Position numbers and translations under genes: made by a program. From Tissierellia bacterium (lineage in GTDB: Bacteria; Bacillota; Clostridia; Tissierellales; Peptoniphilaceae), in NCBI GenBank assembly GCA_030538075.1, contig JAUNUQ010000005.1:28425-92424 (forward strand): 64,000 nt of DNA, written 5' to 3'. The notes under the pieces are model-generated. The model searched no databases. It saw only the letters and a list, made by a program, of their open reading frames with translations, and was not told the DNA's origin. Shown in pieces: positions 1 to 64,000 of this stretch (the stretch's first letter is position 1; each line of letters opens with the position of its first letter).

Positions 1-1
1 C

Positions 2-1312
2 TATGAATCACAAAGTTTAGGTAGACAGGGACCCATAGCGCATCATGTAGGGTTTCATAAAAAGGTACTTGAAACTGGACAAGCACAAATCGAGCTAGAT
101 ATTTGCTCTTCAGAAATCTGTCAGAATTGCCCTACTTTATCAAATTGTTTTAACTTGGCAATGATCGGCTACCCGATTTATTTCCAGGGTGAAATAATCG
201 GAGTCATCATAGTATCTGCACATAGTAAGAGAGAACAAGATAATATTGTTAAATATCAAAACAAGCTGTTGAGTTTTTTAGAGTATATTAGCTTGTTAAT
301 CGTCAGTCAACTAGATAGTATTGCTCAGGTAAATCGTTTGGAAGAACAGGTTAGTAATGTGATTGATATGGATCGTTCTTATACAATGATAGGAAATAGT
401 CCCAAAATGCTAGCATGTTATCAACTTGCAGAACGAGTCGCAACTTCAGATTCAACAATATTAATAACCGGAGAAAGCGGTACTGGAAAAGAAGAGATGG
501 TCAAATATTTTCATTCAAAGAGTCGACGTGCCGGAAAGCCGATGATTGCGATTAATTGTGGCGCAATTCCGGATACTCTTATTGAGAGTGAACTATTTGG
601 ATATGAAGGAGGCAGTTTCACTAGCGCTAAGAAAAGCGGTGCAATAGGGAAGATTGAGCTGGCAGACCAAGGAACTTTGTTTCTAGACGAAGTGGGTGAA
701 TTGTCACTTTCAGCTCAGACAAAATTATTGAGATTTTTGCAGGAAAGAGTAATCGAGAGGGTCGGAGGAAGCAAATCAATACCTGTTGATGTCCGAATCC
801 TCTGTGCAACTAATCGAGATTTAAAACAAATGGTTGAAGAAAACAAATTCCGAGAAGATCTCTATTATCGATTGAATGTGATACCCATGGAGATGCCGCC
901 ATTAAGAGAAAGAGAAAGGGATACTATTCTTTTAGCAAATCATTTTCTAAATTATTATAATCAGAAAATGGATCGCAACATTGTCGGCTTCACACCAAAT
1001 GCTGAAGCGATGCTTCAAGCATATTCTTGGCCAGGTAACGTGCGTGAGCTACGAAATCTAGTAGAATATCTTGTCAATATCGTTCAGGGAAAATTTATCA
1101 CTGACATGGATATACCACCTCATATCGCTGGAAATAATGAAAACTCCGGAACCCAATATACACTTAAGGAATTAGTTCGTAACTACGAACGTTCGATTCT
1201 TGAGAAACGAATAAGTGGACTTGATACTCATGAAAATAAACTAGCATTAGCTGCAGAATTGGGAATTAGCCCTGCTACGTTATATCGCAAACTAGCCTCC
1301 TACAATTTATAG
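2..1312 (+). CDS. Sigma-54-dependent transcriptional activator, 5' partial
   Basis: The frame is open from base 2, so the true start lies before the window; the internal ATG at 155 is not the start. Visible parts are a GAF-like sensor region with a cysteine cluster (C-x4-C-x2-C-x5-C, codons at 104, 119, 128, 146), an AAA+ domain with Walker A GESGTGKE (bases 470-493), Walker B LFLDEVGE, and a C-terminal Fis-type helix-turn-helix (LGISPATLYRKL). Family members bind upstream sites and use ATP to open sigma-54 promoters. The sigma-54 contact loop reads GSFTSA (611-628) instead of GAFTGA. It sits beside a locus with two -24/-12 promoters near 3.2-3.4 kb and is its likely regulator. Family call is firm; the effector is unknown. 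Confidence 0.95.
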   Translation, partial: YESQSLGRQGPIAHHVGFHKKVLETGQAQIELDICSSEICQNCPTLSNCFNLAMIGYPIYFQGEIIGVIIVSAHSKREQDNIVKYQNKLLSFLEYISLLIVSQLDSIAQVNRLEEQVSNVIDMDRSYTMIGNSPKMLACYQLAERVATSDSTILITGESGTGKEEMVKYFHSKSRRAGKPMIAINCGAIPDTLIESELFGYEGGSFTSAKKSGAIGKIELADQGTLFLDEVGELSLSAQTKLLRFLQERVIERVGGSKSIPVDVRILCATNRDLKQMVEENKFREDLYYRLNVIPMEMPPLRERERDTILLANHFLNYYNQKMDRNIVGFTPNAEAMLQAYSWPGNVRELRNLVEYLVNIVQGKFITDMDIPPHIAGNNENSGTQYTLKELVRNYERSILEKRISGLDTHENKLALAAELGISPATLYRKLASYNL

Positions 1313-1328
1313 GAGGCTAGTTTGATTT
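1289..1328 (+). terminator. Intrinsic terminator overlapping the activator stop codon
   Basis: A perfect 13-bp inverted repeat (1289-1301 and 1311-1323) with a 9-nt loop is followed by a T-rich stretch. The stop codon of the activator gene lies at the base of the second arm, so the last codons of the gene form the stem. Confidence 0.8.
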
Positions 1329-1378
1329 TGATTCACATTATCTGTTTAGAGGAAAACATAATGAAGAAATAAATTTGA

Positions 1379-2596
1379 TTAAGATTCTTGTCTTGACTTG
1401 TTCAAAAAGTCTATTGCTACTTGCACGTGCAATGCAGCGCCCCATGGTAATGCTGCTTCGTCAAAGATCACTTTTGGATGATGATGTGGATATACGATAC
1501 CTTTGTCATCGGGCAGGCTCGCAGCCAAGAATGCATAAACCCCTGGAGCTTTGTCGATAAAGTATGCAAAATCATCTCCGCCCCCCATGGGAGGAGCATC
1601 CCATAAACCCTCTTCACCAAATAATTTTACCACAGCGTCATGCGATATCTGCAGCATCTCTGGATCTGTGTGAATGACAGGTCCTGTTTTTGTTATATAT
1701 TCGAGAGTAGCAGTACAACCCAAAGCTGATGCGGTATCTTCTATCACCTTTCGGATCTTCTCCGCCACGCTCTCCTGTACTTCTTTAGAATAAGTACGAA
1801 CAGTTCCTGTTAGAGTTGCAGTATCTGCTACCACATTATAATTTGTACCCGCATTCAAAGTTCCTACAGTGATAACTAGAGTATCCAATGGGTTAGTCAT
1901 ACGCGATACGATCGTTTGCAGATGCATAACGATTGAACTAGCCGCAACGATAGCATCATTACCTTGGTGAGGCATACCTCCATGGCAACCCATTCCTTGT
2001 ATGTGGATATGAAACTCATCAGTTCCTGCAGTACGAGGTCCAGGATTCACACTAATTCTAGGTCCATTAAAAGGTGCAATGGCAGATAGGGTATGACAAC
2101 CGAAAACCGCATCTACATCATCCATAATTCCTTGGTCAACATAGTACTGTGCGCCATTAGCTGTCTCTTCAGCTGCTTGAAACAAAATCTTTACAGAACC
2201 TGAAAATGTGCTACGATATTCAACCAGGATTTTTGTAGCTAACAATAACATAGCTGCATGGGTTTCGTGACCACAGCCGTGAAACACTCCCTCATGAATA
2301 CTTGCGAACGGTAAACCTGTATCCTCTTGAATAGGAAGAGCATCATAGTCTGCTCGAAGCAAGATAGTTCTGTTCCCTGAATCCTTTTTATCTCCATGAA
2401 TTACTGTCCAGCAGCCAGTATGCCCATCGAACTGAAAAACCTCAAGGCCAAGAGCTTCTAGATAATCTACGATAAACTTCGTAGATTCATACTCCTGCCA
2501 AGATAATTCTGGATGTTGATGTAGCCATCTCCTAATATCAATCAATTCAGATTCTAACTCATAGACGCGATTTTTAATCGCTGTTGGTGAGGGCAC
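1379..2596 (-). CDS. M20-family amidohydrolase (HipO/IAA-amino acid hydrolase-like)
   Basis: M20 metallopeptidase-fold amidohydrolase, cytoplasmic, expected to hydrolyse an N-acyl or N-carbamoyl amino acid. Seen: the RRWLHQHPELSWQE start typical of the family, metal-site motif HGCGHETHAAM (the usual Asp after CGH is Glu here), FQAAEE with the catalytic Glu, GMPHQGNDAI of the dimerisation domain, and a C-terminal HHHP. I chose the GTG at 2596, directly after the upstream gene's stop, because it gives a normal N-terminus; a longer GTG start at 2644 would overlap the upstream gene by 47 bp. It is cotranscribed with the ATC-hydrolase-family gene. In Pseudomonas an analogous pair (ring-opening hydrolase plus carbamoyl-cysteine amidohydrolase) yields L-cysteine; the same role here is inference. 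Confidence 0.88.
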   Translation of the reverse strand: MPSPTAIKNRVYELESELIDIRRWLHQHPELSWQEYESTKFIVDYLEALGLEVFQFDGHTGCWTVIHGDKKDSGNRTILLRADYDALPIQEDTGLPFASIHEGVFHGCGHETHAAMLLLATKILVEYRSTFSGSVKILFQAAEETANGAQYYVDQGIMDDVDAVFGCHTLSAIAPFNGPRISVNPGPRTAGTDEFHIHIQGMGCHGGMPHQGNDAIVAASSIVMHLQTIVSRMTNPLDTLVITVGTLNAGTNYNVVADTATLTGTVRTYSKEVQESVAEKIRKVIEDTASALGCTATLEYITKTGPVIHTDPEMLQISHDAVVKLFGEEGLWDAPPMGGGDDFAYFIDKAPGVYAFLAASLPDDKGIVYPHHHPKVIFDEAALPWGAALHVQVAIDFLNKSRQES

Positions 2597-2597
2597 T

Positions 2598-3074
2598 TTA
2601 CTTTTCTTTAGGGAATTGCATGTAGAAGTCACAACAGTCACCACCTGTCATCAGCTGTTTGGAACGTGACATTACCATCTTCATATTGAAGCCTCTGTAG
2701 AAGTACTCATCTCTCAAGCAAGACAAAGTAAATCCTAGGTCCTTCATCCCTATCCGTTCATACATATCTACATAGGCACAGCGTTTGACGGTCTGCCTTA
2801 AGTTAGTATCCTCTTCAATTACATTCTCAAGCTCAAGTGCATTATTCGCGGTCCAAGCTTCTTCTTGTTTCAATAAAGCTTCTACGTCATTGGCTCCGAG
2901 CATCTCAGCATAATATGCTCCTTGCTTTTCAGCTATTTCTTTAATGACCGATTCTACAATTTCATAGGTTTTATCTCGTCCTAGTTCCTTTTCAAACTCA
3001 TCTAGAAAGGGCTTAATCATCAGAGCTTCAATTTCTCGTCGTAATAATACGGGAACATCATAAATACTTTCCAT
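2598..3074 (-). CDS. L-2-amino-thiazoline-4-carboxylic acid (ATC) hydrolase-family protein
   Basis: 158-residue protein with the C-terminal pattern of the ATC_hydrolase family: CLRDEYFYRGFN, then SRSKQLMTGGDCCDFYMQ. Characterised members open the ring of L-2-amino-thiazoline-4-carboxylate to give carbamoyl-cysteine; many Firmicute members are untested. Adjacent cysteines near the C-terminus (GGDCCDF) are conserved in the family as I recall it. It is first gene of the leftward operon, 1 bp from the M20 amidohydrolase, with a Shine-Dalgarno AAAAGGAGAAAA before the ATG at 3074. Expression probably depends on the sigma-54 promoter at 3177-3192. Confidence 0.8.
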   Translation of the reverse strand: MESIYDVPVLLRREIEALMIKPFLDEFEKELGRDKTYEIVESVIKEIAEKQGAYYAEMLGANDVEALLKQEEAWTANNALELENVIEEDTNLRQTVKRCAYVDMYERIGMKDLGFTLSCLRDEYFYRGFNMKMVMSRSKQLMTGGDCCDFYMQFPKEK

Positions 3075-3176
3075 AAAATATTTTCTCCTTTTATAATATT
3101 GTAGTTCCTACATTGTAGGAGGTATTGCTACCAACAGATACATCCTCTTTACCAAATTGTAAGATAATTATTGAGC

Positions 3177-3192
3177 TGCAAGTTCTATGCCA
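3177..3192 (-). promoter_or_regulatory. Sigma-54 promoter for the leftward amidohydrolase operon
   Basis: Read on the minus strand the element is TGGCATAGAACTTGCA, matching the -24/-12 consensus TGGCACG-N4-TTGCW with the invariant GG-N10-GC spacing. Transcription should begin near 3166, about 90 bp before the ATG at 3074. Confidence 0.78.
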
Positions 3193-3254
3193 TGTTGCCG
3201 AATCGGGGTTCTATAACGATTCTGCTATGAATCAAGATAATCGAAGCGCTGTGA

Positions 3255-3381
3255 TTCTCATGGAGAACAAGAAAATTGTCTCAATGTTGAGAAATGCATT
3301 ACAATAATGAGAAGCAGCCAGATGCTATAGTAGCGAGAATAGTATTGTCAAAATCGCAAAGCTGATTCTCAATAATGAGAA
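3255..3381. promoter_or_regulatory. Palindromic upstream activator sites in the divergent spacer
   Basis: Two 16-bp palindromes share TTCTCAAT-NN-TGAGAA: 3278-3293 (GTCTCAATGTTGAGAA) and 3366-3381 (TTCTCAATAATGAGAA). A third copy at 3298-3313 keeps 12 matching bases of the right side, 20 bp from the first. A shorter palindrome, TTCTCATGGAGAA, is at 3255-3267. They lie between two divergent sigma-54 promoters, at distances usual for enhancer-binding activators. Binding by the neighbouring activator is inferred. Confidence 0.65.
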
Positions 3382-3419
3382 TAAGGATAAGTACAATTTG
3401 GTTCTTTACAAATTTTTAC

Positions 3420-3436
3420 TTGGTATGAACATTGCT
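3420..3436 (+). promoter_or_regulatory. Sigma-54 promoter for the rightward membrane-protein operon
   Basis: The element TTGGTATGAACATTGCT has the GG-N10-GC spacing and matches YTGGCACG-N4-TTGCW at most conserved positions. The predicted start is near 3447, about 78 bp before the ATG at 3525. Confidence 0.75.
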
Positions 3437-3524
3437 TATAATTAGTTTGCCAACAGATACACCCTGAAAGAAGAATTCTAAGGAAATGAGAGTAAGAAGC
3501 AACGATGAAAGGAGATAGTATTCT

Positions 3525-4250
3525 ATGAATACGGGATATTACAATATTGTCAATAGTCCATTAATATGGTTTGCATGCTTTCCGCCAGTGTTTATAGTAA
3601 TGTTTGAGTGTATTAAGTTTTACAGACAAAGCCGTAAGCAAGCGGAAATTCTTCGAATTGATCCAGAGCTAATCAAAGCCTCGATTAAATCTTCAGTAGT
3701 TTCTGCGATTGGTCCAAGTGTGGTAGTTATGGCGACGGTCCTGGCTCTAATTACTTATGTTGGAACTCCACTTGCCTGGATGAGAAACTCGATTATTGGT
3801 AATGCACAGGAGGAGCTATTAGCTGCAAATTTCGCAGCGGATGGAATGGGTTTGGCATTAAATGACGCATTGGCTAATGGTACACTAAGTTTGGAGTACT
3901 TTTCTACTGCTGCTTTTGTTATGGCTGCAGGGATGTGCGGATATGTCATCACCTCTGCACTGTTTTCTGATAAAGTCGCTTTAATCGGAGAAAAGTTCTC
4001 TGGAGGAAATGCCGAGCTATTACCAATTCTAACTTTAGGTGCTGTCGTCGGCGGGATGTCAAATATTGTAGTCGGACAATCTATACCTGTAAGTATGAAT
4101 ACACTGGCAGCAGTTATTGGTGCAGCAACAATGGCCGTAATGAAAATAATCGCAAATAAGAAGTCTGAGGCTATTTGGATAAAGGAATGGTCAATGACAA
4201 TTAGCATGTTTGCAGGGATGGTCATCGCTTATTTTGCCAGTATTGCTTGA
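3525..4250 (+). CDS. DUF5058-family membrane protein, probable permease component
   Basis: 241 residues, about six hydrophobic segments (roughly 12-30, 55-80, 125-147, 162-183, 188-208, 220-240). The N-terminal region (NSPLIWFACFPPVFIVMFE) and the IGPSVVVMA segment match the DUF5058 family as I recognise it; no reaction is known for it. RBS GAAAGGAGATAG precedes the ATG. It is first gene of the sigma-54-driven rightward operon, 27 bp before a second membrane protein. Because the divergent operon encodes two hydrolases, transport of their substrate is the simplest idea. Confidence 0.75.
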   Translation: MNTGYYNIVNSPLIWFACFPPVFIVMFECIKFYRQSRKQAEILRIDPELIKASIKSSVVSAIGPSVVVMATVLALITYVGTPLAWMRNSIIGNAQEELLAANFAADGMGLALNDALANGTLSLEYFSTAAFVMAAGMCGYVITSALFSDKVALIGEKFSGGNAELLPILTLGAVVGGMSNIVVGQSIPVSMNTLAAVIGAATMAVMKIIANKKSEAIWIKEWSMTISMFAGMVIAYFASIA

Positions 4251-4277
4251 TATTCAGAACATATTTAGGAGGAAATA

Positions 4278-4976
4278 ATGGAGCAAGAAAAATATTACTC
4301 ATATCATAATGAATATATGCCTAGTATTATCAGATGGGGTAGAGTCTTAAACTTACTCATGGTTCCCGCAATGTTTATTCCTGTACTTGCAATTCTGGTT
4401 GTTCATGGCATAGCTCCAAATATTGCAGGAGCGATCAGTGGTTCAATTGCCTATATTTCTTTTAGCTTACCATATTATTTCACGGAGCTAATAGCTTTAG
4501 GGCCAATTCTTCATATACCTGGAACCTATATCGGCTTTATCGCAGGGAATACACGGAATATCTGTGCGGTAGCAACGTCTGCAGCTCTAGATGTCACAGG
4601 TGTTAAGACAGGTACTCCTGAGGGAACGGTTATGGCAACGCTGGCTACAGCTACTTCGGTAGTTATGAAATTCATCGTGGTGTTTCTTACTGTAGTCACT
4701 GGTGGCTGGTTACTAACGGTCCTGCCTGCAGGGTTTTTAACTGCGCTTACGTATTTATTACCTGCTTTATTTGGTGCAATGTGGATGCAATGGGCAATAA
4801 CAGATGTACGATTGGGTGCGACAATGCTAATCATTGCATTGATTACAAACTTTGCCTATCGTAATGGAGTCTTCTCCTTTCTGCCTGCTGGTGGTGAATA
4901 TATGCCTGTCTTAATCTGTGTTTTAATAGGATATTTAGTGGCGAAGGCGATGTATAAGAAAAAGAACAATAACTAG
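4278..4976 (+). CDS. Polytopic membrane protein, partner of DUF5058 protein
   Basis: 232 residues with six to seven hydrophobic helices and a short charged C-terminus (YKKKNNN). No domain recognised with certainty. RBS TTAGGAGGAAATA precedes the ATG. Its fixed position directly after the DUF5058 gene, and absence of an ATPase nearby, suggest the two form a secondary transporter or channel. Substrate inferred only from context (amino-thiazoline or N-acyl/N-carbamoyl amino acid). Confidence 0.6.
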   Translation: MEQEKYYSYHNEYMPSIIRWGRVLNLLMVPAMFIPVLAILVVHGIAPNIAGAISGSIAYISFSLPYYFTELIALGPILHIPGTYIGFIAGNTRNICAVATSAALDVTGVKTGTPEGTVMATLATATSVVMKFIVVFLTVVTGGWLLTVLPAGFLTALTYLLPALFGAMWMQWAITDVRLGATMLIIALITNFAYRNGVFSFLPAGGEYMPVLICVLIGYLVAKAMYKKKNNN

Positions 4977-5070
4977 AAAAGTCTAAAATCAGGGAGAAAC
5001 AAAGTACGGGCTATTTGTCTATCTTATTTGAGAGAGGCTTATTTTATGATGTGATAAACATTTACGATTA

Positions 5071-5123
5071 ATAAACAGAACCATCAACTGGGTTATGCTT
5101 ACCTTGATGATGGTTCTGTTTAT
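5071..5123 (+). terminator. Intrinsic terminator between converging genes
   Basis: Perfect 16-bp inverted repeat (5071-5086 and 5108-5123) with loop, A/T rich at both ends, between the rightward membrane operon and the leftward DUF924 gene. It may act in both directions. Confidence 0.75.
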
Positions 5124-5177
5124 TATACTGTACTTAATCAAGCAATTGGTAAAAACGGAATTACTTTGTCTTAATTA

Positions 5178-5741
5178 TTATGGCATCCGGTAAAATCCCC
5201 CTGCCTTCCTGCCCTCTTCCAATCTCTGTAGTTCTTCTGGCGTCGATTCCCTTCCCAGATCTTCGTTTTGATAGGGGTATCGACCAAATTCTTCTAGTAC
5301 TGCCCGATGGGCCATTTCAAACCACATGGTCCCTTCGTCTTCAAGGGCTTCGTAGTATTTATGGGCCCAATCGTGGAGGGCGAGGGATTCTGAGTGCATA
5401 AAGGGGAGGAGCACAAATTTCTTTTCCATTTTGGATAGGCTCTCATAATCCGGGTGCTGTACGAGCTCTTGGGCGAGTGCAATGGCCATTTTGTCCTGGG
5501 TATAGGTGCGGATATCCCTTCGAAAGAGATTGCGAGAGAATTGATCCAATACGATGATCTCCGCTACGCGTCCCCTTATATCTCTGCGCCAATCGACGAG
5601 CAGTCCCTCTTTGCCCCTTTCCCAAGTCTCCAAGAATTCCCTGCGAATCTTATCATCAAACTCTGCATTTTCTGCAAATTGTAGTGGTATATGCTCTTCA
5701 TCGAACCAAAAATCGAGTACGTCTTGCCAAGTCCTTTCCAT
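5178..5741 (-). CDS. DUF924-family protein
   Basis: 187 residues from the ATG at 5741, chosen because the minus strand reads GGGAGGACAAG just before it; an ATG 13 codons upstream lacks such a site. Family signatures: VLDFWFDE at the start, VLDQFSRNLFR in the middle, and PFMHSE followed by a helical C-terminal half. DUF924 proteins are small all-helical proteins of unknown function, TPR-like in structure. It stands alone, upstream of a shared terminator. Family assignment is confident, function unknown. Confidence 0.85.
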   Translation of the reverse strand: MERTWQDVLDFWFDEEHIPLQFAENAEFDDKIRREFLETWERGKEGLLVDWRRDIRGRVAEIIVLDQFSRNLFRRDIRTYTQDKMAIALAQELVQHPDYESLSKMEKKFVLLPFMHSESLALHDWAHKYYEALEDEGTMWFEMAHRAVLEEFGRYPYQNEDLGRESTPEELQRLEEGRKAGGFYRMP

Positions 5742-5839
5742 CTTGTCCTCCCTTTTAAAGTCTATATTATTGGAATGCATTTATCTTATACCCGAATTCC
5801 CATTTGTTTCACAGCATCCTATTGGTCAGGGTTCTTCCA

Positions 5840-6232
5840 TTATGAGATCCCGGTAAATAGACTTGGGGCAAATAGGTGGACTGCAAGCATTAGGATGGCA
5901 ATTGCTGCAAAGAACTTATGCAGGCTAAGGGCTCTCCTATTCTTAGAATTGTAGAAGATGGCCCCCAGTAATACGGTTAAGGCGGCAGTGACATATAGAA
6001 CAGTTCCAGTGTGCAGGCGGATCGTCCCCATGGCCAGATAGCCATGATAGAAAGCGGAGGCGATCAACAAAATACCTGCTGGCTTGTGAATGGAGCGAAG
6101 TGCTTTCACCAGGGAGAAAAACCTTTTGTCCTTGGATTGGAAGAGGAGCTTGTTCAGTCGAAGAAATACAAAGGGCAGTACGAGAAGCGCGAGAAGCCCT
6201 GCACTCAACCATCCAAATGTGGAATAATTCAT
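5840..6232 (-). CDS. Small histidine-rich membrane protein, probable heme b partner
   Basis: 130 residues with four predicted membrane helices (about 8-26, 48-66, 75-93, 106-125). Histidines sit at or near helix ends (RSIHKPAG, FYHGYL, RLHTGT, SLHKFF, AVHLFAP), as in small membrane b-type cytochromes. Its ATG overlaps the stop of the upstream cytochrome b5-like lipoprotein (TAATG), so the two are translationally coupled and probably exchange electrons at the outer face of the membrane. The heme assignment is inferred. Confidence 0.6.
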   Translation of the reverse strand: MNYSTFGWLSAGLLALLVLPFVFLRLNKLLFQSKDKRFFSLVKALRSIHKPAGILLIASAFYHGYLAMGTIRLHTGTVLYVTAALTVLLGAIFYNSKNRRALSLHKFFAAIAILMLAVHLFAPSLFTGIS

Positions 6233-6609
6233 TATTCGACCAGCTTTCCAACGACGGGCATACCAGTGAGTTTGCTGACACCATGGGGCGACTCCTCTTT
6301 GATGGCAGTTGTCAGGTCTGCCCCTGCTTCAAATCCGTTATGTCTTCCATCTTTCCATAGGCTGCTATCGGTCAAATCATAGACGATGCCATCAACGGCC
6401 ACATAGGCTCGGTTGCCATCTCGACCATTGTAGGTTTTGAGTTCTTCTAGGGTAAACTCTTGCTCCTTCGTCGTATCAGTTGCCAATTCCTCAGTTGTCG
6501 ATTGAGGGTCTTGAGTGGGAGCGGTGGATTCTGTTTGGGTAGAGGGAGCGCATGCAGCCAAAATCAGAATCGCCAGCACATTTATTAGAAATAGAATTTT
6601 CTTACTCAT
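6232..6609 (-). CDS. Lipoprotein with cytochrome b5-like heme-binding domain
   Basis: 125 residues. Signal peptide with lipobox LAAC (Cys about 20), a Thr/Glu-rich spacer to about residue 50, then a compact cytochrome b5-like domain: EFTLEELKTYNGRDG, AYVAVDGIVYDLTDS, GRHNGFEAGADLT and SPHGVSKL. The two His (GRHNG and SPHG) are the candidate heme ligands. Expected on the outer face of the membrane. It is first gene of a two-gene operon with a His-rich membrane protein. RBS GAAAGGAGATTG precedes the ATG. Confidence 0.8.
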   Translation of the reverse strand: MSKKILFLINVLAILILAACAPSTQTESTAPTQDPQSTTEELATDTTKEQEFTLEELKTYNGRDGNRAYVAVDGIVYDLTDSSLWKDGRHNGFEAGADLTTAIKEESPHGVSKLTGMPVVGKLVE

Positions 6610-6897
6610 ATCAATCTCCTTTCAAATTTGATATGCATTTTTTACCCCCTCGCCAACTGCGTCAATCATATGAATAGAGTGAGAGACAGGAGTATTAATG
6701 GAATGAAATATTTTTCTAGTGAATATTTCAAATTTATTATATTGAGAGATATTTTCTCGGATAGAATCACTTTGCTTTTTGTGTTCTAGAATCGCTAGAA
6801 TTCAACATGCATTGCCCGCAACAAAGGATTGCTAGGTTCTGGATTGCGAGATAGGGCTTGCTGTTATACAATAAAATAAATGGAAAGGGGGATGGAG
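6610..6897. promoter_or_regulatory. Divergent intergenic region
   Basis: 288 bp between the leftward heme lipoprotein and the rightward XRE regulator. It holds a short palindrome TTCTAGAATCGCTAGAA near 6783-6799 and a possible sigma-A -10 (TATACAAT, about 6866-6873) for the regulator gene. No gene seen. Confidence 0.4.
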
Positions 6898-7860
6898 ATG
6901 CTAGCTGAGAATATCAAGAAAATTCGAACAAAAAAGGGTCTGTCCCAGACGGATCTGGCTCAAGAACTCTTTGTGACACGCCAAGCGATCTCCAGCTGGG
7001 AACGTGGGATCAGTGAACCAGATGTGCAGATGCTGCTCAAGCTCTGTGAGATATTCGATGTGCAGCTTGCTGAATTAATCGGAGAGGGCGCGCAGAAGGT
7101 CTATGTCCCTGAGCGTAAGACGAGCCGTATCATGCTGGGACTGCAGTTGGGTCTGGCGATGATCGTCCTTCTCATATTTTTTCAGCCAAATTCTCCAATG
7201 GGAATAGGGGAGCTGATCATGCTGCTCTATTTTCCTTTTATGAGTGGAACCCTCTATCTGATCTTTGGATATATGTTCCGAACGGGCGATCTCAGTTTGT
7301 TGGCGGGATATGATCCGAAGATGAGCTATGTAAAGGAGGTCTTTTTTCGCCTGTTAGAAACCCAAGAGACTTGGATCCACTTCATCAATCTGATTACCTT
7401 TTCGATCAGCCTGCCGGTGCTATGGCTGGGTGATGGGGAGGAGTTAGCCTTGGGAATCTTGTGGATCTCTTATATTCTCAGTTTTATCGTGGGATTTTTT
7501 AAGATCGAAGACAATTATAAAGAGGAACTATATAAGGAGAAAAGGGATCGAGTAAAGGCGGAGTATCAGCAGAGAATAAACATATATTTGCTAGGACTGA
7601 TCCTTTTTCCTGCACTATTCCCAATTGGTTATGGTATGCTCTTTCCAGATCGGGCATCGATTTTGGGATCTGTGGAGATGATACTCATGATTCTGGTCGC
7701 AACCCTTTTGCCCATCTTTTATGTGATCACGGAGTATGATCATCTTCATAAAAGCGTAGACGAAACGGGAAGCTATCAAACGACCAGAATGGGAAAGGGC
7801 ATACTTTTTTTCTGTGTTATGATCAATATCATTTTTGTTTTTCTTCTGATAAAGGGATAG
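6898..7860 (+). CDS. XRE-family regulator with C-terminal membrane domain
   Basis: N-terminal helix-turn-helix of about 60 residues (IRTKKGLSQTDLAQEL, VTRQAISSWERG), followed by five to seven hydrophobic segments. Such membrane-tethered XRE proteins are common in Firmicutes and often sense envelope or membrane state. The ATG at 6898 has AAAGGGGG at good spacing; ATGs at 6880 and 6892 are alternatives. It is 10 bp upstream of a PanE-like reductase gene. Target genes unknown. Confidence 0.85.
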   Translation: MLAENIKKIRTKKGLSQTDLAQELFVTRQAISSWERGISEPDVQMLLKLCEIFDVQLAELIGEGAQKVYVPERKTSRIMLGLQLGLAMIVLLIFFQPNSPMGIGELIMLLYFPFMSGTLYLIFGYMFRTGDLSLLAGYDPKMSYVKEVFFRLLETQETWIHFINLITFSISLPVLWLGDGEELALGILWISYILSFIVGFFKIEDNYKEELYKEKRDRVKAEYQQRINIYLLGLILFPALFPIGYGMLFPDRASILGSVEMILMILVATLLPIFYVITEYDHLHKSVDETGSYQTTRMGKGILFFCVMINIIFVFLLIKG

Positions 7861-7870
7861 GGGTGAAGGG

Positions 7871-8776
7871 ATGGTTAAGATTGGAATACTCGGCGCAGGG
7901 GCCATTGGGTTATTAATAGGGAAGCCCTTGGCAGACAAATATGGCCATGAAAATGTCTTTTATATTGCCGATGAAGAAAGGGCAAAGAAATATAGGGAGC
8001 AGGGTTTTGCGATCAATGGAGAGGAGTTTTATCCTCTGGTGAGAACACCGAAGGAACATACAACCGTGGATCTATTGGTCTTTGCTGTGAAGGCAGTTGC
8101 TCTAAAAGACGCTATGATCGAAGGGGACCCATTTCGATCTGAGAATACGAGGATTCTCTCTTTGATGAATGGGATTTCAAGTGAACGGACGATCGCTGAG
8201 GGATATGGGATCGACCCGCTGCTATTGGCAGTAGGGCAGGAAATGGATGCGACGAAGAAGGGGCGCAGCCTTGCCTACCAGCGACCGGGGAACTTTTCGA
8301 TGGGAGAGAGAGACGGATCTCAGAGTGAACGGCTTAGATGGATGCGTGAGATCTTCGAAGGCGCTGGCATCGATATAAATTCACCTGAGGATATGAATCA
8401 CCATCTGTGGAGCAAGTTTATGCTCAACTGCGGTATCAATCAAGTGCTAGCCGTACATCGTAAGACCTATGGAGCAGCCCAAAGGGGAGGACCTCTGCAT
8501 GATGAATTTGTTGCTGCCATGGAGGAGGTGTGCCAACTGGGCATCGCTGAAGGGGTGAAATTGACGCAGACAGATATCGACTTTTGGGTGGCGGTCATCG
8601 ACCGAATTAACCCTGAGGGAATGCCCTCCATGGCCCAAGATGTGATGAATGGGAGACCGACGGAAGTGGAACTCTTTGCGGGTACGGCGATTCAGCTAGG
8701 GGAGAAGCATGGGATCCCCACTCCGATGAATCAGCATATGTATGATGAGCTAAAAGAACTGGAAAAATCCAGGTAA
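7871..8776 (+). CDS. 2-dehydropantoate 2-reductase (ketopantoate reductase) family protein
   Basis: 301 residues with N-terminal Rossmann motif GILGAGAIG (residues 5-13), the family pattern LLVFAVKA in the NADPH domain, and a C-terminal helical domain with LWSKFMLNCGINQ (catalytic Lys region) and NGRPTEVELFAG. Family members reduce ketopantoate with NADPH in coenzyme A synthesis, but paralogues act on other 2-oxo acids. No other pantothenate genes are nearby, so the substrate is open. RBS AGGGGTGAAGGG precedes the ATG. Confidence 0.85.
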   Translation: MVKIGILGAGAIGLLIGKPLADKYGHENVFYIADEERAKKYREQGFAINGEEFYPLVRTPKEHTTVDLLVFAVKAVALKDAMIEGDPFRSENTRILSLMNGISSERTIAEGYGIDPLLLAVGQEMDATKKGRSLAYQRPGNFSMGERDGSQSERLRWMREIFEGAGIDINSPEDMNHHLWSKFMLNCGINQVLAVHRKTYGAAQRGGPLHDEFVAAMEEVCQLGIAEGVKLTQTDIDFWVAVIDRINPEGMPSMAQDVMNGRPTEVELFAGTAIQLGEKHGIPTPMNQHMYDELKELEKSR

Positions 8777-8877
8777 GATCGGGATTCCGGCGATTCCCCT
8801 TTGATTGAGGGTTAGGACCAAGGGTATATAGTTTTCAAGCCAATTCTAAATATTTGGATAATGCAATAGGAGTGATT

Positions 8878-10053
8878 ATGAAAACTTCAACCTGGAGTCA
8901 ATTTCTGAAGGATGTATTGATCTGTGCCTTGGGGGCTTATGGTGGACCTGAGGCGCATTTTGGCGTATTAACAGACCAACTCGTCATAAAGAAGAAATAC
9001 CTGACCGAAGAGGAGCTCATCGAATTGATCGCTTTAAGTGGCCTCTTACCTGGACCTAGCAGCACCCAGACCATCGTCGCCATAGGCTATAAGATCGGAG
9101 GTCCAGTGCTCGGCTTTCTGACCATGCTGGTCTGGGCGATTTTGCCACTGATCATTATGACGGCACTTTCCTTTCTGTATGGTTTTTTAGCAGTAAACGA
9201 GCTCTCCACAGAGGGACTGCGATTCATAGGACCGATGGCTGTGGGCTTTATCCTGGTGGCGGCCTATCGTATCGGCAAGAAAGTGCTAACAGATCCCTTG
9301 ACCATTGGAATATTCATCGTCTCCGTGGCCTTGACCTATTTTATTCGCTCCTCCCTAGTATTTCCAGCGGTTTTGATACTTGGAGGGTTCGCAGCAATCC
9401 TAGCCAGTGGAGAAAGAGATCTTTGGAATCAAGAGCCCCTTACTCCTCGCTGGATATGGATGGGTTTATTTCTGTTTTTTGCCATCGCAGCTCCCCTATT
9501 GGCCAGAGGGACGGGATCCATTTTGACCATCCTCTTCGAGAAATTCTATCGATATGGCTATCTCGTATTCGGAGGTGGACAGGTCGTCGTACCGATGATG
9601 CATGGTGAATTGGTGGATCTATCCGGCTATATGACGAGCCAAGAATTTTTGACGGGCTATGGTCTCGTACAGGGTGTGCCAGGACCCATGTTTAGCTTTA
9701 GTGCCTATGCCGGGGGCATGGCTGCCAGGGGTTTTGGTCCTGCGGTGCAAATCATAGGGGCGGTGATCAGCGACATTGGAATTTTCTTGCCGGGAATTCT
9801 CCTGATCTATTTTGTCTATCCCCTGTGGGAAGATCTAAAAAAGATCCGCGGCATCAAACTCTCCCTTCGGGGAATCAATGCAGCGGCAGGTGGGATGATC
9901 TCTGCGGCGGCCATACGGCTATTCTTACAGAGTGGAATAACCGCAGAAAATCTATTGGTGATCGCGCTGACGACTTTACTGCTATTTACAAAAAAGGTGC
10001 CCGCTCCCCTGATTGTATTGGCGGTGGTGATTTTGGGCTTTTTAGTCCTCTAA
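8878..10053 (+). CDS. chrA: ChrA-type chromate transporter
   Basis: About 391 residues from the ATG at 8878, preceded by ATAGGAG; an upstream in-frame TTG would add 8 residues without a better RBS. Long-form CHR protein with two homologous halves: half one begins CALGAYGGPEAHFGV and has LLPGPSST; half two has GYGLVQGVPGPMFSF. About ten membrane helices. Family members expel chromate or move related oxyanions; the physiological substrate here is not shown. A HAD-family gene follows after 16 bp. Confidence 0.9.
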   Translation: MKTSTWSQFLKDVLICALGAYGGPEAHFGVLTDQLVIKKKYLTEEELIELIALSGLLPGPSSTQTIVAIGYKIGGPVLGFLTMLVWAILPLIIMTALSFLYGFLAVNELSTEGLRFIGPMAVGFILVAAYRIGKKVLTDPLTIGIFIVSVALTYFIRSSLVFPAVLILGGFAAILASGERDLWNQEPLTPRWIWMGLFLFFAIAAPLLARGTGSILTILFEKFYRYGYLVFGGGQVVVPMMHGELVDLSGYMTSQEFLTGYGLVQGVPGPMFSFSAYAGGMAARGFGPAVQIIGAVISDIGIFLPGILLIYFVYPLWEDLKKIRGIKLSLRGINAAAGGMISAAAIRLFLQSGITAENLLVIALTTLLLFTKKVPAPLIVLAVVILGFLVL

Positions 10054-10069
10054 TGGAAAAGGAGAACAA

Positions 10070-10537
10070 ATGTTAAAAATTGAAATCCCGGGCAGGGAAA
10101 AACTGGAGATCCATTCCGTAATTATGGATTATAATGGCACCATCGCAAAGGATGGCATCTTAAGTCCTGGGGCTGGACAGCTGATACCTGAACTGGCAAA
10201 GTTGGTGGATGTGTATGTCCTAACAGCAGACACCTTCGGCACGGTGGAGGAGGAATGCAGACATCTGGGCATCACCGTCAAGAGCTTTCCGAGGGAAGGG
10301 GCCGCCAAGTGCAAGGAGGAAATCCTCCAGGGTCTCGGAAAAGGCACCGTCGCCATCGGAAACGGCTATAACGACATCCTGATGTTTGATGCAGCCGACC
10401 TCTCGATCGCCATCATCGGCACCGAGGGTGCAGCAGGATCCCTTTTGAGCCATGCTGATGTGATCGTCACATCGCCAGAAGCTGCGATCAATCTATTATT
10501 AAAGCCGGATCGACTAAAAGCAACGCTACGAAGTTAG
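10070..10537 (+). CDS. HAD-superfamily protein, soluble P-type ATPase-like
   Basis: 155 residues. HAD motif I is DYNGT (residues 20-24) after a short N-terminal strand, motif II is VLTADT, motif IV GNGYNDILMFDAA. The second Asp of the phosphatase DxD motif is Asn, as in the group of small HAD proteins that resemble the P-domain of P-type ATPases. Substrate unknown. RBS AAAAGGAGAACA precedes the ATG; probably cotranscribed with chrA. Confidence 0.8.
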   Translation: MLKIEIPGREKLEIHSVIMDYNGTIAKDGILSPGAGQLIPELAKLVDVYVLTADTFGTVEEECRHLGITVKSFPREGAAKCKEEILQGLGKGTVAIGNGYNDILMFDAADLSIAIIGTEGAAGSLLSHADVIVTSPEAAINLLLKPDRLKATLRS

Positions 10538-10842
10538 AAAATGCACTCTCCTATTCATTGAAAAATGATGGGGGAGTTTTTTTTATTGAACCTAGGTCGA
10601 AAATCAAAGGATCAGAAGATAAGTGACAAACTCAATTTCTTTATCAAAAATGCTATTTTAGTAAGACAAAGGAATGATAACTTTTGTTTTTTATATGGGA
10701 TAATGGTCTGGCTTCTAGTTTCTCTATCCTCTTTCTCTATTCGTGTAGAGGACATTGAGGATAGGAACTGGAAGATCGACTTGGTTTTGGGAAAATCAAG
10801 TAGTAAAAGTCCCAAATATTTTTATTTTATCAGGAGGAGTAG
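10538..10842. promoter_or_regulatory. Leader region of the first metQ gene
   Basis: After the terminator above, this stretch has no credible gene. Close to the metQ ribosome site, TTTGGGA (10786-10792) and TCCCAAA (10810-10816) form a hairpin followed by a T-rich run, resembling an attenuator. I see no SAM-I, T-box or other recognised methionine riboswitch. Confidence 0.4.
10545..10584 (+). terminator. Intrinsic terminator after the chrA-HAD operon
   Basis: Stem ACTCTCC (10545-10551) pairs with GGGGAGT (10571-10577) with one G-T wobble, followed by eight T residues. Confidence 0.85.
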
Positions 10843-11661
10843 ATGAAAAGAATTGTTGTCATGCTGTCGTTGGCAATGGCACTAATGATTACAGGGTGCG
10901 CAAAAACACAGACGAAAGAACTGGAAAAGAAAGTGATACGATTCGCAACAAATGGACCACATATTGATATGTTTGAAGAAGCCAAGATCCAAATTGAAGA
11001 GAACACAGATTATACTGTAGAGATCACCACCTTTGATGATGTCGTTCAACCAAATGTTGCGGTTGTAGAGGGGAGTGCGGATTGCAATTTCTTCCAGCAC
11101 AAACCCTATCTAGAGTCCTATGTAAAAGAGTATGATGCAGATCTTACGCCTTGGGGCGGTAAACCCGTCTATGCACTGGAGTTTGGAATCTACTCAGAAA
11201 AAGTGAAATCCATAGGTGAGCTTCGTGAGGGAGCGCAGATTGTATTTGGTAGAGACCCCAGTAACAAGGCAATAGCACTGCGTTTTTTAGAAGAGCAAGG
11301 GCTAATCAAGCTGAAGGAAGGCGTCGAACTGCCAGAGCTCGTTGATATTGTCGATAACCCAAAGAATTTAAAATTGACAGAGATGGATATCTCCGCCGTT
11401 GCGAAATCCCTTGAGGATCCAGAAGTGGATGCAATTGTCGTCATGGGAATGTCCTTGGCAAGGCAAGGAAAAGATCCCTCTACCGCCATTGCATTTGGAT
11501 CCGATGAGCTGATCAGCAATTTTGTTATGGTCATTGCAGTCAAAGAGGAGAACAAAGACGCTGAGTGGGGACAAGTCGTATATGACGCTTTGACATCCCA
11601 GCGATTACTGGACTATTATGAAGAGCATTACAAAGGGACAATCCGTCCAATAAAAAACTGA
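10843..11661 (+). CDS. metQ: MetQ/NlpA-family substrate-binding lipoprotein (copy 1)
   Basis: 272 residues. Signal peptide with lipobox MITGC, short linker, then a NlpA/MetQ domain with FATNGPHIDMFEEA, FDDVVQPNVAV, NFFQHKPYLESY and GRDPSNKAIALRFLEEQG. MetQ lipoproteins bind methionine or close analogues for the MetNI importer. It is followed by a close paralogue (12081) and metNI (13168-14794). RBS CAGGAGGAGTAG is strong. The substrate could be methionine or another methylated or sulfur compound given the methyltransferases downstream. Confidence 0.88.
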   Translation: MKRIVVMLSLAMALMITGCAKTQTKELEKKVIRFATNGPHIDMFEEAKIQIEENTDYTVEITTFDDVVQPNVAVVEGSADCNFFQHKPYLESYVKEYDADLTPWGGKPVYALEFGIYSEKVKSIGELREGAQIVFGRDPSNKAIALRFLEEQGLIKLKEGVELPELVDIVDNPKNLKLTEMDISAVAKSLEDPEVDAIVVMGMSLARQGKDPSTAIAFGSDELISNFVMVIAVKEENKDAEWGQVVYDALTSQRLLDYYEEHYKGTIRPIKN

Positions 11662-11819
11662 TCGTCACAGAGAAATAGTTAAATTTTATCTAATGGGCCA
11701 TCTTCTATGAGGAATCATAGGAAGAATCCATTCATCATTGAAGGGATTCGACCATCGCATCAGAGAGCTGCTCGGGGATAAACTCGAGGTTGAAATAGAT
11801 TTATGTGGTTTGAGATGAA

Positions 11820-11868
11820 GCACCCCTTGGAGAATAGAGATTTATTTATAATCCCAGGGGTGCATTTT
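11820..11868 (+). terminator. Intrinsic terminator after metQ copy 1
   Basis: GCACCCCTTGG (11820-11830) pairs with CCCAGGGGTGC (11853-11863) with one mismatch, followed by ATTTTT. Confidence 0.8.
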
Positions 11869-12001
11869 TGTGCCAATTTTTAGGATAAGTCATAACTATC
11901 GGAATACGCTTGCCTGATGGATTCAGATGTATCGATAAGATAAACCAATGATGAATTTTCCTTTGATATGGGATAATGAGTTAAATTCTAGCCGGTTACA
12001 A

Positions 12002-12041
12002 GCACTTAACACCGTGGATTACCACGAAAAAAGTCAAGTGC
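12002..12041 (+). promoter_or_regulatory. Nested hairpin in the leader of metQ copy 2
   Basis: Outer arms GCACTT (12002-12007) and AAGTGC (12036-12041) enclose an inner stem CGTGG/CCACG (12013-12017, 12022-12026). It lies 40 bp before the TTG start. It could be an operator or leader RNA element; no known riboswitch class matches. Confidence 0.35.
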
Positions 12042-12080
12042 GATATAACGAGCTAAATAATATCCAATAGGAGGATCATT

Positions 12081-12995
12081 TTGAAGAGAGTACTTATTAT
12101 GATGGTGTTGGTGATAGCCTTATTCATTACGGGTTGTTCCAATACAGTGCCTGCACAAAAAGAGGAGACTACACAAGCTGCCGAAGAAAAGACAGAAGCA
12201 GCTACGACGGAAAAAGAAGAGACGACGGAAGCGGAAAAGACAGAAGCCACAGGCCAAGATAAAAATGTCATTAGGATTGCAACGAATGGAACCCATGCGA
12301 AAATCGTTGAGGAAGCCAAAAAACACATTGAGTCAAATACGGACTACACTGTAGAAATAATTGTGTTTGATGATGTAATCCAGCCGAACATCGCCGTATT
12401 AGAAAGTAGTGCTGATTGTAACTTTTTCCAACATGAACCCTATCTAAAATCCTATGCAAAAGAACACAATGTGGATTTGGCGATGTGGAACGACAAGCCG
12501 ATCTATGCGTTAGAATTTGGAATTTATTCAGATAAAGTAAAGAGCATTGAAGAGCTCAAAGACGGTGCACAAATTGTATTTGGCCGCGATCCTAGTAATC
12601 GAGCGATTGCATTGCACTTCTTAGAAGAGCAAGGGTTGATCAAGTTACAAGAAGGTGTGGAGTTCCCTGAACTACTTGATGTTATCGAAAATCCGAAGAA
12701 TTTACGATTGACTGAGGTGGATATTACAGCTGTTGCGCATTCGATCGAAGATCCAGAGGTAGATGCTATTGTGATCATGGGCTTTTCAATTGCAGGAGCT
12801 GGAAAAGATCCTTCCACAGCGATTGCATTTGGATCGGACGAACTCATCAGTAGATTTGTCAGTGTTTTGGGTGTTAAGGGAGAAGATAAGGATGCAGAAT
12901 GGGGCCAAGCAGTTTATGATGCGTTGACCTCTGATGAACTGAATGCGTATTATGAGGAGCATTACAAGGGGTCAATTCGACCAGTAAAGAAATAA
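12081..12995 (+). CDS. metQ: MetQ/NlpA-family substrate-binding lipoprotein (copy 2)
   Basis: 304 residues from a TTG start that follows AATAGGAGGATCATT. Lipobox FITGC, then a 45-residue spacer of Glu, Thr, Ala and Lys repeats (EETTEAEKTEAT), then the same NlpA domain as copy 1 with NFFQHEPYLKSY and GRDPSNRAIALHFLEEQG. The two domains are clearly a tandem duplication, largely identical by eye, differing mainly in the spacer. It precedes metN by 172 bp and a terminator, so its expression may exceed that of metNI. Confidence 0.88.
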   Translation: MKRVLIMMVLVIALFITGCSNTVPAQKEETTQAAEEKTEAATTEKEETTEAEKTEATGQDKNVIRIATNGTHAKIVEEAKKHIESNTDYTVEIIVFDDVIQPNIAVLESSADCNFFQHEPYLKSYAKEHNVDLAMWNDKPIYALEFGIYSDKVKSIEELKDGAQIVFGRDPSNRAIALHFLEEQGLIKLQEGVEFPELLDVIENPKNLRLTEVDITAVAHSIEDPEVDAIVIMGFSIAGAGKDPSTAIAFGSDELISRFVSVLGVKGEDKDAEWGQAVYDALTSDELNAYYEEHYKGSIRPVKK

Positions 12996-13015
12996 CACCC
13001 AGTAATGTGATTTTG

Positions 13016-13047
13016 AAAAGTGCATCTCAGTGCGTAGATGCACTTTT
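13016..13047 (+). terminator. Intrinsic terminator between metQ copy 2 and metN
   Basis: AAAAGTGCATCT (13016-13027) and AGATGCACTTTT (13036-13047) form a perfect 12-bp stem with an 8-nt loop; the second arm ends in four T residues. Confidence 0.75.
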
Positions 13048-13167
13048 CTGAAAGTAGTAATAGATTCAACGAAGATAGGTATGAAAACTCAGTAGCCTTT
13101 TCCTCGGTTGTCAAGATACTAACGAAAAGGTCTGTAATTAGTACCACTAAAGTACCAAGGAGGAGAA

Positions 13168-14139
13168 ATGATTGAAATAAGAAATCTGAGCAAGTCCTTT
13201 GGAAATCTGCATGTATTGGATGATATTTCTCTGGATATTAAGCGGGGGGATATCCATGGCTTGATTGGACGAAGTGGGGCGGGCAAGTCAACCCTACTTC
13301 GATGTATCAATCGACTTGAGGATTTTCAACAGGGTAGTCTTAAAGTGGACGGCGTGGATATCGGCCATTTGGATTCCCATGAACTCAGAGAAGTGCGAAA
13401 GAATATTGGGATGATCTTCCAGCATTTTTCTCTGATGCAGAGGAAGACTGTGTTTGAGAACATCGCCCTGCCAATGGAATGCTGGGGCTATGATCAGCAG
13501 ACTATAGACAAAAAGGTAAAAGATCTTGCAGAAGTCGTCGACATCACAGAGAAATTGCAATCAAAGCCGAGGGAGCTAAGTGGGGGACAAAAACAGAGGG
13601 TGGCAATTGCCAGAGCCCTTTCCCTTGATTCCAATGTACTATTATCCGATGAGGCCACCTCAGCCCTTGACCCAAAGACGACCGAGTCGATTTTGGATCT
13701 GCTCAAACAGATCAATAAGACCATGGGCATCACAATTGTCGTCGTTGCGCATCAGATGGAAGTAATCAAGAGATTATGCGATAATGTGACGGTTTTAAAT
13801 CATGGGAAGATAGAAATTGAGGGTCCTGTTTCAGAAGTGTTCCTACATAATCCAAATAAGCTGAATCGGATTTTAGGTGGCGGGCAAGATATCGTATTAC
13901 CGGAGACGGGCGTCAATATACGCATTGTGTCCGCAGAAAAGGATCGGTCAAAAAAGATCCTTTCGAGTATGGCAAGGGCATTGGATATCAACTTTGCAGT
14001 GCCCTGGTCGAATATCGAAACTTTTAAGGACAGCAGATATGCCGTGATCAATGTAAATGTGGATGACGAGGATGCGTCAAGAGTGAAAGAATATTTGAAC
14101 CATGTCGATATCTTATGGAGGGAGGCAGGAGATGAATAG
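13168..14139 (+). CDS. metN: Methionine-type ABC transporter ATP-binding protein
   Basis: 323 residues. ATPase domain with Walker A GRSGAGKST (34-42), signature LSGGQKQR, Walker B VLLSDEATSALD and H-loop VAHQM; C-terminal NIL domain (about 245-320), which in MetN binds methionine and inhibits transport. It energises MetI. RBS CAAGGAGGAGAA precedes the ATG; it overlaps metI by 8 bp. Presence of the NIL domain supports methionine-level feedback. Confidence 0.92.
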   Translation: MIEIRNLSKSFGNLHVLDDISLDIKRGDIHGLIGRSGAGKSTLLRCINRLEDFQQGSLKVDGVDIGHLDSHELREVRKNIGMIFQHFSLMQRKTVFENIALPMECWGYDQQTIDKKVKDLAEVVDITEKLQSKPRELSGGQKQRVAIARALSLDSNVLLSDEATSALDPKTTESILDLLKQINKTMGITIVVVAHQMEVIKRLCDNVTVLNHGKIEIEGPVSEVFLHNPNKLNRILGGGQDIVLPETGVNIRIVSAEKDRSKKILSSMARALDINFAVPWSNIETFKDSRYAVINVNVDDEDASRVKEYLNHVDILWREAGDE

Positions 14140-14794
14140 AGATTCTTTTGAATACTTGATAAAAATCGTAGGACCTGCATTTTTGGATACCCTTTTTATG
14201 GTCGTATTTACGACGCTGATCGCCTTTGTATTGGGTTTTGCTGTCGCTGTTGTGCTGATCGTTACTGATAAGGACGGTCTGAAACCGAATCCAATTGTGT
14301 ACAAGACATTGGATGCAATTGTAAATGTCATAAGATCCTTTCCCTTTATCATTCTAATGGTGGCCATCATCCCCTTTACAAGGTTTATCATCGGCAGTTC
14401 TATAGGACGAAAAGCGGCATTGGTGCCATTGATCGTGGCGACCACTCCCTTTATTGCTAGGCTGATCGAGAGCAACCTAAAGGAAGTGGATAAGGGGTTG
14501 ATTGAAGCGGGCAAGTCCTTTGGAGCTTCAACGACGCAGATCGTATTTAAAATCATGGTTAAGGAAGCTATTCCCTCGATTATTTCCTCCCTGACCTTTG
14601 TCGTAATTGCGGTCCTCGGATCGACGGCCATCGCAGGCACGGTCGGGGCGGGGGGATTGGGCTCCGTGGCAATTACTTATGGTTATCAGAGCTTTAATGA
14701 CACCATCATGTATGGAATCGTCGTAATCTTAATCATTCTAGTGCAGATCATTCAGCTATTTGGCAAAAAGATCTATGAGAGATCGATGAAATGA
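14132..14794 (+). CDS. metI: Methionine-type ABC transporter permease
   Basis: 220 residues from the ATG at 14132, preceded by GGGAGGCAGGAG inside metN; the longer reading from 14102 would overlap metN more without an RBS. Five membrane helices, and the BPD_transp_1 EAA-type loop around residues 135-155 (GLIEAGKSFGASTTQI). C-terminal GTVGAGGLGSVAITYGYQ is typical of MetI. Works with MetN and the lipoproteins. The next gene, a methyltransferase-like protein, begins 14 bp later and is probably in the same transcript. Confidence 0.92.
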   Translation: MNRDSFEYLIKIVGPAFLDTLFMVVFTTLIAFVLGFAVAVVLIVTDKDGLKPNPIVYKTLDAIVNVIRSFPFIILMVAIIPFTRFIIGSSIGRKAALVPLIVATTPFIARLIESNLKEVDKGLIEAGKSFGASTTQIVFKIMVKEAIPSIISSLTFVVIAVLGSTAIAGTVGAGGLGSVAITYGYQSFNDTIMYGIVVILIILVQIIQLFGKKIYERSMK

Positions 14795-14808
14795 GATAGG
14801 AGACAAAA

Positions 14809-15921
14809 ATGGATTTTGTAGAATTAAAACGAGAATTCGATAAACAAAAACCAGAGATGAAGCCGAATGAGCGCTTTGATGCATATCTTAAAGGCGAAGA
14901 GGTAGATTTTTTACCATTTGATTTAAATGGAAGCAATCTGAGTGTAGTGGATAATCTGGGATACACGACGACCCAGATGGCTAAGGATTCTGACGTGCTT
15001 TTCCAAGTGGTCGACTTTAAAAGGGATGTATTAGGGATCTATGATGAATTAATTGGTCTCATTATGCACAATCTGATGGGTTCCGAGACCGTCACGCAGG
15101 AACATGGAACCACGTATATTACCTCCCACGTGCTAAAAGATTATAAGGACTTTGATTCTCTGCCCAGACTAGACCCTGAGACGAATCCCATGGTGCAGGG
15201 TTTGATCGAATATGCCGAGAGGATAAAAGAGAAATACCCCGATACTGAGATTCGTCTGTTTTCGAATGGGCCATGGTCAACCGCAGGTAAGATACGTGCC
15301 ATTGAAGATCTATTAAGGGACACTAGACGGCATAAGGACGAGTTGATCGCCTTGCTTCGATTGGGGATGGAGACAAATCTCCGGTTTATGGAGTATTTTT
15401 GTAGTCGATTTGGACCTTGTAGGTCCTTGATGATGGATCCGGTGACCTGCCTCAATCTATTGTCCAAAAAACAATTTGATGAATTGTCGTACCCCTACTT
15501 AAAAGAGTATATAGCAGGGGTTTACAAGGTGACGGGATATCGCCCAGGTCTTCATATCTGTGGCTTGACTAAGGGGCTTTGGAAAGACTTAGCCACCTTA
15601 GATATTGAATATTTCAGTGTAGATAATAGTGAGAGCATCGTGGAATTAAAAGAAATCATTGGCATGGAAAAAATGATCAGCGGTAATATCCCACCAGTAA
15701 CCGTGATGCGAGATGGAAGCACCGACGATGTCGTCAACTGTGTACGGGATACGATTCGAGCGGTCGCGGACAATCCAAATGGATTTCTGATCGATGTAGG
15801 TTGTCAATTACCACTCAGGGTCCCTATGGAAAATCTATATGCTTATGTATATGCTATTCGTAAATATGGAGCTAGAGCAAAGATGGGCCAGATGCCAAAA
15901 GGGGCTTGCACGATGGAGTAA
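14809..15921 (+). CDS. MtaA/UroD-superfamily (cobalamin-type) methyltransferase
   Basis: 370 residues with the uroporphyrinogen decarboxylase fold pattern. It carries the zinc triad of the methyltransferase branch: His249 and Cys251 (GLHICG) and Cys332 (DVGCQLP), which true URO-D lacks. MtaA-type enzymes move methyl groups between a corrinoid protein and a thiol; related proteins (CmuA, MetE C-domain) share the site. It directly follows metI, suggesting that the imported compound is a methyl donor or acceptor. No corrinoid protein gene is in the window. The exact partner is unknown. Confidence 0.82.
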   Translation: MDFVELKREFDKQKPEMKPNERFDAYLKGEEVDFLPFDLNGSNLSVVDNLGYTTTQMAKDSDVLFQVVDFKRDVLGIYDELIGLIMHNLMGSETVTQEHGTTYITSHVLKDYKDFDSLPRLDPETNPMVQGLIEYAERIKEKYPDTEIRLFSNGPWSTAGKIRAIEDLLRDTRRHKDELIALLRLGMETNLRFMEYFCSRFGPCRSLMMDPVTCLNLLSKKQFDELSYPYLKEYIAGVYKVTGYRPGLHICGLTKGLWKDLATLDIEYFSVDNSESIVELKEIIGMEKMISGNIPPVTVMRDGSTDDVVNCVRDTIRAVADNPNGFLIDVGCQLPLRVPMENLYAYVYAIRKYGARAKMGQMPKGACTME

Positions 15922-16027
15922 TGCTCCAAGAGTTGCCCTATGCTACGAGTAAGGACAATACTAGAATAAGCAAGAATATACACTTGGAAAAATGAGGGGA
16001 GAAAAATCTCTAACAAGGGGGTATTAT

Positions 16028-17047
16028 ATGACGATTAAAAAGAGAGTTCCTGTAAATTTGTCTGTTGGTGGGATTATGTATAATGCTTTTTACACGGGGC
16101 AGTATACAGCAGATTTGTACCTAGACCCACAAAGACAGTATAATACAGCGCTGTGGACTTGTGAAGCAGTTGGAACAGATGATTCTCCAGGATACGGAAT
16201 ACAGAATAGTACCCTTTGGGATTTCGGTGGTGAGTTAGTTTTCAGTAGAAAAGAGAAGGTCACTTATTCTATGGGAAAAGAACTTATTGTTCAGACCCCT
16301 GATGATATTGAAAAACTAAAGTTACCGAATTTAGAGACGGCACCAGCCTTCCAGTATGAAATTCAATTTAATGATATTCAGATCGCAAATGGAAAGAAAG
16401 TTGTCTGCCAGGCTGGTTCGATGCTGGAACATATGCAGCAATTAGCAGGTACAAAGAATGTACTGCGTTGGCTTGTTAAGCATCCTGAACAGATGCATGT
16501 GTTTTATCGAAAAATTACGGACTACCTCTGTGCTAAGATTGACTATAAGATAGAACGATATGGTGCTTCGAATCTGTCTTTGATGGGAACATATCAATTA
16601 GACAACGACATGATGATCTCTAGGAAGATCTTTGAGAAGATGAGTTTGCCCTATATCATCGAAATTCATGATCGATTTGTAGACGCAGGCATTTGTGGTT
16701 GGTTGATCCACCTATGTGGTGATCACCGTAAATCACTACATTATTGGCTGGAAGAGATACGAATTCCGAAGCATACCGCTTTTTGGATCGGGACAGAAAT
16801 GGATATCGAGAAGACGGCGAAGTTGATCGGAGATCAACATGCGATTTCTGGAAATCTGGCGAATACCTTGATACAAACAGGCTCACCTCAGGAATTGTAT
16901 GATGAGACGAAAGAACTGGTGTTAAAGATGAAACACCATGCCGGTGGTTTTATACTTCGCCCAGACTGTTCTCTGACAGTGAAAGCTCCACCTGCAAATC
17001 TCTATGCAATTGTTAAAGCTTGTAGGGAATTCGGAGATTTTGAATAG
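16028..17047 (+). CDS. MtaA/UroD-superfamily methyltransferase, second paralogue
   Basis: 339 residues from the ATG at 16028, preceded by AACAAGGGGGTATTAT; an upstream in-frame ATG at 15992 lacks an RBS. Zinc triad His228/Cys230 (IHLCGDH) and Cys314 (RPDCSL) is present. Only distantly similar to the previous protein. Located 106 bp after it, probably same transcript or own promoter. Likely role in corrinoid- or thiol-linked methyl transfer, substrate unknown. Confidence 0.78.
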   Translation: MTIKKRVPVNLSVGGIMYNAFYTGQYTADLYLDPQRQYNTALWTCEAVGTDDSPGYGIQNSTLWDFGGELVFSRKEKVTYSMGKELIVQTPDDIEKLKLPNLETAPAFQYEIQFNDIQIANGKKVVCQAGSMLEHMQQLAGTKNVLRWLVKHPEQMHVFYRKITDYLCAKIDYKIERYGASNLSLMGTYQLDNDMMISRKIFEKMSLPYIIEIHDRFVDAGICGWLIHLCGDHRKSLHYWLEEIRIPKHTAFWIGTEMDIEKTAKLIGDQHAISGNLANTLIQTGSPQELYDETKELVLKMKHHAGGFILRPDCSLTVKAPPANLYAIVKACREFGDFE

Positions 17048-17138
17048 TAATCTCAATAGACGTATTGATTTATTTAGCGTATAGAGCTATCCTGAAAAAT
17101 GTCGACAGCAAGTCATCAATTAGATTGTGAAAGTTTAA

Positions 17139-17180
17139 AAGTGTGGGATCCTCATAGTATTTTGGATCACACACTTTTTC
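17139..17180 (+). terminator. Intrinsic terminator after the methyltransferase genes
   Basis: AAGTGTGGGATCC (17139-17151) pairs with GGATCACACACTT (17164-17176) with one mismatch, followed by TTT. It separates the rightward met cluster from the leftward racemase gene. Confidence 0.75.
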
Positions 17181-17205
17181 ATTGATGCTCATTAGAGTTT
17201 TGTTT

Positions 17206-17898
17206 CTATTCATCGAGCATCTTTTGGATTGCTTCCTCCACATGAATTTTTGTCGTATCGAACAAGGGGAGCGCCGTGTCTTCAGGGTGAATCAGCAGGC
17301 CGATTTCGGTGCAGCCTAGAATGATTCCCTCTGCTCCCCGGGCTGCCAGCTGATCAATGACAGAAAGATAAATCGCCTTAGAGGATTCGAGGGTTTTTCC
17401 CATACAGAGTTCCTCAAAGATAATGCGGTTGATCTGTTTCATATCATCTTCATCGGGGATTAGGACAGTCAATCCGCGCTCTTCTAATCGCCCCTTATAA
17501 AAATCCTGTTTCATCGTATATTCCGTGCCCAATAGGGCCACTTTGGTCAAACCGGCATCTGCAATTGCCTTCGCCGTGGCATCGGCGATATGGAGAAAGG
17601 GAATTTCTACATATCTCACCATCTGGGGCAGTACCTTGTGCATGGTATTTGTGGCCAATAGGAGAAAATCTGCTCCGATGCTCTCCAGTCCTCGGGCAGC
17701 CTCCCCTAAGATTTTGCCACAGGCGTCCCAGTTGCCGGCCCTCTGAAATTCTTCGATCTGCCCAAACTCCACGCTGTGAAGTAGGATCTTTGCACTGGTC
17801 AGACCACCGCAACGTGCGCCGATTCCCTCATTGAGTAATCTGTAATATTCCGCCGTACTCTCCCAGCTCATACCTCCAATTATCCCCACTGTTTTCAT
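17206..17898 (-). CDS. Aspartate/glutamate racemase-family protein
   Basis: 230 residues, start MKTVGIIGGMSWESTAEYY typical of the family. The two active-site motifs are ATNTMHK (about 82-88) and LGCTEIGL (about 193-200). The first position is Thr instead of the usual Cys; this Thr/Cys arrangement is known from a subgroup that racemises L-Asp/Glu preferentially. Cytoplasmic, cofactor-independent. Its RBS (AAAGGGGGATAGG) is good. Stand-alone gene. Confidence 0.88.
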   Translation of the reverse strand: MKTVGIIGGMSWESTAEYYRLLNEGIGARCGGLTSAKILLHSVEFGQIEEFQRAGNWDACGKILGEAARGLESIGADFLLLATNTMHKVLPQMVRYVEIPFLHIADATAKAIADAGLTKVALLGTEYTMKQDFYKGRLEERGLTVLIPDEDDMKQINRIIFEELCMGKTLESSKAIYLSVIDQLAARGAEGIILGCTEIGLLIHPEDTALPLFDTTKIHVEEAIQKMLDE

Positions 17899-18247
17899 CC
17901 TATCCCCCTTTCGTGATCATTCGATCGGTCCATGTCATGCAATATCCCTATCTTGATTATATTCGAATAGCAGATGAAAGGGAAGTTTCTCCTTCGATCA
18001 ACGTGTATAAGAATCGATCCATATCAAAATCGGCATAGTGAAGGATTTTTTATAATGATGGAGATGAGCATACAGTACTTCTATGCTACGCAGTACTCTG
18101 TATCAAACAGGGGACAAATATGCCTAAGCATAAGAAAAGCTAATGATAGAACAAAATGCATAAGGAGAACTTTGTGTACTTCAAACCCTATTCGTGATAA
18201 TCTTAAAACGATTTTAAGGCAGTGAATAGAAGAAAATGGAGGAATGT
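17899..18247. other. Divergent intergenic region, no gene seen
   Basis: 349 bp between the racemase and the first DUF169 gene. It contains a repeated AGTAC (CAGTACTTCTATGCTACGC, then AGTACT, about 18073-18097) of unknown use. I see no riboswitch or credible small gene. Confidence 0.4.
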
Positions 18248-19054
18248 ATGGATATTAAGCAAAGTGTCGATCTGATTGAAGGTTATTTGGACCTAGACCG
18301 AAAGCCGGTAGGCATCAAGTTCTTCTTTAACAAAGAGGATTTTATGAACTTTGAGGTAGACCAAAGAGACCGTAAAGTGACGTATTGTAATTCCGTGCAG
18401 CTTGCCAGTAAGGGCGCCTGCATGAAGCTGACAAAAGAAAACCAGGGTTGCCCCAACGGAGCATTCGCATTGAACTTTGTCGATGTCCCACCTCCAATCG
18501 CAAGTGGCCAAGGACGTTTCAACAAGGGCATGTACAAAAATGTGGAAACCTCTAAGAGTATCAATGATGATATGCTCTTCATGAAGGATAGAGTCTATGG
18601 AATCGCCGTAATGCCTTTGGAAGCCTTTCAGGAAGAACCAGATGTCGTCATCGTCGTCAGCAAATCCTATAATATCATGCGATTGATTCAAGGTCATGGC
18701 TATATGAATGGCTATACCAACAATCTGAGAACCGTTGGGCTACAAGCCGTATGTCAAGACCTGACCACCTACCCATACAACACTGGGGATATCAACATTT
18801 CCCTTCTCTGTCCAGGAACTCGTTTGGTTGCCGATTGGGAGTTGGATGAAATTGGAATTGGCATTCCCTTTGCGAAATGGTATGAGACAGTCGAGGGGGT
18901 TAAACAGACGACCAATCCATTCGAACGAGATGCTAAGAAGAAGGGCATTGAAGAGCGTCTAAATGCGAAAGGCTTGGATACGAGCGAACTGAAATTCAGC
19001 AGCAACTATGATGATGGCTCCTATATTGGTGGGCCCGTTGAAATAGAAGAATAG
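18248..19054 (+). CDS. DUF169-family protein (copy 1)
   Basis: 268 residues from the ATG at 18248, which follows ATGGAGGAATGT; the longer start at 18236 would include this ribosome site. Seen: DRKPVGIKFFF near the N-terminus, VTYCNSVQLASKGAC, ENQGCPNG, and SLLCPGTR. Cysteines at 47, 58, 68, 169 and 188; four recur in the second copy at 49964. Family function unknown. The conserved Cys hint at metal or cluster binding (inference). It lies just upstream of the cobalamin-riboswitch operon. Confidence 0.85.
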   Translation: MDIKQSVDLIEGYLDLDRKPVGIKFFFNKEDFMNFEVDQRDRKVTYCNSVQLASKGACMKLTKENQGCPNGAFALNFVDVPPPIASGQGRFNKGMYKNVETSKSINDDMLFMKDRVYGIAVMPLEAFQEEPDVVIVVSKSYNIMRLIQGHGYMNGYTNNLRTVGLQAVCQDLTTYPYNTGDINISLLCPGTRLVADWELDEIGIGIPFAKWYETVEGVKQTTNPFERDAKKKGIEERLNAKGLDTSELKFSSNYDDGSYIGGPVEIEE

Positions 19055-19224
19055 AAGAAAGAGTTTAGGATATGATCGCCATCGCGTCGCTGGATGGAGA
19101 TAAATATCCGGTGGAAAATCCAAGGGCCCTCTGCGATAGTAGAGGGCTCTCAAACTCTTTACGGGTACCACAGATGGATGCAATATCTAGCGAGGGAAAC
19201 CATTTGCATTGCATTCTGGTATAT

Positions 19225-19395
19225 GTTAAGATGAACACAATACAATAGACATTCGGAGCAGGGAATCCGGTGAAAAACCGGAGCAGTCTTACCTCTACTG
19301 TAAATGACGACGAGTGGGAGAAATACCATTGCGAAAGCGAGAAGGTTCCCATAAGGAGGACTCATGAGCCAGGATATCTGACCGGATGGCACAGA
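19225..19395 (+). ncRNA. Cobalamin (adenosylcobalamin-class) riboswitch
   Basis: Contains conserved blocks of the class in order: GGGAATCCGGTGAAAAACCGG (core stem, from 19261; the first 20 bases are the diagnostic part), CTGTAAATGACGACG, then AGAAGGTTCCC and the B12 box GAGCCAGGATATCTGACC (about 19366-19383). Edges are approximate. It controls the Opp/Nik-type importer starting at 19580. A weak AT-rich hairpin (19400-19424, followed by CTATTTTT) and an RBS-sequestering hairpin (19525-19576) lie downstream and probably form the expression platform. Confidence 0.9.
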
Positions 19396-19524
19396 CGAAT
19401 TAAATTCTTAGGTGGAGAATTTAACTATTTTTGTACCGTTTTTTGGTAATGCGGATTGTGGGACGAGACCATTGGGGAGTTATCCTTCACTACCCCTCGA
19501 CTTGTCGTATAATAACCAAAAATT

Positions 19525-19576
19525 GCAACCTCCTGGAAATTCAATTCGGCTGGAATTGTAAATTTGCAGGAGGTTT
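19525..19576 (+). promoter_or_regulatory. RBS-sequestering hairpin downstream of the riboswitch
   Basis: AACCTCCTG (19527-19535) pairs with CAGGAGGTT (19567-19575), which contains the Shine-Dalgarno for the gene at 19580. An inner CAATTC/GAATTG stem extends it. Six T residues follow, so the same hairpin could also act as terminator. Confidence 0.75.
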
Positions 19577-19579
19577 TTT

Positions 19580-21313
19580 ATGAAGAGATGGGCCATGGGC
19601 ATCCTAGTGATCATGTTATTGCTGTCGCTAATCGGATGTAGTACAAGCGCGGTTCCAGCCGAAGAGCAGTTGGACCAAAAGACAGAAGAGGCGAAGACGA
19701 AAGGGCCTGCCACAAGGGAAGATCAATCAAAGAAAACAGAAGAGAGTGATGGTCATGTCGAGAACTTGATCATCGGCACTGGAGCAGAGAACAATATCTT
19801 TAACAGTCAAGTCCAGAGCGATGCCTTTGGAAGAATGAACTACAATGGCCTAACGCAGGGGAACTTCGTCTATGTCGATGAGAATAATGACCTACAGCCC
19901 TATTTCTTCCGGAGCTTTGAAATCTCAGAGGATGGGACAAAGCTGGTATTCACATTTCCCAAGGATGCCGTCTGGCACGATGGAAAACCAGTATCAAAAG
20001 AGGATATTTCCTTCACCTTTGAGTATATGAGAGATGTGAAAAAGGTAGGGTCTCTAAAGAACTTGGTATCCTGTGAATTCACCGGAGAAAATGAAGCCAC
20101 CCTGACCTTCAGCGAACCGGATGCCTATTATTGGCTGAATTCCTCAACGGCGAACACGGCCCATGTCTATCCAAAACATATTTGGGAAGGGGTTGAGGAC
20201 TACCGGGAATACACGGGAGAAGATGGGGCAATTGGCTGCGGTCCCTTTAAATTAGTAAGTAGGGATAAGGATTCTCAAACCTCAGTATATGAAGCAGTAC
20301 CTGAGAACAATTATGCTGGTGAGATCTCGATCGATCGAGTGACCCTTCAATCTTATTCTGGAGAGGATACCCTGATGATGGCAATGATCAATGGGGAGAT
20401 TGACGCCATGTTCAACTATGCCAATCCCATCGATGCATCTATTATGGAGACGGTATTTGGAAATCCGGACATCGATCCAGGCGAGAGCGAATACTCCGGT
20501 CATTACCAGATTACTTATGGAATGGAGAGAACCCCCTGTGAAGACATTCAATTTCGAAAGGCCGTGCGATCTGCCCTCGATTATGAAATGTTGACAACGG
20601 TCATCAGCGGAGGGTATGGAACGGCACCAGGCGGTGGAGTCATAGCCCCGACGACAAAGGGATTTGATCCATCCATTCCGATATTGAAAACGGACGTAGA
20701 GGAGGCAAATCGACTCTTGGATGAAGGGGGATATCTCGATGCAGATGGTGATGGCTTCCGTGACTATCCAAACGGAGAGCGATTAGATGTCATGGTGACA
20801 CCCCAGTTCTCAAAATCGAGCCAAGAACTGCTAAATCGAATAGCAGATACGATAATGGCATCTCTGGGAAGAGTTGGCATTAAATCACATATTGATGAAG
20901 AGAGTTTAAGAAATAGCGAGGTGTGGGAGCAGAATGTCATCGATGGGAAATATGATATCTCCATAGGCTACACGACTTCGGGAGTCGCGCGATACACGAG
21001 TGCGTTTCGGTACTTTGTCGCCTTGCCCAGATTCGAAGGGGAGCAAACCTGGCTATGGGGCACCTATCATGACGAGGATTTCACCAAGACTTTCTATGAC
21101 ACCTCCCTCGCCACCAATGACGATGACTATATCAATGGGATGAAGAAATTGCAGCAGATGGCGAATGAAGAATGCTTCGCCCAGGCTCTCTGCTGGGAGA
21201 AAGCTTTCTTTCCCTACCGTTTAGACAGATACACTGGATGGAGGAACTATCCCGCTTGGGGCGTCATCAACTCGAGGACCTGGTTTGATCTGAGAAATAT
21301 TTCACCGCAATGA
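19580..21313 (+). CDS. ABC transporter substrate-binding lipoprotein, family 5 (Opp/Dpp/Nik type)
   Basis: 577 residues. Lipobox LIGC, charged spacer to about residue 55, then an SBP_bac_5 domain (GTGAENNIFNSQVQSD, FTFPKDAVWHDGKPVSKEDI, GCGPFKLVSRD, RYTGWRNYPAWGVIN). The RBS is inside the hairpin at 19525-19576, and the gene is governed by the cobalamin riboswitch. Family 5 proteins bind peptides, nickel complexes or other small solutes. A B12-repressed copy most likely serves cobalt or a corrinoid/cobalt-complex (inference). Confidence 0.88.
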   Translation: MKRWAMGILVIMLLLSLIGCSTSAVPAEEQLDQKTEEAKTKGPATREDQSKKTEESDGHVENLIIGTGAENNIFNSQVQSDAFGRMNYNGLTQGNFVYVDENNDLQPYFFRSFEISEDGTKLVFTFPKDAVWHDGKPVSKEDISFTFEYMRDVKKVGSLKNLVSCEFTGENEATLTFSEPDAYYWLNSSTANTAHVYPKHIWEGVEDYREYTGEDGAIGCGPFKLVSRDKDSQTSVYEAVPENNYAGEISIDRVTLQSYSGEDTLMMAMINGEIDAMFNYANPIDASIMETVFGNPDIDPGESEYSGHYQITYGMERTPCEDIQFRKAVRSALDYEMLTTVISGGYGTAPGGGVIAPTTKGFDPSIPILKTDVEEANRLLDEGGYLDADGDGFRDYPNGERLDVMVTPQFSKSSQELLNRIADTIMASLGRVGIKSHIDEESLRNSEVWEQNVIDGKYDISIGYTTSGVARYTSAFRYFVALPRFEGEQTWLWGTYHDEDFTKTFYDTSLATNDDDYINGMKKLQQMANEECFAQALCWEKAFFPYRLDRYTGWRNYPAWGVINSRTWFDLRNISPQ

Positions 21314-22293
21314 GATGGGCAGTAGGATTTTGGAGAAGAATGATCTATTCCATCGTCACAATATTCTTAATTATTTCAATCAGCTTTATGCTGGTTCATC
21401 TGATGCCGGGCGAGCCGATCGTCGGATTGATCGGTCAAGAAGAGTATTATTATCTATTGGACAATAACCCCGAAGAGCTAGAAAGACTTTCCCTAAAATA
21501 CGGCTTAAAGGATCCGTTATTTATGCAGTATGGGAGATATCTGCAGAGCGTAGTAAAACTTGATTTTGGCTACTCCCATATCAATCATGAGGAAGTGGGC
21601 CAGAGGGTCATTAGAGCCTGTTTCAACACCCTGCTGCTATCCATCCCAACTTGGATCATAGGTGGGTTATTGGGTGGGACGCTGGGTCTGATTGCGGGAT
21701 GGAAGCCAAAGGGCATCTTTGATCGAGTGACGACGCCGATCTTTTTGCTGCTGTATACGATCCCTTCAAACTGTATAGCCCTACTGTTATTGATCTTGTT
21801 CTCCTATAAGCTGAGACTATTTCCAATCAATGGAATGGTGTCCCCGGGTACCCATGGTCTCGCACGGACGATGAGCATGCTCCGCCATATGACACTTCCT
21901 CTGTTCATCCTCATACTAATGCGCACAGCAGGTAATTTCATGTTGATGAAAAGCGCCGTATCACAAATTCGAGAGGAGGAGTATATTCTGACAGCCAGCT
22001 CCAAAGGGCTGTCAGAATTCGGCGTGTTGTTCCGGCATGTCCTGCGAAATGCCCTCCTTCCCTATGGCACTTCGATGGCAATCCAAATGGGATTTCTGCT
22101 TTCGGGATCCCTAGTGATCGAAACGGTATTTGGATGGAAGGGAATGGGACAATTGATGCTGGATGCAGTAAACCGGAAGGATTTTCCAACGGCGCAGCTC
22201 TGTTTTCTGCTGTCTGCCATCTGTGTGGTGGGAGCGAATTGGATTGGAGAGTCGATCAATATGATGGTGGATCCGAGGCTGAGAAATGAATAG
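21310..22293 (+). CDS. ABC permease, DppB/NikB type
   Basis: 327 residues; overlaps the binding-protein gene by 4 bp (ATGA). Six membrane helices; N-terminal LVHLMPGEPIVGLIG and the EAA loop (EEEYILTASSKGLSEFGV) are typical of DppB-like permeases. It pairs with the DppC-type protein encoded next. Confidence 0.9.
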   Translation: MRWAVGFWRRMIYSIVTIFLIISISFMLVHLMPGEPIVGLIGQEEYYYLLDNNPEELERLSLKYGLKDPLFMQYGRYLQSVVKLDFGYSHINHEEVGQRVIRACFNTLLLSIPTWIIGGLLGGTLGLIAGWKPKGIFDRVTTPIFLLLYTIPSNCIALLLLILFSYKLRLFPINGMVSPGTHGLARTMSMLRHMTLPLFILILMRTAGNFMLMKSAVSQIREEEYILTASSKGLSEFGVLFRHVLRNALLPYGTSMAIQMGFLLSGSLVIETVFGWKGMGQLMLDAVNRKDFPTAQLCFLLSAICVVGANWIGESINMMVDPRLRNE

Positions 22294-23107
22294 GAAAATA
22301 GTTGGGGCTATCAGGCCAAAGAGCTTCTATCTCGGCATGGTGATCATCGTCCTTGTGATGCTTATCGCAGTATTTGCGCCCTTTATCGCATCCTATGATC
22401 CCCATGAGATGATGATCCCTTATCAAAGGCCCAGTCGAGACCATCTACTGGGCACGAATGACGTTGGACAAGATATTTTTAGCGAACTGATCTATGGGAC
22501 CAGAGCTTCCCTATTTGTAGGTCTCTTCGCAGCATTTATCATCACGGGAATGGGGACCACTCTCGCAGTCTTGTCGGGCTACTACCGGGGCATTACAGAC
22601 CGAATCATTTCCGCTCTGACCAATATCGCGATGGCAATCCCATCACTCCCATTGACAATACTCTTGGTGGCCTTTTTAAAACCGGGGAAATGGAATCTGA
22701 TCCTGGCCTTGAGCCTGACGGGTTGGACGGGAACGGCGAGGATACTTCGGACGAAGACGATGGAGATCGCCGAACAGCCCTTCATAAAAATCGAAAAGAC
22801 CTTGGGAGTCTCGAATTTGGTGATCATGCTCAAGCATATTTTGCCCAATCTGAAAGACATCGTATTGATGCGAGGCGCCATGATGATATCCTCTGTCATG
22901 GTCACAGAGGCGAGCCTCAGCTTTTTGGGTCTCGGAACATATGGAGAGAAATCTTGGGGGAGTATCCTGCGCTATGCCTTTTTCCGAAATAGCATTCTTC
23001 GGCAGTTTACCTGGTGGTATTTACCGCCAATACTATGTATCTCCGTAACCGTATTGGGATTTATGCTAGTGGGCTACTATGGAGCGACCGATGAAAAGAC
23101 AGTTTGA
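22286..23107 (+). CDS. ABC permease, DppC/NikC type
   Basis: 273 residues, overlapping the previous gene by 8 bp. N-terminal helix, then HLLGTNDVGQDIFSELIYG, a hallmark of DppC-like proteins, and the EAA-type loop EIAEQPFIKIEKTLGVSN. Second half of the import channel. Lies in the B12-riboswitch operon. Confidence 0.9.
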   Translation: MNRKIVGAIRPKSFYLGMVIIVLVMLIAVFAPFIASYDPHEMMIPYQRPSRDHLLGTNDVGQDIFSELIYGTRASLFVGLFAAFIITGMGTTLAVLSGYYRGITDRIISALTNIAMAIPSLPLTILLVAFLKPGKWNLILALSLTGWTGTARILRTKTMEIAEQPFIKIEKTLGVSNLVIMLKHILPNLKDIVLMRGAMMISSVMVTEASLSFLGLGTYGEKSWGSILRYAFFRNSILRQFTWWYLPPILCISVTVLGFMLVGYYGATDEKTV

Positions 23108-24032
23108 GCCAATTTTGAGGATAGAGGGTTTGCGTGTGGGCTTTGGCATGGACAAAATCCCTGTACTGCGAGATGTATCTCTCTTAGTCTATCCAAATGA
23201 CAGAATCGGGGTCATCGGGGAAACGGGTAGTGGTAAGAGCGTGCTGCTGCTCAGCCTCTTGCAGCTCCTTCCAGCCAATGCGCAGATCGAAGGATCTGCA
23301 TTCTTTCATGGACTCGATCTCTTGGGACTAAGCCGCAAGACCCTAGATGGAATACGGGGTAACAAGATATCTTATATTGCCCAGGGAAGTGGAAATAGTA
23401 TGAATCCCCTGATCAATGTGGGGGCTCAGGTGGGAGAACCTCTGGTGATCCATCATCAATACACGAAAGCGAAGTCTTTTGACAGGGCGATTGAGCTATT
23501 GAGGCGGTTTAATCTCGGGGATGAGGAGCGACGGGCGAAGATGTACCCCCATAGTTTCAGTGGAGGAATGCGCCAACGGGCGATGATCGCCATGGGCATC
23601 GCCGGAGGGGCAGAACTGCTGTTGGCGGATGAACCGACAAAAGGTCTGGATGTCCAGCGAATAAAAATGGTCGAGGAGACCTTTCGCACACTGGAGGATC
23701 GGGCGTATATCTGTGTCACCCATGACCTGAACTTCGCTCAGAATATCAGTGAAAAACTATTGGTCATGCATTCTTCCTATGTCGTCGAAGAAGGACCGAC
23801 AGAGGAAGTGTTCAATCGTCCCCTTCATCCCTATACGGAATCAATTATCCAGGCCATGCCTGAAAATGGCTGCGTCGTGCTACAGGAGCGTATGGACCAC
23901 TCCATTGTAGAGTCCGGATGCAGTTATCGGAAAAATTGTATTTACGCGATGGACCAATGCATGAAGACGCCTCCGTACTTTAGTATTTCACAGACTCGTA
24001 AAGTGAGGTGCTGGAAATATGCTGAAATGTAA
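23091..24032 (+). CDS. ABC ATP-binding protein, DppD/NikD type
   Basis: 313 residues from the ATG at 23091, which follows ATGGAGCGACCG inside the previous gene; a GTG-type start at 23079 is less likely. Walker A GETGSGKSV, signature FSGGMRQR, Walker B LLLADEPTKGLDV, then the C-terminal Opp-type extension with cysteines (CSYRKNCIYAMDQC), which in relatives can hold an iron-sulfur cluster. Partner of the ATPase encoded next. Confidence 0.9.
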   Translation: MKRQFEPILRIEGLRVGFGMDKIPVLRDVSLLVYPNDRIGVIGETGSGKSVLLLSLLQLLPANAQIEGSAFFHGLDLLGLSRKTLDGIRGNKISYIAQGSGNSMNPLINVGAQVGEPLVIHHQYTKAKSFDRAIELLRRFNLGDEERRAKMYPHSFSGGMRQRAMIAMGIAGGAELLLADEPTKGLDVQRIKMVEETFRTLEDRAYICVTHDLNFAQNISEKLLVMHSSYVVEEGPTEEVFNRPLHPYTESIIQAMPENGCVVLQERMDHSIVESGCSYRKNCIYAMDQCMKTPPYFSISQTRKVRCWKYAEM

Positions 24033-24684
24033 AAATCTGACGAAAGTCTATTCGATCGGTCCCAAAAAGAGATTACAGGCCATAAAAGATGTGAGTTTCT
24101 CCATCGGCGCTGGCGAGACCGTCGGTCTACTCGGAGAAAGTGGCAGCGGGAAATCAACAATTGGACAGATCCTATGCGGACTACTGAAGCCGACAGAGGG
24201 AGAGCTGCTCTTTCAGAATGAGGTTTTGACCTATCCCTTTTCGAAAGAGGTCCGTCCCAAAATTCAGATCCTATTCCAGCATCCAGAGGTCTCCTTCAAT
24301 CCAAAACTGCGGATCATTGATAGCATCAAAGAACCCTACAGACTCTATCTCCACTCCAAAGATCGAAGCCGGATCATAGAGGATATTGAAAGGATGGGGC
24401 TAAGAGCTGAGCATCTTGACCGATATCCCAGAGAGCTCAGCGGAGGCGAGCTACAAAGGCTGGCGCTGGCAAGGGTATTGTCCATCCGGCCCTCCCTGTT
24501 GGTACTCGATGAGCCGACCAGTATGCTGGATGTTCTGAGTCAAGCGCAGATCATGCACCTACTGAAAGCCTATCAGACCAGATGGGGGACTTCCTATTTA
24601 TTTATCACTCACAACCCCCAGTTAGCAGGGTTTTTTTCGGATCAAATCCTCGCAATTCACGAGGGAGAACTGGTAAGGAACTAG
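24019..24684 (+). CDS. ABC ATP-binding protein, DppF/NikE type
   Basis: 221 residues, overlapping the previous gene by 14 bp. Walker A GESGSGKST, signature LSGGELQR, Walker B LLVLDEPTSMLDV, H-loop FITHN. Short for OppF/DppF because it lacks the C-terminal oligopeptide extension, as NikE-like proteins do. Last gene of the importer operon. Confidence 0.9.
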   Translation: MLKCKNLTKVYSIGPKKRLQAIKDVSFSIGAGETVGLLGESGSGKSTIGQILCGLLKPTEGELLFQNEVLTYPFSKEVRPKIQILFQHPEVSFNPKLRIIDSIKEPYRLYLHSKDRSRIIEDIERMGLRAEHLDRYPRELSGGELQRLALARVLSIRPSLLVLDEPTSMLDVLSQAQIMHLLKAYQTRWGTSYLFITHNPQLAGFFSDQILAIHEGELVRN

Positions 24685-24801
24685 AGTGCATCGGGCATAT
24701 CCGAGTAGCCACGACCAGAGGAGCGTAGAATCCAAGGTTTTGGCTACTTGGATCTGTTGGGAAAAGACCAGCAGCGTCACTACCCGTTGAGAATAAATTC
24801 C

Positions 24802-24830
24802 TTGTAAAAAGCGAAGAGGATGGCTATAAT
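24802..24830 (+). promoter_or_regulatory. Sigma-A promoter, probably for tRNA-Gly
   Basis: TTGTAA (24802-24807) and TATAAT (24825-24830) are separated by 17 bp and lie about 100 bp before the tRNA. Confidence 0.65.
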
Positions 24831-24931
24831 TAATTACAGGCAAAGGATAAGTAAAATAATTGTCTGGTGATATAGATGGTTATGACATGGTCTATTTATA
24901 TGTTTCCAGTCGATGGCAGAACAGATGATAT

Positions 24932-25006
24932 GCGGAAGTGGCTCAGTGGTAGAGCATTGGCTTCCCAAGCCGAGGACCGCGGGTTCGAATCCCGTCTTCC
25001 GCTCCA
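24932..25006 (+). tRNA. tRNA-Gly (anticodon CCC)
   Basis: Cloverleaf folds by eye: acceptor GCGGAAG/CTTCCGC, D arm GCTC/GAGC, anticodon arm TTGGC/GCCGA with loop TTCCCAA (anticodon CCC at 24964-24966), T loop TTCGAAT. The CCA end is encoded. Confidence 0.95.
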
Positions 25007-25011
25007 CAGGG

Positions 25012-25045
25012 GAACCGATTCAATCGAGTCGGTTCTTTTTTATTT
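25012..25045 (+). terminator. Intrinsic terminator after tRNA-Gly
   Basis: GAACCGA (25012-25018) and TCGGTTC (25029-25035) form the stem, followed by TTTTTTATTT. Confidence 0.85.
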
Positions 25046-25111
25046 GGCTGGAGTTGTCGTTAGATTGGAGGAGGAAATGGGTAATATTAGCTAATAGGGA
25101 GGGGTGATTAT

Positions 25112-25765
25112 GTGCAGACTGAGAAAAATGGTATAGGGAAGCTCCTAGATCGTAGATTTCTGGGGGCCACGGTCCTTGTGATCATGCTCCTCTTTGGGCT
25201 GTATATCCGAGGCTATAGTGGACTATTGATCGAAGTGCCAATCCTTGAGGGGATCCAGGGACTGATTCCGGCGTCCCATGGCTGGCCGTACTTCATTACG
25301 GCGATAGGGAATACGAGCACCTATTTTGCTTTTTATATTGCGCTGCTCGCGATCTGCTATCACTATGATCGGATGGAGACTTTCGTATATCTCCTATTAT
25401 CAACTCTAGTGGCCTTTTTCTTGATGGAGGGTTTCAAAGCTCTCTTTGTTCGAATTCGTCCCCAAGATTTTATGCGTATCACCCAAGGGGGTTATAGTTA
25501 TCCCAGTGGGCATTCGGCAGTTAGTATGGCCACTTGGCTGACGGCAAGCCGCTTACCTGAGGTGAAGGCCATTCGCGGTGGAAAGCTCTCGTGGGGATTT
25601 GCCGCAATGCCCCTACTCATCGGGTTCACGCGTCTCATTCTAGGTGTTCACTGGCCGACAGATGTCCTATTGGGCTGGGCTTTGGGCTGGGCGGTATCCA
25701 TAAATAACAGAGGTCTTTATCAATGGATAAAAAAAGGGAACCCCTTCGCTAAAAATCCTTCATGA
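25112..25765 (+). CDS. PAP2-family phosphatase, membrane-bound
   Basis: 217 residues from a GTG start after AGGGAGGGGTGATTAT; the nearby ATG at 25110 is in a frame that closes at once. The PAP2 triad is complete: FKALFVRIRPQ (K and R), YPSGHSAVS, and RLILGVHWPTDVLLG. Five to six membrane helices. Likely undecaprenyl-diphosphate or phosphatidylglycerol-phosphate phosphatase. Confidence 0.88.
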   Translation: MQTEKNGIGKLLDRRFLGATVLVIMLLFGLYIRGYSGLLIEVPILEGIQGLIPASHGWPYFITAIGNTSTYFAFYIALLAICYHYDRMETFVYLLLSTLVAFFLMEGFKALFVRIRPQDFMRITQGGYSYPSGHSAVSMATWLTASRLPEVKAIRGGKLSWGFAAMPLLIGFTRLILGVHWPTDVLLGWALGWAVSINNRGLYQWIKKGNPFAKNPS

Positions 25766-25895
25766 TATCAACTTTATTCATCCATGTTTTTGCAAAAGGT
25801 CAATTTTACGTAGTTCTTCTTTTTAGATTTGTAAATCTATAGTATAATATGCAGTAGGCATGAATTAGAAATATATTGTAATATGGAGGCTTTAT

Positions 25896-26576
25896 ATGGA
25901 GCTAATCAACAAGGGCAAGACAAAAGATGTATATGAATTAGAGAATGGAAATTATCTTCTCGTTTTTAAAGATGATGTGACAGGGACCAATGGCGTTTTC
26001 GACCCAGGGGCAAATACCGTGGGATTGACCATGGAAGGCGCTGGACAAGCTGGTCTTAGACTGACTAAATTCTTCTTCGAAACCTTTAAGAAATGGCAAA
26101 TTCCCACTCATTATGTGAGTGCAAATTTGGAGGAGAACACGATGGAGGTCTTGAAGGCGAAGCCATTTGGATCGGGCCTGGAATGTATCTGCCGATTTAA
26201 AGCAGTGGGCAGTTTCCTCAAACGATATGGAAAATACTGTGAAGAAGGTCAAAATCTGGACGCCTTAGTAGAGATCACCATCAAAGATGACGAAGCTGGA
26301 GATCCACTGATCACCGAAGATGCATTGGTGATGCTGGGAATTACAACATCAGAGGAATACAGTGAATTGGTTCGACTCACCAGGGAAATCTCAGAGGGCA
26401 TCGCAAAAATCCTTCGAGAAGAAGAGATGGAACTCTACGATATCAAATTAGAATTTGGAAAGGATGCCGAAGGAAAGATCATGTTGATCGACGAAATATC
26501 TGGCGGCAATATGAGAGTCTACCGAGGTGATGAGAAGATCATGCCTCTGGACCTTCCAGGACTATTAATCGGCTAA
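25896..26576 (+). CDS. purC: Phosphoribosylaminoimidazole-succinocarboxamide (SAICAR) synthase homologue
   Basis: 226 residues with the PurC start KGKTKDVYELENGNYLLVFKD, DVTGTNGVFDPGANTVG, and C-terminal YDIKLEFG and IDEISGGNMRVY. PurC ligates aspartate to CAIR with ATP in purine synthesis. It stands alone here, not in a pur operon; a -10 TATAAT lies at 25843-25848. No purine riboswitch seen in the leader. Function likely but isolation is odd. Confidence 0.85.
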   Translation: MELINKGKTKDVYELENGNYLLVFKDDVTGTNGVFDPGANTVGLTMEGAGQAGLRLTKFFFETFKKWQIPTHYVSANLEENTMEVLKAKPFGSGLECICRFKAVGSFLKRYGKYCEEGQNLDALVEITIKDDEAGDPLITEDALVMLGITTSEEYSELVRLTREISEGIAKILREEEMELYDIKLEFGKDAEGKIMLIDEISGGNMRVYRGDEKIMPLDLPGLLIG

Positions 26577-26587
26577 TCGGTGACGGA

Positions 26588-27667
26588 ATGAAGTCGTCTG
26601 TAAAGCGGATCGTGCTCGCTGGGCTGGCCCTTGGGCTAGCCGGCGTTGCACTGGAAACGATGACCAATATCAATCTCTCTGGGTTATTTATGGAGTCGCT
26701 GAAAATTGCGGCTTTTGTTCTCTTGACCCTTTTTTTCAGTATCATCATACACGAATTGGGGCATGTGGTGGCGGGTCTCATCAATAATTATAGCTTTATG
26801 GGCATGCAGATTTTATGGTTATCGATTTATGTAGAAAATGGCAAGCTCAAAGCCCGCATAGACAGGGATTCAAAATCTGTTGGAATGGCCATCATGATCC
26901 CGAATGAAAAAGCCACAGAAGCCAATCATGTCAGTTATTTTATCAGCGGAATCCTAGCCAATGCACTGTCCTTGATTCCCTTGCTCTTCGCCTATATCTT
27001 TTTGCCCAGTATCCGTCTGTATCTCTTTTTTTCCATCGCTATCATCCTCTTTCTCATCTTTCTCAACGCCATGCCCAAAGAGGTGGATGGCGTATTAAAC
27101 GATGGCTATCTCGTGAAACTCTATCGTTCAAATGAAAATCAGACCTTCAAACTATTTCAGAAACTCCAAGCCCAACTGATTTCCGGCACTCGACCAAAAG
27201 AGGTTGAACTGTCATCCTTTGTAGATGGAGGAGATCTGTTCTCATTGATGATCCACCTGTATTCTTATTATAAGGCGCTAGATGGTGGGGATATTTCGAA
27301 GATGATCGAAGAGATGAACTATATTGAAGGGAATTATCAGAAATTCGGAAACATCCACAGCGCTTCGATACAATATGAGCTCATCTATTACTATTCCCGC
27401 GTAGTCAAAAATCCGTTTGAAGCGACCCGCATCTATTCGAAGGTGGAATCCATGTTGGAGAAGGACTTTGATATCAATGGCCGCCGCGTGCTCGCTTACT
27501 ATTCCCATGAAGTCCTATTGGATGAAGAAAAAGCAGAACGCTGTATTCGCGAAGGCCTGCGTGTTGCAGATAAATATCCGATTCAGGGCATGGCTTTGAT
27601 GGAAGAGGATCTGCTCATAAATCTACGCAACGAAATTTTGAGGAGGGAGACTTGGAACTATGTCTAA
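26588..27667 (+). CDS. M50-like membrane metalloprotease domain protein
   Basis: 359 residues. HELGH (residues 55-59) inside a membrane helix, and a later NAMPKEVDGVLNDGYLV that matches the third metal-ligand region of site-2 proteases. About four to five helices to residue 165, then a soluble helical C-terminal half (about 170-359) with no recognised domain, possibly repeat-like. Substrate unknown. It overlaps the next gene by 8 bp. Confidence 0.72.
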   Translation: MKSSVKRIVLAGLALGLAGVALETMTNINLSGLFMESLKIAAFVLLTLFFSIIIHELGHVVAGLINNYSFMGMQILWLSIYVENGKLKARIDRDSKSVGMAIMIPNEKATEANHVSYFISGILANALSLIPLLFAYIFLPSIRLYLFFSIAIILFLIFLNAMPKEVDGVLNDGYLVKLYRSNENQTFKLFQKLQAQLISGTRPKEVELSSFVDGGDLFSLMIHLYSYYKALDGGDISKMIEEMNYIEGNYQKFGNIHSASIQYELIYYYSRVVKNPFEATRIYSKVESMLEKDFDINGRRVLAYYSHEVLLDEEKAERCIREGLRVADKYPIQGMALMEEDLLINLRNEILRRETWNYV

Positions 27668-28178
27668 AATGAGTAAAACCAACGCAATGCGTCTGCTTGA
27701 TCGAGAGAAGATCCAATACGACATCACCAGCTATGAAACGGGAGATGGACTGGTAGATGGGATTTCCTGTGCTCATAAATTGGGCGTGGACCCAAGGGAG
27801 GTCTATAAGACCCTCGTTTTAAAGGCGAATAATGGGGAGTTTTTCGTGGGGATTATCCCCGTCAATACGGAGCTAGATTTAAAGGCCATGGCAGCAGCGG
27901 CTCAAGTGAAATCCATACAGCCGATACCCCTCAAGGAACTAAAGCCCCTGACCGGATATGAAAGGGGGGGATGCAGCCCCATCGGCATGAAGAAACAGCT
28001 ATCTACCATCGTAGACTCTGCTGCCCTTTCCGAGGAACGAATCTACGTCAGTGCAGGCAGGATCGGTACCCAGGTCCACCTCAGTCCCAGGGATTTGATC
28101 GATATGACGAGGGCGACTACCGCAAATATTTCAAAACAGGAGGAAGACCATGAAGGATCTTATGGAGATCATACATAA
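27660..28178 (+). CDS. ybaK: YbaK/EbsC-family Cys-tRNA(Pro) deacylase
   Basis: 172 residues, family patterns SKTNAMRLLDREKI, YKTLVLKANNGEF and GYERGGCSPIGMKKQ. These trans-editing enzymes hydrolyse cysteine from mischarged tRNA-Pro. It overlaps the genes on both sides (M50-like upstream, nitroreductase downstream), indicating translational coupling. Confidence 0.9.
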   Translation: MSKMSKTNAMRLLDREKIQYDITSYETGDGLVDGISCAHKLGVDPREVYKTLVLKANNGEFFVGIIPVNTELDLKAMAAAAQVKSIQPIPLKELKPLTGYERGGCSPIGMKKQLSTIVDSAALSEERIYVSAGRIGTQVHLSPRDLIDMTRATTANISKQEEDHEGSYGDHT

Positions 28179-28662
28179 TAGAAAAACCATCCGCCGCTAT
28201 CAGGAGCGCCCCATTGAGGAGGATATTCTGCGCCAAGTCCTCGACTGCGCAGTGCAATCACCAACGGCAATGAATCGCCAAGCCAGGAAATATACGGTCT
28301 TGCAGGATAAGATGCAGATGCAGAGACTGGAACAAGCAGTCCAATCCGCCTTGGAAAGAAACTCCTATAGCTTCAACAATCCCGCGGCATTTATCTTCAT
28401 CTCTGTTCCAAGGGATTTGGAAAATGGGATGGCAGATACATCCTGTGCCATGCAAAATATGATGCTGGCATCTACCTATCTGGATCTGGGAAGCTGCTGG
28501 ATCAACCAGTTGAAGCATTGTTATGATGACCCTGGGGTCAGGGAGATCTTGACAGATTGCCATATCCCTGAAGATCATGTCGTCTATGCCTGTCTGGCTC
28601 TTGGTTATCCAGATCAAGATCCAGCGCCCAAGGAAAAATCGGAGTGGATCGAGTTCCTATAG
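28150..28662 (+). CDS. Nitroreductase-family flavoprotein
   Basis: 170 residues. Start MKDLMEIIHNRKTIRRYQ, then SPTAMNRQARKY (FMN-binding region), CAMQNMMLASTYLDLGSCWI and LALGYPDQDP. NAD(P)H-dependent FMN enzyme of open substrate. RBS AGGAGGAAGACC lies inside ybaK, overlap 29 bp. Confidence 0.88.
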   Translation: MKDLMEIIHNRKTIRRYQERPIEEDILRQVLDCAVQSPTAMNRQARKYTVLQDKMQMQRLEQAVQSALERNSYSFNNPAAFIFISVPRDLENGMADTSCAMQNMMLASTYLDLGSCWINQLKHCYDDPGVREILTDCHIPEDHVVYACLALGYPDQDPAPKEKSEWIEFL

Positions 28663-28742
28663 GATTTGTCATGCTATCTATTCGTTCGATTTCGAGAAAT
28701 TGGGTATAAGATATCTAATAGGCAGCGTTAGGAGATGACAGG

Positions 28743-30038
28743 ATGGAACAAAATATAGAAAAGCGAGACCGGCTGATTCAATACTTTGAAACCGGTGAAA
28801 AAAGAGATGGGACAAAAAAACTGGGATTGGAGCTGGAGCACTTCGTCCTCGATAGTGATTCTAAGAGGACCGTCTCCTACTATGGAGACGAGGGAGTCGG
28901 TCAGACGATGTCCGAACTTGAGGAAAAGGGCTGGAAGGGCTATTACAATGACGAGTATATTTTAGGTCTTGAAAAGTCCCCTTATACCGTCAGCACTGAG
29001 CCGGGTTCCCAATTTGAAGTCGCTTTCGAGGCAAGAGAGAAAGTCCAGGACCTAGAGGAAATGTATCTGCGTTTTATGGAAGAGGTCCTACCCCTATTCG
29101 CCGAAAAAAGCCAGGAGCTCGTCGCCTTAGGATATCAACCCAAGACAAAAATCGATGAGATCAGACTCCTTCCGAAACATCGCTATGATTATATGTTTGC
29201 ATTTTTAAAAAATACGGGAACCATGGCACATAATATGATGAAGGGAACCTGTGCAGTACAGGTCACGATCGACTATCACTCCGAAGCGGATATGGTTCGA
29301 AAATATCGTTTGGGATCTGCCCTTTCCCCCATTCTCTACACATTGTATGACAATGCCTATATCTTTGAGGGAGAGGCCTTAGAACGGCACAATATCCGTC
29401 AATATATCTGGGAGAATACGGATATTAAGCGCTCAGGAGTACTTCCCATCGCCTTTGATCCCGACTTTTCCTATGGAAAATATGCGGATTTCATATTGGG
29501 GAGCAAACCCATCTTCTTTGACGACAAGGGAAAGCTCACAAGTACCGGCGAGCAGACCTTCGAAGAGGTCTTTGATCCGAGCATCCATGGGGATGATGTC
29601 ATCTATCATGGCATCTCCATCGTGTTCCCAGACCTAAGACTCAAGCGCTATTTGGAGTTTCGGATGATGGATGCTGTACCCTATCCACTCAACCTATCCG
29701 CACCTGCCCTACTAAAAGGGTTGATGTACAGTGAGAAAAATCTGGATCAACTAGAGAAACTCTTTGCGGACATCAGCTATCAAGAGGTCATCGATGCCAA
29801 GAAGAGTGCAGCAGAAAAGGGAATGCTGGGCCAATACCGAGGTAAAAGCTTTTATCAATGGGGAGAAGAGCTCATTCAATTAGCTGAGAATGCCCTTACT
29901 CCCGAAGAGAAGAGCTACCTGAAACCCCTGGAGGAAAATATTGCTGCCAGACAAAACCCCAGGGATCTATTTAAGAGATTGTATGAGACGAAAGGGATCG
30001 ATGCAGCCATCGAACTCGGCAGAATAGAGGTGGATTAA
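28743..30038 (+). CDS. Glutamate-cysteine ligase (GCS2-type) homologue
   Basis: 431 residues with the GCS2 pattern KLGLELEHFVLD, EPGSQFEVAF and FRMMDAVPYP, plus YDYMFAFLKNTGTMAHNMMKG in the active region. GCS2 enzymes make gamma-glutamylcysteine from Glu, Cys and ATP. It is directly coupled to a GspS-like ATP-grasp gene with no intergenic space. Many relatives ligate other amines to glutamate, so the product is not certain. Confidence 0.85.
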   Translation: MEQNIEKRDRLIQYFETGEKRDGTKKLGLELEHFVLDSDSKRTVSYYGDEGVGQTMSELEEKGWKGYYNDEYILGLEKSPYTVSTEPGSQFEVAFEAREKVQDLEEMYLRFMEEVLPLFAEKSQELVALGYQPKTKIDEIRLLPKHRYDYMFAFLKNTGTMAHNMMKGTCAVQVTIDYHSEADMVRKYRLGSALSPILYTLYDNAYIFEGEALERHNIRQYIWENTDIKRSGVLPIAFDPDFSYGKYADFILGSKPIFFDDKGKLTSTGEQTFEEVFDPSIHGDDVIYHGISIVFPDLRLKRYLEFRMMDAVPYPLNLSAPALLKGLMYSEKNLDQLEKLFADISYQEVIDAKKSAAEKGMLGQYRGKSFYQWGEELIQLAENALTPEEKSYLKPLEENIAARQNPRDLFKRLYETKGIDAAIELGRIEVD

Positions 30039-31364
30039 TTGTATAATGAAAAATATGTAAGACCCTATATCAAAGAGATTCAATCGGACAAAGAGAATTA
30101 TTTTGAAGATTATCAGAAGATGCAGACCATGGTGAACCAATCCGATGCCATCTACAAAGGACAGCCCATTCCAGTCACCTATCAGGGGATGTTTTCGGGG
30201 CCGGAGCATGTGGAAAACTTTCAGAAAATTTCTGAAACCCTGATGAGCATCACACAAAAAGTAACAGAGGAATATCTGAGAAACCCGGATTACCGTAAAC
30301 TATTTCGTTTCGACTCCAAGGTGGAAGAATTGATTCTGCACGACCCGGGATATGCCCTACCCGTACCCATCTGTAGATATGACCTGTTTTACAATGGCAT
30401 TGATGACTTCAAATTCTGTGAATTCAATACCGATGGATCCTCAGCAATGAATGAGGACAGCACCCTCGGAAGTATTATGTTGGGGACCAAGGGCTTTTTG
30501 AAATATCAAGAGAAATATGAGCTGAAACAGTTTGAACTCTTTGACTCATGGGTGAAGACGGCGCTGTCCATCTATCAAGGCGTGCCATGGAGCGTTGAGC
30601 AGCCGAATGTGGCCATCGTCGACTTTATCGATAAAGGCACCACCAACGAATTCCTCAAGTTTAAGAAGGCCTTTGAGGACGCTGGAGTAAACTGCGAGAT
30701 CATTGATCCTAGGGAGCTGGATTACGATGGAGAGAACCTGACCTTTGGAGACTATAAGATCGACCTGATCTATCGAAGGGCAGTCACCATGGATATCATG
30801 GAAAAATTCGACGAGATTCAGCCTATGATTCGCGCCTTTATGGATGACAAGATCGTATTGATCGGCTCTTTTCGAAGTCATATCATGCATACGAAGCTGG
30901 TCTTTAAGATCCTACGCCTTCCAGAGACGAGGGCATTCCTGACGGAAGAAGAGAATGCATTCCTGCGGGACCACATTCCCTATACGGAAGAATTTATTAC
31001 CCAAGACGATTTTGAGCGGGTCCGCCTGCACAAAGACGATTATATCCTGAAACCTTACGAAGGCTACGCCTCTTATAAGGTCTACGCTGGGCGGGAGCAC
31101 AGCCGGGAAGAATGGGAGCAGATCCTCAAGGAGATCTTAAACGGAGACTATATCTACCAAGAGTATTTTGATATGGATAAGATCGACTTCGTCGAGTTTG
31201 AACAGGACGGTTCCCTGATCGTCACCCCCTTCAGCGCCGTCCATGGCATGTTTATCTACGGCGGAGATTTCCAAGGGCTCTACACTCGAATTGGAAACCA
31301 AGCTCTGATCAGTGGCGCTAGGAGATATTATACTGCACCGAATTTTTTAGTACGAGAGAGATAA
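30039..31364 (+). CDS. Glutathionylspermidine synthase-family ATP-grasp ligase
   Basis: 441 residues from a TTG start after AGAGGTGGATTAA; the first base follows the previous stop directly. ATP-grasp patterns: EFNTDGSSAMNED, RRAVTMDIME and KPYEGYASYKVYAG. The C-terminal ligase domain of GspS joins glutathione to spermidine; short stand-alone relatives make other amide bonds. With the upstream gamma-Glu-Cys ligase it probably makes a gamma-glutamyl or thiol peptide. Product inferred only. Confidence 0.8.
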   Translation: MYNEKYVRPYIKEIQSDKENYFEDYQKMQTMVNQSDAIYKGQPIPVTYQGMFSGPEHVENFQKISETLMSITQKVTEEYLRNPDYRKLFRFDSKVEELILHDPGYALPVPICRYDLFYNGIDDFKFCEFNTDGSSAMNEDSTLGSIMLGTKGFLKYQEKYELKQFELFDSWVKTALSIYQGVPWSVEQPNVAIVDFIDKGTTNEFLKFKKAFEDAGVNCEIIDPRELDYDGENLTFGDYKIDLIYRRAVTMDIMEKFDEIQPMIRAFMDDKIVLIGSFRSHIMHTKLVFKILRLPETRAFLTEEENAFLRDHIPYTEEFITQDDFERVRLHKDDYILKPYEGYASYKVYAGREHSREEWEQILKEILNGDYIYQEYFDMDKIDFVEFEQDGSLIVTPFSAVHGMFIYGGDFQGLYTRIGNQALISGARRYYTAPNFLVRER

Positions 31365-31375
31365 GGGGAATTGCA

Positions 31376-31427
31376 AAGAGCGAAGGATAGGGGATCTTGG
31401 GATCCCAACCCTTCGCTCTTTTATTTG
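31376..31427 (+). terminator. Intrinsic terminator after the ligase pair
   Basis: AAGAGCGAAGG (31376-31386) and CCTTCGCTCTT (31410-31420) form an 11-bp stem, enclosing a second GGGATC/GATCCC stem; TTATTT follows. Confidence 0.85.
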
Positions 31428-31469
31428 AATGATCCGTTCGGAAAATGAGGTCTCCCTTAATCGTTTGAA

Positions 31470-31904
31470 CTATTCAAATCCCATCTCTTTAAACTTTTCC
31501 ATCCTCTCATCAAAGGACACCACATGATGCATCTGGTGCAGCATCCAGACATAGCCAAAGGGGTCGGAGAGTACGGCATTGGATACGCCAAAATCCTCGA
31601 GTTTGACTACTGGCTGGATGGCAGTAAAGCCATTGGATACGGCCTTATCAAAGGTGTTTTGGATATCCTCTACCATCACATTCAGCCACATGGATCGGTT
31701 CTCCCCTGCCTTAGGAGCAAATAGCTGATAATCGGGGTTTTCGTCAAGTAGATGAAAGCGCACTCCAAATAGAGTAAAGACCACTTCATTGGAGCCGGAA
31801 GCAAAATTCGTCATCTCTAAAACTTCCAGGTCAAACACATTTTCATAGGCTTTGATCGCCTCGAGGCTGTCCTTTAAGACCATATCAATTTCCACGCCTA
31901 CCAT
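31470..31904 (-). CDS. VOC-family (glyoxalase-like, PhnB-type) protein
   Basis: 144 residues. Beta-alpha-beta pattern DSLEAIKAYENVFDLEV, VRFHLLDENPDY, and DPFGYVWMLHQM. VOC proteins bind metals and act in glyoxalase, dioxygenase or resistance reactions; this one is not assignable further. Stand-alone. Confidence 0.8.
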   Translation of the reverse strand: MVGVEIDMVLKDSLEAIKAYENVFDLEVLEMTNFASGSNEVVFTLFGVRFHLLDENPDYQLFAPKAGENRSMWLNVMVEDIQNTFDKAVSNGFTAIQPVVKLEDFGVSNAVLSDPFGYVWMLHQMHHVVSFDERMEKFKEMGFE

Positions 31905-32022
31905 TTTTTATCACATCCTTTCGGGACTTAGATACCCCAATAGAGGAGACAGAACCAGCAAAGGTAAAAGAATTGGACGAGATGGCTGGTTCCTGCTATG
32001 ATAATGTTCGAAGGAGATGTGA

Positions 32023-32805
32023 ATGATGATGAATAAAATGACGAGAACAGTTCAGATAATCTGTAGTCTGTGGATATTCGCCCTGCTGCTTGCGGGATGC
32101 ACTCCCCAGACGGCAGGAGAACAGACCGAGGCAGCGGTGAGTGTGACCTCTCAGGACCAGACGAGGACTCCTCCCACACAGCAGGAGGAAGAGATCTATT
32201 GGGCATTGGCAGAGAGACTGGAAATCCACCGAGATCCAGCCCTCGACCCAGAGTACGGCGCCAAGACCACAGAGGAGAGAAAGGCCCTGACCGATGCCTA
32301 TGAGGAAAACACCTTTGGGGCGGTTATGAATGAATACAATCTGTCTCAATCAGAGGTGATGGCCGCATGGAGCAAAGTAAAGAACTACTACGTGGCGATG
32401 GAGATGCCCCTTCAGAAATCAAAGCCTCAGGCAGATCCAGATGAGAAGACAGAGATAACGGAGGACTCCGATCTAAATCAGGTGATCAAGGGGTTAGTAG
32501 AAGAGTTTGGAGCTGGAAAAGTTGAACTCTCAGAAGTTCTCATCACCAGTGACGACCAGTCACCGGATAGCAGCAAAGCCGAAGTACAACTTCGCTTTAT
32601 GGACCCAAGAGAGATCAAGGAAGCCAACGATGGCATGAAGACCATTTCCACGAAGGTCGTAAAAGCCCTGCAAGACGCTGGGATATCGAAACTATCCGAG
32701 ATCGGATTTATCTGGACGGATGAACCGAATGGAAGGGTTGCAAAATACCAATATATTTACTCTGAAACAGAAGCCGCATTCGAACTCGGCGAGATGGAGG
32801 ACTGA
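32023..32805 (+). CDS. Lipoprotein of unknown function
   Basis: 260 residues. Signal peptide ending in lipobox LLAGC (Cys26), Thr/Glu/Gln-rich spacer to about residue 55, then a mostly helical region (IYWALAERLEIHRDPA, YNLSQSEVMAAWSKV) and a C-terminal alpha/beta part from about 155. No domain recognised. It lies 83 bp before a response regulator gene, separated by a terminator-like hairpin, so it could be part of that envelope stress locus. Confidence 0.75.
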   Translation: MMMNKMTRTVQIICSLWIFALLLAGCTPQTAGEQTEAAVSVTSQDQTRTPPTQQEEEIYWALAERLEIHRDPALDPEYGAKTTEERKALTDAYEENTFGAVMNEYNLSQSEVMAAWSKVKNYYVAMEMPLQKSKPQADPDEKTEITEDSDLNQVIKGLVEEFGAGKVELSEVLITSDDQSPDSSKAEVQLRFMDPREIKEANDGMKTISTKVVKALQDAGISKLSEIGFIWTDEPNGRVAKYQYIYSETEAAFELGEMED

Positions 32806-32830
32806 GAAGGGGCAGATCTGCCCTTTCTTA
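32805..32830 (+). terminator. Short hairpin terminator after the lipoprotein
   Basis: AGAAGGGGCAG (32805-32815) and CTGCCCTTTCT (32818-32828) are complementary except for one G-T wobble; the centre must form the loop. Confidence 0.6.
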
Positions 32831-32888
32831 CAATTCTGTTATCCAAGTTGCCCTATAGTTATGTTAAAATAAAACAAGGAGGTTGTGT

Positions 32889-33581
32889 ATGACTAGGATA
32901 CTGTTAGTAGAGGATGATAATGCCTTGGCGACGGGCTTGAAATACCTCTTGGGAAACGAGGGCTATGAGGTGGATATCAGTGCTACAGTGGCAGAATCCG
33001 CGCGCCTGATTGGACAGAGGGAATACGATTTATATATTTTGGACATTGGGCTTCCCGATGGAAATGGATATGAGCTATGTCAACAGATTCGCGTGGAACA
33101 TCAGACCCCCATTATTTTCTTGACGGCAAGGGACCAGGAACAGGACGTAGTCAAAGGCCTTGAACTCGGGGGAGATGACTATATCTCGAAGCCCTTTCGG
33201 ACAAAGGAATTGGTGAGCCGGGTGAAATCAGTTCTGCGGCGTTTTTCTACGCGCATCACCAGCAATGTGCTGATCTCTGGGGATATCAAAATCGACCAGC
33301 TCCAGGCGAGAGCGTATCTACGGGGTAAAGAGATTGGACTGACCCCCTCGGAATACAAATTATTGCTATTATATATGAACAATTCAAAAAAGGTCATCAC
33401 GCGCATCGCCGCCCTGGAGAATCTATGGGACGTGGAGGGGGATTTTATTAATGATTCTAGCATCTCTGTCTATATTCGCAGACTCAGAGAGAAGATCGAA
33501 GACGATCCATCTGAACCCCAGTACTTAAAAACGGCAAGGGGCATTGGCTATATTTGGGATCAGGAAGTGAGGCGAGGTTAA
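32889..33581 (+). CDS. OmpR-family response regulator
   Basis: 230 residues from the ATG at 32889, after CAAGGAGGTTGTGT. Receiver domain with acidic pair Asp9/Asp10, phospho-acceptor Asp52 (YILDIGLPDG), KPF Lys; C-terminal winged helix (ISVYIRRLREKIED). It regulates with the sensor kinase encoded next, and probably the ABC transporter downstream. Confidence 0.93.
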   Translation: MTRILLVEDDNALATGLKYLLGNEGYEVDISATVAESARLIGQREYDLYILDIGLPDGNGYELCQQIRVEHQTPIIFLTARDQEQDVVKGLELGGDDYISKPFRTKELVSRVKSVLRRFSTRITSNVLISGDIKIDQLQARAYLRGKEIGLTPSEYKLLLLYMNNSKKVITRIAALENLWDVEGDFINDSSISVYIRRLREKIEDDPSEPQYLKTARGIGYIWDQEVRRG

Positions 33582-34885
33582 TGCCGAAATCAAAAGAAAT
33601 GAGGCGGCTTCTCGCCTCTTTTGTGATTTTATTCACCGTTTTTCTATTGGTGGAATATTTGATCTTAGAGGCGGGCTTTCTCTCGATCTCAGAGAAGATC
33701 ACCGATCAAAACCGAGCCATGGTCGGAGCCATGTTAAATAGCCATCCTGAACTGGAAGAGGAAGTCATCCAGATAGTGACCAAGGAGGTACCCGAGAATC
33801 TAGTGCAGATCGGGCGAGATGCCTTGGAGAAATACAATTACAATGAATTCATCAGCCATCGCAACCAGATCGCATTGGCAGAAGCGGCATTTAATCTGCG
33901 CTCCCAGATGTTGATCCTCTTACTCGTGATCCTGTTTTTTGGACTCGTCCTCTTCATATGGACCTATCGATCCATCCGCAAGAAGATCGAACGTCTCTAT
34001 CTCGCATCAGAAAAAGTCATCAATGGGGACTTTTCCGTCGCCCTTGTCGAGGAGGGGGAGGGATCCCTGAGCGTCCTCAATCATCAATTCAACAAGATGA
34101 GTCAAATCATTCAGAACAACTACGCCCTTCTCAATCGGGAGAAGAGTTTTCTGAAGGATGCCATATCCGACATCTCCCACCAATTGAAGACACCCCTTGC
34201 AGCTGCCCTGATGTTCAATGAGCTGATGCTGGACGATGAGGATATGGACCCTGCTACCCGCAGGGATTTTTTAGAAAAATCCAAGCTGCAATATGAACGC
34301 ATGGAGTGGCTCGTGGTGAATCTGTTGAAGATCGCTCGAATTGAAGCGGGTGCGATTGATTTCAAGCGGGAACTCATGCCCTTTATGTCGGTGGTGGATG
34401 CGGCAATCAGAGGGGTGGAGTCCCGGTTGATGGAGGCCTCCCAGACGATCGATGTACGGGGAGATACGAAGGCGCAGTTCGTTGGGGACGCCAAGTGGAC
34501 GGAGGAAGCCATCACCAATATTTTGAAGAATGCTACCGAGCATTCCCCAGAGGGAGCAACGATTACGATCATACTCAAAGAGGATCCCACTGTGCGCAGT
34601 ATATCCATTCGAAATCCCGGTTCTCATATCCAAGAAGAGGACACCTCGCGAATCTTTCGAAGGTTTTACAAGTCTGGCGAGAAATCAGATTCCATTGGAA
34701 TCGGCCTCAATCTGACCAAATCCATTGTGGAAGGCCAAGGTGGGATGATCTCTGCGACCAATGTCGAAGGCGGCGTGGAGTTTACCATTGCATTTATGAA
34801 GCTGGATTCCAAGGGCCTCGATCCGGATCGAGAGGCCTATATTCGCGACATGAACACAGCTGTGAGGAGAAAGTCATGGAAGTAG
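33581..34885 (+). CDS. Sensor histidine kinase
   Basis: 434 residues. TM1 about 10-29, extracytoplasmic sensor about 30-109, TM2 110-128, HAMP-like linker, HisKA with His200 (DISHQLKTP), N-box TNILKNATEHS, G-box DSIGIGLNLTKS. The ATG overlaps the regulator stop (TAATG). The sizable extracytoplasmic sensor differs from BceS-type intramembrane kinases. Confidence 0.93.
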   Translation: MPKSKEMRRLLASFVILFTVFLLVEYLILEAGFLSISEKITDQNRAMVGAMLNSHPELEEEVIQIVTKEVPENLVQIGRDALEKYNYNEFISHRNQIALAEAAFNLRSQMLILLLVILFFGLVLFIWTYRSIRKKIERLYLASEKVINGDFSVALVEEGEGSLSVLNHQFNKMSQIIQNNYALLNREKSFLKDAISDISHQLKTPLAAALMFNELMLDDEDMDPATRRDFLEKSKLQYERMEWLVVNLLKIARIEAGAIDFKRELMPFMSVVDAAIRGVESRLMEASQTIDVRGDTKAQFVGDAKWTEEAITNILKNATEHSPEGATITIILKEDPTVRSISIRNPGSHIQEEDTSRIFRRFYKSGEKSDSIGIGLNLTKSIVEGQGGMISATNVEGGVEFTIAFMKLDSKGLDPDREAYIRDMNTAVRRKSWK

Positions 34886-35553
34886 TACGAGCCATTCATT
34901 TGAATAAGACTTATCACAGTGGAGCGGTGCCCGTGGAGGCCATCAAAGACGTCAATCTGATGATCAAGAAAGGGGAATTCATCGTCATTATAGGACCCAG
35001 TGGCAGCGGAAAATCGACTTTGCTCCATATGCTGGGAGGGGTGGAAGCGCCGACTGCTGGGGAGGTGCTCATCGATGGTGTGAATATCCACGCCCTTTCC
35101 GACCACGACATCTCCATATTTCGGCGTCGTCGTATTGGATTCATCTTTCAGTTTTTCAATCTGGTACCCGTATTAACGGCAGAAGAAAACCTGATGCTCC
35201 CTCTGCTCTTGGACCGAAGGCGAGTGGACAGGGCCTACTCCAATCACCTGATTGACATGTTGGGACTGGCGGACAGGCTGCAGTTTCTTCCGAGCCAGCT
35301 CTCCGGTGGGGAACAGCAGCGGGTCGCCATCGGCAGGGCCCTGATCACCAAGCCCTCCATCGTTCTGGCAGATGAACCCACAGGAAATCTAGACACTCAG
35401 ACCACCCAGGAGATCATCCGCCTGATCAAGCTATCCGCCAAGATGTTCAATCAGACGGTCATCATGATCACGCATAATCCAGAGTTAACCCAGCATGCAG
35501 ATCGCGTGCTGCGTATTGTGGACGGACAGATTGTGGGGGATCCCTATGATTAG
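34876..35553 (+). CDS. ABC ATP-binding protein (LolD/MacB type)
   Basis: 225 residues from the ATG at 34876, after GTGAGGAGAAAGTC and 10 bp inside the kinase gene. Walker [10 protein letters not shown], signature LSGGEQQR, Walker [12 protein letters not shown]. Works with the FtsX-family permease encoded next. Such pairs in Firmicutes export or detoxify antimicrobial peptides or lipids, or move lipoproteins. Confidence 0.93.
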
Positions 35554-38038
35554 CGATATCTCTCAGATCTCAGTGCGCTATTTAAAGAAGGACAAGCTGC
35601 GCACCGCCCTCACCAGCATCACCATTATCGCCGCAGTAGCCATCATCCTCCTAGGAGGTGGACTCCTCGTGGGGATGCGGGACTTATTAGACTACGATCA
35701 ATTCAGCGAAACTGGCTATCAACAAGGCACCATCGAAGAAGTGGATGTGGGCTTATATAGGAGATTGCGTCTTAACGTCAACGTGGAAGAGGTCAGCCTA
35801 GACCGTCCCTTGGGCGTTGCTACAAAGCTAGTCTTTGAAACGGGACCGCCAAGAGAGTATACGGTGGACAAGCCACCCCTTATTCGAGAATACGATGGGA
35901 ACTCCGAGCGAATCAACCCGGATCTATTGGTAGCAGGGCGCTTTCCAAGCTCGCCGAATGAGGTGGCACTGGACAGCACGGGGTCTGACCCCATTGCAAC
36001 AGAGGAAGACCTGGGGTTGACGGTCCACATAACTCGCCAAATTGAGTCAAGCGGTGAGGAGATGACCCAGTCCTATACAATAGTCGGTCTGATGCGCAGG
36101 CAAGAAGCGAGTTACTCCTCCCCTTATGCCAGCGTCGTCATCGGCATGGGAGAGCCAGCACCGGATACGGTCTATCGGGCCAATGTCTTCTTAAAAGATG
36201 ATGCAGGAGCGCAAGCCCAGTTGACAGGGATCATGGGCAGGCTGGGCATTTCCTTTGATCAATTGACAATGAACCCGAAGTACGAGAATTTTGGAAACAA
36301 CTATGGCGCTGCCCTGGTCTTTACCGGCATAGGGATTCTGTATTTTTTGACGATCGCCGCCCTCAGTTTCGGCGGGATCTATGCCGTATTCAATCTGACC
36401 TATTGGGAGCGCATGAGGCAATATGGCCTGATACGCGCCATTGGTGCCACAGAGAGTCAAATCCGGCAGATCGTCAAAAGAGAGATCCTCGTCTTATCGG
36501 CGACCTGCATCCCCATTGGAGCCATCTTGGGGACGGTTCTCCAGTTTTTCCTCTTTCGCATGCTCAATCAAGAGGTCTTTCTGCTCTTTGGATATCGGGA
36601 TTTTCAGATCCGCATCTACCCCATGGTGATTCTGCTCACGAGTGCGATCAGCTTTTTCTTCGTATATGTCTCAATCTATAGCGCATCCTTGCGACGGGGA
36701 AATCTATATCCCCAGGACATGATGCGCCAAAGCGAAGAGGGCGGGAGGGTCAGCGGCTTTAAGAAAAAATACCGCATCACCCGCTTCCTATTTGGAATGG
36801 AGGCCTATCTCGCCAAGCGAAATTTGGATCGGGCTAAATCCAAGTTCTTCCTGACCTCCATCTCTATCGCGGTCACAATCACCTTATTTGTTTTGGCCCT
36901 CTTTGTGGCTAAGGCAAATACCCATACAGCGCAAAATATGGGCATAGGGTTTACGGATCTGCATATCGAATACTCCCCGGTGAACATGGACCAGGCCATC
37001 GAGATCAAACACAAACTCGAGGATCTCGAAGGAGTCACCGCCGTATACCAGCGTTACACAATTGCTGCCAATCTGATCCTCGATTCGGATCAGATCATGG
37101 AGGACTGGAAAAGAGAGCTCCCCATGGAAGAGCTGGCAAGTGGGCAGACCCTCTACTATAATCAAGCCGTCTATATCGCAGACCATGAGGAATTTGGCGA
37201 GATGATGGGCATTATCCCCGAAAGGCAGTCAGAGATCATGGGTGAGGTCTTAGAAGAGGGAGGGGCCATTGTCCTACTAAACGGCTCCACCATTCACGAT
37301 GATACGGGTACGACCAGCAATACCGTCGAAATACAGCCGGTCTTTGGCGGCTATGCGGTACTTCCCATTAGCACCTATGCGATAAAGGGAGACTATCCAT
37401 TTGGCCCGAATGTAGCGATAATGGTGATCGTTCCCTATGGGACCTTTCTCTCAAATTTTCAAAACACCTCACTGGAAGATGTGCCAGTGATTTTGAATAT
37501 CAATGTACAAGACGAAGCTGCCATCAATAGGGTGTCCGGTCTGTTGGAGCAATATGGGGTCGGTAGTGCATCGATCTTTAGCTCCAACTATGAGGATCGA
37601 ACGAAGACCCTGGCAAAATATGAGACCCTCAACTCCTTTATGTATTTGTTCATTGGAGCCATCGTCTTACTCTCGGTGCTCAACCTCTTCAATGCCATGA
37701 GCACCAACACCTTCACCAGAAAGCGGGAGCTCTCCATCCTAAAAGCCGTTGGAATGAGCGATAAACAGATGCTGCGCATGCTCTCCATGGAGAGTCAGGA
37801 ATACTGCATAGTAGGTGCAATTCTCAGCTTTGTATTCAGCTTGATTCTCCTGCAGCTGATAGGCAGCGGTATATATGGCCAATTCCTATTGCCCATATAT
37901 GGTGGCCCCAGTACCATACAGTATCCGATCATAGGCTATTTTTTGGCCGTGGCCGTCACCTTCCTCGTCAGCAACCTCGCCAGCCGATTTGCCTTTCGAA
38001 GGATAACGGGAGAAGAATTTGTGGAGAACTTGAAATAG
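35546..38038 (+). CDS. FtsX-family ABC permease (MacB-like, two FtsX domains)
   Basis: 830 residues from the ATG at 35546, overlapping the ATPase gene by 8 bp. TM1 near 20-42, large outer domain to about 260, three helices with FNLTYWERMRQYGLIRAIGA, then a second repeat with helix near 430-452, outer domain about 455-700, and final helices with FTRKRELSILKAVGM. Architecture fits mechanotransmission-type exporters. Expression likely controlled by the upstream two-component system. Confidence 0.9.
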   Translation: MISDISQISVRYLKKDKLRTALTSITIIAAVAIILLGGGLLVGMRDLLDYDQFSETGYQQGTIEEVDVGLYRRLRLNVNVEEVSLDRPLGVATKLVFETGPPREYTVDKPPLIREYDGNSERINPDLLVAGRFPSSPNEVALDSTGSDPIATEEDLGLTVHITRQIESSGEEMTQSYTIVGLMRRQEASYSSPYASVVIGMGEPAPDTVYRANVFLKDDAGAQAQLTGIMGRLGISFDQLTMNPKYENFGNNYGAALVFTGIGILYFLTIAALSFGGIYAVFNLTYWERMRQYGLIRAIGATESQIRQIVKREILVLSATCIPIGAILGTVLQFFLFRMLNQEVFLLFGYRDFQIRIYPMVILLTSAISFFFVYVSIYSASLRRGNLYPQDMMRQSEEGGRVSGFKKKYRITRFLFGMEAYLAKRNLDRAKSKFFLTSISIAVTITLFVLALFVAKANTHTAQNMGIGFTDLHIEYSPVNMDQAIEIKHKLEDLEGVTAVYQRYTIAANLILDSDQIMEDWKRELPMEELASGQTLYYNQAVYIADHEEFGEMMGIIPERQSEIMGEVLEEGGAIVLLNGSTIHDDTGTTSNTVEIQPVFGGYAVLPISTYAIKGDYPFGPNVAIMVIVPYGTFLSNFQNTSLEDVPVILNINVQDEAAINRVSGLLEQYGVGSASIFSSNYEDRTKTLAKYETLNSFMYLFIGAIVLLSVLNLFNAMSTNTFTRKRELSILKAVGMSDKQMLRMLSMESQEYCIVGAILSFVFSLILLQLIGSGIYGQFLLPIYGGPSTIQYPIIGYFLAVAVTFLVSNLASRFAFRRITGEEFVENLK

Positions 38039-38186
38039 GGTCGTTGTATTCTCTGCTAAAAAGGGAGCAATCAAAAGCGTAGAAAAGAAACTGGTTATGA
38101 CCAGTTAAAGAATTCTAAATGGGATCCAGAGCTTAGAGTCAGTAAAGATGGCGCTGTCTCGAGGTCCTGTTGACAACGGAATGGAT

Positions 38187-38230
38187 GGCGATGGGCTTTA
38201 ACGAATGGTGGGAAGAGTTAACGCCCATCG
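38187..38230. repeat. 15-bp inverted repeat of unknown function
   Basis: GCGATGGGCTTTAAC (38187-38201) and GTTAACGCCCATCGC (38216-38230) are complementary with one mismatch. No T-run follows on either strand, so a simple terminator is unlikely. It lies in the 361-bp gap 38039-38399, which contains no gene. Confidence 0.6.
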
Positions 38231-38273
38231 CAAAACTTCGAAATTTCGATATTCAATTACTCTGCATTTGTAG

Positions 38274-38302
38274 TTGAGTTTTTTTGAAAATAGGGTTATA
38301 CT
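38274..38302 (+). promoter_or_regulatory. Sigma-A promoter of the YbtPQ-like/Opp operon
   Basis: TTGAGT (38274-38279) and TATACT (38297-38302) are spaced by 17 bp. It is about 100 bp before the first gene. Confidence 0.75.
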
Positions 38303-38308
38303 AATAGA

Positions 38309-38328
38309 TGGTTAGCGTAGACTAATCA
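38309..38328. promoter_or_regulatory. Palindromic operator just after the -10 element
   Basis: TGGTTAG (38309-38315) and CTAATCA (38322-38328) form a 7+7 inverted repeat (one mismatch) with 6-bp spacer, placed over the expected start site. Half-sites resemble DtxR/MntR-family boxes, but the spacer is longer. A repressor site is inferred. Confidence 0.5.
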
Positions 38329-38330
38329 AA

Positions 38331-38370
38331 ATCGACACAATAGTTACCGAGATGATTTATTGTGGTCGAT
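38331..38370 (+). promoter_or_regulatory. Leader hairpin before the YbtPQ-like genes
   Basis: ATCGACACAATA (38331-38342) pairs with TATTGTGGTCGAT (38358-38370) with one bulged base. Located between operator and ribosome site; role unknown. Confidence 0.4.
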
Positions 38371-38399
38371 TATCGTAAAAAAGAGAAGAGGTGTATTTG

Positions 38400-40250
38400 A
38401 TGGTTAGTCAGAACTATCAAAAAGAAAGAGATTTGGATAGTATTTCACCCAAACGGAAAAAAGGGGAAAGTGATGCGAGGAACGCGCAGAAGTCAATGGA
38501 TGGTCAAACTGCGATGAAACGCCTTTCCAAACCCATTAAGGGGACCTTGGCATTGGCGCAGGTATTGACGGGGATTTCTGCGGTGCTAGGTGTAGCGCCC
38601 TATATGGCACTGGTTGAGCTGGGGAGGCTATTAATTGAAGCCTTTCGAGTGGGAAGTACCGATGAAGAGGCGATTCGCCGTACAATCTTATTCTTGACAG
38701 GCACATTTTGTGCAAGACTGGGAATCTACTTTGTAGCTCTATTGGTCACACATTTTGCGGATTTGAAGCTGAGAAGTCAGCTGCGCAGCGAGATCGTAGC
38801 TGGCATGGCAACTGCGCCACTGTCTTGGTTTACGACTTCAAACTCTGGCTCTATCAGGAAAGTTGTGCAAGATGATACAAAGCTGGTGCATACAGTCATT
38901 GCCCATGGTCCAATCGAAAGAATCAATGCGATCATGTCGCCAATTGCTCTATTGGCATATGCTTTTTATGTGGATTGGCGTCTGGGCATCCTATCCGTGG
39001 TGACGGTTCCAATTTATATGTTTATCTATTCGATCGGCATGCGAGGTATGCCAGAGAAAACCGCTGAGATGGACACTTATTTGGAGAGAGTATCCGCAAC
39101 GATGGTGGAATTTGTCTCCGGGATTACAGTCGTAAAGGCTTTTGGAAGGGTTGGGAAAGCCCACGGAAGTTACAGCCGTGCGGCTGATCAGTTCTCTGCA
39201 TTCTACAATGGTTGGTGTATGCCACTGGTGAATGTCACATGTTTTTCGAAGACTTGGATCTCAATTCCCGTATTGCTTCTGATCAATCTAGGTGTCGGGT
39301 CGATATTGATGCATAGTGGTTATGTAGATTTTTCGCAGCTGCTGGCAACGACATTAATCGCCCTTGTATTACCGGAGGCGATCATCACGATAGCGACGAT
39401 CTCGTGGTCTTATCAGCTGGCTGGGTCTGCAGCTTTGAGACTATGCGAGATCTTAGATCTCGAACAGCTTCCCATGCCGATGCATGGGAGAATCCCTACT
39501 GGTCTAAAGGTGGAGTTTCAAAATGTGAGTTTCAGCTATGGCAAGACCCTAGCTCTCAGTGAAGTGAATTTGACCTTGGAGCCGGGAACAGTCACGGCAC
39601 TCATCGGGCCCTCCGGTTCAGGAAAGACTACATTGGCGACCTTGCTTGCAAGATTCAACGACCCAGATTCGGGGGAGATCACTTTGGGCGGTGTATCCTT
39701 ACGGAAAATGGACGAAGAAACCTTATATAAAGAGGTAGCATTTGTACTGCAAGACGCTCAATTACTTAATATTTCAATACTTGAGAACATACGCTTAGGC
39801 TCTCCAAACTCTAAGTTAGAAGAAGTACGATCAGCGGCTCGCATTGCGAATATTGACGACTTTATCATGTCCTTACCAGAACAATACGATACGGTATTGG
39901 GAACCGATACTCGCTTTTCCGGAGGCCAGGAGCAGCGAATCGCCATCGCCAGAGCGGTGTTGATCGATGCATCTATCTTGATCCTAGATGAGGCGACAGC
40001 CTTTGCGGACCCGGAATCAGAGGCAGAGATTCAAGAAGCTCTAAGTAAACTGGTGAAAAATCGGACGGTATTGGTAATCGCCCACCGTCCAGCTGCCATA
40101 CTTGGAGCAGATCAGATTGTCGTAATGGATCGGGGAAGAATCTGTGCAGTGGGTCGCCACAGTGAAATCATGGCAGAGCCGCATTATCAGCTCTTACTTC
40201 AGCAATCGACGGCTCATGGTGAACTAGGAGGTGCCATACATGCGAACTAA
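38400..40250 (+). CDS. ABC transporter, fused membrane/ATPase, YbtP/IrtA-like
   Basis: 616 residues from the ATG at 38400 after AGAAGAGGTGTATTTG. Long charged N-terminus, six-helix ABC exporter-fold domain (about 50-330), then ATPase with Walker A GPSGSGKTT, signature FSGGQEQR and Walker B ILDEATAFADPESE. The DEATAFAD variant is typical of the YbtPQ/IrtAB group, which, despite exporter fold, import metal-siderophore complexes. Forms a heterodimer with the next protein. Direction of transport is not proven. Confidence 0.85.
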   Translation: MVSQNYQKERDLDSISPKRKKGESDARNAQKSMDGQTAMKRLSKPIKGTLALAQVLTGISAVLGVAPYMALVELGRLLIEAFRVGSTDEEAIRRTILFLTGTFCARLGIYFVALLVTHFADLKLRSQLRSEIVAGMATAPLSWFTTSNSGSIRKVVQDDTKLVHTVIAHGPIERINAIMSPIALLAYAFYVDWRLGILSVVTVPIYMFIYSIGMRGMPEKTAEMDTYLERVSATMVEFVSGITVVKAFGRVGKAHGSYSRAADQFSAFYNGWCMPLVNVTCFSKTWISIPVLLLINLGVGSILMHSGYVDFSQLLATTLIALVLPEAIITIATISWSYQLAGSAALRLCEILDLEQLPMPMHGRIPTGLKVEFQNVSFSYGKTLALSEVNLTLEPGTVTALIGPSGSGKTTLATLLARFNDPDSGEITLGGVSLRKMDEETLYKEVAFVLQDAQLLNISILENIRLGSPNSKLEEVRSAARIANIDDFIMSLPEQYDTVLGTDTRFSGGQEQRIAIARAVLIDASILILDEATAFADPESEAEIQEALSKLVKNRTVLVIAHRPAAILGADQIVVMDRGRICAVGRHSEIMAEPHYQLLLQQSTAHGELGGAIHAN

Positions 40251-41997
40251 ATCGAATGCACTTACACCGCGCTATAAGCGGCTAATGGAAAAAGAGTCAT
40301 GGAAGGATTTTTCGATCGGTATCACCCTGGGGATCTTAGCGGGGACCCTCACGGGGTTGGCATTGATCATATTATTACCCGCCTGTGTCAGCTTGTCAGG
40401 AGGCCACATAGTATGGGGTCTAAGATTTGACGGCTGGTTGATCACTCTTGCCGTTTTGTCCGTTGTTGTGGCAATTCTAGATTTCTTCGGACAAAAAATT
40501 GGCTACATTGGCGCCCTGGGATTTATGCATGATATGCACCATAAGATCGGAAACAAGATCGCAGGGTTGCCCCTTGGATGGTTTCAAGCAGATAGTGCAG
40601 GGACCCTTTCGCGGATGGTAACCCAGGAGATGATGAATTTAGCGCAGTCCGCTGCCACATTCATCTATCAGCTATTCTATACCATTGCCTCGACCATTGT
40701 CATCATCATCGGTTCCTGGATATGGAGTCCTCATTTGGGCATCTTGCTGAGCGTTGCGATACCAATCCTATTTTTCCTACTGCAGTTTTCGCGCAGGTTC
40801 ATATCCAAGGGAAAGTCGATGATAGATCCCCATGAAGATGAAGTGGCTTCAAGGATGGTGGAGTTTGCCCGTTGTCAAGGTGCCTTACGCTCCTGCAACG
40901 CCAGCAGTGGTTACCCACCGCTGTTCAGAGCATTTGAAGAGGCGGATATCATAGGTAGACGAGCACTATGGTGGGAGGCCCTAGGAAATGGGCTATCTGG
41001 ATCCTTTGTCCAAATGATTGTCGTCGGGATGATCTACTTATGTGTTAACCTGGCGATTTCCGGACAGTTGGGCGCCCTTGAGACTGTTGCGACAATCGGC
41101 ATGTGCCTGCGTTTTACAAAAATGCTGGAGGACATTACTACGAATCTCGCGGGAATGGAGGAAAGGCGCATATTGATGGATCATGTGGATGAGGTGATGG
41201 ACACTGTGGAGATGCAGGTACCATCCAAGTCCAAGCCATATCAAGAAAAAGGTAGCCTTTCCATGAAAAGTGTATCCTTTTCATATGAACCAGCCCAACC
41301 GATTCTACGGGATATATCCTTTGATATTCCCTCAGGGACGATGTGTGCGTTAGTAGGACCTTCGGGCTGTGGTAAGACGACCATTGTGCGTTTACTCTCT
41401 CGATTCTACGATGTGGACAGCGGTCAGGTCTTAATCGGTGGGGTGGATGTAAAGGATCTGACGACAGAGGATTTGATGTCACAGATCTCCATGATCTTCC
41501 AGGATGTCTATCTATTTGATGACAGTTTGAAAGCAAATATTAAAGTGGGAAATCCGATGGCGACTGATGCACAAATACGAGCAGCAGCTGATTTAGCTGG
41601 CGTTACAGAAATCGCAAACCGCTTGCCGGACGGATGGGATTCGAGAGTAGGCGAAGGCGGCCGAAGTCTCTCTGGCGGTGAAAGGCAGCGGGTCTCCATC
41701 GCACGCGCTTTGGTGAAACAGGCTCCCATCGTGCTCGTTGACGAGGCGACTAGCGCCTTGGATGCTGAAAACGAAGGCAATATCGTCCGTGCTTTTGAAG
41801 AACTTAGAAAGTATGCGACCTTGGTAGTCATTGCTCATAAACTTGAAACGATCCAAAATGCGGATCAGGTCCTCGTGTTAAATGATAGAGGTCAGGTGAT
41901 ACAGACGGGTTCCCATGAAGAGTTGATCGCTCAAAAAGGGCAGTATCAGGATTTCTGGGAGTACCGAAACCGAGCAGCAGATTGGTCATTAGTGTAA
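40240..41997 (+). CDS. ABC transporter, fused membrane/ATPase, YbtQ/IrtB-like
   Basis: 585 residues from the ATG at 40240 after CTAGGAGGTGCCATAC, overlapping the previous gene by 11 bp. Six-helix domain (about 28-310) and ATPase with GPSGCGKTT, LSGGERQR and VDEATSALD. Canonical D-loop, unlike its partner. Heterodimer partner of the preceding protein. Confidence 0.87.
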   Translation: MRTKSNALTPRYKRLMEKESWKDFSIGITLGILAGTLTGLALIILLPACVSLSGGHIVWGLRFDGWLITLAVLSVVVAILDFFGQKIGYIGALGFMHDMHHKIGNKIAGLPLGWFQADSAGTLSRMVTQEMMNLAQSAATFIYQLFYTIASTIVIIIGSWIWSPHLGILLSVAIPILFFLLQFSRRFISKGKSMIDPHEDEVASRMVEFARCQGALRSCNASSGYPPLFRAFEEADIIGRRALWWEALGNGLSGSFVQMIVVGMIYLCVNLAISGQLGALETVATIGMCLRFTKMLEDITTNLAGMEERRILMDHVDEVMDTVEMQVPSKSKPYQEKGSLSMKSVSFSYEPAQPILRDISFDIPSGTMCALVGPSGCGKTTIVRLLSRFYDVDSGQVLIGGVDVKDLTTEDLMSQISMIFQDVYLFDDSLKANIKVGNPMATDAQIRAAADLAGVTEIANRLPDGWDSRVGEGGRSLSGGERQRVSIARALVKQAPIVLVDEATSALDAENEGNIVRAFEELRKYATLVVIAHKLETIQNADQVLVLNDRGQVIQTGSHEELIAQKGQYQDFWEYRNRAADWSLV

Positions 41998-42035
41998 GAT
42001 TAGAATATTTTTAAGGGAAAGGAAAAAGAGTTAAG

Positions 42036-43574
42036 ATGATGAAAGATAGAAAAAGACGTATATTGGCATTAATTGGCACGGTGGTATTGCTATTCTCCTC
42101 CTGCAGGGGAACAGAGCAAGCGAAGCCGAAGCCGCAAACCGAACAGACAGTAGCGGTTGAGGACCAAAAGGTGTCAGCAAGCCCTCCCCTGCGCTTGGGA
42201 GTCCTATTCAATCCCGATGACTCAGTGGATCCGGCGACGATCACATCGCCAGGGGGGATGGCATTGGCATTTTATGTATATGACACCCTCTGTATGATGA
42301 GTGAAGATGGCATACGATATTCCTTGGCCGAGTCCATTGAACCCAATGCGGCAGGCGATATATTCACTATTGTATTGAAGGATAATCTCCAGTACTCAGA
42401 TGGAAGTCCAGTGACAGGCCAGGATATTATCGACTCTATCGTGTATCTTTCGAAAAGTGCAATGTATCAATCCATGTACAGCAATCTGGATCAGGAGGGT
42501 TGCAGCGCTTCTGGAAATACGGCAATCCTCAAGCTCAAGTCACCGATGTCCGATTTTGTGTTTTCATCCCTTGCGATGTTTTCGCCAATTGCACCCAAGG
42601 GCGCATTCAAGGGGATAGGAGCCGGTCCCTATGTCATTAAAGAGGGAGACGCTTCGAGTGGCTACACATTGACAGCACATGAAGAGTATCATGCTGGAAA
42701 ACCACCTATTCATGAAGTGATCTTGCTCCCAGTCACGGGATCGGCCTCCCAGGCCAATGCCCTTCGGGTGGGAGAGATTGACTACGCTTGGGGCTTAGAT
42801 CCAGCGGCCATTCAGAGTCTAGAAGGCGCAGATGATATCGAAATGCCCGAGAGCACCTTAGACAGCGCCGTAGCCAAAGAGCTGGTCCTCAACACGCGGG
42901 TTGCGCCTTTTAATGATCCAGAAGTGCGACATGCTGCAAAGCTCACGATCGATCGTGAAAAAATGGTGAACACCCTACTAGGAGAGAGTGGGGAATTGGC
43001 CAACGATATGCTGGGAAAGGGATACGACACCTACCCAGAGGATATACCTCAGAGAGAAGCGGATAAAGAAGAAGCAAAACGCATCTTCCAAGAAAAAGGT
43101 GTTACGGAATTCACAATAGTGGCATCGGACATCGTACCTGGTCAAGTGGCTGCAAGTGAGCTGATGCAGCAGGAATTTGCGGATGTGGGCGTTGTGGTGA
43201 CGATCAAGGAACTGGATCCACAGTCATTCTTTGCACAAATGGAAGACCTTTACAAGGAGTCGGCCTTCACCTTCTACTGGGTCAATCGCACGCCGATCGC
43301 TGAGTTTCGAAGTCAGGTGCTGAAGGATTCTCCCTACAATGTATCTGGGTATTATTCCGATGTGACGGAGGAGGAGTTCATCAAAGCCACATTCACCTCG
43401 GATGAAGCAGTGCAGAATGACGCGATTCGCGAGATATCAAAGGACATCCATGAAAATGGAGGGGAGCTGATATGGGGCTATCAAAAACAGCTTTCTGCAC
43501 ATCGTAAAGGTCTGCAGGGCGTGGTCATCACCCAATCCATTCCTTGGATTGCACAAGCGACCCTAGATTATTAA
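42036..43574 (+). CDS. ABC substrate-binding lipoprotein, family 5 (Opp/Nik type)
   Basis: 512 residues. Signal peptide with lipobox FSSC, Lys/Pro/Glu-rich spacer, then SBP_bac_5 (LRLGVLFNPDDSVDPAT, FTIVLKDNLQYSDGSPV, GAGPYVIKEGD). Together with the two permeases and fused ATPase downstream it makes a full importer. Its sequence is not closely similar to the B12-controlled binding protein at 19580. Confidence 0.87.
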   Translation: MMKDRKRRILALIGTVVLLFSSCRGTEQAKPKPQTEQTVAVEDQKVSASPPLRLGVLFNPDDSVDPATITSPGGMALAFYVYDTLCMMSEDGIRYSLAESIEPNAAGDIFTIVLKDNLQYSDGSPVTGQDIIDSIVYLSKSAMYQSMYSNLDQEGCSASGNTAILKLKSPMSDFVFSSLAMFSPIAPKGAFKGIGAGPYVIKEGDASSGYTLTAHEEYHAGKPPIHEVILLPVTGSASQANALRVGEIDYAWGLDPAAIQSLEGADDIEMPESTLDSAVAKELVLNTRVAPFNDPEVRHAAKLTIDREKMVNTLLGESGELANDMLGKGYDTYPEDIPQREADKEEAKRIFQEKGVTEFTIVASDIVPGQVAASELMQQEFADVGVVVTIKELDPQSFFAQMEDLYKESAFTFYWVNRTPIAEFRSQVLKDSPYNVSGYYSDVTEEEFIKATFTSDEAVQNDAIREISKDIHENGGELIWGYQKQLSAHRKGLQGVVITQSIPWIAQATLDY

Positions 43575-43582
43575 GTCTTATC

Positions 43583-44572
43583 ATGGAATACCAAAGGAAC
43601 AAACACTATAGGCTGAGAGCGTCGCAGTATGCCCTTATTCCGTGGCTCCTGCGTCGCTTCCTCCGCGGATTGGCATTGTGGATGATAGCCTGTTTTGTGC
43701 TATATCTCCTGCTAGAATTATTGCCGGGGGATGCTGCGACTCAGTTGGTCGGAAAGGATGGACCTGAGGCGGTGCAGAAGGCGAGGGCTGAGATGGGACT
43801 GGATCAGCCCTGGTTGATGCGCTATATCAGCTGGCTAAGAGGACTACTTCAAGGAGATCTCGGTCATAGCTTGGCGAGCAGAGTACCAGTGGCAAGGCTG
43901 ATGGCCAAGCCCCTATTAGCTACGCTCCTCGTGTCTGGTATCGTAGTGGTGGCACTAATACTGATCACAATTCCAGCATCCCTACTCCTGGGTTATCAAA
44001 GGAGCCGGATGACTTCTCTTGTCTCGGCAGGGGCGATCACGATCAGCGCATTGCCGGAATTCGTCACCGGTATCATCATGATGGGGGTCCTATGTATTGG
44101 AGCTCGTATTCTTCCGGTGCTTTCCGTCCCTGGACCAAACCAGTCAGTCTGGGATCGGCCAATCACCCTCGTACTACCAGCTCTAATTCTCTGGTTGACC
44201 TGCTCAGCCGGAATTTTTCGACGCGTGCGAGCCATGGTGTCTACCTATGCCTCTTCGGCTTATGTGAGGGAGGCAGAGCTTGCAGGCCTATCCCATATGC
44301 GGGTGCTCTGTTTTCATTTGTTGCCGACGATTCGCGGTGGAATTGGCCAATTACTCGCCCAGAACATTCCATATCTCTTGGGTGGTGCCGTGGTTGTCGA
44401 ATTTGTCACATCCTTTCCCGGTATGGGACTGACTTTGACAATGGCCATTGCAAACCGAGAGACACCGATCATCATGGGGATTTGTGCACTATTGATGCTA
44501 GTTTTCGTGCTCTTCTACACCTTCGCAGATCTACCTAGCAAGAGCAATGAAAGGATTACGGCGGTGCTATGA
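43583..44572 (+). CDS. ABC permease, DppB/NikB type
   Basis: 329 residues from the ATG at 43583; the ribosome site is weak, so coupling with the upstream gene is likely. LLLELLPGDAATQLVG at the first helix and the EAA loop AYVREAELAGLSHMRV are typical. About six helices. Confidence 0.87.
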   Translation: MEYQRNKHYRLRASQYALIPWLLRRFLRGLALWMIACFVLYLLLELLPGDAATQLVGKDGPEAVQKARAEMGLDQPWLMRYISWLRGLLQGDLGHSLASRVPVARLMAKPLLATLLVSGIVVVALILITIPASLLLGYQRSRMTSLVSAGAITISALPEFVTGIIMMGVLCIGARILPVLSVPGPNQSVWDRPITLVLPALILWLTCSAGIFRRVRAMVSTYASSAYVREAELAGLSHMRVLCFHLLPTIRGGIGQLLAQNIPYLLGGAVVVEFVTSFPGMGLTLTMAIANRETPIIMGICALLMLVFVLFYTFADLPSKSNERITAVL

Positions 44573-45351
44573 TGAGGAAAATGGCGAAGTTCTGGCTGGG
44601 GACTTTTCTCTTTGTGGCCGCAGCGGCATTATTTGCGCCCTTTGTACCAAATTATGGTGAAGCGGCGACCAAGACAATGGCATTTGCCTATCAGACCGGT
44701 GGCATATGGGGTATGGGATATGACTATTTGGGACGCCCTATCGCCGCTCAACTCATGCAAGGAGGACAGCAACTGCTCCTCGCTTCTCTTGCAACTGCGC
44801 TGTTCTCACAAGGGTTGGGCATGGCCATAGGTTTATGGCTGTCTACTAAGCCTCCCATAGAAAAAGGAGTATCCCTTCTGCTGGACGCCCTGCTGATTCT
44901 ACCAATGACGGTGGTCGCTTTGGTCGCCTATAGCAGTGCAGGGTCCTCCCTCTATGCGACAATTCCAATTACGACGATGCTGAGCATTCCCTTCACATCT
45001 CGCTACTACCGTGCAAATGCCCAGCCGCTCCTTCAAACGGCTTTTGTCGAACAAGCTCAAGTGGCAGGAGAGGCAATGCCCAAGATAATGATTCGAGAAG
45101 TTGTCCCCATCCTGATGCGCAGTATCCGAACAGACTTGGGTCAGGCATTCATCACAGCGATGTATCTATTGACGACGGTCAGTTTTTTAGGTGCAGGAAC
45201 CGAAGAAGTCGGATTTCTGTGGTCGACGATGGTCGCCAAAAATCTGCCAGGATTGGGATTAAACCCATGGGCTACGACAGCTCCCATCCTGGCGATTATT
45301 GCCATCACCGTTCCCCTGAATCTCTTTATTGACGCTGTGGAAGAGGACTGA
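44569..45351 (+). CDS. ABC permease, DppC/NikC type
   Basis: 260 residues, overlapping the previous gene by 4 bp. First-helix APFVPNYGEAA, GMGYDYLGRPIAAQLMQGG in place of the usual GTDxxGRD motif, and EAA-type loop FVEQAQVAGEAMPKIM. Somewhat divergent within the family. Partner of the DppB-type protein. Confidence 0.85.
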   Translation: MMRKMAKFWLGTFLFVAAAALFAPFVPNYGEAATKTMAFAYQTGGIWGMGYDYLGRPIAAQLMQGGQQLLLASLATALFSQGLGMAIGLWLSTKPPIEKGVSLLLDALLILPMTVVALVAYSSAGSSLYATIPITTMLSIPFTSRYYRANAQPLLQTAFVEQAQVAGEAMPKIMIREVVPILMRSIRTDLGQAFITAMYLLTTVSFLGAGTEEVGFLWSTMVAKNLPGLGLNPWATTAPILAIIAITVPLNLFIDAVEED

Positions 45352-45353
45352 TT

Positions 45354-46796
45354 ATGAATAGAAAAAAGTATAATGCGAGTGGGGAAATGGCAAATTCTGC
45401 AGCTCCGGTGGTATGCGTCGACAGACTGTCAATTCAATCAAAGGATCAATCCATACTAGCGGGATTGAGCCTTTGTGTTTACCCGGCGGAGAGGGTGAGT
45501 ATCGTTGGATATTCAGGCACTGGAAAGTCGACCTTGGCTCTTGCCCTTTTAGGCTATGTGGCACCAGGATTGTCGATAAAAGGCGGATCCGTTAAGATAT
45601 GTGGCCTCGATGTCATTGAAGATGGTCATATAAGATCAAAGGGACAGCTTCGTGCAATTCGCCGACGGATCGGCAGAATGGATCAAGACCCAGCGGCATC
45701 TCTGACCCCCACACATAAGATCCGCAGGTTAATCCGTCAACTGTCGCCAGTTCGGGAGATTGACACCGAGCAAATCCAACGGGCACTGGAGTTGTTCTCG
45801 CTACCTACTGACGATGACTTTTTGGATCGATATCCGGCTGAACTATCCGGTGGTCAGCGAAGGCGCGTCGCATTGGCTCGCATTTTACTGCGTCAGCCGG
45901 AGCTGCTCATTCTAGATGAACCGACTGCGGGACTTGATGTAGTCACTCGGGATGCCGTCGTGAGTCAGGTAAAAACACTCCAAGAGCAGCTCAAATGTGC
46001 CCTGCTTTTGATCACCCATGATCCCTGCGTGGCGTATCAGCTCTGTAATCGACAATTGGTGCTAGACAGGGGTGAATTGGTAGAGCAAGATAGACTTAAA
46101 CCAATAGCAAGAGAAGATCAAAATATCACCATTAGACCGAGGATTGTGACAGATAGTCCCGTGCTTAGCGTCAAGGGATTGGTGGCTTCCCCTCCCGCAC
46201 TATTGGAGGCGCCTGTTCAATCCCTGAGCTTTGAGATTCATAGTGGTGAAGCCCTCGCCCTCATAGGTCAGTCTGGATCCGGCAAGTCCACCATTGCTCG
46301 GACTCTAATCGGCCTCTGGCCGAGGCGGGGAGGGAAAGTATATTTGCAGGGAGTAAGTCTGCCTGAAAAACTGGAGTCTTGGCCGACTCCATTTCGTGGG
46401 CGACTAGGCTGGGTCCCGCAGGATCCCGTGACCAGCTTCAATCCCATATTAGAACTAGGATTAAGCATCCAAAGGGCATATGATCGCAGAAAAAACGACA
46501 ACTTTTCCATCGACGAGGCAATACACTTGGTTGGCTTGGATGATCTCGATTGGAAGAGAAGAAAACCGAAGGAGGTTTCTGGAGGCCAATTACAGCGAAT
46601 CGCCATCGCCAGAGCCTTAGTCGGTGGAGCCCAAGTCCTCATACTGGATGAAGTGACCACAAGCCTAGACCCTACCACCAGATCCAAACTATGCAAGCTG
46701 CTCGTCGAGATAAAAAAGAAAATCCCCCTAATCGTTATCACCCATGACCCAGAAGTGGTGAACATGGTATGTGATCGATGTGTCAGCTTGGATTGA
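45354..46796 (+). CDS. ABC ATP-binding protein, fused DppD-DppF type
   Basis: 480 residues with two ATPase domains. First (about 15-240): GYSGTGKST, LSGGQRRR, LILDEPTAGLDV. Second (about 255-480): GQSGSGKST, VSGGQLQR, LILDEVTTSLDP. Replaces the two separate ATPases of the other Opp system. Walker B of the second domain has V instead of the usual P after DE. Last gene of the operon. Confidence 0.9.
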   Translation: MNRKKYNASGEMANSAAPVVCVDRLSIQSKDQSILAGLSLCVYPAERVSIVGYSGTGKSTLALALLGYVAPGLSIKGGSVKICGLDVIEDGHIRSKGQLRAIRRRIGRMDQDPAASLTPTHKIRRLIRQLSPVREIDTEQIQRALELFSLPTDDDFLDRYPAELSGGQRRRVALARILLRQPELLILDEPTAGLDVVTRDAVVSQVKTLQEQLKCALLLITHDPCVAYQLCNRQLVLDRGELVEQDRLKPIAREDQNITIRPRIVTDSPVLSVKGLVASPPALLEAPVQSLSFEIHSGEALALIGQSGSGKSTIARTLIGLWPRRGGKVYLQGVSLPEKLESWPTPFRGRLGWVPQDPVTSFNPILELGLSIQRAYDRRKNDNFSIDEAIHLVGLDDLDWKRRKPKEVSGGQLQRIAIARALVGGAQVLILDEVTTSLDPTTRSKLCKLLVEIKKKIPLIVITHDPEVVNMVCDRCVSLD

Positions 46797-46812
46797 TTGG
46801 AAGATTGAAATA

Positions 46813-46860
46813 GGAGGGAGAGGCAGTGACCTATTTGTAACCTGTCCTTCCATTTTGTTT
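46813..46860 (+). terminator. Intrinsic terminator after the second Opp operon
   Basis: GGAGGGAGAGG (46813-46823) pairs with CCTGTCCTTCC (46841-46851) with one mismatch and one wobble, followed by ATTTTGTTT. Confidence 0.6.
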
Positions 46861-47068
46861 GAGTTCTTATTTTGCTGCACTTTATCAAAAGACTAAGCAT
46901 TGAAAAAGTGAATGCAAACATGAGAATTCATAAAGAAGACGATTACAATAGATCTTTCAATTCATATATAATGGGATGGATCCTACCTTTAAGAGCTCAT
47001 TATTCTAACGATCAATCCAATTTCGTACAAAAAGAAGCCATTTAAACTTTGTAAATCGAAAGATATAG

Positions 47069-47115
47069 AGCATCCTTCACGCTATCTGAGAATCTCCTTT
47101 GACGTGTCGGATGCT
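47069..47115 (+). promoter_or_regulatory. Hairpin in the leader of the ECF operon
   Basis: AGCATCC (47069-47075) with CACG (47078-47081) pair with CGTG (47103-47106) and GGATGCT (47109-47115). No T-run follows. Possibly part of an unrecognised regulatory RNA. Confidence 0.35.
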
Positions 47116-47221
47116 TATTGTATATGTAAAGAATTTTTCATTATGACTATGAAGAGGATTAGTGAAACGGGGATTGGTTGCATTGAGGGTTTGATTAGAC
47201 CATTGTCAAATAGGAGGAAAT

Positions 47222-47776
47222 ATGAAAAAAACACTGAAACTAAAAGAGATCGTGGTATTGGCCATGATCAGCGTAGTAATTGGGGTCGTGTTCTTGGGAA
47301 TTGATGCAATTTATCGACCGCTTCAAGCCATCGCCGGTCCCATTGGAGGGGATATCATTTATGGACTATATTTGATATCAGCACTACTCTCCACGTATAT
47401 TGTTCGAAAGCCTGGGGCTGCCTTGGCAGGGTCGTTGTTTACTGGAATCGTAAATTTATTATTGGGTAGTCCCTATGGAATTAATATTATTGTTGCCTCA
47501 ACACTCCAAGGTCTTGGTGTAGAACTTGGAATCGCATTGGGCGGTTACAAGAGGTATAATCTCTTTCAGATGTCATTGGCATCCATCTTTGCGATGACCG
47601 TTGTTTCGATCCGTGACTATTTTGTGTTTGGATTTGCCCTATATGAAGGATTGATTCCAATTATGTTGGTGGTACGGGTACTCAGCTCTATTGTCACAGG
47701 AGCAGGGGTATCGATGCTATTGGGCAATGCCCTCGCTAAGACGGGAGCACTGTCTGGATTTGAAATCACGAAATAG
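47222..47776 (+). CDS. ECF transporter substrate-specific component, YkoE family
   Basis: 184 residues, about five to six helices (IVVLAMISVVIGVVFLGID; GLYLISALLSTYIV; SIVTGAGVSMLLG). Same family and gene order as YkoE of YkoEDC, which brings in the thiamine precursor HMP in Bacillus. Dedicated ATPase and T protein follow. RBS ATAGGAGGAAAT is strong. Because there is no recognisable TPP riboswitch, the substrate may differ. Confidence 0.8.
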   Translation: MKKTLKLKEIVVLAMISVVIGVVFLGIDAIYRPLQAIAGPIGGDIIYGLYLISALLSTYIVRKPGAALAGSLFTGIVNLLLGSPYGINIIVASTLQGLGVELGIALGGYKRYNLFQMSLASIFAMTVVSIRDYFVFGFALYEGLIPIMLVVRVLSSIVTGAGVSMLLGNALAKTGALSGFEITK

Positions 47777-47781
47777 GATCC

Positions 47782-49209
47782 ATGAAAGTTCGTGATTTAA
47801 ATCTTCAGATAGGGGATAAGTTGATCCTAAAGAACTTGAACTTCGATCTTCCACTGGGAAAAATCACCTTGTTGAAGGGGAAAAGTGGAGTTGGGAAATC
47901 CTCTTTGTTGAAGGTGCTTGCTGGAATTATCCCGAACACCATTGATGGGGAAGCCAGCGGCAGTATTCAATTTCATGGAGGAGATATACTAGGTCAAAAG
48001 ACAGAGGTACTGGCAGGACAAATTGCCTATATGGCACAAGATCCGGAAAGTCAATTATGTAGTTTTACTGTGGAGGGAGAGATTATTTTCGCTCTGGAAA
48101 ATATACTGTGTCCCGTTGATGAAATCATGACGAGAGTGGATGAAGTACTAAGCCTTCTTCAGATCTCACATCTAAAGCACAAGAGGTTAAACCATCTCTC
48201 CGGAGGAGAGCAACAGAAAGTTACCCTTGCTTCCCTATTGGTACTTGGAGCAGATTTATTCATTCTCGATGAACCAACTGCGAATTTGGATCCAAAATCT
48301 ACAATTGAGATGTTATCTCTGATCGAGAGACTCTCAAAGGAAATGGGAAGGACTGTATTGATTATTGAGCACAAACTATCAGAAGTTATTGGGATGGTTG
48401 ACCAGGTTTTAGAGCTCACAGAGGATGGTATCAAAACAGTTGATAGGGATTTCTTAGCCCAACGCCTGAAAACAGATTCTCAATTTCCCCACCGAAGGTT
48501 TTTTGAGGGGGAGCACGACGTGGTATTGTCTATCGAGAAAATATCTTTTGGTTACGAAGATTCCCCTGAAATTTTTAGGAATTTGGATTTTTCGATTAAT
48601 AGAGGAGAGATCGTTGGAATTACTGGTTTGAATGGAGCAGGAAAATCCACATTAGCAAAACTAATAGCTGGCTTGTTAAAGCCTAATAAAGGGCAGATTC
48701 TTTTAAAAGGGCACAATACTACTAGAATTTCACACAAGAAATTAGGCAGGCTGATCGGATTGGTTTTTCAGAATCCGGAGCACCAGTTTATTAAGTTCAG
48801 AACAGAAGATGAGATCAGTATAAGTCTTACTTTACTTCAATTAGACAAAGATGAGGTTAAACGAAAGACAGAAGAGTATCTGAAGATGTTCGATTTAATC
48901 AATGAGAAGGAAAACAATCCCTTTACATTGAGCCAAGGTCAAAAGAGAAGGCTAAGTACCGCAAGTATGATCATCAATGAACAGGAACTTCTATTGCTCG
49001 ATGAACCCACCTATGGGCAGGACCGTGAGAATTTGCTTCGATTAATTGAATTGCTCTATGAAATCAATCGTAAAGGAATGACCATTCTGATGATCACACA
49101 TGACAAAGAATTGATCAAAAAAGCCTGTGATCGAATTATCTATTTAGAAAATGGACAAATCGCCTATGTTGGACCACCGGAAGGATTTCATGCTTATGAT
49201 ATCTACTGA
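47782..49209 (+). CDS. ECF transporter ATP-binding protein, two ATPase domains (YkoD type)
   Basis: 475 residues. First domain (1-230): GKSGVGKSS, LSGGEQQK, FILDEPTANLDP. Second (about 240-475): GLNGAGKST, LSQGQKRR in place of LSGGQ, LLLDEPTYGQD. It powers the YkoE-type S component. Starts 5 bp after the previous stop and overlaps the T component gene. Confidence 0.9.
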   Translation: MKVRDLNLQIGDKLILKNLNFDLPLGKITLLKGKSGVGKSSLLKVLAGIIPNTIDGEASGSIQFHGGDILGQKTEVLAGQIAYMAQDPESQLCSFTVEGEIIFALENILCPVDEIMTRVDEVLSLLQISHLKHKRLNHLSGGEQQKVTLASLLVLGADLFILDEPTANLDPKSTIEMLSLIERLSKEMGRTVLIIEHKLSEVIGMVDQVLELTEDGIKTVDRDFLAQRLKTDSQFPHRRFFEGEHDVVLSIEKISFGYEDSPEIFRNLDFSINRGEIVGITGLNGAGKSTLAKLIAGLLKPNKGQILLKGHNTTRISHKKLGRLIGLVFQNPEHQFIKFRTEDEISISLTLLQLDKDEVKRKTEEYLKMFDLINEKENNPFTLSQGQKRRLSTASMIINEQELLLLDEPTYGQDRENLLRLIELLYEINRKGMTILMITHDKELIKKACDRIIYLENGQIAYVGPPEGFHAYDIY

Positions 49210-49954
49210 TGCATTGGAAAAAATGAATCCCCTATGGAAGAGTATTGCGCTCCTTTTAATCTCGTTAATTGCAACCTTTGACTATAAACCCTTTTTAGCT
49301 ACAGTACTAGTGCTTATAGCTGTTGCGATTACACTGTTTTTTACGCGACAAAAACTCAGTGAATTCGGGTTTTTTTTAGCGCCATTCCTAATCATTGGAG
49401 GAGGGTATGTCTTCATTATTCTCCTAACGAGATATTTGAGTGGAGAAAATATCCAGCTCATCAATACATTATCCATTGCGACGCGAATGATACTCGTTGC
49501 GGCCTACTCTTACCTATTTGTGAAGACTACAAAGCCGGAGGAGCTGGTGCTTACGTTAATCACATATTTTAGAATGCCTGTCTCATGGGGATACGGTTTT
49601 TTATCGGCATATCGATTCTTGCCAAATTTCAAAAATGAATTGGAAATCATTCAATATGCCCATAAAGTCAGAGGGATTGAAGTGGGAAACAATATTCTCA
49701 CGAGGATTACTAAGGCCCGAATCTACCTTATTCCTCTGTTGACGACAGCCATCCGTAAGGGAGTACGCGTTACCATTGCTATGGAGACTAAGGGATTCGG
49801 AAAATTCGAGAGTAGAACGACATTTCGACCACTACAAATTACAAGAAGAGATCTGCTCTCTTTTACCACTTTTCTATGTATTATCGTATTCGTAATCGTG
49901 GTTATGACGGCTCTCGATCTCACGCAATTCCGTTTATTGTACACGGACACATAG
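49190..49954 (+). CDS. ECF transporter transmembrane component (EcfT/YkoC type)
   Basis: 254 residues from the ATG at 49190 after CCGGAAGGATTTC; 49196 is an alternative. It overlaps the ATPase gene by 20 bp. About five helices and a cytoplasmic part with the coupling motif ETKGFG and the A-R-G-type VRGIEVG. Completes the ECF importer. Confidence 0.88.
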   Translation: MLMISTDALEKMNPLWKSIALLLISLIATFDYKPFLATVLVLIAVAITLFFTRQKLSEFGFFLAPFLIIGGGYVFIILLTRYLSGENIQLINTLSIATRMILVAAYSYLFVKTTKPEELVLTLITYFRMPVSWGYGFLSAYRFLPNFKNELEIIQYAHKVRGIEVGNNILTRITKARIYLIPLLTTAIRKGVRVTIAMETKGFGKFESRTTFRPLQITRRDLLSFTTFLCIIVFVIVVMTALDLTQFRLLYTDT

Positions 49955-49963
49955 GAGGAGAAA

Positions 49964-50692
49964 ATGGAAATCAGACGTCAAGATGAAAACGAGATGCTTG
50001 CACGTTTGCATCAAAACTTTGAATACCTGCAACGAGAATTAGGATTGACTAGACAGCCCGTCGGTATAAAAATCTTTTTCTCGCAGCAGGAGTATGAAGC
50101 CTGTAGTTTCCCCAAATCTGATTATAGAATGTCTTATTGTGTCTATGTCGAGAAAGCTACAAGGGGAAGGGCTCTTAAGCATCGGCTAGAAAATCATTAC
50201 TGTGATGGAGGGACGACTGCCTTCCATTTGGAGTACCCAAGTGATCATATTGAGTCGGGAGCAGAGTATTTTTCGTACGGATTGTATCGAACTCAAGCTG
50301 CAGCAAAACGTGTAAGAGATGGAGTAGAGGGACTGTATCGAAACAGAGTAGAAGTTGTTGGTATTGCAACGGGACCCTTATCTGCTTTTGATATTGTACC
50401 AGATATTGTACTCATACTTGGTGTCTCCGGACAAATCATGCTGATGGTGCAAGGATATGTATTTAATAGTGGTGATCGCATGGAGTTCTCGACTGCGGCA
50501 ATGCAGGGGATCTGCTCCGAAACTAGTGTACAGCCCTTTATAAAGGGTAAGATCAATGTCTCAATGCTCTGTCCCAGCACCAGGACCCTTGCGAAATGGA
50601 AAGAAGAGGAAATGGCAATGGGCATTCCCTTCGAATTGCTGGATCAAGTGGTAGAGGGAATCGAAAATATTCGAATCAATCTAGAAGGCTAA
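49964..50692 (+). CDS. DUF169-family protein (copy 2)
   Basis: 242 residues, starting 9 bp after the T component, RBS TAGGAGGAGAAA. Family patterns TRQPVGIKIFF, MSYCVYVEKATRGRA, LENHYCDGG, SMLCPSTR. Four Cys (59, 80, 184, 203) align with Cys47, 68, 169, 188 of the copy at 18248; Cys58 of copy 1 is Ala here. It is cotranscribed with the ECF importer, so probably acts on its substrate or cofactor. Function unknown. Confidence 0.85.
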   Translation: MEIRRQDENEMLARLHQNFEYLQRELGLTRQPVGIKIFFSQQEYEACSFPKSDYRMSYCVYVEKATRGRALKHRLENHYCDGGTTAFHLEYPSDHIESGAEYFSYGLYRTQAAAKRVRDGVEGLYRNRVEVVGIATGPLSAFDIVPDIVLILGVSGQIMLMVQGYVFNSGDRMEFSTAAMQGICSETSVQPFIKGKINVSMLCPSTRTLAKWKEEEMAMGIPFELLDQVVEGIENIRINLEG

Positions 50693-50729
50693 TTGAATAG
50701 AGAATTGGCTAGTCTAGAAGCGTGAAGCG

Positions 50730-50763
50730 AAAAGCACTGGACCTACCGGATCAGTGCTTTTGC
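50730..50763 (+). terminator. Intrinsic terminator after the ECF-DUF169 operon
   Basis: AAAAGCACTG (50730-50739) and CAGTGCTTTT (50752-50761) form a perfect 10-bp stem. Confidence 0.8.
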
Positions 50764-50924
50764 ATATGGATCATGAGGGAGTGCTAAAATTCGACTATAT
50801 ATATTAACAAGACTTATGAAACAAAGAAAGTAATAAAGAAAATCTAATAATGAGTGTTTTACTGCAATGCTATAATTGAGAATAGAAGCATTAGAGGGAA
50901 ATTATCAGTAAATGACAAGGTCGT

Positions 50925-51710
50925 GTGATTAGTGTGACAGATGAAAAAGTTTTTCTAAAGGCGCAGGATATTAAGAAGAGCTTTGGAAGTATTGAGGTTC
51001 TCAGAGGGGTAGACTTCTCTGTGAGACTGGGAGAAGTCGTAGCTTTGGTTGGGGATAATGGTGCAGGAAAATCTACCTTGATCAAGGTCCTTTCTGGTGC
51101 TCTGGTTCCCGACCATGGAGAGATATGGATTGATAGTCATAAAGTACAGCAGTATACGCCACGGTATGCTATCCAGAGCGGAGTGACCACAGTATATCAA
51201 GATCTTTCCCTCGTGGATACAGCGGATGTGGCATACAATATCTTTTTAGGACAGGAGCTTCTAAAAGGGTTCTTTATGGATAAGAAGGCGATGAAGACCC
51301 AAGCAGAGGGATTGTTGAAAAGCCTAGATATCGATATTTATGATGTAGAACAAGAAGTGGGGCTACTGAGTGGAGGACAAAGGCAGGCCATCGCTATCGC
51401 AAGAGCAGTATATAACAAGAGCAAACTGATTATTATGGATGAACCGACGGCTGCCATGGGTATCAGGGAATCAGGAAAAGTCCTCAAGCTGATTAAGAAG
51501 CTTGCTCGTGAAGGATATGGAATATTGATCATTAGCCATAATCTTCAGTCGGTCTTTGATGTGGCTGACCGCATTTGTGTAATGCTTGGCGGGCGGATAA
51601 TTGAGGATCAACAGAAAGTGGAGTTGAGTCCAATGGATGTGACAGCGTTGATTACTGGCATTCTTCCGGGAACGGGGAGAGGGGAAAATGGATCTAGCGA
51701 AGAGGATTAA
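50925..51710 (+). CDS. Sugar-type ABC ATP-binding protein, single domain
   Basis: 261 residues from a GTG; a second in-frame GTG nine bases later is possible since the RBS is weak. Walker A GDNGAGKST, signature LSGGQRQA, Walker B IIMDEPTAAMG. RbsA-type proteins usually have two fused ATPase domains (about 500 residues); this is the short single-domain form. First gene of the ribosyl-solute operon. Confidence 0.9.
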   Translation: MISVTDEKVFLKAQDIKKSFGSIEVLRGVDFSVRLGEVVALVGDNGAGKSTLIKVLSGALVPDHGEIWIDSHKVQQYTPRYAIQSGVTTVYQDLSLVDTADVAYNIFLGQELLKGFFMDKKAMKTQAEGLLKSLDIDIYDVEQEVGLLSGGQRQAIAIARAVYNKSKLIIMDEPTAAMGIRESGKVLKLIKKLAREGYGILIISHNLQSVFDVADRICVMLGGRIIEDQQKVELSPMDVTALITGILPGTGRGENGSSEED

Positions 51711-52638
51711 ACGGAACAGCAATATCATTATTCTACTCATCTTACTAATGGCTTCTGTATTTGCAGTGAGCATACAATCGGAGTATTTCTTTACTTTTCA
51801 AAATCTTAAGAATATCTTGGAACAATCCTCCATTTATTTAATCTTGGCGTTGAGTATGACTTTTGTGATCACATCGGGAGGAATTGATCTATCGATTGGC
51901 TCCATCTTGGGTATAACGGGGGTCATTATGGCAATGCTACTAAAAAATGGTCTGAATTCACCGGTGGCTATAGCTATTGGTCTACTGCTTGGTACGATAA
52001 TCGGGAGTATCAATGGATACATTATCGCCTATTTGGGGATGAGTCCGTTTATTGTCACCCTCTGTACGATGTCCATATTTCGAGGAGCTTCAGTATTGAT
52101 TTCAAAGGGACAACCTATCTTTAATCTCCCCTATGAATATCAGTTTATCGGTAGTGGAAAGCTACTGGAAATGAGTATCCCCGTAATTGAATCTCTATTA
52201 CTATCTGTCATCGCATTTGTTGTGTTTCATTATACTCGATTTGGCTACTATACCCTTGGTTTGGGAAATAATGAGGAAGCTCTTCGAAGAAGTGGAATCC
52301 CAGTTCAGCGATTGCGACTGATCATCTACGCTTTGAGTGGTTTATTCGCTGCAATAGTTGGACTCATCGTCAGTGCGAGGCTAAATACAGCGGAGCCTTT
52401 GGCGGGTTTAGGCATAGAAATGGATGTCATCGCCATCGTAGTGTTAGGAGGGACGAGTATTCGTGGAGGCCGAGGATCCGTATCGGGAACGTTTATTGCA
52501 TGTTTTTTGCTCGGTGTCATTAAGAACTCCTTGATTATGCTGAAAATTGCATCCAATTTCCAACAATTGCTGATAGGAATGATTTTATTGATCACAGTGA
52601 TTTTATCGGAGATGAAACACAAGAAGGTGGGAGTCTAG
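51688..52638 (+). CDS. Sugar-type ABC permease (RbsC family)
   Basis: 316 residues, overlap of 23 bp with the ATPase gene, RBS GAGAGGGGAAA. About eight to ten helices; family patterns FVITSGGIDLSIGSILG and VLGGTSIRGGRGSVSG. Channel for the binding protein encoded at 53613. Confidence 0.92.
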   Translation: MDLAKRIKRNSNIIILLILLMASVFAVSIQSEYFFTFQNLKNILEQSSIYLILALSMTFVITSGGIDLSIGSILGITGVIMAMLLKNGLNSPVAIAIGLLLGTIIGSINGYIIAYLGMSPFIVTLCTMSIFRGASVLISKGQPIFNLPYEYQFIGSGKLLEMSIPVIESLLLSVIAFVVFHYTRFGYYTLGLGNNEEALRRSGIPVQRLRLIIYALSGLFAAIVGLIVSARLNTAEPLAGLGIEMDVIAIVVLGGTSIRGGRGSVSGTFIACFLLGVIKNSLIMLKIASNFQQLLIGMILLITVILSEMKHKKVGV

Positions 52639-52639
52639 T

Positions 52640-53611
52640 ATGGTGAAAGAAAAGAAAATGAAAGTATTGGCGATCGGTGCACTTGCGATGGATGTGAGCA
52701 TACGTGTAGACGAATTACCGAAAGAAGACGGGTTTTCTCTGATTTTAGAGGAGGTGATCGTACCGGGGGGGAGCGGAGCGAACTTCTCGGTTGCGTTACA
52801 AGCCCTAGGATCAAAAGTCTATCAGACTGGAAAGATAGGTAGTGATTCTTTTGGAGAGAGATTTCGGGAGTCGATCGTACAAGCTGACATCGACGATCGG
52901 TATTTAATCACAAAACCAAATGGCACGACACTTCATACTTATGTATTTGTGGCAGGCAATGGTTCCCATTCCATCCTTTTTAATTTGGGAGATTCTGTTA
53001 ATGAATTGACTACTGAGGAGTTGCCAACCGATGTATTGGATGGTATCGATGTCTTTTATACGGATATGTTTTCTCCTATTGCTTCGATCCAACTTGCAAG
53101 GAGGGCGAAGGAAAAGGGAATTAAGGTGGTCTATAATATGCAATGCTCCCATAGTACGATGGCGTCCTTTGGGACGACAGGGGATATGATTGACGAACTC
53201 ATATCGTATACTGATCTTTTGATATGTGGAAAAACAACCTATAGTGAGCTGTTTAATGAGGGCAGCCACGCTGAGAATATCGCAATTTTCTATCGAGAAA
53301 AATACAATACTCATAACCTTCATGACGGTATCATTTTTACAATGGGTGAGAAGGGATCGATTTGGTTTGACGGCAGTCAAATTTATTATCAACCCAAATA
53401 CGATGTGGCCACCGTTGATACGACGGGTGCTGGAGATTGTTATAATGCGGGGGTGGTCTACGAATATTACCAACAAGGCAAGGAAAAAGAAGCAGCATTG
53501 AAATTCGGATCCGCAATTGCTGCGATGAAATGTACACAGCCGGGTCCAAGGGTGCAATGCACTCCGGAAGAGGTAGAGCAATTTATGCATAGTATAAGAA
53601 TGGAGGGTTAG
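52640..53611 (+). CDS. PfkB-family (ribokinase-like) carbohydrate kinase
   Basis: 323 residues. PfkB patterns: VPGGSGANFSVALQALG near the N-terminus and DTTGAGDCYNAGVVYEY with the catalytic Asp (about residue 264). Phosphorylates ribose, nucleosides or similar with ATP. It lies between transporter genes, so likely traps the imported sugar part. RBS GGTGGGAGTCTA. Confidence 0.9.
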   Translation: MVKEKKMKVLAIGALAMDVSIRVDELPKEDGFSLILEEVIVPGGSGANFSVALQALGSKVYQTGKIGSDSFGERFRESIVQADIDDRYLITKPNGTTLHTYVFVAGNGSHSILFNLGDSVNELTTEELPTDVLDGIDVFYTDMFSPIASIQLARRAKEKGIKVVYNMQCSHSTMASFGTTGDMIDELISYTDLLICGKTTYSELFNEGSHAENIAIFYREKYNTHNLHDGIIFTMGEKGSIWFDGSQIYYQPKYDVATVDTTGAGDCYNAGVVYEYYQQGKEKEAALKFGSAIAAMKCTQPGPRVQCTPEEVEQFMHSIRMEG

Positions 53612-53612
53612 T

Positions 53613-54782
53613 ATGAATACAACAATGAAGAGATTTTTGGGAATGGTGCTGGTTGTTACAATGCTACTTACGCTTTTTGTAGGATGTAGTCCCAAGGAAC
53701 AGGATGTGGAAACAGAGAAAACAGAACAGGCAGCGAAAGAGGAAACGACAGAAGCAGCTTCTACGGAAAAAGCAGAAACTACTGAAGCGGAGGAAACAGA
53801 AGCAACTAAAACGACAGAAGCAGCCGAGGATATTACGAACTCAGCAATGAAAGAAGCGGAAGAGGCCTTGTTAAAAGCCCTCGAACCACTACCGGAGAAG
53901 GACACTGGAGCGAAGCTCGGAGCTATTGAAAGTACCCTTTCGAATCCATTCTGGATTACGATGCAAAACGGATATGAAGATGCTGCTGAAGAATACGGCG
54001 TTACAATTGAAGTAAAGGCGACCACGACAGAGACAGATCTAACAGGCCAATTGGATATCATGAATGCCATGATTGCACAAGAATTCGACGCAATTGCCAT
54101 CTCTCCACTGACTGAGCAAAATCTTATTCCGGGCATTGTCGAAGCCAACAAGGCAGATATTAAAGTAGTCACTGTGGGCAACAATGTCAATAAAGAGGCT
54201 TTAGACGCAGCTGAAGGTGTGGTCGTTGCACATGTCACTTCTGATTTTAAACTGCAAGGACAAATGGGAGCGGACTTCATCATTGAAAAGCTAAATGGGG
54301 AAGGAAAAGTCGCTGTCATTGAAGGGATACCCGGAGCAACACAAAGCGAAGCTCGAAAGAATGGTGCGCTGGAAGCCTTCGAAGCAGCGGGCATGGAAGT
54401 GTTACCGGTTGTAACAGCAAACTTCGATCGACAAGCGGCTTATGATGCTACCCTGGCTCTGATTACAGCGAATCCAGACCTAAAGGGTATTACTTGTGGT
54501 AATGACATCATGGCATTGGGTGCAATACAAGCACTCAAAGAAAGTGATATGAAAGAACAAGTTTTTGTAGTCGGAGTGGATTTTATCGATGAAGCAAGGG
54601 AATCGATAAAGAATGGAGAGCTTGATGCCACAGTTGCCATGTCTCCTTACTTATTTGGTAAAGGTGGTACGATTGTCGCACTAAAAGCGATTCGCGGAGA
54701 TGAATTCAACGAAGATATTATCTGGACACCGCAAAAACTGGTAGAAAAGGGTAACGTGGATACCATGGAAGGTTGGAAATAG
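53613..54782 (+). CDS. Sugar-type ABC substrate-binding lipoprotein (RbsB family)
   Basis: 389 residues. Lipobox FVGC, a 60-residue Glu/Thr/Ala/Lys-rich spacer, then a Peripla_BP_4 domain (ESTLSNPFWITMQNGYEDA, AQEFDAIAISPL, VIEGIPGATQSEARKNGALEAF, ITCGNDIMALGAIQAL). Binds the solute for the importer above. The spacer resembles that of metQ copy 2. Confidence 0.92.
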   Translation: MNTTMKRFLGMVLVVTMLLTLFVGCSPKEQDVETEKTEQAAKEETTEAASTEKAETTEAEETEATKTTEAAEDITNSAMKEAEEALLKALEPLPEKDTGAKLGAIESTLSNPFWITMQNGYEDAAEEYGVTIEVKATTTETDLTGQLDIMNAMIAQEFDAIAISPLTEQNLIPGIVEANKADIKVVTVGNNVNKEALDAAEGVVVAHVTSDFKLQGQMGADFIIEKLNGEGKVAVIEGIPGATQSEARKNGALEAFEAAGMEVLPVVTANFDRQAAYDATLALITANPDLKGITCGNDIMALGAIQALKESDMKEQVFVVGVDFIDEARESIKNGELDATVAMSPYLFGKGGTIVALKAIRGDEFNEDIIWTPQKLVEKGNVDTMEGWK

Positions 54783-54789
54783 TGGAATT

Positions 54790-54815
54790 GGAGACTGCTT
54801 CTAGGAGTGGTCTCC
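54790..54815 (+). promoter_or_regulatory. Intercistronic hairpin after the binding-protein gene
   Basis: GGAGAC (54790-54795) and GTCTCC (54810-54815). No T-run; probably tunes message level between binding protein and enzymes. Confidence 0.5.
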
Positions 54816-54832
54816 ATTGTTAAGGAGGCATT

Positions 54833-55855
54833 ATGAAAAAAATCTTGGGCGGACTCATAGGGGCAGCTACGGGAGATGCCATGGGTGCGGCGACAGAAGC
54901 CCGAACCACCGAACAGATTCTGGAACAATTTGGCCATCGAGTCACGGATTTTGAAACTCCCCCAGAGGACACGTTCAGCGCAGGTAGCATCGCAGGACAG
55001 GTGACGGATGATTTTAGTTCTGCCTATTTCATTGTACAGGCGATCCTAGAAAATGATGGAAAAATCAATGAAGATGCGATAAAGAACGCGCTAATTCATT
55101 GGTCGGAGCACCCACAGTTTTTTGATCGTTTTGCAGGTCCAACGACGCGTATGGCGATCAAACAGTTCAAAGAGGGGATCATCGAGGACTACAGTGGAGT
55201 CAATATCTCCTCTCGGCAGGCAACAAATGGAGCAGCTATGCGGATATCTCCCGTGGGATTATTCTTTCTAGGCGATTTGGATGGAGCTATAGAGACAGCC
55301 GTTCGGATAACTAGATTAACACATGACAATTACTTAGCAATATCTGGTGCATGTGCGGTTATAGCAGCTACTTGTAAAGCGCTGGAACCAAAGGTGGATC
55401 TCTACGGAATTATGGAAGCAGGTCTATATGGCGCTAGGGAAGGTGAGAGAATCGGAAGAGAGGTATCTAATGATATCGCTGGTCCATCGGTCGTCAAGAA
55501 GATGGAACTGGCTATTGATATTGGGCTCAGTTTAGGAGAACATTCCGAAAAAATCAAAGATATTTGCGATTTGATTGGAACAGGACTGCATATCTCGGAA
55601 ACCGTTGGATCTGCTTTTGGGATCATCGCTGCAAATAAGGGAGCGGCAATGCCTTCGATCATTGATTGTGTAAATGCGGGATATGACACGGACACTTTGG
55701 CGACGGTAGCAGGTGGAATCTGTGGAGCTTACCAAGGAGCAGAAGCTTTTCCAAATCATTATCTACAGGTTTTAGAAGAGGCAAATGGGTTTCGATTGCA
55801 GACATTAGCAATGGGCATACAAAAGATCACAACTGGATCCGAGGTGACGAGATGA
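54833..55855 (+). CDS. ADP-ribosylglycohydrolase-family protein, intact metal site
   Basis: 340 residues. DraG/ARH fold: GDAMGAATE (14-22), TDD (58-60) for Mg2+, LTHDNYLAISGAC in the middle, and DTD (285-287) in GYDTDTLATVAGGICGAYQG (first part of this 20-residue stretch is the metal site). Family members remove ADP-ribose or act on related ribosyl bonds. In an importer operon, it probably cleaves or opens an imported ribosyl solute (inference). RBS TAAGGAGGCATT. Confidence 0.88.
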   Translation: MKKILGGLIGAATGDAMGAATEARTTEQILEQFGHRVTDFETPPEDTFSAGSIAGQVTDDFSSAYFIVQAILENDGKINEDAIKNALIHWSEHPQFFDRFAGPTTRMAIKQFKEGIIEDYSGVNISSRQATNGAAMRISPVGLFFLGDLDGAIETAVRITRLTHDNYLAISGACAVIAATCKALEPKVDLYGIMEAGLYGAREGERIGREVSNDIAGPSVVKKMELAIDIGLSLGEHSEKIKDICDLIGTGLHISETVGSAFGIIAANKGAAMPSIIDCVNAGYDTDTLATVAGGICGAYQGAEAFPNHYLQVLEEANGFRLQTLAMGIQKITTGSEVTR

Positions 55856-56907
55856 AAGAGCGAATTCGGGGTAGTCTGCTTGGCGCAGCCATAGGTGATG
55901 CCATGGGATCTGCAACGGAGACCATGTCAGAGAAGCGTATTCTTCAGGTACATGGAGAGAGTGTGATGTCTTTTTTGACACCCAGCGAAGGGAATATCGC
56001 TTATGGGAGAGAAGCAGGACAAATTACAGAATCCTTTGGGATCGCACAAGCACTACTCACCACTATTGCAGAGAAAGATGGGGAATGCAGTACACAAGTG
56101 GGTAAAGAAGCCCTCTTAAAATGGGCAGAAGATGAAGCGGTCTTCGAACAATTTGCTGGGATGACAACGAAGAAAGTCATCAATACCCTTCGAGATCAAG
56201 GGAGTAAAATGAACTATTGGGAGTATTCCGGCAGACTGGGAACAAAACTCTTTAAAAGTCATTTCTATGCCCTATCCTCCAATGGAGCGGCAACAAAGGC
56301 CTTTATTCCAGGTCTGATTAACGTTGATAATATCGATAGAGGGATTCAAGATACGATTGATATCACGATGTCTTCCCATGATGATGTCCACAGCATATCT
56401 GGAGCTTGTGCAGTTGCTGCAGCCACTTGTCAGGCCTTAAGAGAAGGAGCAACAGTGGAGAGCATTGTAGACGCAGCTTTTTATGGGGCAGAGGAGGGAA
56501 TAGCTCGTTCAAGGGTACATGCTCTCCATTATCCTGGACCGTCGGTGATCAAGAGAATTGAGATGGCAGTCAAACTCGCCTTAAGAGGGGCTTCACCAGA
56601 GGAACGGATACAATCTCTTGTCGACTATATCGGCACTGGTCCTGCAATTGCCGAAACGGTTCCCGTCGCCTTGGGGATCTTGATCATACGAAATGGAGCC
56701 CTAATGCCCGCAATCTATGATGCGGTCAACATAGGAGATGAAACCTCTGCGATAGCCACCATCGTTGGCGCTATTGGCGGAGCTTACCAAGGGGATAGCA
56801 CGATTCCATTTGAATTAGAAGAATCTATACAGAAACAAAACCATTTGCAGATAGACGAGCTAGTAAAAATAGTTGAACAACTGCAACGAAAATGGACAGA
56901 GGCATAG
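55852..56907 (+). CDS. ADP-ribosylglycohydrolase-family paralogue with degenerate metal site
   Basis: 351 residues, overlapping the previous gene by 4 bp. Keeps GDAMGSATE and SHDDVHSISGAC, but TDD is TES (59-61), and the C-terminal DTD-region is DETS (296-299), with the aligned metal Asp positions replaced by Glu and Ser. Either a pseudoenzyme partner forming a heterodimer with the intact paralogue, or an enzyme of changed chemistry. End of operon. Confidence 0.85.
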   Translation: MKERIRGSLLGAAIGDAMGSATETMSEKRILQVHGESVMSFLTPSEGNIAYGREAGQITESFGIAQALLTTIAEKDGECSTQVGKEALLKWAEDEAVFEQFAGMTTKKVINTLRDQGSKMNYWEYSGRLGTKLFKSHFYALSSNGAATKAFIPGLINVDNIDRGIQDTIDITMSSHDDVHSISGACAVAAATCQALREGATVESIVDAAFYGAEEGIARSRVHALHYPGPSVIKRIEMAVKLALRGASPEERIQSLVDYIGTGPAIAETVPVALGILIIRNGALMPAIYDAVNIGDETSAIATIVGAIGGAYQGDSTIPFELEESIQKQNHLQIDELVKIVEQLQRKWTEA

Positions 56908-56923
56908 AGATAGTTGAAGAAAG

Positions 56924-56967
56924 GAGCCCCACAATTTGCACATTGAAATTGAGAGGCTCTTTTTTAT
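56924..56967 (+). terminator. Intrinsic terminator after the ribosyl-solute operon
   Basis: GAGCC (56924-56928) and GGCTC (56955-56959) with an inner CAATTT/AAATTG stem, followed by TTTTTTATT. Faces the convergent gene ending at 56982. Confidence 0.75.
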
Positions 56968-56981
56968 TGATCTCATTTGTA

Positions 56982-57968
56982 TCAAATCATTTGCGAAAAA
57001 ATAGAAGGGAAACCACCTGAGTGGATCAGACAGGCACCGTCCAAATCAATGGACCTTTGAAGGAGGTCCATTGTCCCGAAGGCGGTCTTCGCCATATAGA
57101 CACCCTCGATAAAGATCCCCTCGTTTCTAGAAAATTCAAAAATCATTTGCGTTGATTCTTCCGTGCTATGCCCCCAGCCCTCACCCATATAATCCTCGAT
57201 GATCTCAAAACTCAGATCCGCTTTGTTTACGGCTGGAAGTCTGAGGAGATGCTGGATCTCGTTAAAGAGTTTATCTAGTATGCTATCCAGTGTTATTTTG
57301 TCATTCTCTACAGAGATGACAAAGGTCTTAAATGGGTTTCCGAGTAAATAGGAACCGAAAATCAATCCAGCCGCCATTCCGCCATTTCCTCCGCAGACAA
57401 ATACATTTTGAAAGCAGTGGTTGGACTGCTGCTTGGCTAATTCATTTGCCAATTCGACATGGCCAAGACATCCGATCGGCGTGGTTCCTCCATTCTCGAT
57501 GACATAAGGCCTACGTCCCTGCTCTTGTAATTGAACCGTCAGATTCTCAATATATTCATTTCTCTCTTCTTCAGAGACATTGCCAATGAAGTGTGGCTGC
57601 ACTCCGAGTATTCGGTTGAGACGCATGTTGCCGGTGTCAAAATCGCTGTCGTTATTGTGCACCAAAATACAATCCATCCCCATCTTTGCACAGGCAGCGG
57701 CAGTCGCCAAACAGAGATTGGATTCCCTCTGCCCAGAAGCGATGATGAGATCAGCCTCTTTTTGTAGGGCATCACCCAAAAGATATTTTATATTTCTGAC
57801 TTTATTTCCACCTGCACCTACTCCCGTCAAGTCATCTCTCTTTATAAAGAGATTCGACTTATTTAGCAGCCTTTCAAATGTTTTTAGCCTCTGGATAGGA
57901 GTATCCCAATCCAGAAGATCTGCGGTTGGGAAAGAGGAAAGTATAGCATTTAAATCAGTCGACTTCAT
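56982..57968 (-). CDS. PLP enzyme of the D-cysteine desulfhydrase/ACC deaminase family
   Basis: 328 residues. Fold-type II PLP enzyme: GVGAGGNKVRNI with PLP Lys56, SGQRESNLCLATAAAC, and ENGGTTPIGCLGHVELA. Family members degrade D-cysteine to pyruvate, H2S and ammonia, deaminate ACC, or act on D-Ser and similar amino acids. Its ATG is 14 bp inside the NhaC gene, so the two are coupled. With NhaC-type import, it probably catabolises an amino acid. Substrate not decidable here. Confidence 0.85.
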   Translation of the reverse strand: MKSTDLNAILSSFPTADLLDWDTPIQRLKTFERLLNKSNLFIKRDDLTGVGAGGNKVRNIKYLLGDALQKEADLIIASGQRESNLCLATAAACAKMGMDCILVHNNDSDFDTGNMRLNRILGVQPHFIGNVSEEERNEYIENLTVQLQEQGRRPYVIENGGTTPIGCLGHVELANELAKQQSNHCFQNVFVCGGNGGMAAGLIFGSYLLGNPFKTFVISVENDKITLDSILDKLFNEIQHLLRLPAVNKADLSFEIIEDYMGEGWGHSTEESTQMIFEFSRNEGIFIEGVYMAKTAFGTMDLLQRSIDLDGACLIHSGGFPSIFSQMI

Positions 57969-59388
57969 TCTTGGATACCTTCGATAATGTAAAGAATTTT
58001 TTCATTGTAATCGGTTCGTCTTTCGTGAACATACCATAACCTATGTAGGCAGTGATCACAGCAAAGGTTGGGGAGAAAAGAGCTAGATAGTTATAGGGGA
58101 GGTATTGACCGACAGAAACTCCAAACAAACCGGTGTAGAGGATGGCCGATGCGTCCCAGGGAACCAATGAACCTAAGACAGTACCGCTACATTCAAGGGT
58201 TCGCGACAGAACTGCTGGATGGATATTGTACTCTTCAAAAGCTTCTCGGAATGCAACGGCTGGCAAGGTAAGCGTACAGGATTGTCCTGCACCACCAAAC
58301 ATCATTGCGACACAAGTTGCAGTTACAGATAGTACCAAGCTTCCAGCTGTCTTTATGATGGTTCGAATATGATCGACAAGAGTTGCAAGTACTCTGGTTT
58401 CCTCGAAAACTCCTGAAAGCATCCCGGCGCCTATACACAAGAAGATAGTACCGGACATGCTCATAAGTCCGCCCCTAGATAGGAGTTTGTCGATGCTTTC
58501 ATTTCCTGTTATGCTGGTAAAGCCCTTTATGGCAGCATTGACCACATCTTGCATGGAATGTCCTTGGATTAGAACAGACCAAATTATTCCAATCGCGACG
58601 CCCATTGCAAATACCGGTATGCTAGGCTTTCTCATCGCAGAAGCGATGAGAACAAATGCAAGGGGAACGAGCATAAGTAGGCCGATCTTGCTAGATTGCT
58701 GAAGTCCGGCTGATAATGATTCGATGGCCGTTAAGCTATAGGTATCTCCTCCTATATTCCAGCCTAATAAGGTGTAGATAATAGTGGCCACGATGGACAC
58801 TGGGATGGTCACATAACAAAGAGACATAATATGATCAAATAGTTTTACCTCTGTTACGGCAGAGGTCAATAAAGTGGTGTCGGACAGTGGCGATAGTTTA
58901 TCTCCAACAAGTGCGCCCGAAATAATTGCGCCTGCTGCCATCTCTGGGGGGATACCTAGTCCTTGAGCGACTCCAATCAATGCAATCCCCATCGTTCCAG
59001 CGGTACCCCAGGAAGTTCCCGTTATTAGTGAGGTGATGACACAGATGAGAAAGGCCAACGGTAAGAATAACTTGGGATGTATTAAGTTAATTCCATAATA
59101 GAGAAGTGTTTGTACGCTACCTGCGGTCAACCATACTCCTATCAGCATTCCAATTAACATCATGACGATAACCGTTTGACTGACTTTTGAGATTCCCTTC
59201 ATTGCAGATTCTTCTAATTCTTCCCAAGTGCAGCCCAAGTAAATACCATATAAGCACTCAATTGTAATTCCCGCTGCCATCGCTAACTTGATATCCAGCT
59301 TAAAGCGTAACATGATCAGAATGACGATGAGTGGTGCTAAAAAGCCGATCGTAGCAAGGGGGAGAGTGAGCCTTCTGCGTTCTTTCAT
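57955..59388 (-). CDS. NhaC-family Na+/H+ antiporter-type transporter
   Basis: 477 residues, about eleven to twelve helices; ITGTSWGTAGTMGIAL and GALVGDKLSPLSDTTLL are the NhaC family motifs. NhaC relatives exchange Na+, H+ and amino or organic acids. RBS GGAGGATTTATC precedes the ATG. Probably transcribed from the sigma-54 promoter at 59426-59442, with the PLP enzyme. Confidence 0.92.
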   Translation of the reverse strand: MKERRRLTLPLATIGFLAPLIVILIMLRFKLDIKLAMAAGITIECLYGIYLGCTWEELEESAMKGISKVSQTVIVMMLIGMLIGVWLTAGSVQTLLYYGINLIHPKLFLPLAFLICVITSLITGTSWGTAGTMGIALIGVAQGLGIPPEMAAGAIISGALVGDKLSPLSDTTLLTSAVTEVKLFDHIMSLCYVTIPVSIVATIIYTLLGWNIGGDTYSLTAIESLSAGLQQSSKIGLLMLVPLAFVLIASAMRKPSIPVFAMGVAIGIIWSVLIQGHSMQDVVNAAIKGFTSITGNESIDKLLSRGGLMSMSGTIFLCIGAGMLSGVFEETRVLATLVDHIRTIIKTAGSLVLSVTATCVAMMFGGAGQSCTLTLPAVAFREAFEEYNIHPAVLSRTLECSGTVLGSLVPWDASAILYTGLFGVSVGQYLPYNYLALFSPTFAVITAYIGYGMFTKDEPITMKKFFTLSKVSKNEVD

Positions 59389-59425
59389 GATAAATCCTCC
59401 ATTCTATTGTGTTATTAAATTATAC

Positions 59426-59442
59426 TGCAATTCTCGGACCAG
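59426..59442 (-). promoter_or_regulatory. Sigma-54 promoter for the NhaC-PLP operon
   Basis: Minus-strand reading CTGGTCCGAGAATTGCA matches the -24/-12 consensus with GG-N10-GC spacing. Start predicted near 59415, 27 bp before the ATG at 59388. Confidence 0.78.
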
Positions 59443-59461
59443 TAAGAATGGATCCAAAGTC

Positions 59462-59475
59462 TCCGAGTAATCGGA
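59462..59475. promoter_or_regulatory. Possible activator site between NhaC and its regulator
   Basis: Palindrome TCCGA-GTAA-TCGGA, about 50 bp upstream of the predicted sigma-54 start. Closer than most upstream activator sites. A -10 (TATAAT, 59518-59523) for the divergent activator gene lies nearby. Confidence 0.4.
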
Positions 59476-59551
59476 TGCATACAAGAATTTAAGAAACAAA
59501 AACTCGAATTAATGTAATATAATACAATTAAAAGAAATTAAGGAGAAGCAA

Positions 59552-61540
59552 ATGAAACCAATCATAGGTATCCTGACTAATGATGATAGAAGTGCAATGC
59601 TATATAAAGCGCAGCTTTCCAAGATATTTCATCATGGCGTAATTCTACAGATGAACACAAGAGAATCTCAGAATCTGGACCGATTAAACAGTGATTTATA
59701 TATTACCTCTACGGAAGATCTATTGGAACTGGCAAGTTACTGTTCAGAGAATTCAGATCAGGTGATTCTAATGGATCTATCCTATAGCGAGGAATCATTA
59801 AAGATTATCGATTCAATGAACTATGGACAGCCAATCTTATTGGTGAATTACAATAGACATATGGCCGAAGACTCTATGCAAAAACTGATGCTCCACTACC
59901 CTAACAAGCTTAAATTACTACCTTATTATCCCGAAATGTCTACTCCACCGACTGCAAGCATAGCTATTACTCCGGGAGAGATCGATCTAGTTCCAAAGAT
60001 AGCGGAGGAAGTCATCGACATTGGCCATCGAATCCTTTCGATGAACACAATACTCAGTTTGATCAACAAACTATTTGAAATGGGGCATATTGATGAGAGC
60101 TCAATGAATGAATACTATTTGCGTGCATTGAACCAAGACCACTCATATCGGTCGACCTTTGTCGATCAGATCAAGACTAGAAGTCAGCTGTCTATTTTTC
60201 TGAATCAGAAGGAAAAGGGGCTTGTATACTATAACCAATACGGAGGAATCCAATATGTAAATGACAAAGCAGAGTCAATTTTCAATTGGAGGGGAGGTGG
60301 GAGTGACCGAGTTGATGGATTGCAAATCGCCTTGAGAGGAATTGACTTCTCATCCGTCCGTTTTTATATGAACTTAAATCGATTAATAAATGGTACTTGG
60401 TATGAGATTTCCATCTATGAGCTGAGCTATATCGGAGAAGCTCAGGAATACCTCTGTGTCTTTGATCTCCTCGGCAAAGCACATGTGAGAAAAAAGAGAA
60501 GTGAATACGGATTTGAAGATATCATACAAAATAGTAGCAAGATGAGCGAAATTATCAACAATGCAAAACAGATTAGTCAACTTGACTCCGCTATTTTCTT
60601 GACAGGAGAGTCCGGAACAGGTAAGGGAATCCTAGCGCAAGCCATACATAATCACTCATTCCGATCAAAAGGGCCATTCTTTGCTGTAAATGCATCGACC
60701 ATTCCTGAGGCATTAATGGAGAGTGAGCTTTTCGGATATGAAGAGGGCGCTTTTACTGGAGCAAGTAAAGGTGGAAAGAAGGGATATTTTGAATTCGTCA
60801 ATCAGGGCACCTTATTCTTGGACGAAATCGATGGGATGTCGCTATCCTTACAGGCTAAGATCTTAAAGGTAATCGAAGAGAAGTCCTTTCGAAAAATCAG
60901 TGGATCGAAGGAGATTTCAACGGATTTTCGATTGATCACCGCCACCAATAAGAGCTTGCAGGAGATCTTAGACGGACAGATCATCCGTAGAGACCTATAT
61001 TACCGCATTGCAGTCTTTTCATTACAGCTGCCTCCAATTCGAGAGAGGGAATCCGATGTTCTCATTCTATTAGATCATTTTATCAAACAATTTAAGTTGA
61101 GTATTTCCCTTACAAGGGATGCAAAAAGATTACTTCTGGGCTATCCTTGGCTTGGAAATGTTCGGGAAATTCACAATTTTGCAGAGCGACTGAGACTTTT
61201 TGATGGAAAGATCATCGGTGCCGGTGATCTACTTACCAGTCCCGTTTTTTATGATATGGATTTTATAATAAAGGGAGAGATGCAATCATCAGATAGGCAT
61301 GAACCGGAAATGGCACGAGCGGTATTGCAGCTGCTTTACGATCAGTATATGAGGGACCAAAAGATAGGTTTTCAGCGCTTATTTCGTCTACTAAATGATC
61401 GGGGCATGGAAATATCTAAGAACAAACTACAAAAAATACTGCAGCAGTTCGTAGTGGATGGCATGGTGACGATATCGATAGGCCGTGGAGGGACGCAGAT
61501 TACTGAAAGAGGAATACAGATGGTTTTGGAAGAGAGTTAA
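59552..61540 (+). CDS. Sigma-54-dependent activator with unusual N- and C-terminal domains
   Basis: 662 residues. N-terminal region (1-200) of alpha/beta type with IILMDLSYS-like strands, not a standard receiver; PAS-like domain about 205-320 (GLVYYNQYGGIQYVND); AAA+ with TGESGTGK (351-358), canonical GAFTGA (399-404), and LFLDEIDGM. Instead of a Fis helix, the C-terminal 80 residues look like a winged helix (FQRLFRLLNDRGMEISKNKL). Divergent from NhaC-PLP operon, and its likely activator. RBS TTAAGGAGAAGCAA. Confidence 0.9.
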   Translation: MKPIIGILTNDDRSAMLYKAQLSKIFHHGVILQMNTRESQNLDRLNSDLYITSTEDLLELASYCSENSDQVILMDLSYSEESLKIIDSMNYGQPILLVNYNRHMAEDSMQKLMLHYPNKLKLLPYYPEMSTPPTASIAITPGEIDLVPKIAEEVIDIGHRILSMNTILSLINKLFEMGHIDESSMNEYYLRALNQDHSYRSTFVDQIKTRSQLSIFLNQKEKGLVYYNQYGGIQYVNDKAESIFNWRGGGSDRVDGLQIALRGIDFSSVRFYMNLNRLINGTWYEISIYELSYIGEAQEYLCVFDLLGKAHVRKKRSEYGFEDIIQNSSKMSEIINNAKQISQLDSAIFLTGESGTGKGILAQAIHNHSFRSKGPFFAVNASTIPEALMESELFGYEEGAFTGASKGGKKGYFEFVNQGTLFLDEIDGMSLSLQAKILKVIEEKSFRKISGSKEISTDFRLITATNKSLQEILDGQIIRRDLYYRIAVFSLQLPPIRERESDVLILLDHFIKQFKLSISLTRDAKRLLLGYPWLGNVREIHNFAERLRLFDGKIIGAGDLLTSPVFYDMDFIIKGEMQSSDRHEPEMARAVLQLLYDQYMRDQKIGFQRLFRLLNDRGMEISKNKLQKILQQFVVDGMVTISIGRGGTQITERGIQMVLEES

Positions 61541-61866
61541 TGGAAGCACGCAGTACGAAGCATGAGTTGTGACTAGAAAGATAGTATAGGCCATGTTCAT
61601 TTCTGGTGCTAAGATGCGCGGCTTACATGAGTGAGATAGATGTAATACTTCCTAATGGTTACAGCCTTTGCTTTATCCCCAAATAATGTGATAACAAGAC
61701 TTATTAATAAAGGATGCTTATGGTTGGGAAACTTATCATTCGACATCTGAATTATACTATAGAAAGCATCTGTGATAATCTGATCATTAAGTTGTTTATA
61801 CTTGATTGCGATATTCGGCAAGTACTGAGGAGCAACAAATAATGATGGAAAGGAAGGATATATGAA
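61541..61866. other. Intergenic region, no gene supported
   Basis: 326 bp between the activator and the orphan metQ. A 70-codon frame on the minus strand (61609-61821) lacks a good ribosome site or recognisable domain. The metQ RBS (ATGGAAAGGAAGGATAT) is at its end. Confidence 0.4.
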
Positions 61867-62748
61867 ATGAAAAAGTATTGGATATTTTACTTAGCAATTA
61901 TTATGGTGCTGTTTGTGGGTTGTAGCAATAATGCTGCAGAGGATCCAGCTGTATCTACACAGCCAGCGAAGGCGGAGGAAACACAAGGGATAGAAGAGGC
62001 TGCGACTATAGCTGAAGAAACTAGGAGTGAAACAGTACGCATTGGGATCACTGCACAGTATCTTGATATCTTTGAGTATGCGCTGGAAGAATTTGAAAGA
62101 CTGAGCGAGAAGACATTGGAGATTATCGTTTTCGACGATTATGTTCAGCCGAATGTGGCATTAGTTGAAGGTAGTATTGATGTGAATGCATTCCAGTTTA
62201 AAAACTATCTAGATACATACAACGAGGAGCGTGGTACGGATATCAAGATGTACGGGGACAAGGGCATCTATGCAACGCCTTATGGGATCTACTCAGACAA
62301 ATATACTACTCTGGATGATATCGAGAATGCGAAGATTGCAATCTCAAATGATAAGACGAATAGAGGACTGTGTCTGAGATTGTTAGATGAACAGAAACTA
62401 ATCACAGTGGGCGGTGACGATCCTCTACCAGATCCATTTGATATTACAGATAATCCCTACAATCTAGAATTAATTGAAATTGGAAACACCAGAGACGTAT
62501 TCGCATCCCTTAAAGATGTTGACTATGGAGTGACTACAGGCATCATCGTACATTTAGCGGGAGAGGATGCAACGAAAGCCATAGCAGTGGGATCTAGTGA
62601 TCTACTGCAAGAAACGGCACTAATCATTGCAGTGACAGAAGAAAGGCTAGAGGAGCCTTGGCTAGAAGACCTTTTTGAATCACTTACAAATGAAAGAATG
62701 AAGACTTATCTAAAGGAAAATTATGATGGAGCCTTGGTGGTGGAGTAA
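61867..62748 (+). CDS. Orphan MetQ/NlpA-family substrate-binding lipoprotein
   Basis: 293 residues. Lipobox FVGC, Glu/Ala/Thr spacer to about 55, then the NlpA domain (RIGITAQYLDIFEYALEEF, FDDYVQPNVALVEGSIDVN). The segment that reads FQHKPYL in copies 1 and 2 is FQFKNYL here, so the ligand is probably different. No metN or metI is adjacent. May serve the distant MetNI or another permease. Confidence 0.85.
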   Translation: MKKYWIFYLAIIMVLFVGCSNNAAEDPAVSTQPAKAEETQGIEEAATIAEETRSETVRIGITAQYLDIFEYALEEFERLSEKTLEIIVFDDYVQPNVALVEGSIDVNAFQFKNYLDTYNEERGTDIKMYGDKGIYATPYGIYSDKYTTLDDIENAKIAISNDKTNRGLCLRLLDEQKLITVGGDDPLPDPFDITDNPYNLELIEIGNTRDVFASLKDVDYGVTTGIIVHLAGEDATKAIAVGSSDLLQETALIIAVTEERLEEPWLEDLFESLTNERMKTYLKENYDGALVVE

Positions 62749-62892
62749 ATAATGATTGATTTTTGAAAGAGCTGAGATGGCAATACGGGGATAGAGTTCT
62801 ATGATTCGAACAAGTCATGTATTGAGTTCGAGAGGATAGACTAGTGGTGGAATACTTTGTCAATAGAATTTGAAATAGGGAATTAATGACTG

Positions 62893-62920
62893 AAGCCGGC
62901 GCAATGCACCGGCTTTTGTA
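62893..62920 (+). terminator. Intrinsic terminator after the orphan metQ
   Basis: AAGCCGG (62893-62899) and CCGGCTT (62909-62915) followed by TTG; about 145 bp after the metQ stop. Confidence 0.6.
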
Positions 62921-62980
62921 ATGGCTGGGTTCTTCCCCATGCTACCATATGAGCGTCTATACAAACAGAGCCTTCTTCAC

Positions 62981-63724
62981 TCATATCTCCAACTCCAACA
63001 TCTTACGATTGATCTGTGCAATTCGTTTTTCGGTGATTTCGTCGGTGAATTGGATTTCCGATTCGATTTTTCCGTCTTTCATAAAGAGGACGCGATTTGT
63101 CTTAGCTGCCACTTTGTAATCGTGGGTGACTAGGAGTATGGTCATTCCATCTCGATTTAGCTCTTGGAATAGCTGCATGATCTCGTCGGCGGTTTTTGAG
63201 TTGAGGGCACCTGTGGGCTCATCGCCAAAGAGGATGGACGGGCTATGGAGGATGGCCCGGCAAATGGAAGCTCTTTGCAATTGTCCGCCGGAGACTTCGG
63301 TAATATTTCGGCTTTCAAGCCCTTCGATGCCCATTCGCAGCATCTGTCGTTTTGCCCTTTCGATGAGCTCTTCTTTCTGTTTCTCTACATATGCCGGCAA
63401 TATGATATTGTCCAAAATATCCAAGTTTTTTAGCATGGTGGGCTCCTGAAAGACGAAACCCATTTGGGTTCTGCGCAGGTCTGCCATCTGCTCCTCCGTC
63501 ATCCGCTCTAAGGATTGGTTTTGGAAGAGCACCTCTCCTTCGTCAATGCCGTCCATGCCACTGAGAGCGAAGAGGAGGGTCGATTTTCCAGAGCCAGAAG
63601 GTCCCATAATCGAGACGAACTCCCCCTCATAGATATCCACAGCCACTCCGTCAAGGGCCGTGACTCTACCCTCTGCCTGACCGAAGTATTTTTTTAGATT
63701 TCTCGATTCCATAATCTTTTCCAT
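62981..63724 (-). CDS. ABC ATP-binding protein (LolD/MacB type)
   Basis: 247 residues. Walker [10 protein letters not shown], signature VSGGQLQR (instead of LSGGQ), Walker B ILFGDEPTGALNS. Starts 5 bp after the permease stop (63730), with AAGGAGTAGAGAAT as RBS. It energises the FtsX-family permease whose 3' end lies at the window edge. Confidence 0.92.
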   Translation of the reverse strand: MEKIMESRNLKKYFGQAEGRVTALDGVAVDIYEGEFVSIMGPSGSGKSTLLFALSGMDGIDEGEVLFQNQSLERMTEEQMADLRRTQMGFVFQEPTMLKNLDILDNIILPAYVEKQKEELIERAKRQMLRMGIEGLESRNITEVSGGQLQRASICRAILHSPSILFGDEPTGALNSKTADEIMQLFQELNRDGMTILLVTHDYKVAAKTNRVLFMKDGKIESEIQFTDEITEKRIAQINRKMLELEI

Positions 63725-63729
63725 ATTCT

Positions 63730-64000
63730 CTACTCCTTAATGTAGGCTGAAATATCAATGCGATGAATATTTCGCAGTCCCAATACCGTGCCAATCCAAA
63801 CCACGGCACTGATCACGATAGGTGCAATTCCCAAGACAAAGACCTTATCCATGACGAAACGAAAGTCTGCAACGCCAAATCGGCCAATCAGAGCACCTGT
63901 AAAGCTGCGGCCACCAGTGCCGGCGAGGAGAGTCGCGACGATCACTCCGAGTAGGACCAGAAACAGGGCTCCGCTGTAGTACTGTTTCTGAATCGATTTC
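63730..64000 (-). CDS. FtsX-family ABC permease, 3' part only
   Basis: The frame is open to the end of the window, so the gene is cut (only its last 90 residues are seen). Two hydrophobic helices (YYSGALFLVLLGVIVATLLA and VLGIAPIVISAVVWIGTVLG) and a basic end RNIHRIDISAYIKE fit the C-terminus of a MacB/FtsX permease. Partner of the ATPase at 62981. Confidence 0.8.
   Translation of the reverse strand, partial: KSIQKQYYSGALFLVLLGVIVATLLAGTGGRSFTGALIGRFGVADFRFVMDKVFVLGIAPIVISAVVWIGTVLGLRNIHRIDISAYIKE

What the first reader, a model, noticed from the sequence alone, without database searches (positions are those of the whole stretch)
19225..24684. Cobalamin riboswitch controlling a full Opp/Nik-type ABC importer
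The conserved core and B12 box are clear, and the only genes downstream are a five-gene peptide/nickel-type system. Usual B12-controlled uptake systems are BtuFCD, Cbi/ECF or Cbt types. This one may import cobalt as a chelate, or a corrinoid fragment or precursor, and would be a new B12-linked use of this transporter class.
Basis: partly seen in the sequence, partly recalled or inferred. Interest (0 to 1): 0.75.

Follow-up and report, generated by a model that had tools for sequence, protein, structure and literature searches.

The report
B12-switched Opp-type importer, likely for corrinoids
An RNA switch of the vitamin-B12-sensing family sits in front of a five-gene importer of the peptide/nickel class in this bacterium and in its closest examined relatives, B12 is predicted to switch the importer off, and its cargo is likely a B12-like ring or a precursor of it, which would be a new job for this transporter class.

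Summary
Confirmed: a cobalamin riboswitch (RF00174, 68.2 bits, cut-off 31.5) at 19201-19399 lies 180 nt before a complete SBP-permease-permease-ATPase-ATPase operon (19580-24684). Of the genome's three riboswitches, the others precede cbiM/N/Q-like and BtuF/BtuC-like genes. The pairing is conserved: five of five close-clade loci held (57% or more SBP identity, window included) have it, and two of seven distant ones. The leader is predicted to be a transcription-terminating OFF switch. The permease falls in a ten-row family (99/99) apart from NikB and DppB; no NCBIfam hit shown reaches cut-off. The idea is not wholly new: B12 riboswitches before NikABCDE-type genes are reported (PMC2667541, PMC9600662). 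The cargo is unproven. I favour a corrinoid or precursor: each of the four close-clade genomes with CbiD has another riboswitch-linked cobalt candidate (CbiM or a Nik-type system), while G1273, without detected ring synthesis, keeps two riboswitch-headed family members. Against this: all four other carriers lack CbiM over cut-off, which fits cobalt, and G1273 is only 95% complete.

The parts
19201..19399 (+). Cobalamin riboswitch aptamer (RF00174)
   Evidence: 68.2 bits against a gathering score of 31.5, E 1e-14, model 1-189; also found in the genome-wide search
19289..19295 (+). L5 loop, which can pair with L13
   Evidence: Read from sequence; 19290-19294 is complementary to 19410-19414 (5 pairs, one G-U); by eye, not tested against shuffles
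19400..19424 (+). P13 hairpin with loop L13 (19409-19415)
   Evidence: 9-of-9 complementary arms 19400-19408/19416-19424; folded
19392..19415 (+). 5' strand of a predicted antiterminator that excludes P13; partner 19529-19552
   Evidence: 24-nt inverted repeat, 75% complementary; antiterminator fold and P13 fold both -43.6 kcal/mol for the transcript 19385-19556; 18 of 500 shuffles pair as well
19527..19575 (+). Predicted terminator hairpin followed by a U tract; its 3' arm holds the Shine-Dalgarno-like sequence
   Evidence: -23.9 kcal/mol, 0 of 60 dinucleotide shuffles as low; arms. The simple consensus scan did not list it (stem with bulges)
19580..21313 (+). Substrate-binding lipoprotein, SBP_bac_5 (577 aa)
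   Evidence: PF00496 7.8e-49; model pLDDT 87.5; SBP5 fold
21310..22293 (+). Permease B (327 aa)
   Evidence: PF00528 and PF19300; ten-row family 99/99
22286..23107 (+). Permease C (273 aa)
   Evidence: PF00528 and PF12911
23079..24032 (+). ATPase D (317 aa)
   Evidence: PF00005 and oligo_HPY PF08352
24019..24684 (+). ATPase F (221 aa)
   Evidence: PF00005

Best explanation
A cobalamin riboswitch stands 180 nt before a five-gene Opp/Nik-class ABC importer operon; corrinoid binding is predicted to trigger transcription termination and so switch the operon off, and the importer likely takes up a corrinoid or corrinoid precursor from outside the cell. Predicted mechanism: when corrinoid is scarce, the strand 19392-19415 pairs with 19529-19552 (antiterminator), the terminator at 19527-19575 cannot form, RNA polymerase reads on and the Shine-Dalgarno sequence is free. 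When corrinoid binds, the L5-L13 contact holds P13 (19400-19424), the antiterminator is lost, and the terminator, which also hides the Shine-Dalgarno sequence, forms. Shown here: the aptamer, the operon, the conservation of the pairing, terminator-like hairpins in the five close-clade leaders, the separate family. Inferred: ligand response, the switching order, and above all the cargo.
For: Riboswitch and operon. Conservation: RF00174 before the SBP in L007, L008, L009 and L019, so five of five close-clade loci with the window; also heading the operons of distant relatives L020 (40%) and L022 (33%). Flanking genes differ between the window, L008 and L009, while L007 and L019 share theirs (by eye). 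Terminator-like hairpins between aptamer and gene in 5 of 5 leaders; shuffles as low: 0, 0, 0, 1 and 0 of 60. Two equal-energy folds in the window. Cargo: G000 already has riboswitches before cbiM/N/Q-like and BtuF/BtuC-like genes. In the CbiD-positive carriers G1274, G1275 and G1276 another Nik/Opp-type system (L066; L060; L058 and L069) has its own riboswitch, so cobalt has another candidate. G1273, with no CbiD and one TP_methylase against six in each of four others, still holds two riboswitch-headed members of this family. None of G1275's three riboswitches showed a BtuFCD-like operon. Distant relatives in three f113 genomes lie near a CobN-like gene (domain tested in G573 only).
Against: CbiM over cut-off is absent from all four other close-clade genomes (G1273-G1276; G1276 has one match below cut-off), three of which have CbiD: that fits a substitute cobalt importer. 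G1273 is 95% complete, and one lost contig could carry a whole cbi operon. G1273, G1274 and G1276 also have BtuF- or BtuC-like genes under riboswitches, so corrinoid uptake has other candidates. None of the solved structures shown (50 rows each) is titled as binding a corrinoid; nickel binder NikZ is at the top. The riboswitch label did not fall on the permease tree as one gain (6 changes, shuffled mean 5.2). Antiterminator pairing is only modestly better than shuffles (window 18, relatives 18, 53, 37 and 42 of 500 as low). The consensus scan listed no terminator in the leader, and it lists a promoter-like site at 19486-19513, downstream of the aptamer, which if real would bypass the switch; the scan found 9 such sites against 9.4 expected by chance.
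Confidence: 0.4

Rival explanations
1. The importer takes up cobalt as a chelate, replacing or backing up CbiMNQO, and B12 represses it because cobalt is only needed when B12 is short.
For: Four of four other close-clade genomes lack CbiM over cut-off, three of them have CbiD. NikABCDE-type members under B12 riboswitches are named as exceptions to nickel specificity (PMC2667541, passages). A CGGC-domain protein follows the SBP in the distant relative L020. NikZ is at the top of the structural comparison, tied with an SBP5 of unknown ligand.
Against: G000 already has CbiM under its own riboswitch. G1274, G1275 and G1276 each have a further riboswitch-headed Nik/Opp-type system (L060 scores 385 of 393 bits on NikA although cut short, the L066 permease passes Opp2B). 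G1273 has no detected ring synthesis but two family members. The NikA His416 position is Glu in the close clade, with no His within 6 columns, although the alignment is gapped there. No background rate of CbiM loss was measured.
Confidence: 0.3
2. The importer takes up peptides (for example as a methionine source) when B12-dependent methionine synthesis fails, much as B12-independent isozymes are repressed by B12 riboswitches.
For: Class membership (SBP_bac_5, OppC_N, oligo_HPY); Opp4A, Opp4B and Opp4C are the best NCBIfam hits of the SBP and the permeases, though far below cut-off. Isozyme control by B12 riboswitches is described (PMC3766115, passages).
Against: The position of DppA Asp408 (its role as amino-terminus anchor is recalled) is Ser in the close clade. 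No peptide-transporter equivalog cut-off is reached. MetE/MetH content was not tested.
Confidence: 0.2
3. The riboswitch is present but the operon has kept an unrelated nutrient role and B12 control is incidental.
For: Five of seven distant relatives lack the riboswitch in the stretch fetched; the operon is rare (1 of 130 genomes of the host family, itself).
Against: Five of five close-clade loci have it; it also heads differently ordered operons in L020 and L022.
Confidence: 0.1

Closest known systems
NikABCDE-family genes preceded by B12 riboswitches (Clostridium tetani, Desulfitobacterium hafniense; PMC2667541) and the Sporomusa ovata nikA riboswitch (PMC9600662)
   Same: Cobalamin riboswitch before a peptide/nickel-class importer
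   Different: The window SBP scores 72 bits on TIGR02294 (cut-off 393) and lacks the NikA His416. Whether those published systems belong to this clade was not tested; their sequences were not fetched
BtuFCD
   Same: B12-riboswitch control (the host's BtuF/BtuC-like genes have it), proposed corrinoid cargo
   Different: Different ABC importer class: SBP_bac_5 with BPD_transp_1 permeases and two ATPases; BtuF/BtuC domain make-up is recalled
CbiMNQO
   Same: B12-riboswitch control; cobalt is a rival cargo
   Different: ECF-type without a binding protein (recalled); a separate cbiM/N/Q-like set with its own riboswitch exists in this genome
Dpp/Opp importers and SBP5 proteins such as DppA, HbpA2 and SapA
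   Different: No equivalog cut-off reached; riboswitch control

Membership tests
Cobalamin riboswitch RF00174 | Rfam gathering score 31.5 bits | tested here: met
   68.2 bits, full length
Cobalamin riboswitch RF00174 | P13 hairpin whose loop can pair with L5 | tested here: inconclusive
   P13 arms 9 of 9 complementary; L5-L13 five pairs by eye only, no control
Cobalamin riboswitch RF00174 | Expression changes with corrinoid | not testable with these tools
   Needs a reporter assay
Opp/Nik-class ABC importer | SBP_bac_5, two BPD_transp_1 permeases, two ABC_tran ATPases side by side | tested here: met
   All over Pfam cut-offs
NikABCDE nickel importer | NCBIfam cut-offs of NikA, NikB, NikC, NikD, NikE (TIGR02294, 02789, 02790, 02770, 02769) | tested here: not met
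   72.0 of 393, 167.9 of 447, 162.8 of 358.45, 159.7 of 318.7 and 202 of 332.55 bits
NikABCDE nickel importer | His416 of NikA | tested here: not met
   Glu in the window SBP and the four close-clade loci, no His within 6 columns; the alignment is gapped there. That His416 is essential is from the title of PDB 3qim
DppA dipeptide importer | NF043070 cut-off 1005 bits | tested here: not met
   46.1 bits; the Asp408 position is Ser
Opp4 oligopeptide importer | NF045467, NF045472 and NF045476 cut-offs 650, 450 and 350 bits | tested here: not met
   101.9, 213.7 and 218.0 bits
BtuFCD | Peripla_BP_2 SBP and FecCD-type permease (recalled) | tested here: not met
   The SBP shows SBP_bac_5 and the permeases show BPD_transp_1 with BPD_transp_1_N or OppC_N; no Peripla_BP_2 or FecCD match
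Corrinoid importer (functional claim) | SBP binds a corrinoid | not testable with these tools
   Needs purified protein

The most novel reading that the evidence does not exclude
This is a new class of corrinoid importer: an Opp/Nik-fold ABC system under cobalamin-riboswitch control, carried by B12 makers and by a likely B12 auxotroph alike, and working beside or in place of BtuFCD.
Probability: 0.35. Interest if true: 0.8.

Novelty: new variant of a known kind. Interest (0 to 1): 0.5.

Why it matters
Corrinoid uptake in Gram-positive bacteria is attributed mainly to BtuFCD and ECF systems (general knowledge, recalled). If this clade carries corrinoids or cobalt chelates, it adds an uptake route that annotation files as peptide/nickel transport, and B12 auxotrophy predictions made from genomes would need revision. 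In five genomes that hold family members, 10 of the 30 riboswitch loci returned (of 35 rows) head an Opp/Nik-type system, six of them of this family and four of other types, so the question is wider than one operon.

Tried and rejected
Tried without result: NCBIfam naming of the five genes (no cut-off reached among the hits shown; for the two ATPases only the best 25 of 175 and of 189 hits were shown). Fold searches do not tell the cargo: NikZ, NikA, DppA, HbpA2, chitin- and mannan-binding SBPs all match. A Cys in 'GCGP' as a metal ligand was dropped because L020, L025 and P0032 have another residue there. I first took the distant relatives to lack the riboswitch (short flanks); wider flanks showed it at the operon start in two of them. 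'CbiM is missing, so it is cobalt' was dropped as sole argument once other riboswitch-headed Nik/Opp-type systems appeared. The tool's consensus scan listed no terminator in the leader and a chance-level promoter-like site inside it.

Literature: eight full-text searches were answered; two searches found no paper, three that I did not open, and searches gave lists. Passages (not whole texts) were seen of PMC3766115, PMC2667541, PMC4285132, PMC7689651, PMC11170127, PMC9600662 and PMC545781. PMC4285132 describes a riboswitch-controlled Dehalobacter operon with BtuCDE/FepBCD-like transporters, CbiZ and CobN; PMC11170127 reports for Catenibacillus (Lachnospiraceae) a single riboswitch, before btuCDF, so this operon is not general there. 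Three papers are not held.

Rows left out of counts: one search listed 35 riboswitch rows in five genomes (one below cut-off), 30 with a locus; only these 30 were classified (10 Opp/Nik-type operons, 8 with BtuF/BtuC-like or Peripla_BP_2 genes, 3 CbiK-like, 1 CbiM, 1 CbiD, 7 other or unclear; my tally, mostly by BLAST against a small set of my own). One of G1273's eight and three of G1276's ten riboswitches were thus not classified. One search found 222 homologous proteins among 7996 scored candidates, 120 listed; 31 of these went into alignment A1. Their DNA context is unknown, so the five of five counts only loci held.
Full report
OBSERVATION. cmscan finds one cobalamin riboswitch in the window, 19201-19399 (+), 68.2 bits, and a tRNA at 24932. 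Between them lie five tightly packed genes: an SBP_bac_5 lipoprotein, two BPD_transp_1 permeases and two ABC ATPases. The genome (2.5 Mb, 65 contigs) has three such riboswitches. The other two precede cbiM/N/Q-like and BtuF/BtuC-like genes (genes; CbiM and CbiQ over NCBIfam cut-offs, BtuF and BtuC below theirs). The genome also holds an anaerobic B12 gene cluster (CbiK-CbiL fusion and CbiC matches, CbiD, further cbi-like genes by eye) and CobS, with no riboswitch on the two stretches fetched. So all three riboswitches found in this genome lie before transporter genes.

CONSERVATION. A pattern scan of the 84,980-species collection for close relatives of the SBP gave three confirmed loci. All three carry RF00174 just upstream of the SBP (L007 120, L008 94, L009 114 bits) and the same five genes in the same order (by eye). 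With the window this is five of five held loci at 57% or more SBP identity. Of seven more distant relatives (33-40% identity to whichever family member was the query), L020 and L022 have a riboswitch at the head of differently ordered operons, while L021, L023, L024, L025 and L033 have none at the gathering score in the stretch fetched. The family is rare: 1 of 130 genomes in the host's family (itself), 2 of 391 in the class sample and 4 of 398 in the phylum sample, the host being one of the matches in both, 2 of 397 and 1 of 299 in family f28. Only 3 to 10 candidates per genome were scored and strict E-value limits were set, so these are lower bounds.

SWITCH MECHANISM (predicted). Between aptamer and gene the window has P13 (19400-19424), whose loop can pair with L5 (by eye), and a hairpin at 19527-19575 that ends in a U tract and contains the Shine-Dalgarno-like sequence. 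Its energy is -23.9 kcal/mol, 0 of 60 dinucleotide shuffles as low; the four relatives have such hairpins too (0, 0, 1 and 0 of 60). The simple terminator scan did not list the window hairpin. The 3' end of the aptamer plus the P13 5' arm (19392-19415) is 75% complementary over 24 nt to 19529-19552, the 5' side of the terminator. For the transcript 19385-19556 the antiterminator fold and the P13 fold have equal energy, -43.6 kcal/mol. This is what a ligand-tipped switch would look like. The duplex test is modest: 18 of 500 shuffles as low in the window, and 18, 53, 37 and 42 of 500 in the relatives. A promoter-like site at 19486-19513 would bypass the switch if real, but such sites are at chance level (9 found, 9.4 expected).

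WHICH CARGO. CbiD is found in 10 of 11 genomes tested, missing only in G1273. CbiM over cut-off is found in 7 of 11 and is missing from G1273, G1274, G1275 and G1276, that is from all four other carriers of the close clade. Taken alone this favours cobalt. The riboswitches of five genomes were then listed (35 rows, 30 with loci) and their downstream genes read. G1274, G1275 and G1276 each have a further riboswitch-headed Nik/Opp-type system outside this family (L066; L060; L058 and L069). L060 reaches 385 of the 393-bit NikA cut-off although truncated, and the L066 permease passes the Opp2B nickel cut-off; L058 and L069 are SBP_bac_5 proteins well below the NikA cut-offs. So each close-clade genome with CbiD has another riboswitch-linked cobalt candidate: CbiM in G000, Nik/Opp-type in the other three. 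G1273 has one TP_methylase against six in each of the four others, so it likely cannot build the ring, yet it keeps two riboswitch-headed members of this family (L019/L051 and L020/L063). A cargo useful to both makers and non-makers points to a corrinoid or precursor. Distant relatives in the f113 genomes G573, G674 and G722 stand near a CobN-like gene, a MotA/ExbB-like gene and a methyltransferase gene (domains tested in L023/G573; similar genes by eye in L024 and L025). I therefore commit to corrinoid or precursor, at 0.4, with cobalt chelate close behind at 0.3. The numbers are small, G1273 is 95% complete and one of its eight riboswitches was not looked at, other carriers have BtuF/BtuC-like genes for corrinoids, and no background rate was measured.

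KNOWN OR NEW. Comparative genomics assigns B12-riboswitch genes to B12 synthesis, B12 and precursor transport, cobalt transport and isozymes (PMC3766115, passages). Zhang et al. 2009 note NikABCDE-family members in C. tetani and D. hafniense preceded by B12 riboswitches (PMC2667541, passages). Kennedy et al. 2022 used an S. ovata nikA riboswitch (PMC9600662, passages). The searches did not show me a report of this subfamily or of an Opp-type corrinoid importer; many listed papers were not opened, and the library lacks most subscription journals. Hence: a new variant of a known kind, with a testable and possibly surprising cargo.

Noticed in passing
L078 (G1276:C1:6000-18000), 1206-8943: A riboswitch-headed Nik/Opp-type operon (L069) is followed directly by two nitrogenase-component-1-like genes (PF00148, 1e-37 and 1.6e-71). 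A B12-switched importer beside a nitrogenase-like pair is unexplained; one literature search for the pairing found nothing.
   Followed up: partly
L053 393-1457 (-), L059 1916-2800 (+), L062 351-1418 (-): CbiK-like cobalt chelatases with an apparent N-terminal signal sequence (by eye), first large gene after a cobalamin riboswitch in three genomes; one of them, G1273, has no detected ring synthesis.
   Followed up: partly
L023 4789-13013 (-): A distant family member near a 470-aa CobN-like piece, MotA/ExbB-like, methyltransferase and NirJ/AhbD-like radical SAM genes; the SBP carries a Cu_amine_oxidN1 domain. Similar genes are seen by eye in L024 and L025.
   Followed up: partly
L020 8172-8594 (-); L074 970-1440 (-): CGGC-domain proteins sit in riboswitch-headed operons in two genomes, once after a member of this family and once before a Peripla_BP_2 protein.
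   Followed up: no
window 18236-19054 and 49964-50692: Two DUF169 (COG2043) proteins: one just upstream of the riboswitch, one after an ECF-like cluster whose first gene matches PF09819 'ABC_cobalt' (47222-47776).
   Followed up: no
window 42036-46796: A second Opp/Nik-like SBP (cut-offs not met) with permease-like and ATPase-like genes behind it (by eye), without a riboswitch.
   Followed up: no
window 12081-17047: MetQ-like lipoprotein (below cut-off) and ABC genes followed by two URO-D/MtaA-like methyltransferase genes, a neighbourhood of the corrinoid methyl-transfer kind upstream of the finding.
   Followed up: no
L055 (G1275:C24:3316-3500): A cobalamin riboswitch match (89.8 bits) whose first large same-strand gene looks like a UDP-glucose epimerase (by eye); unexplained.
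   Followed up: no
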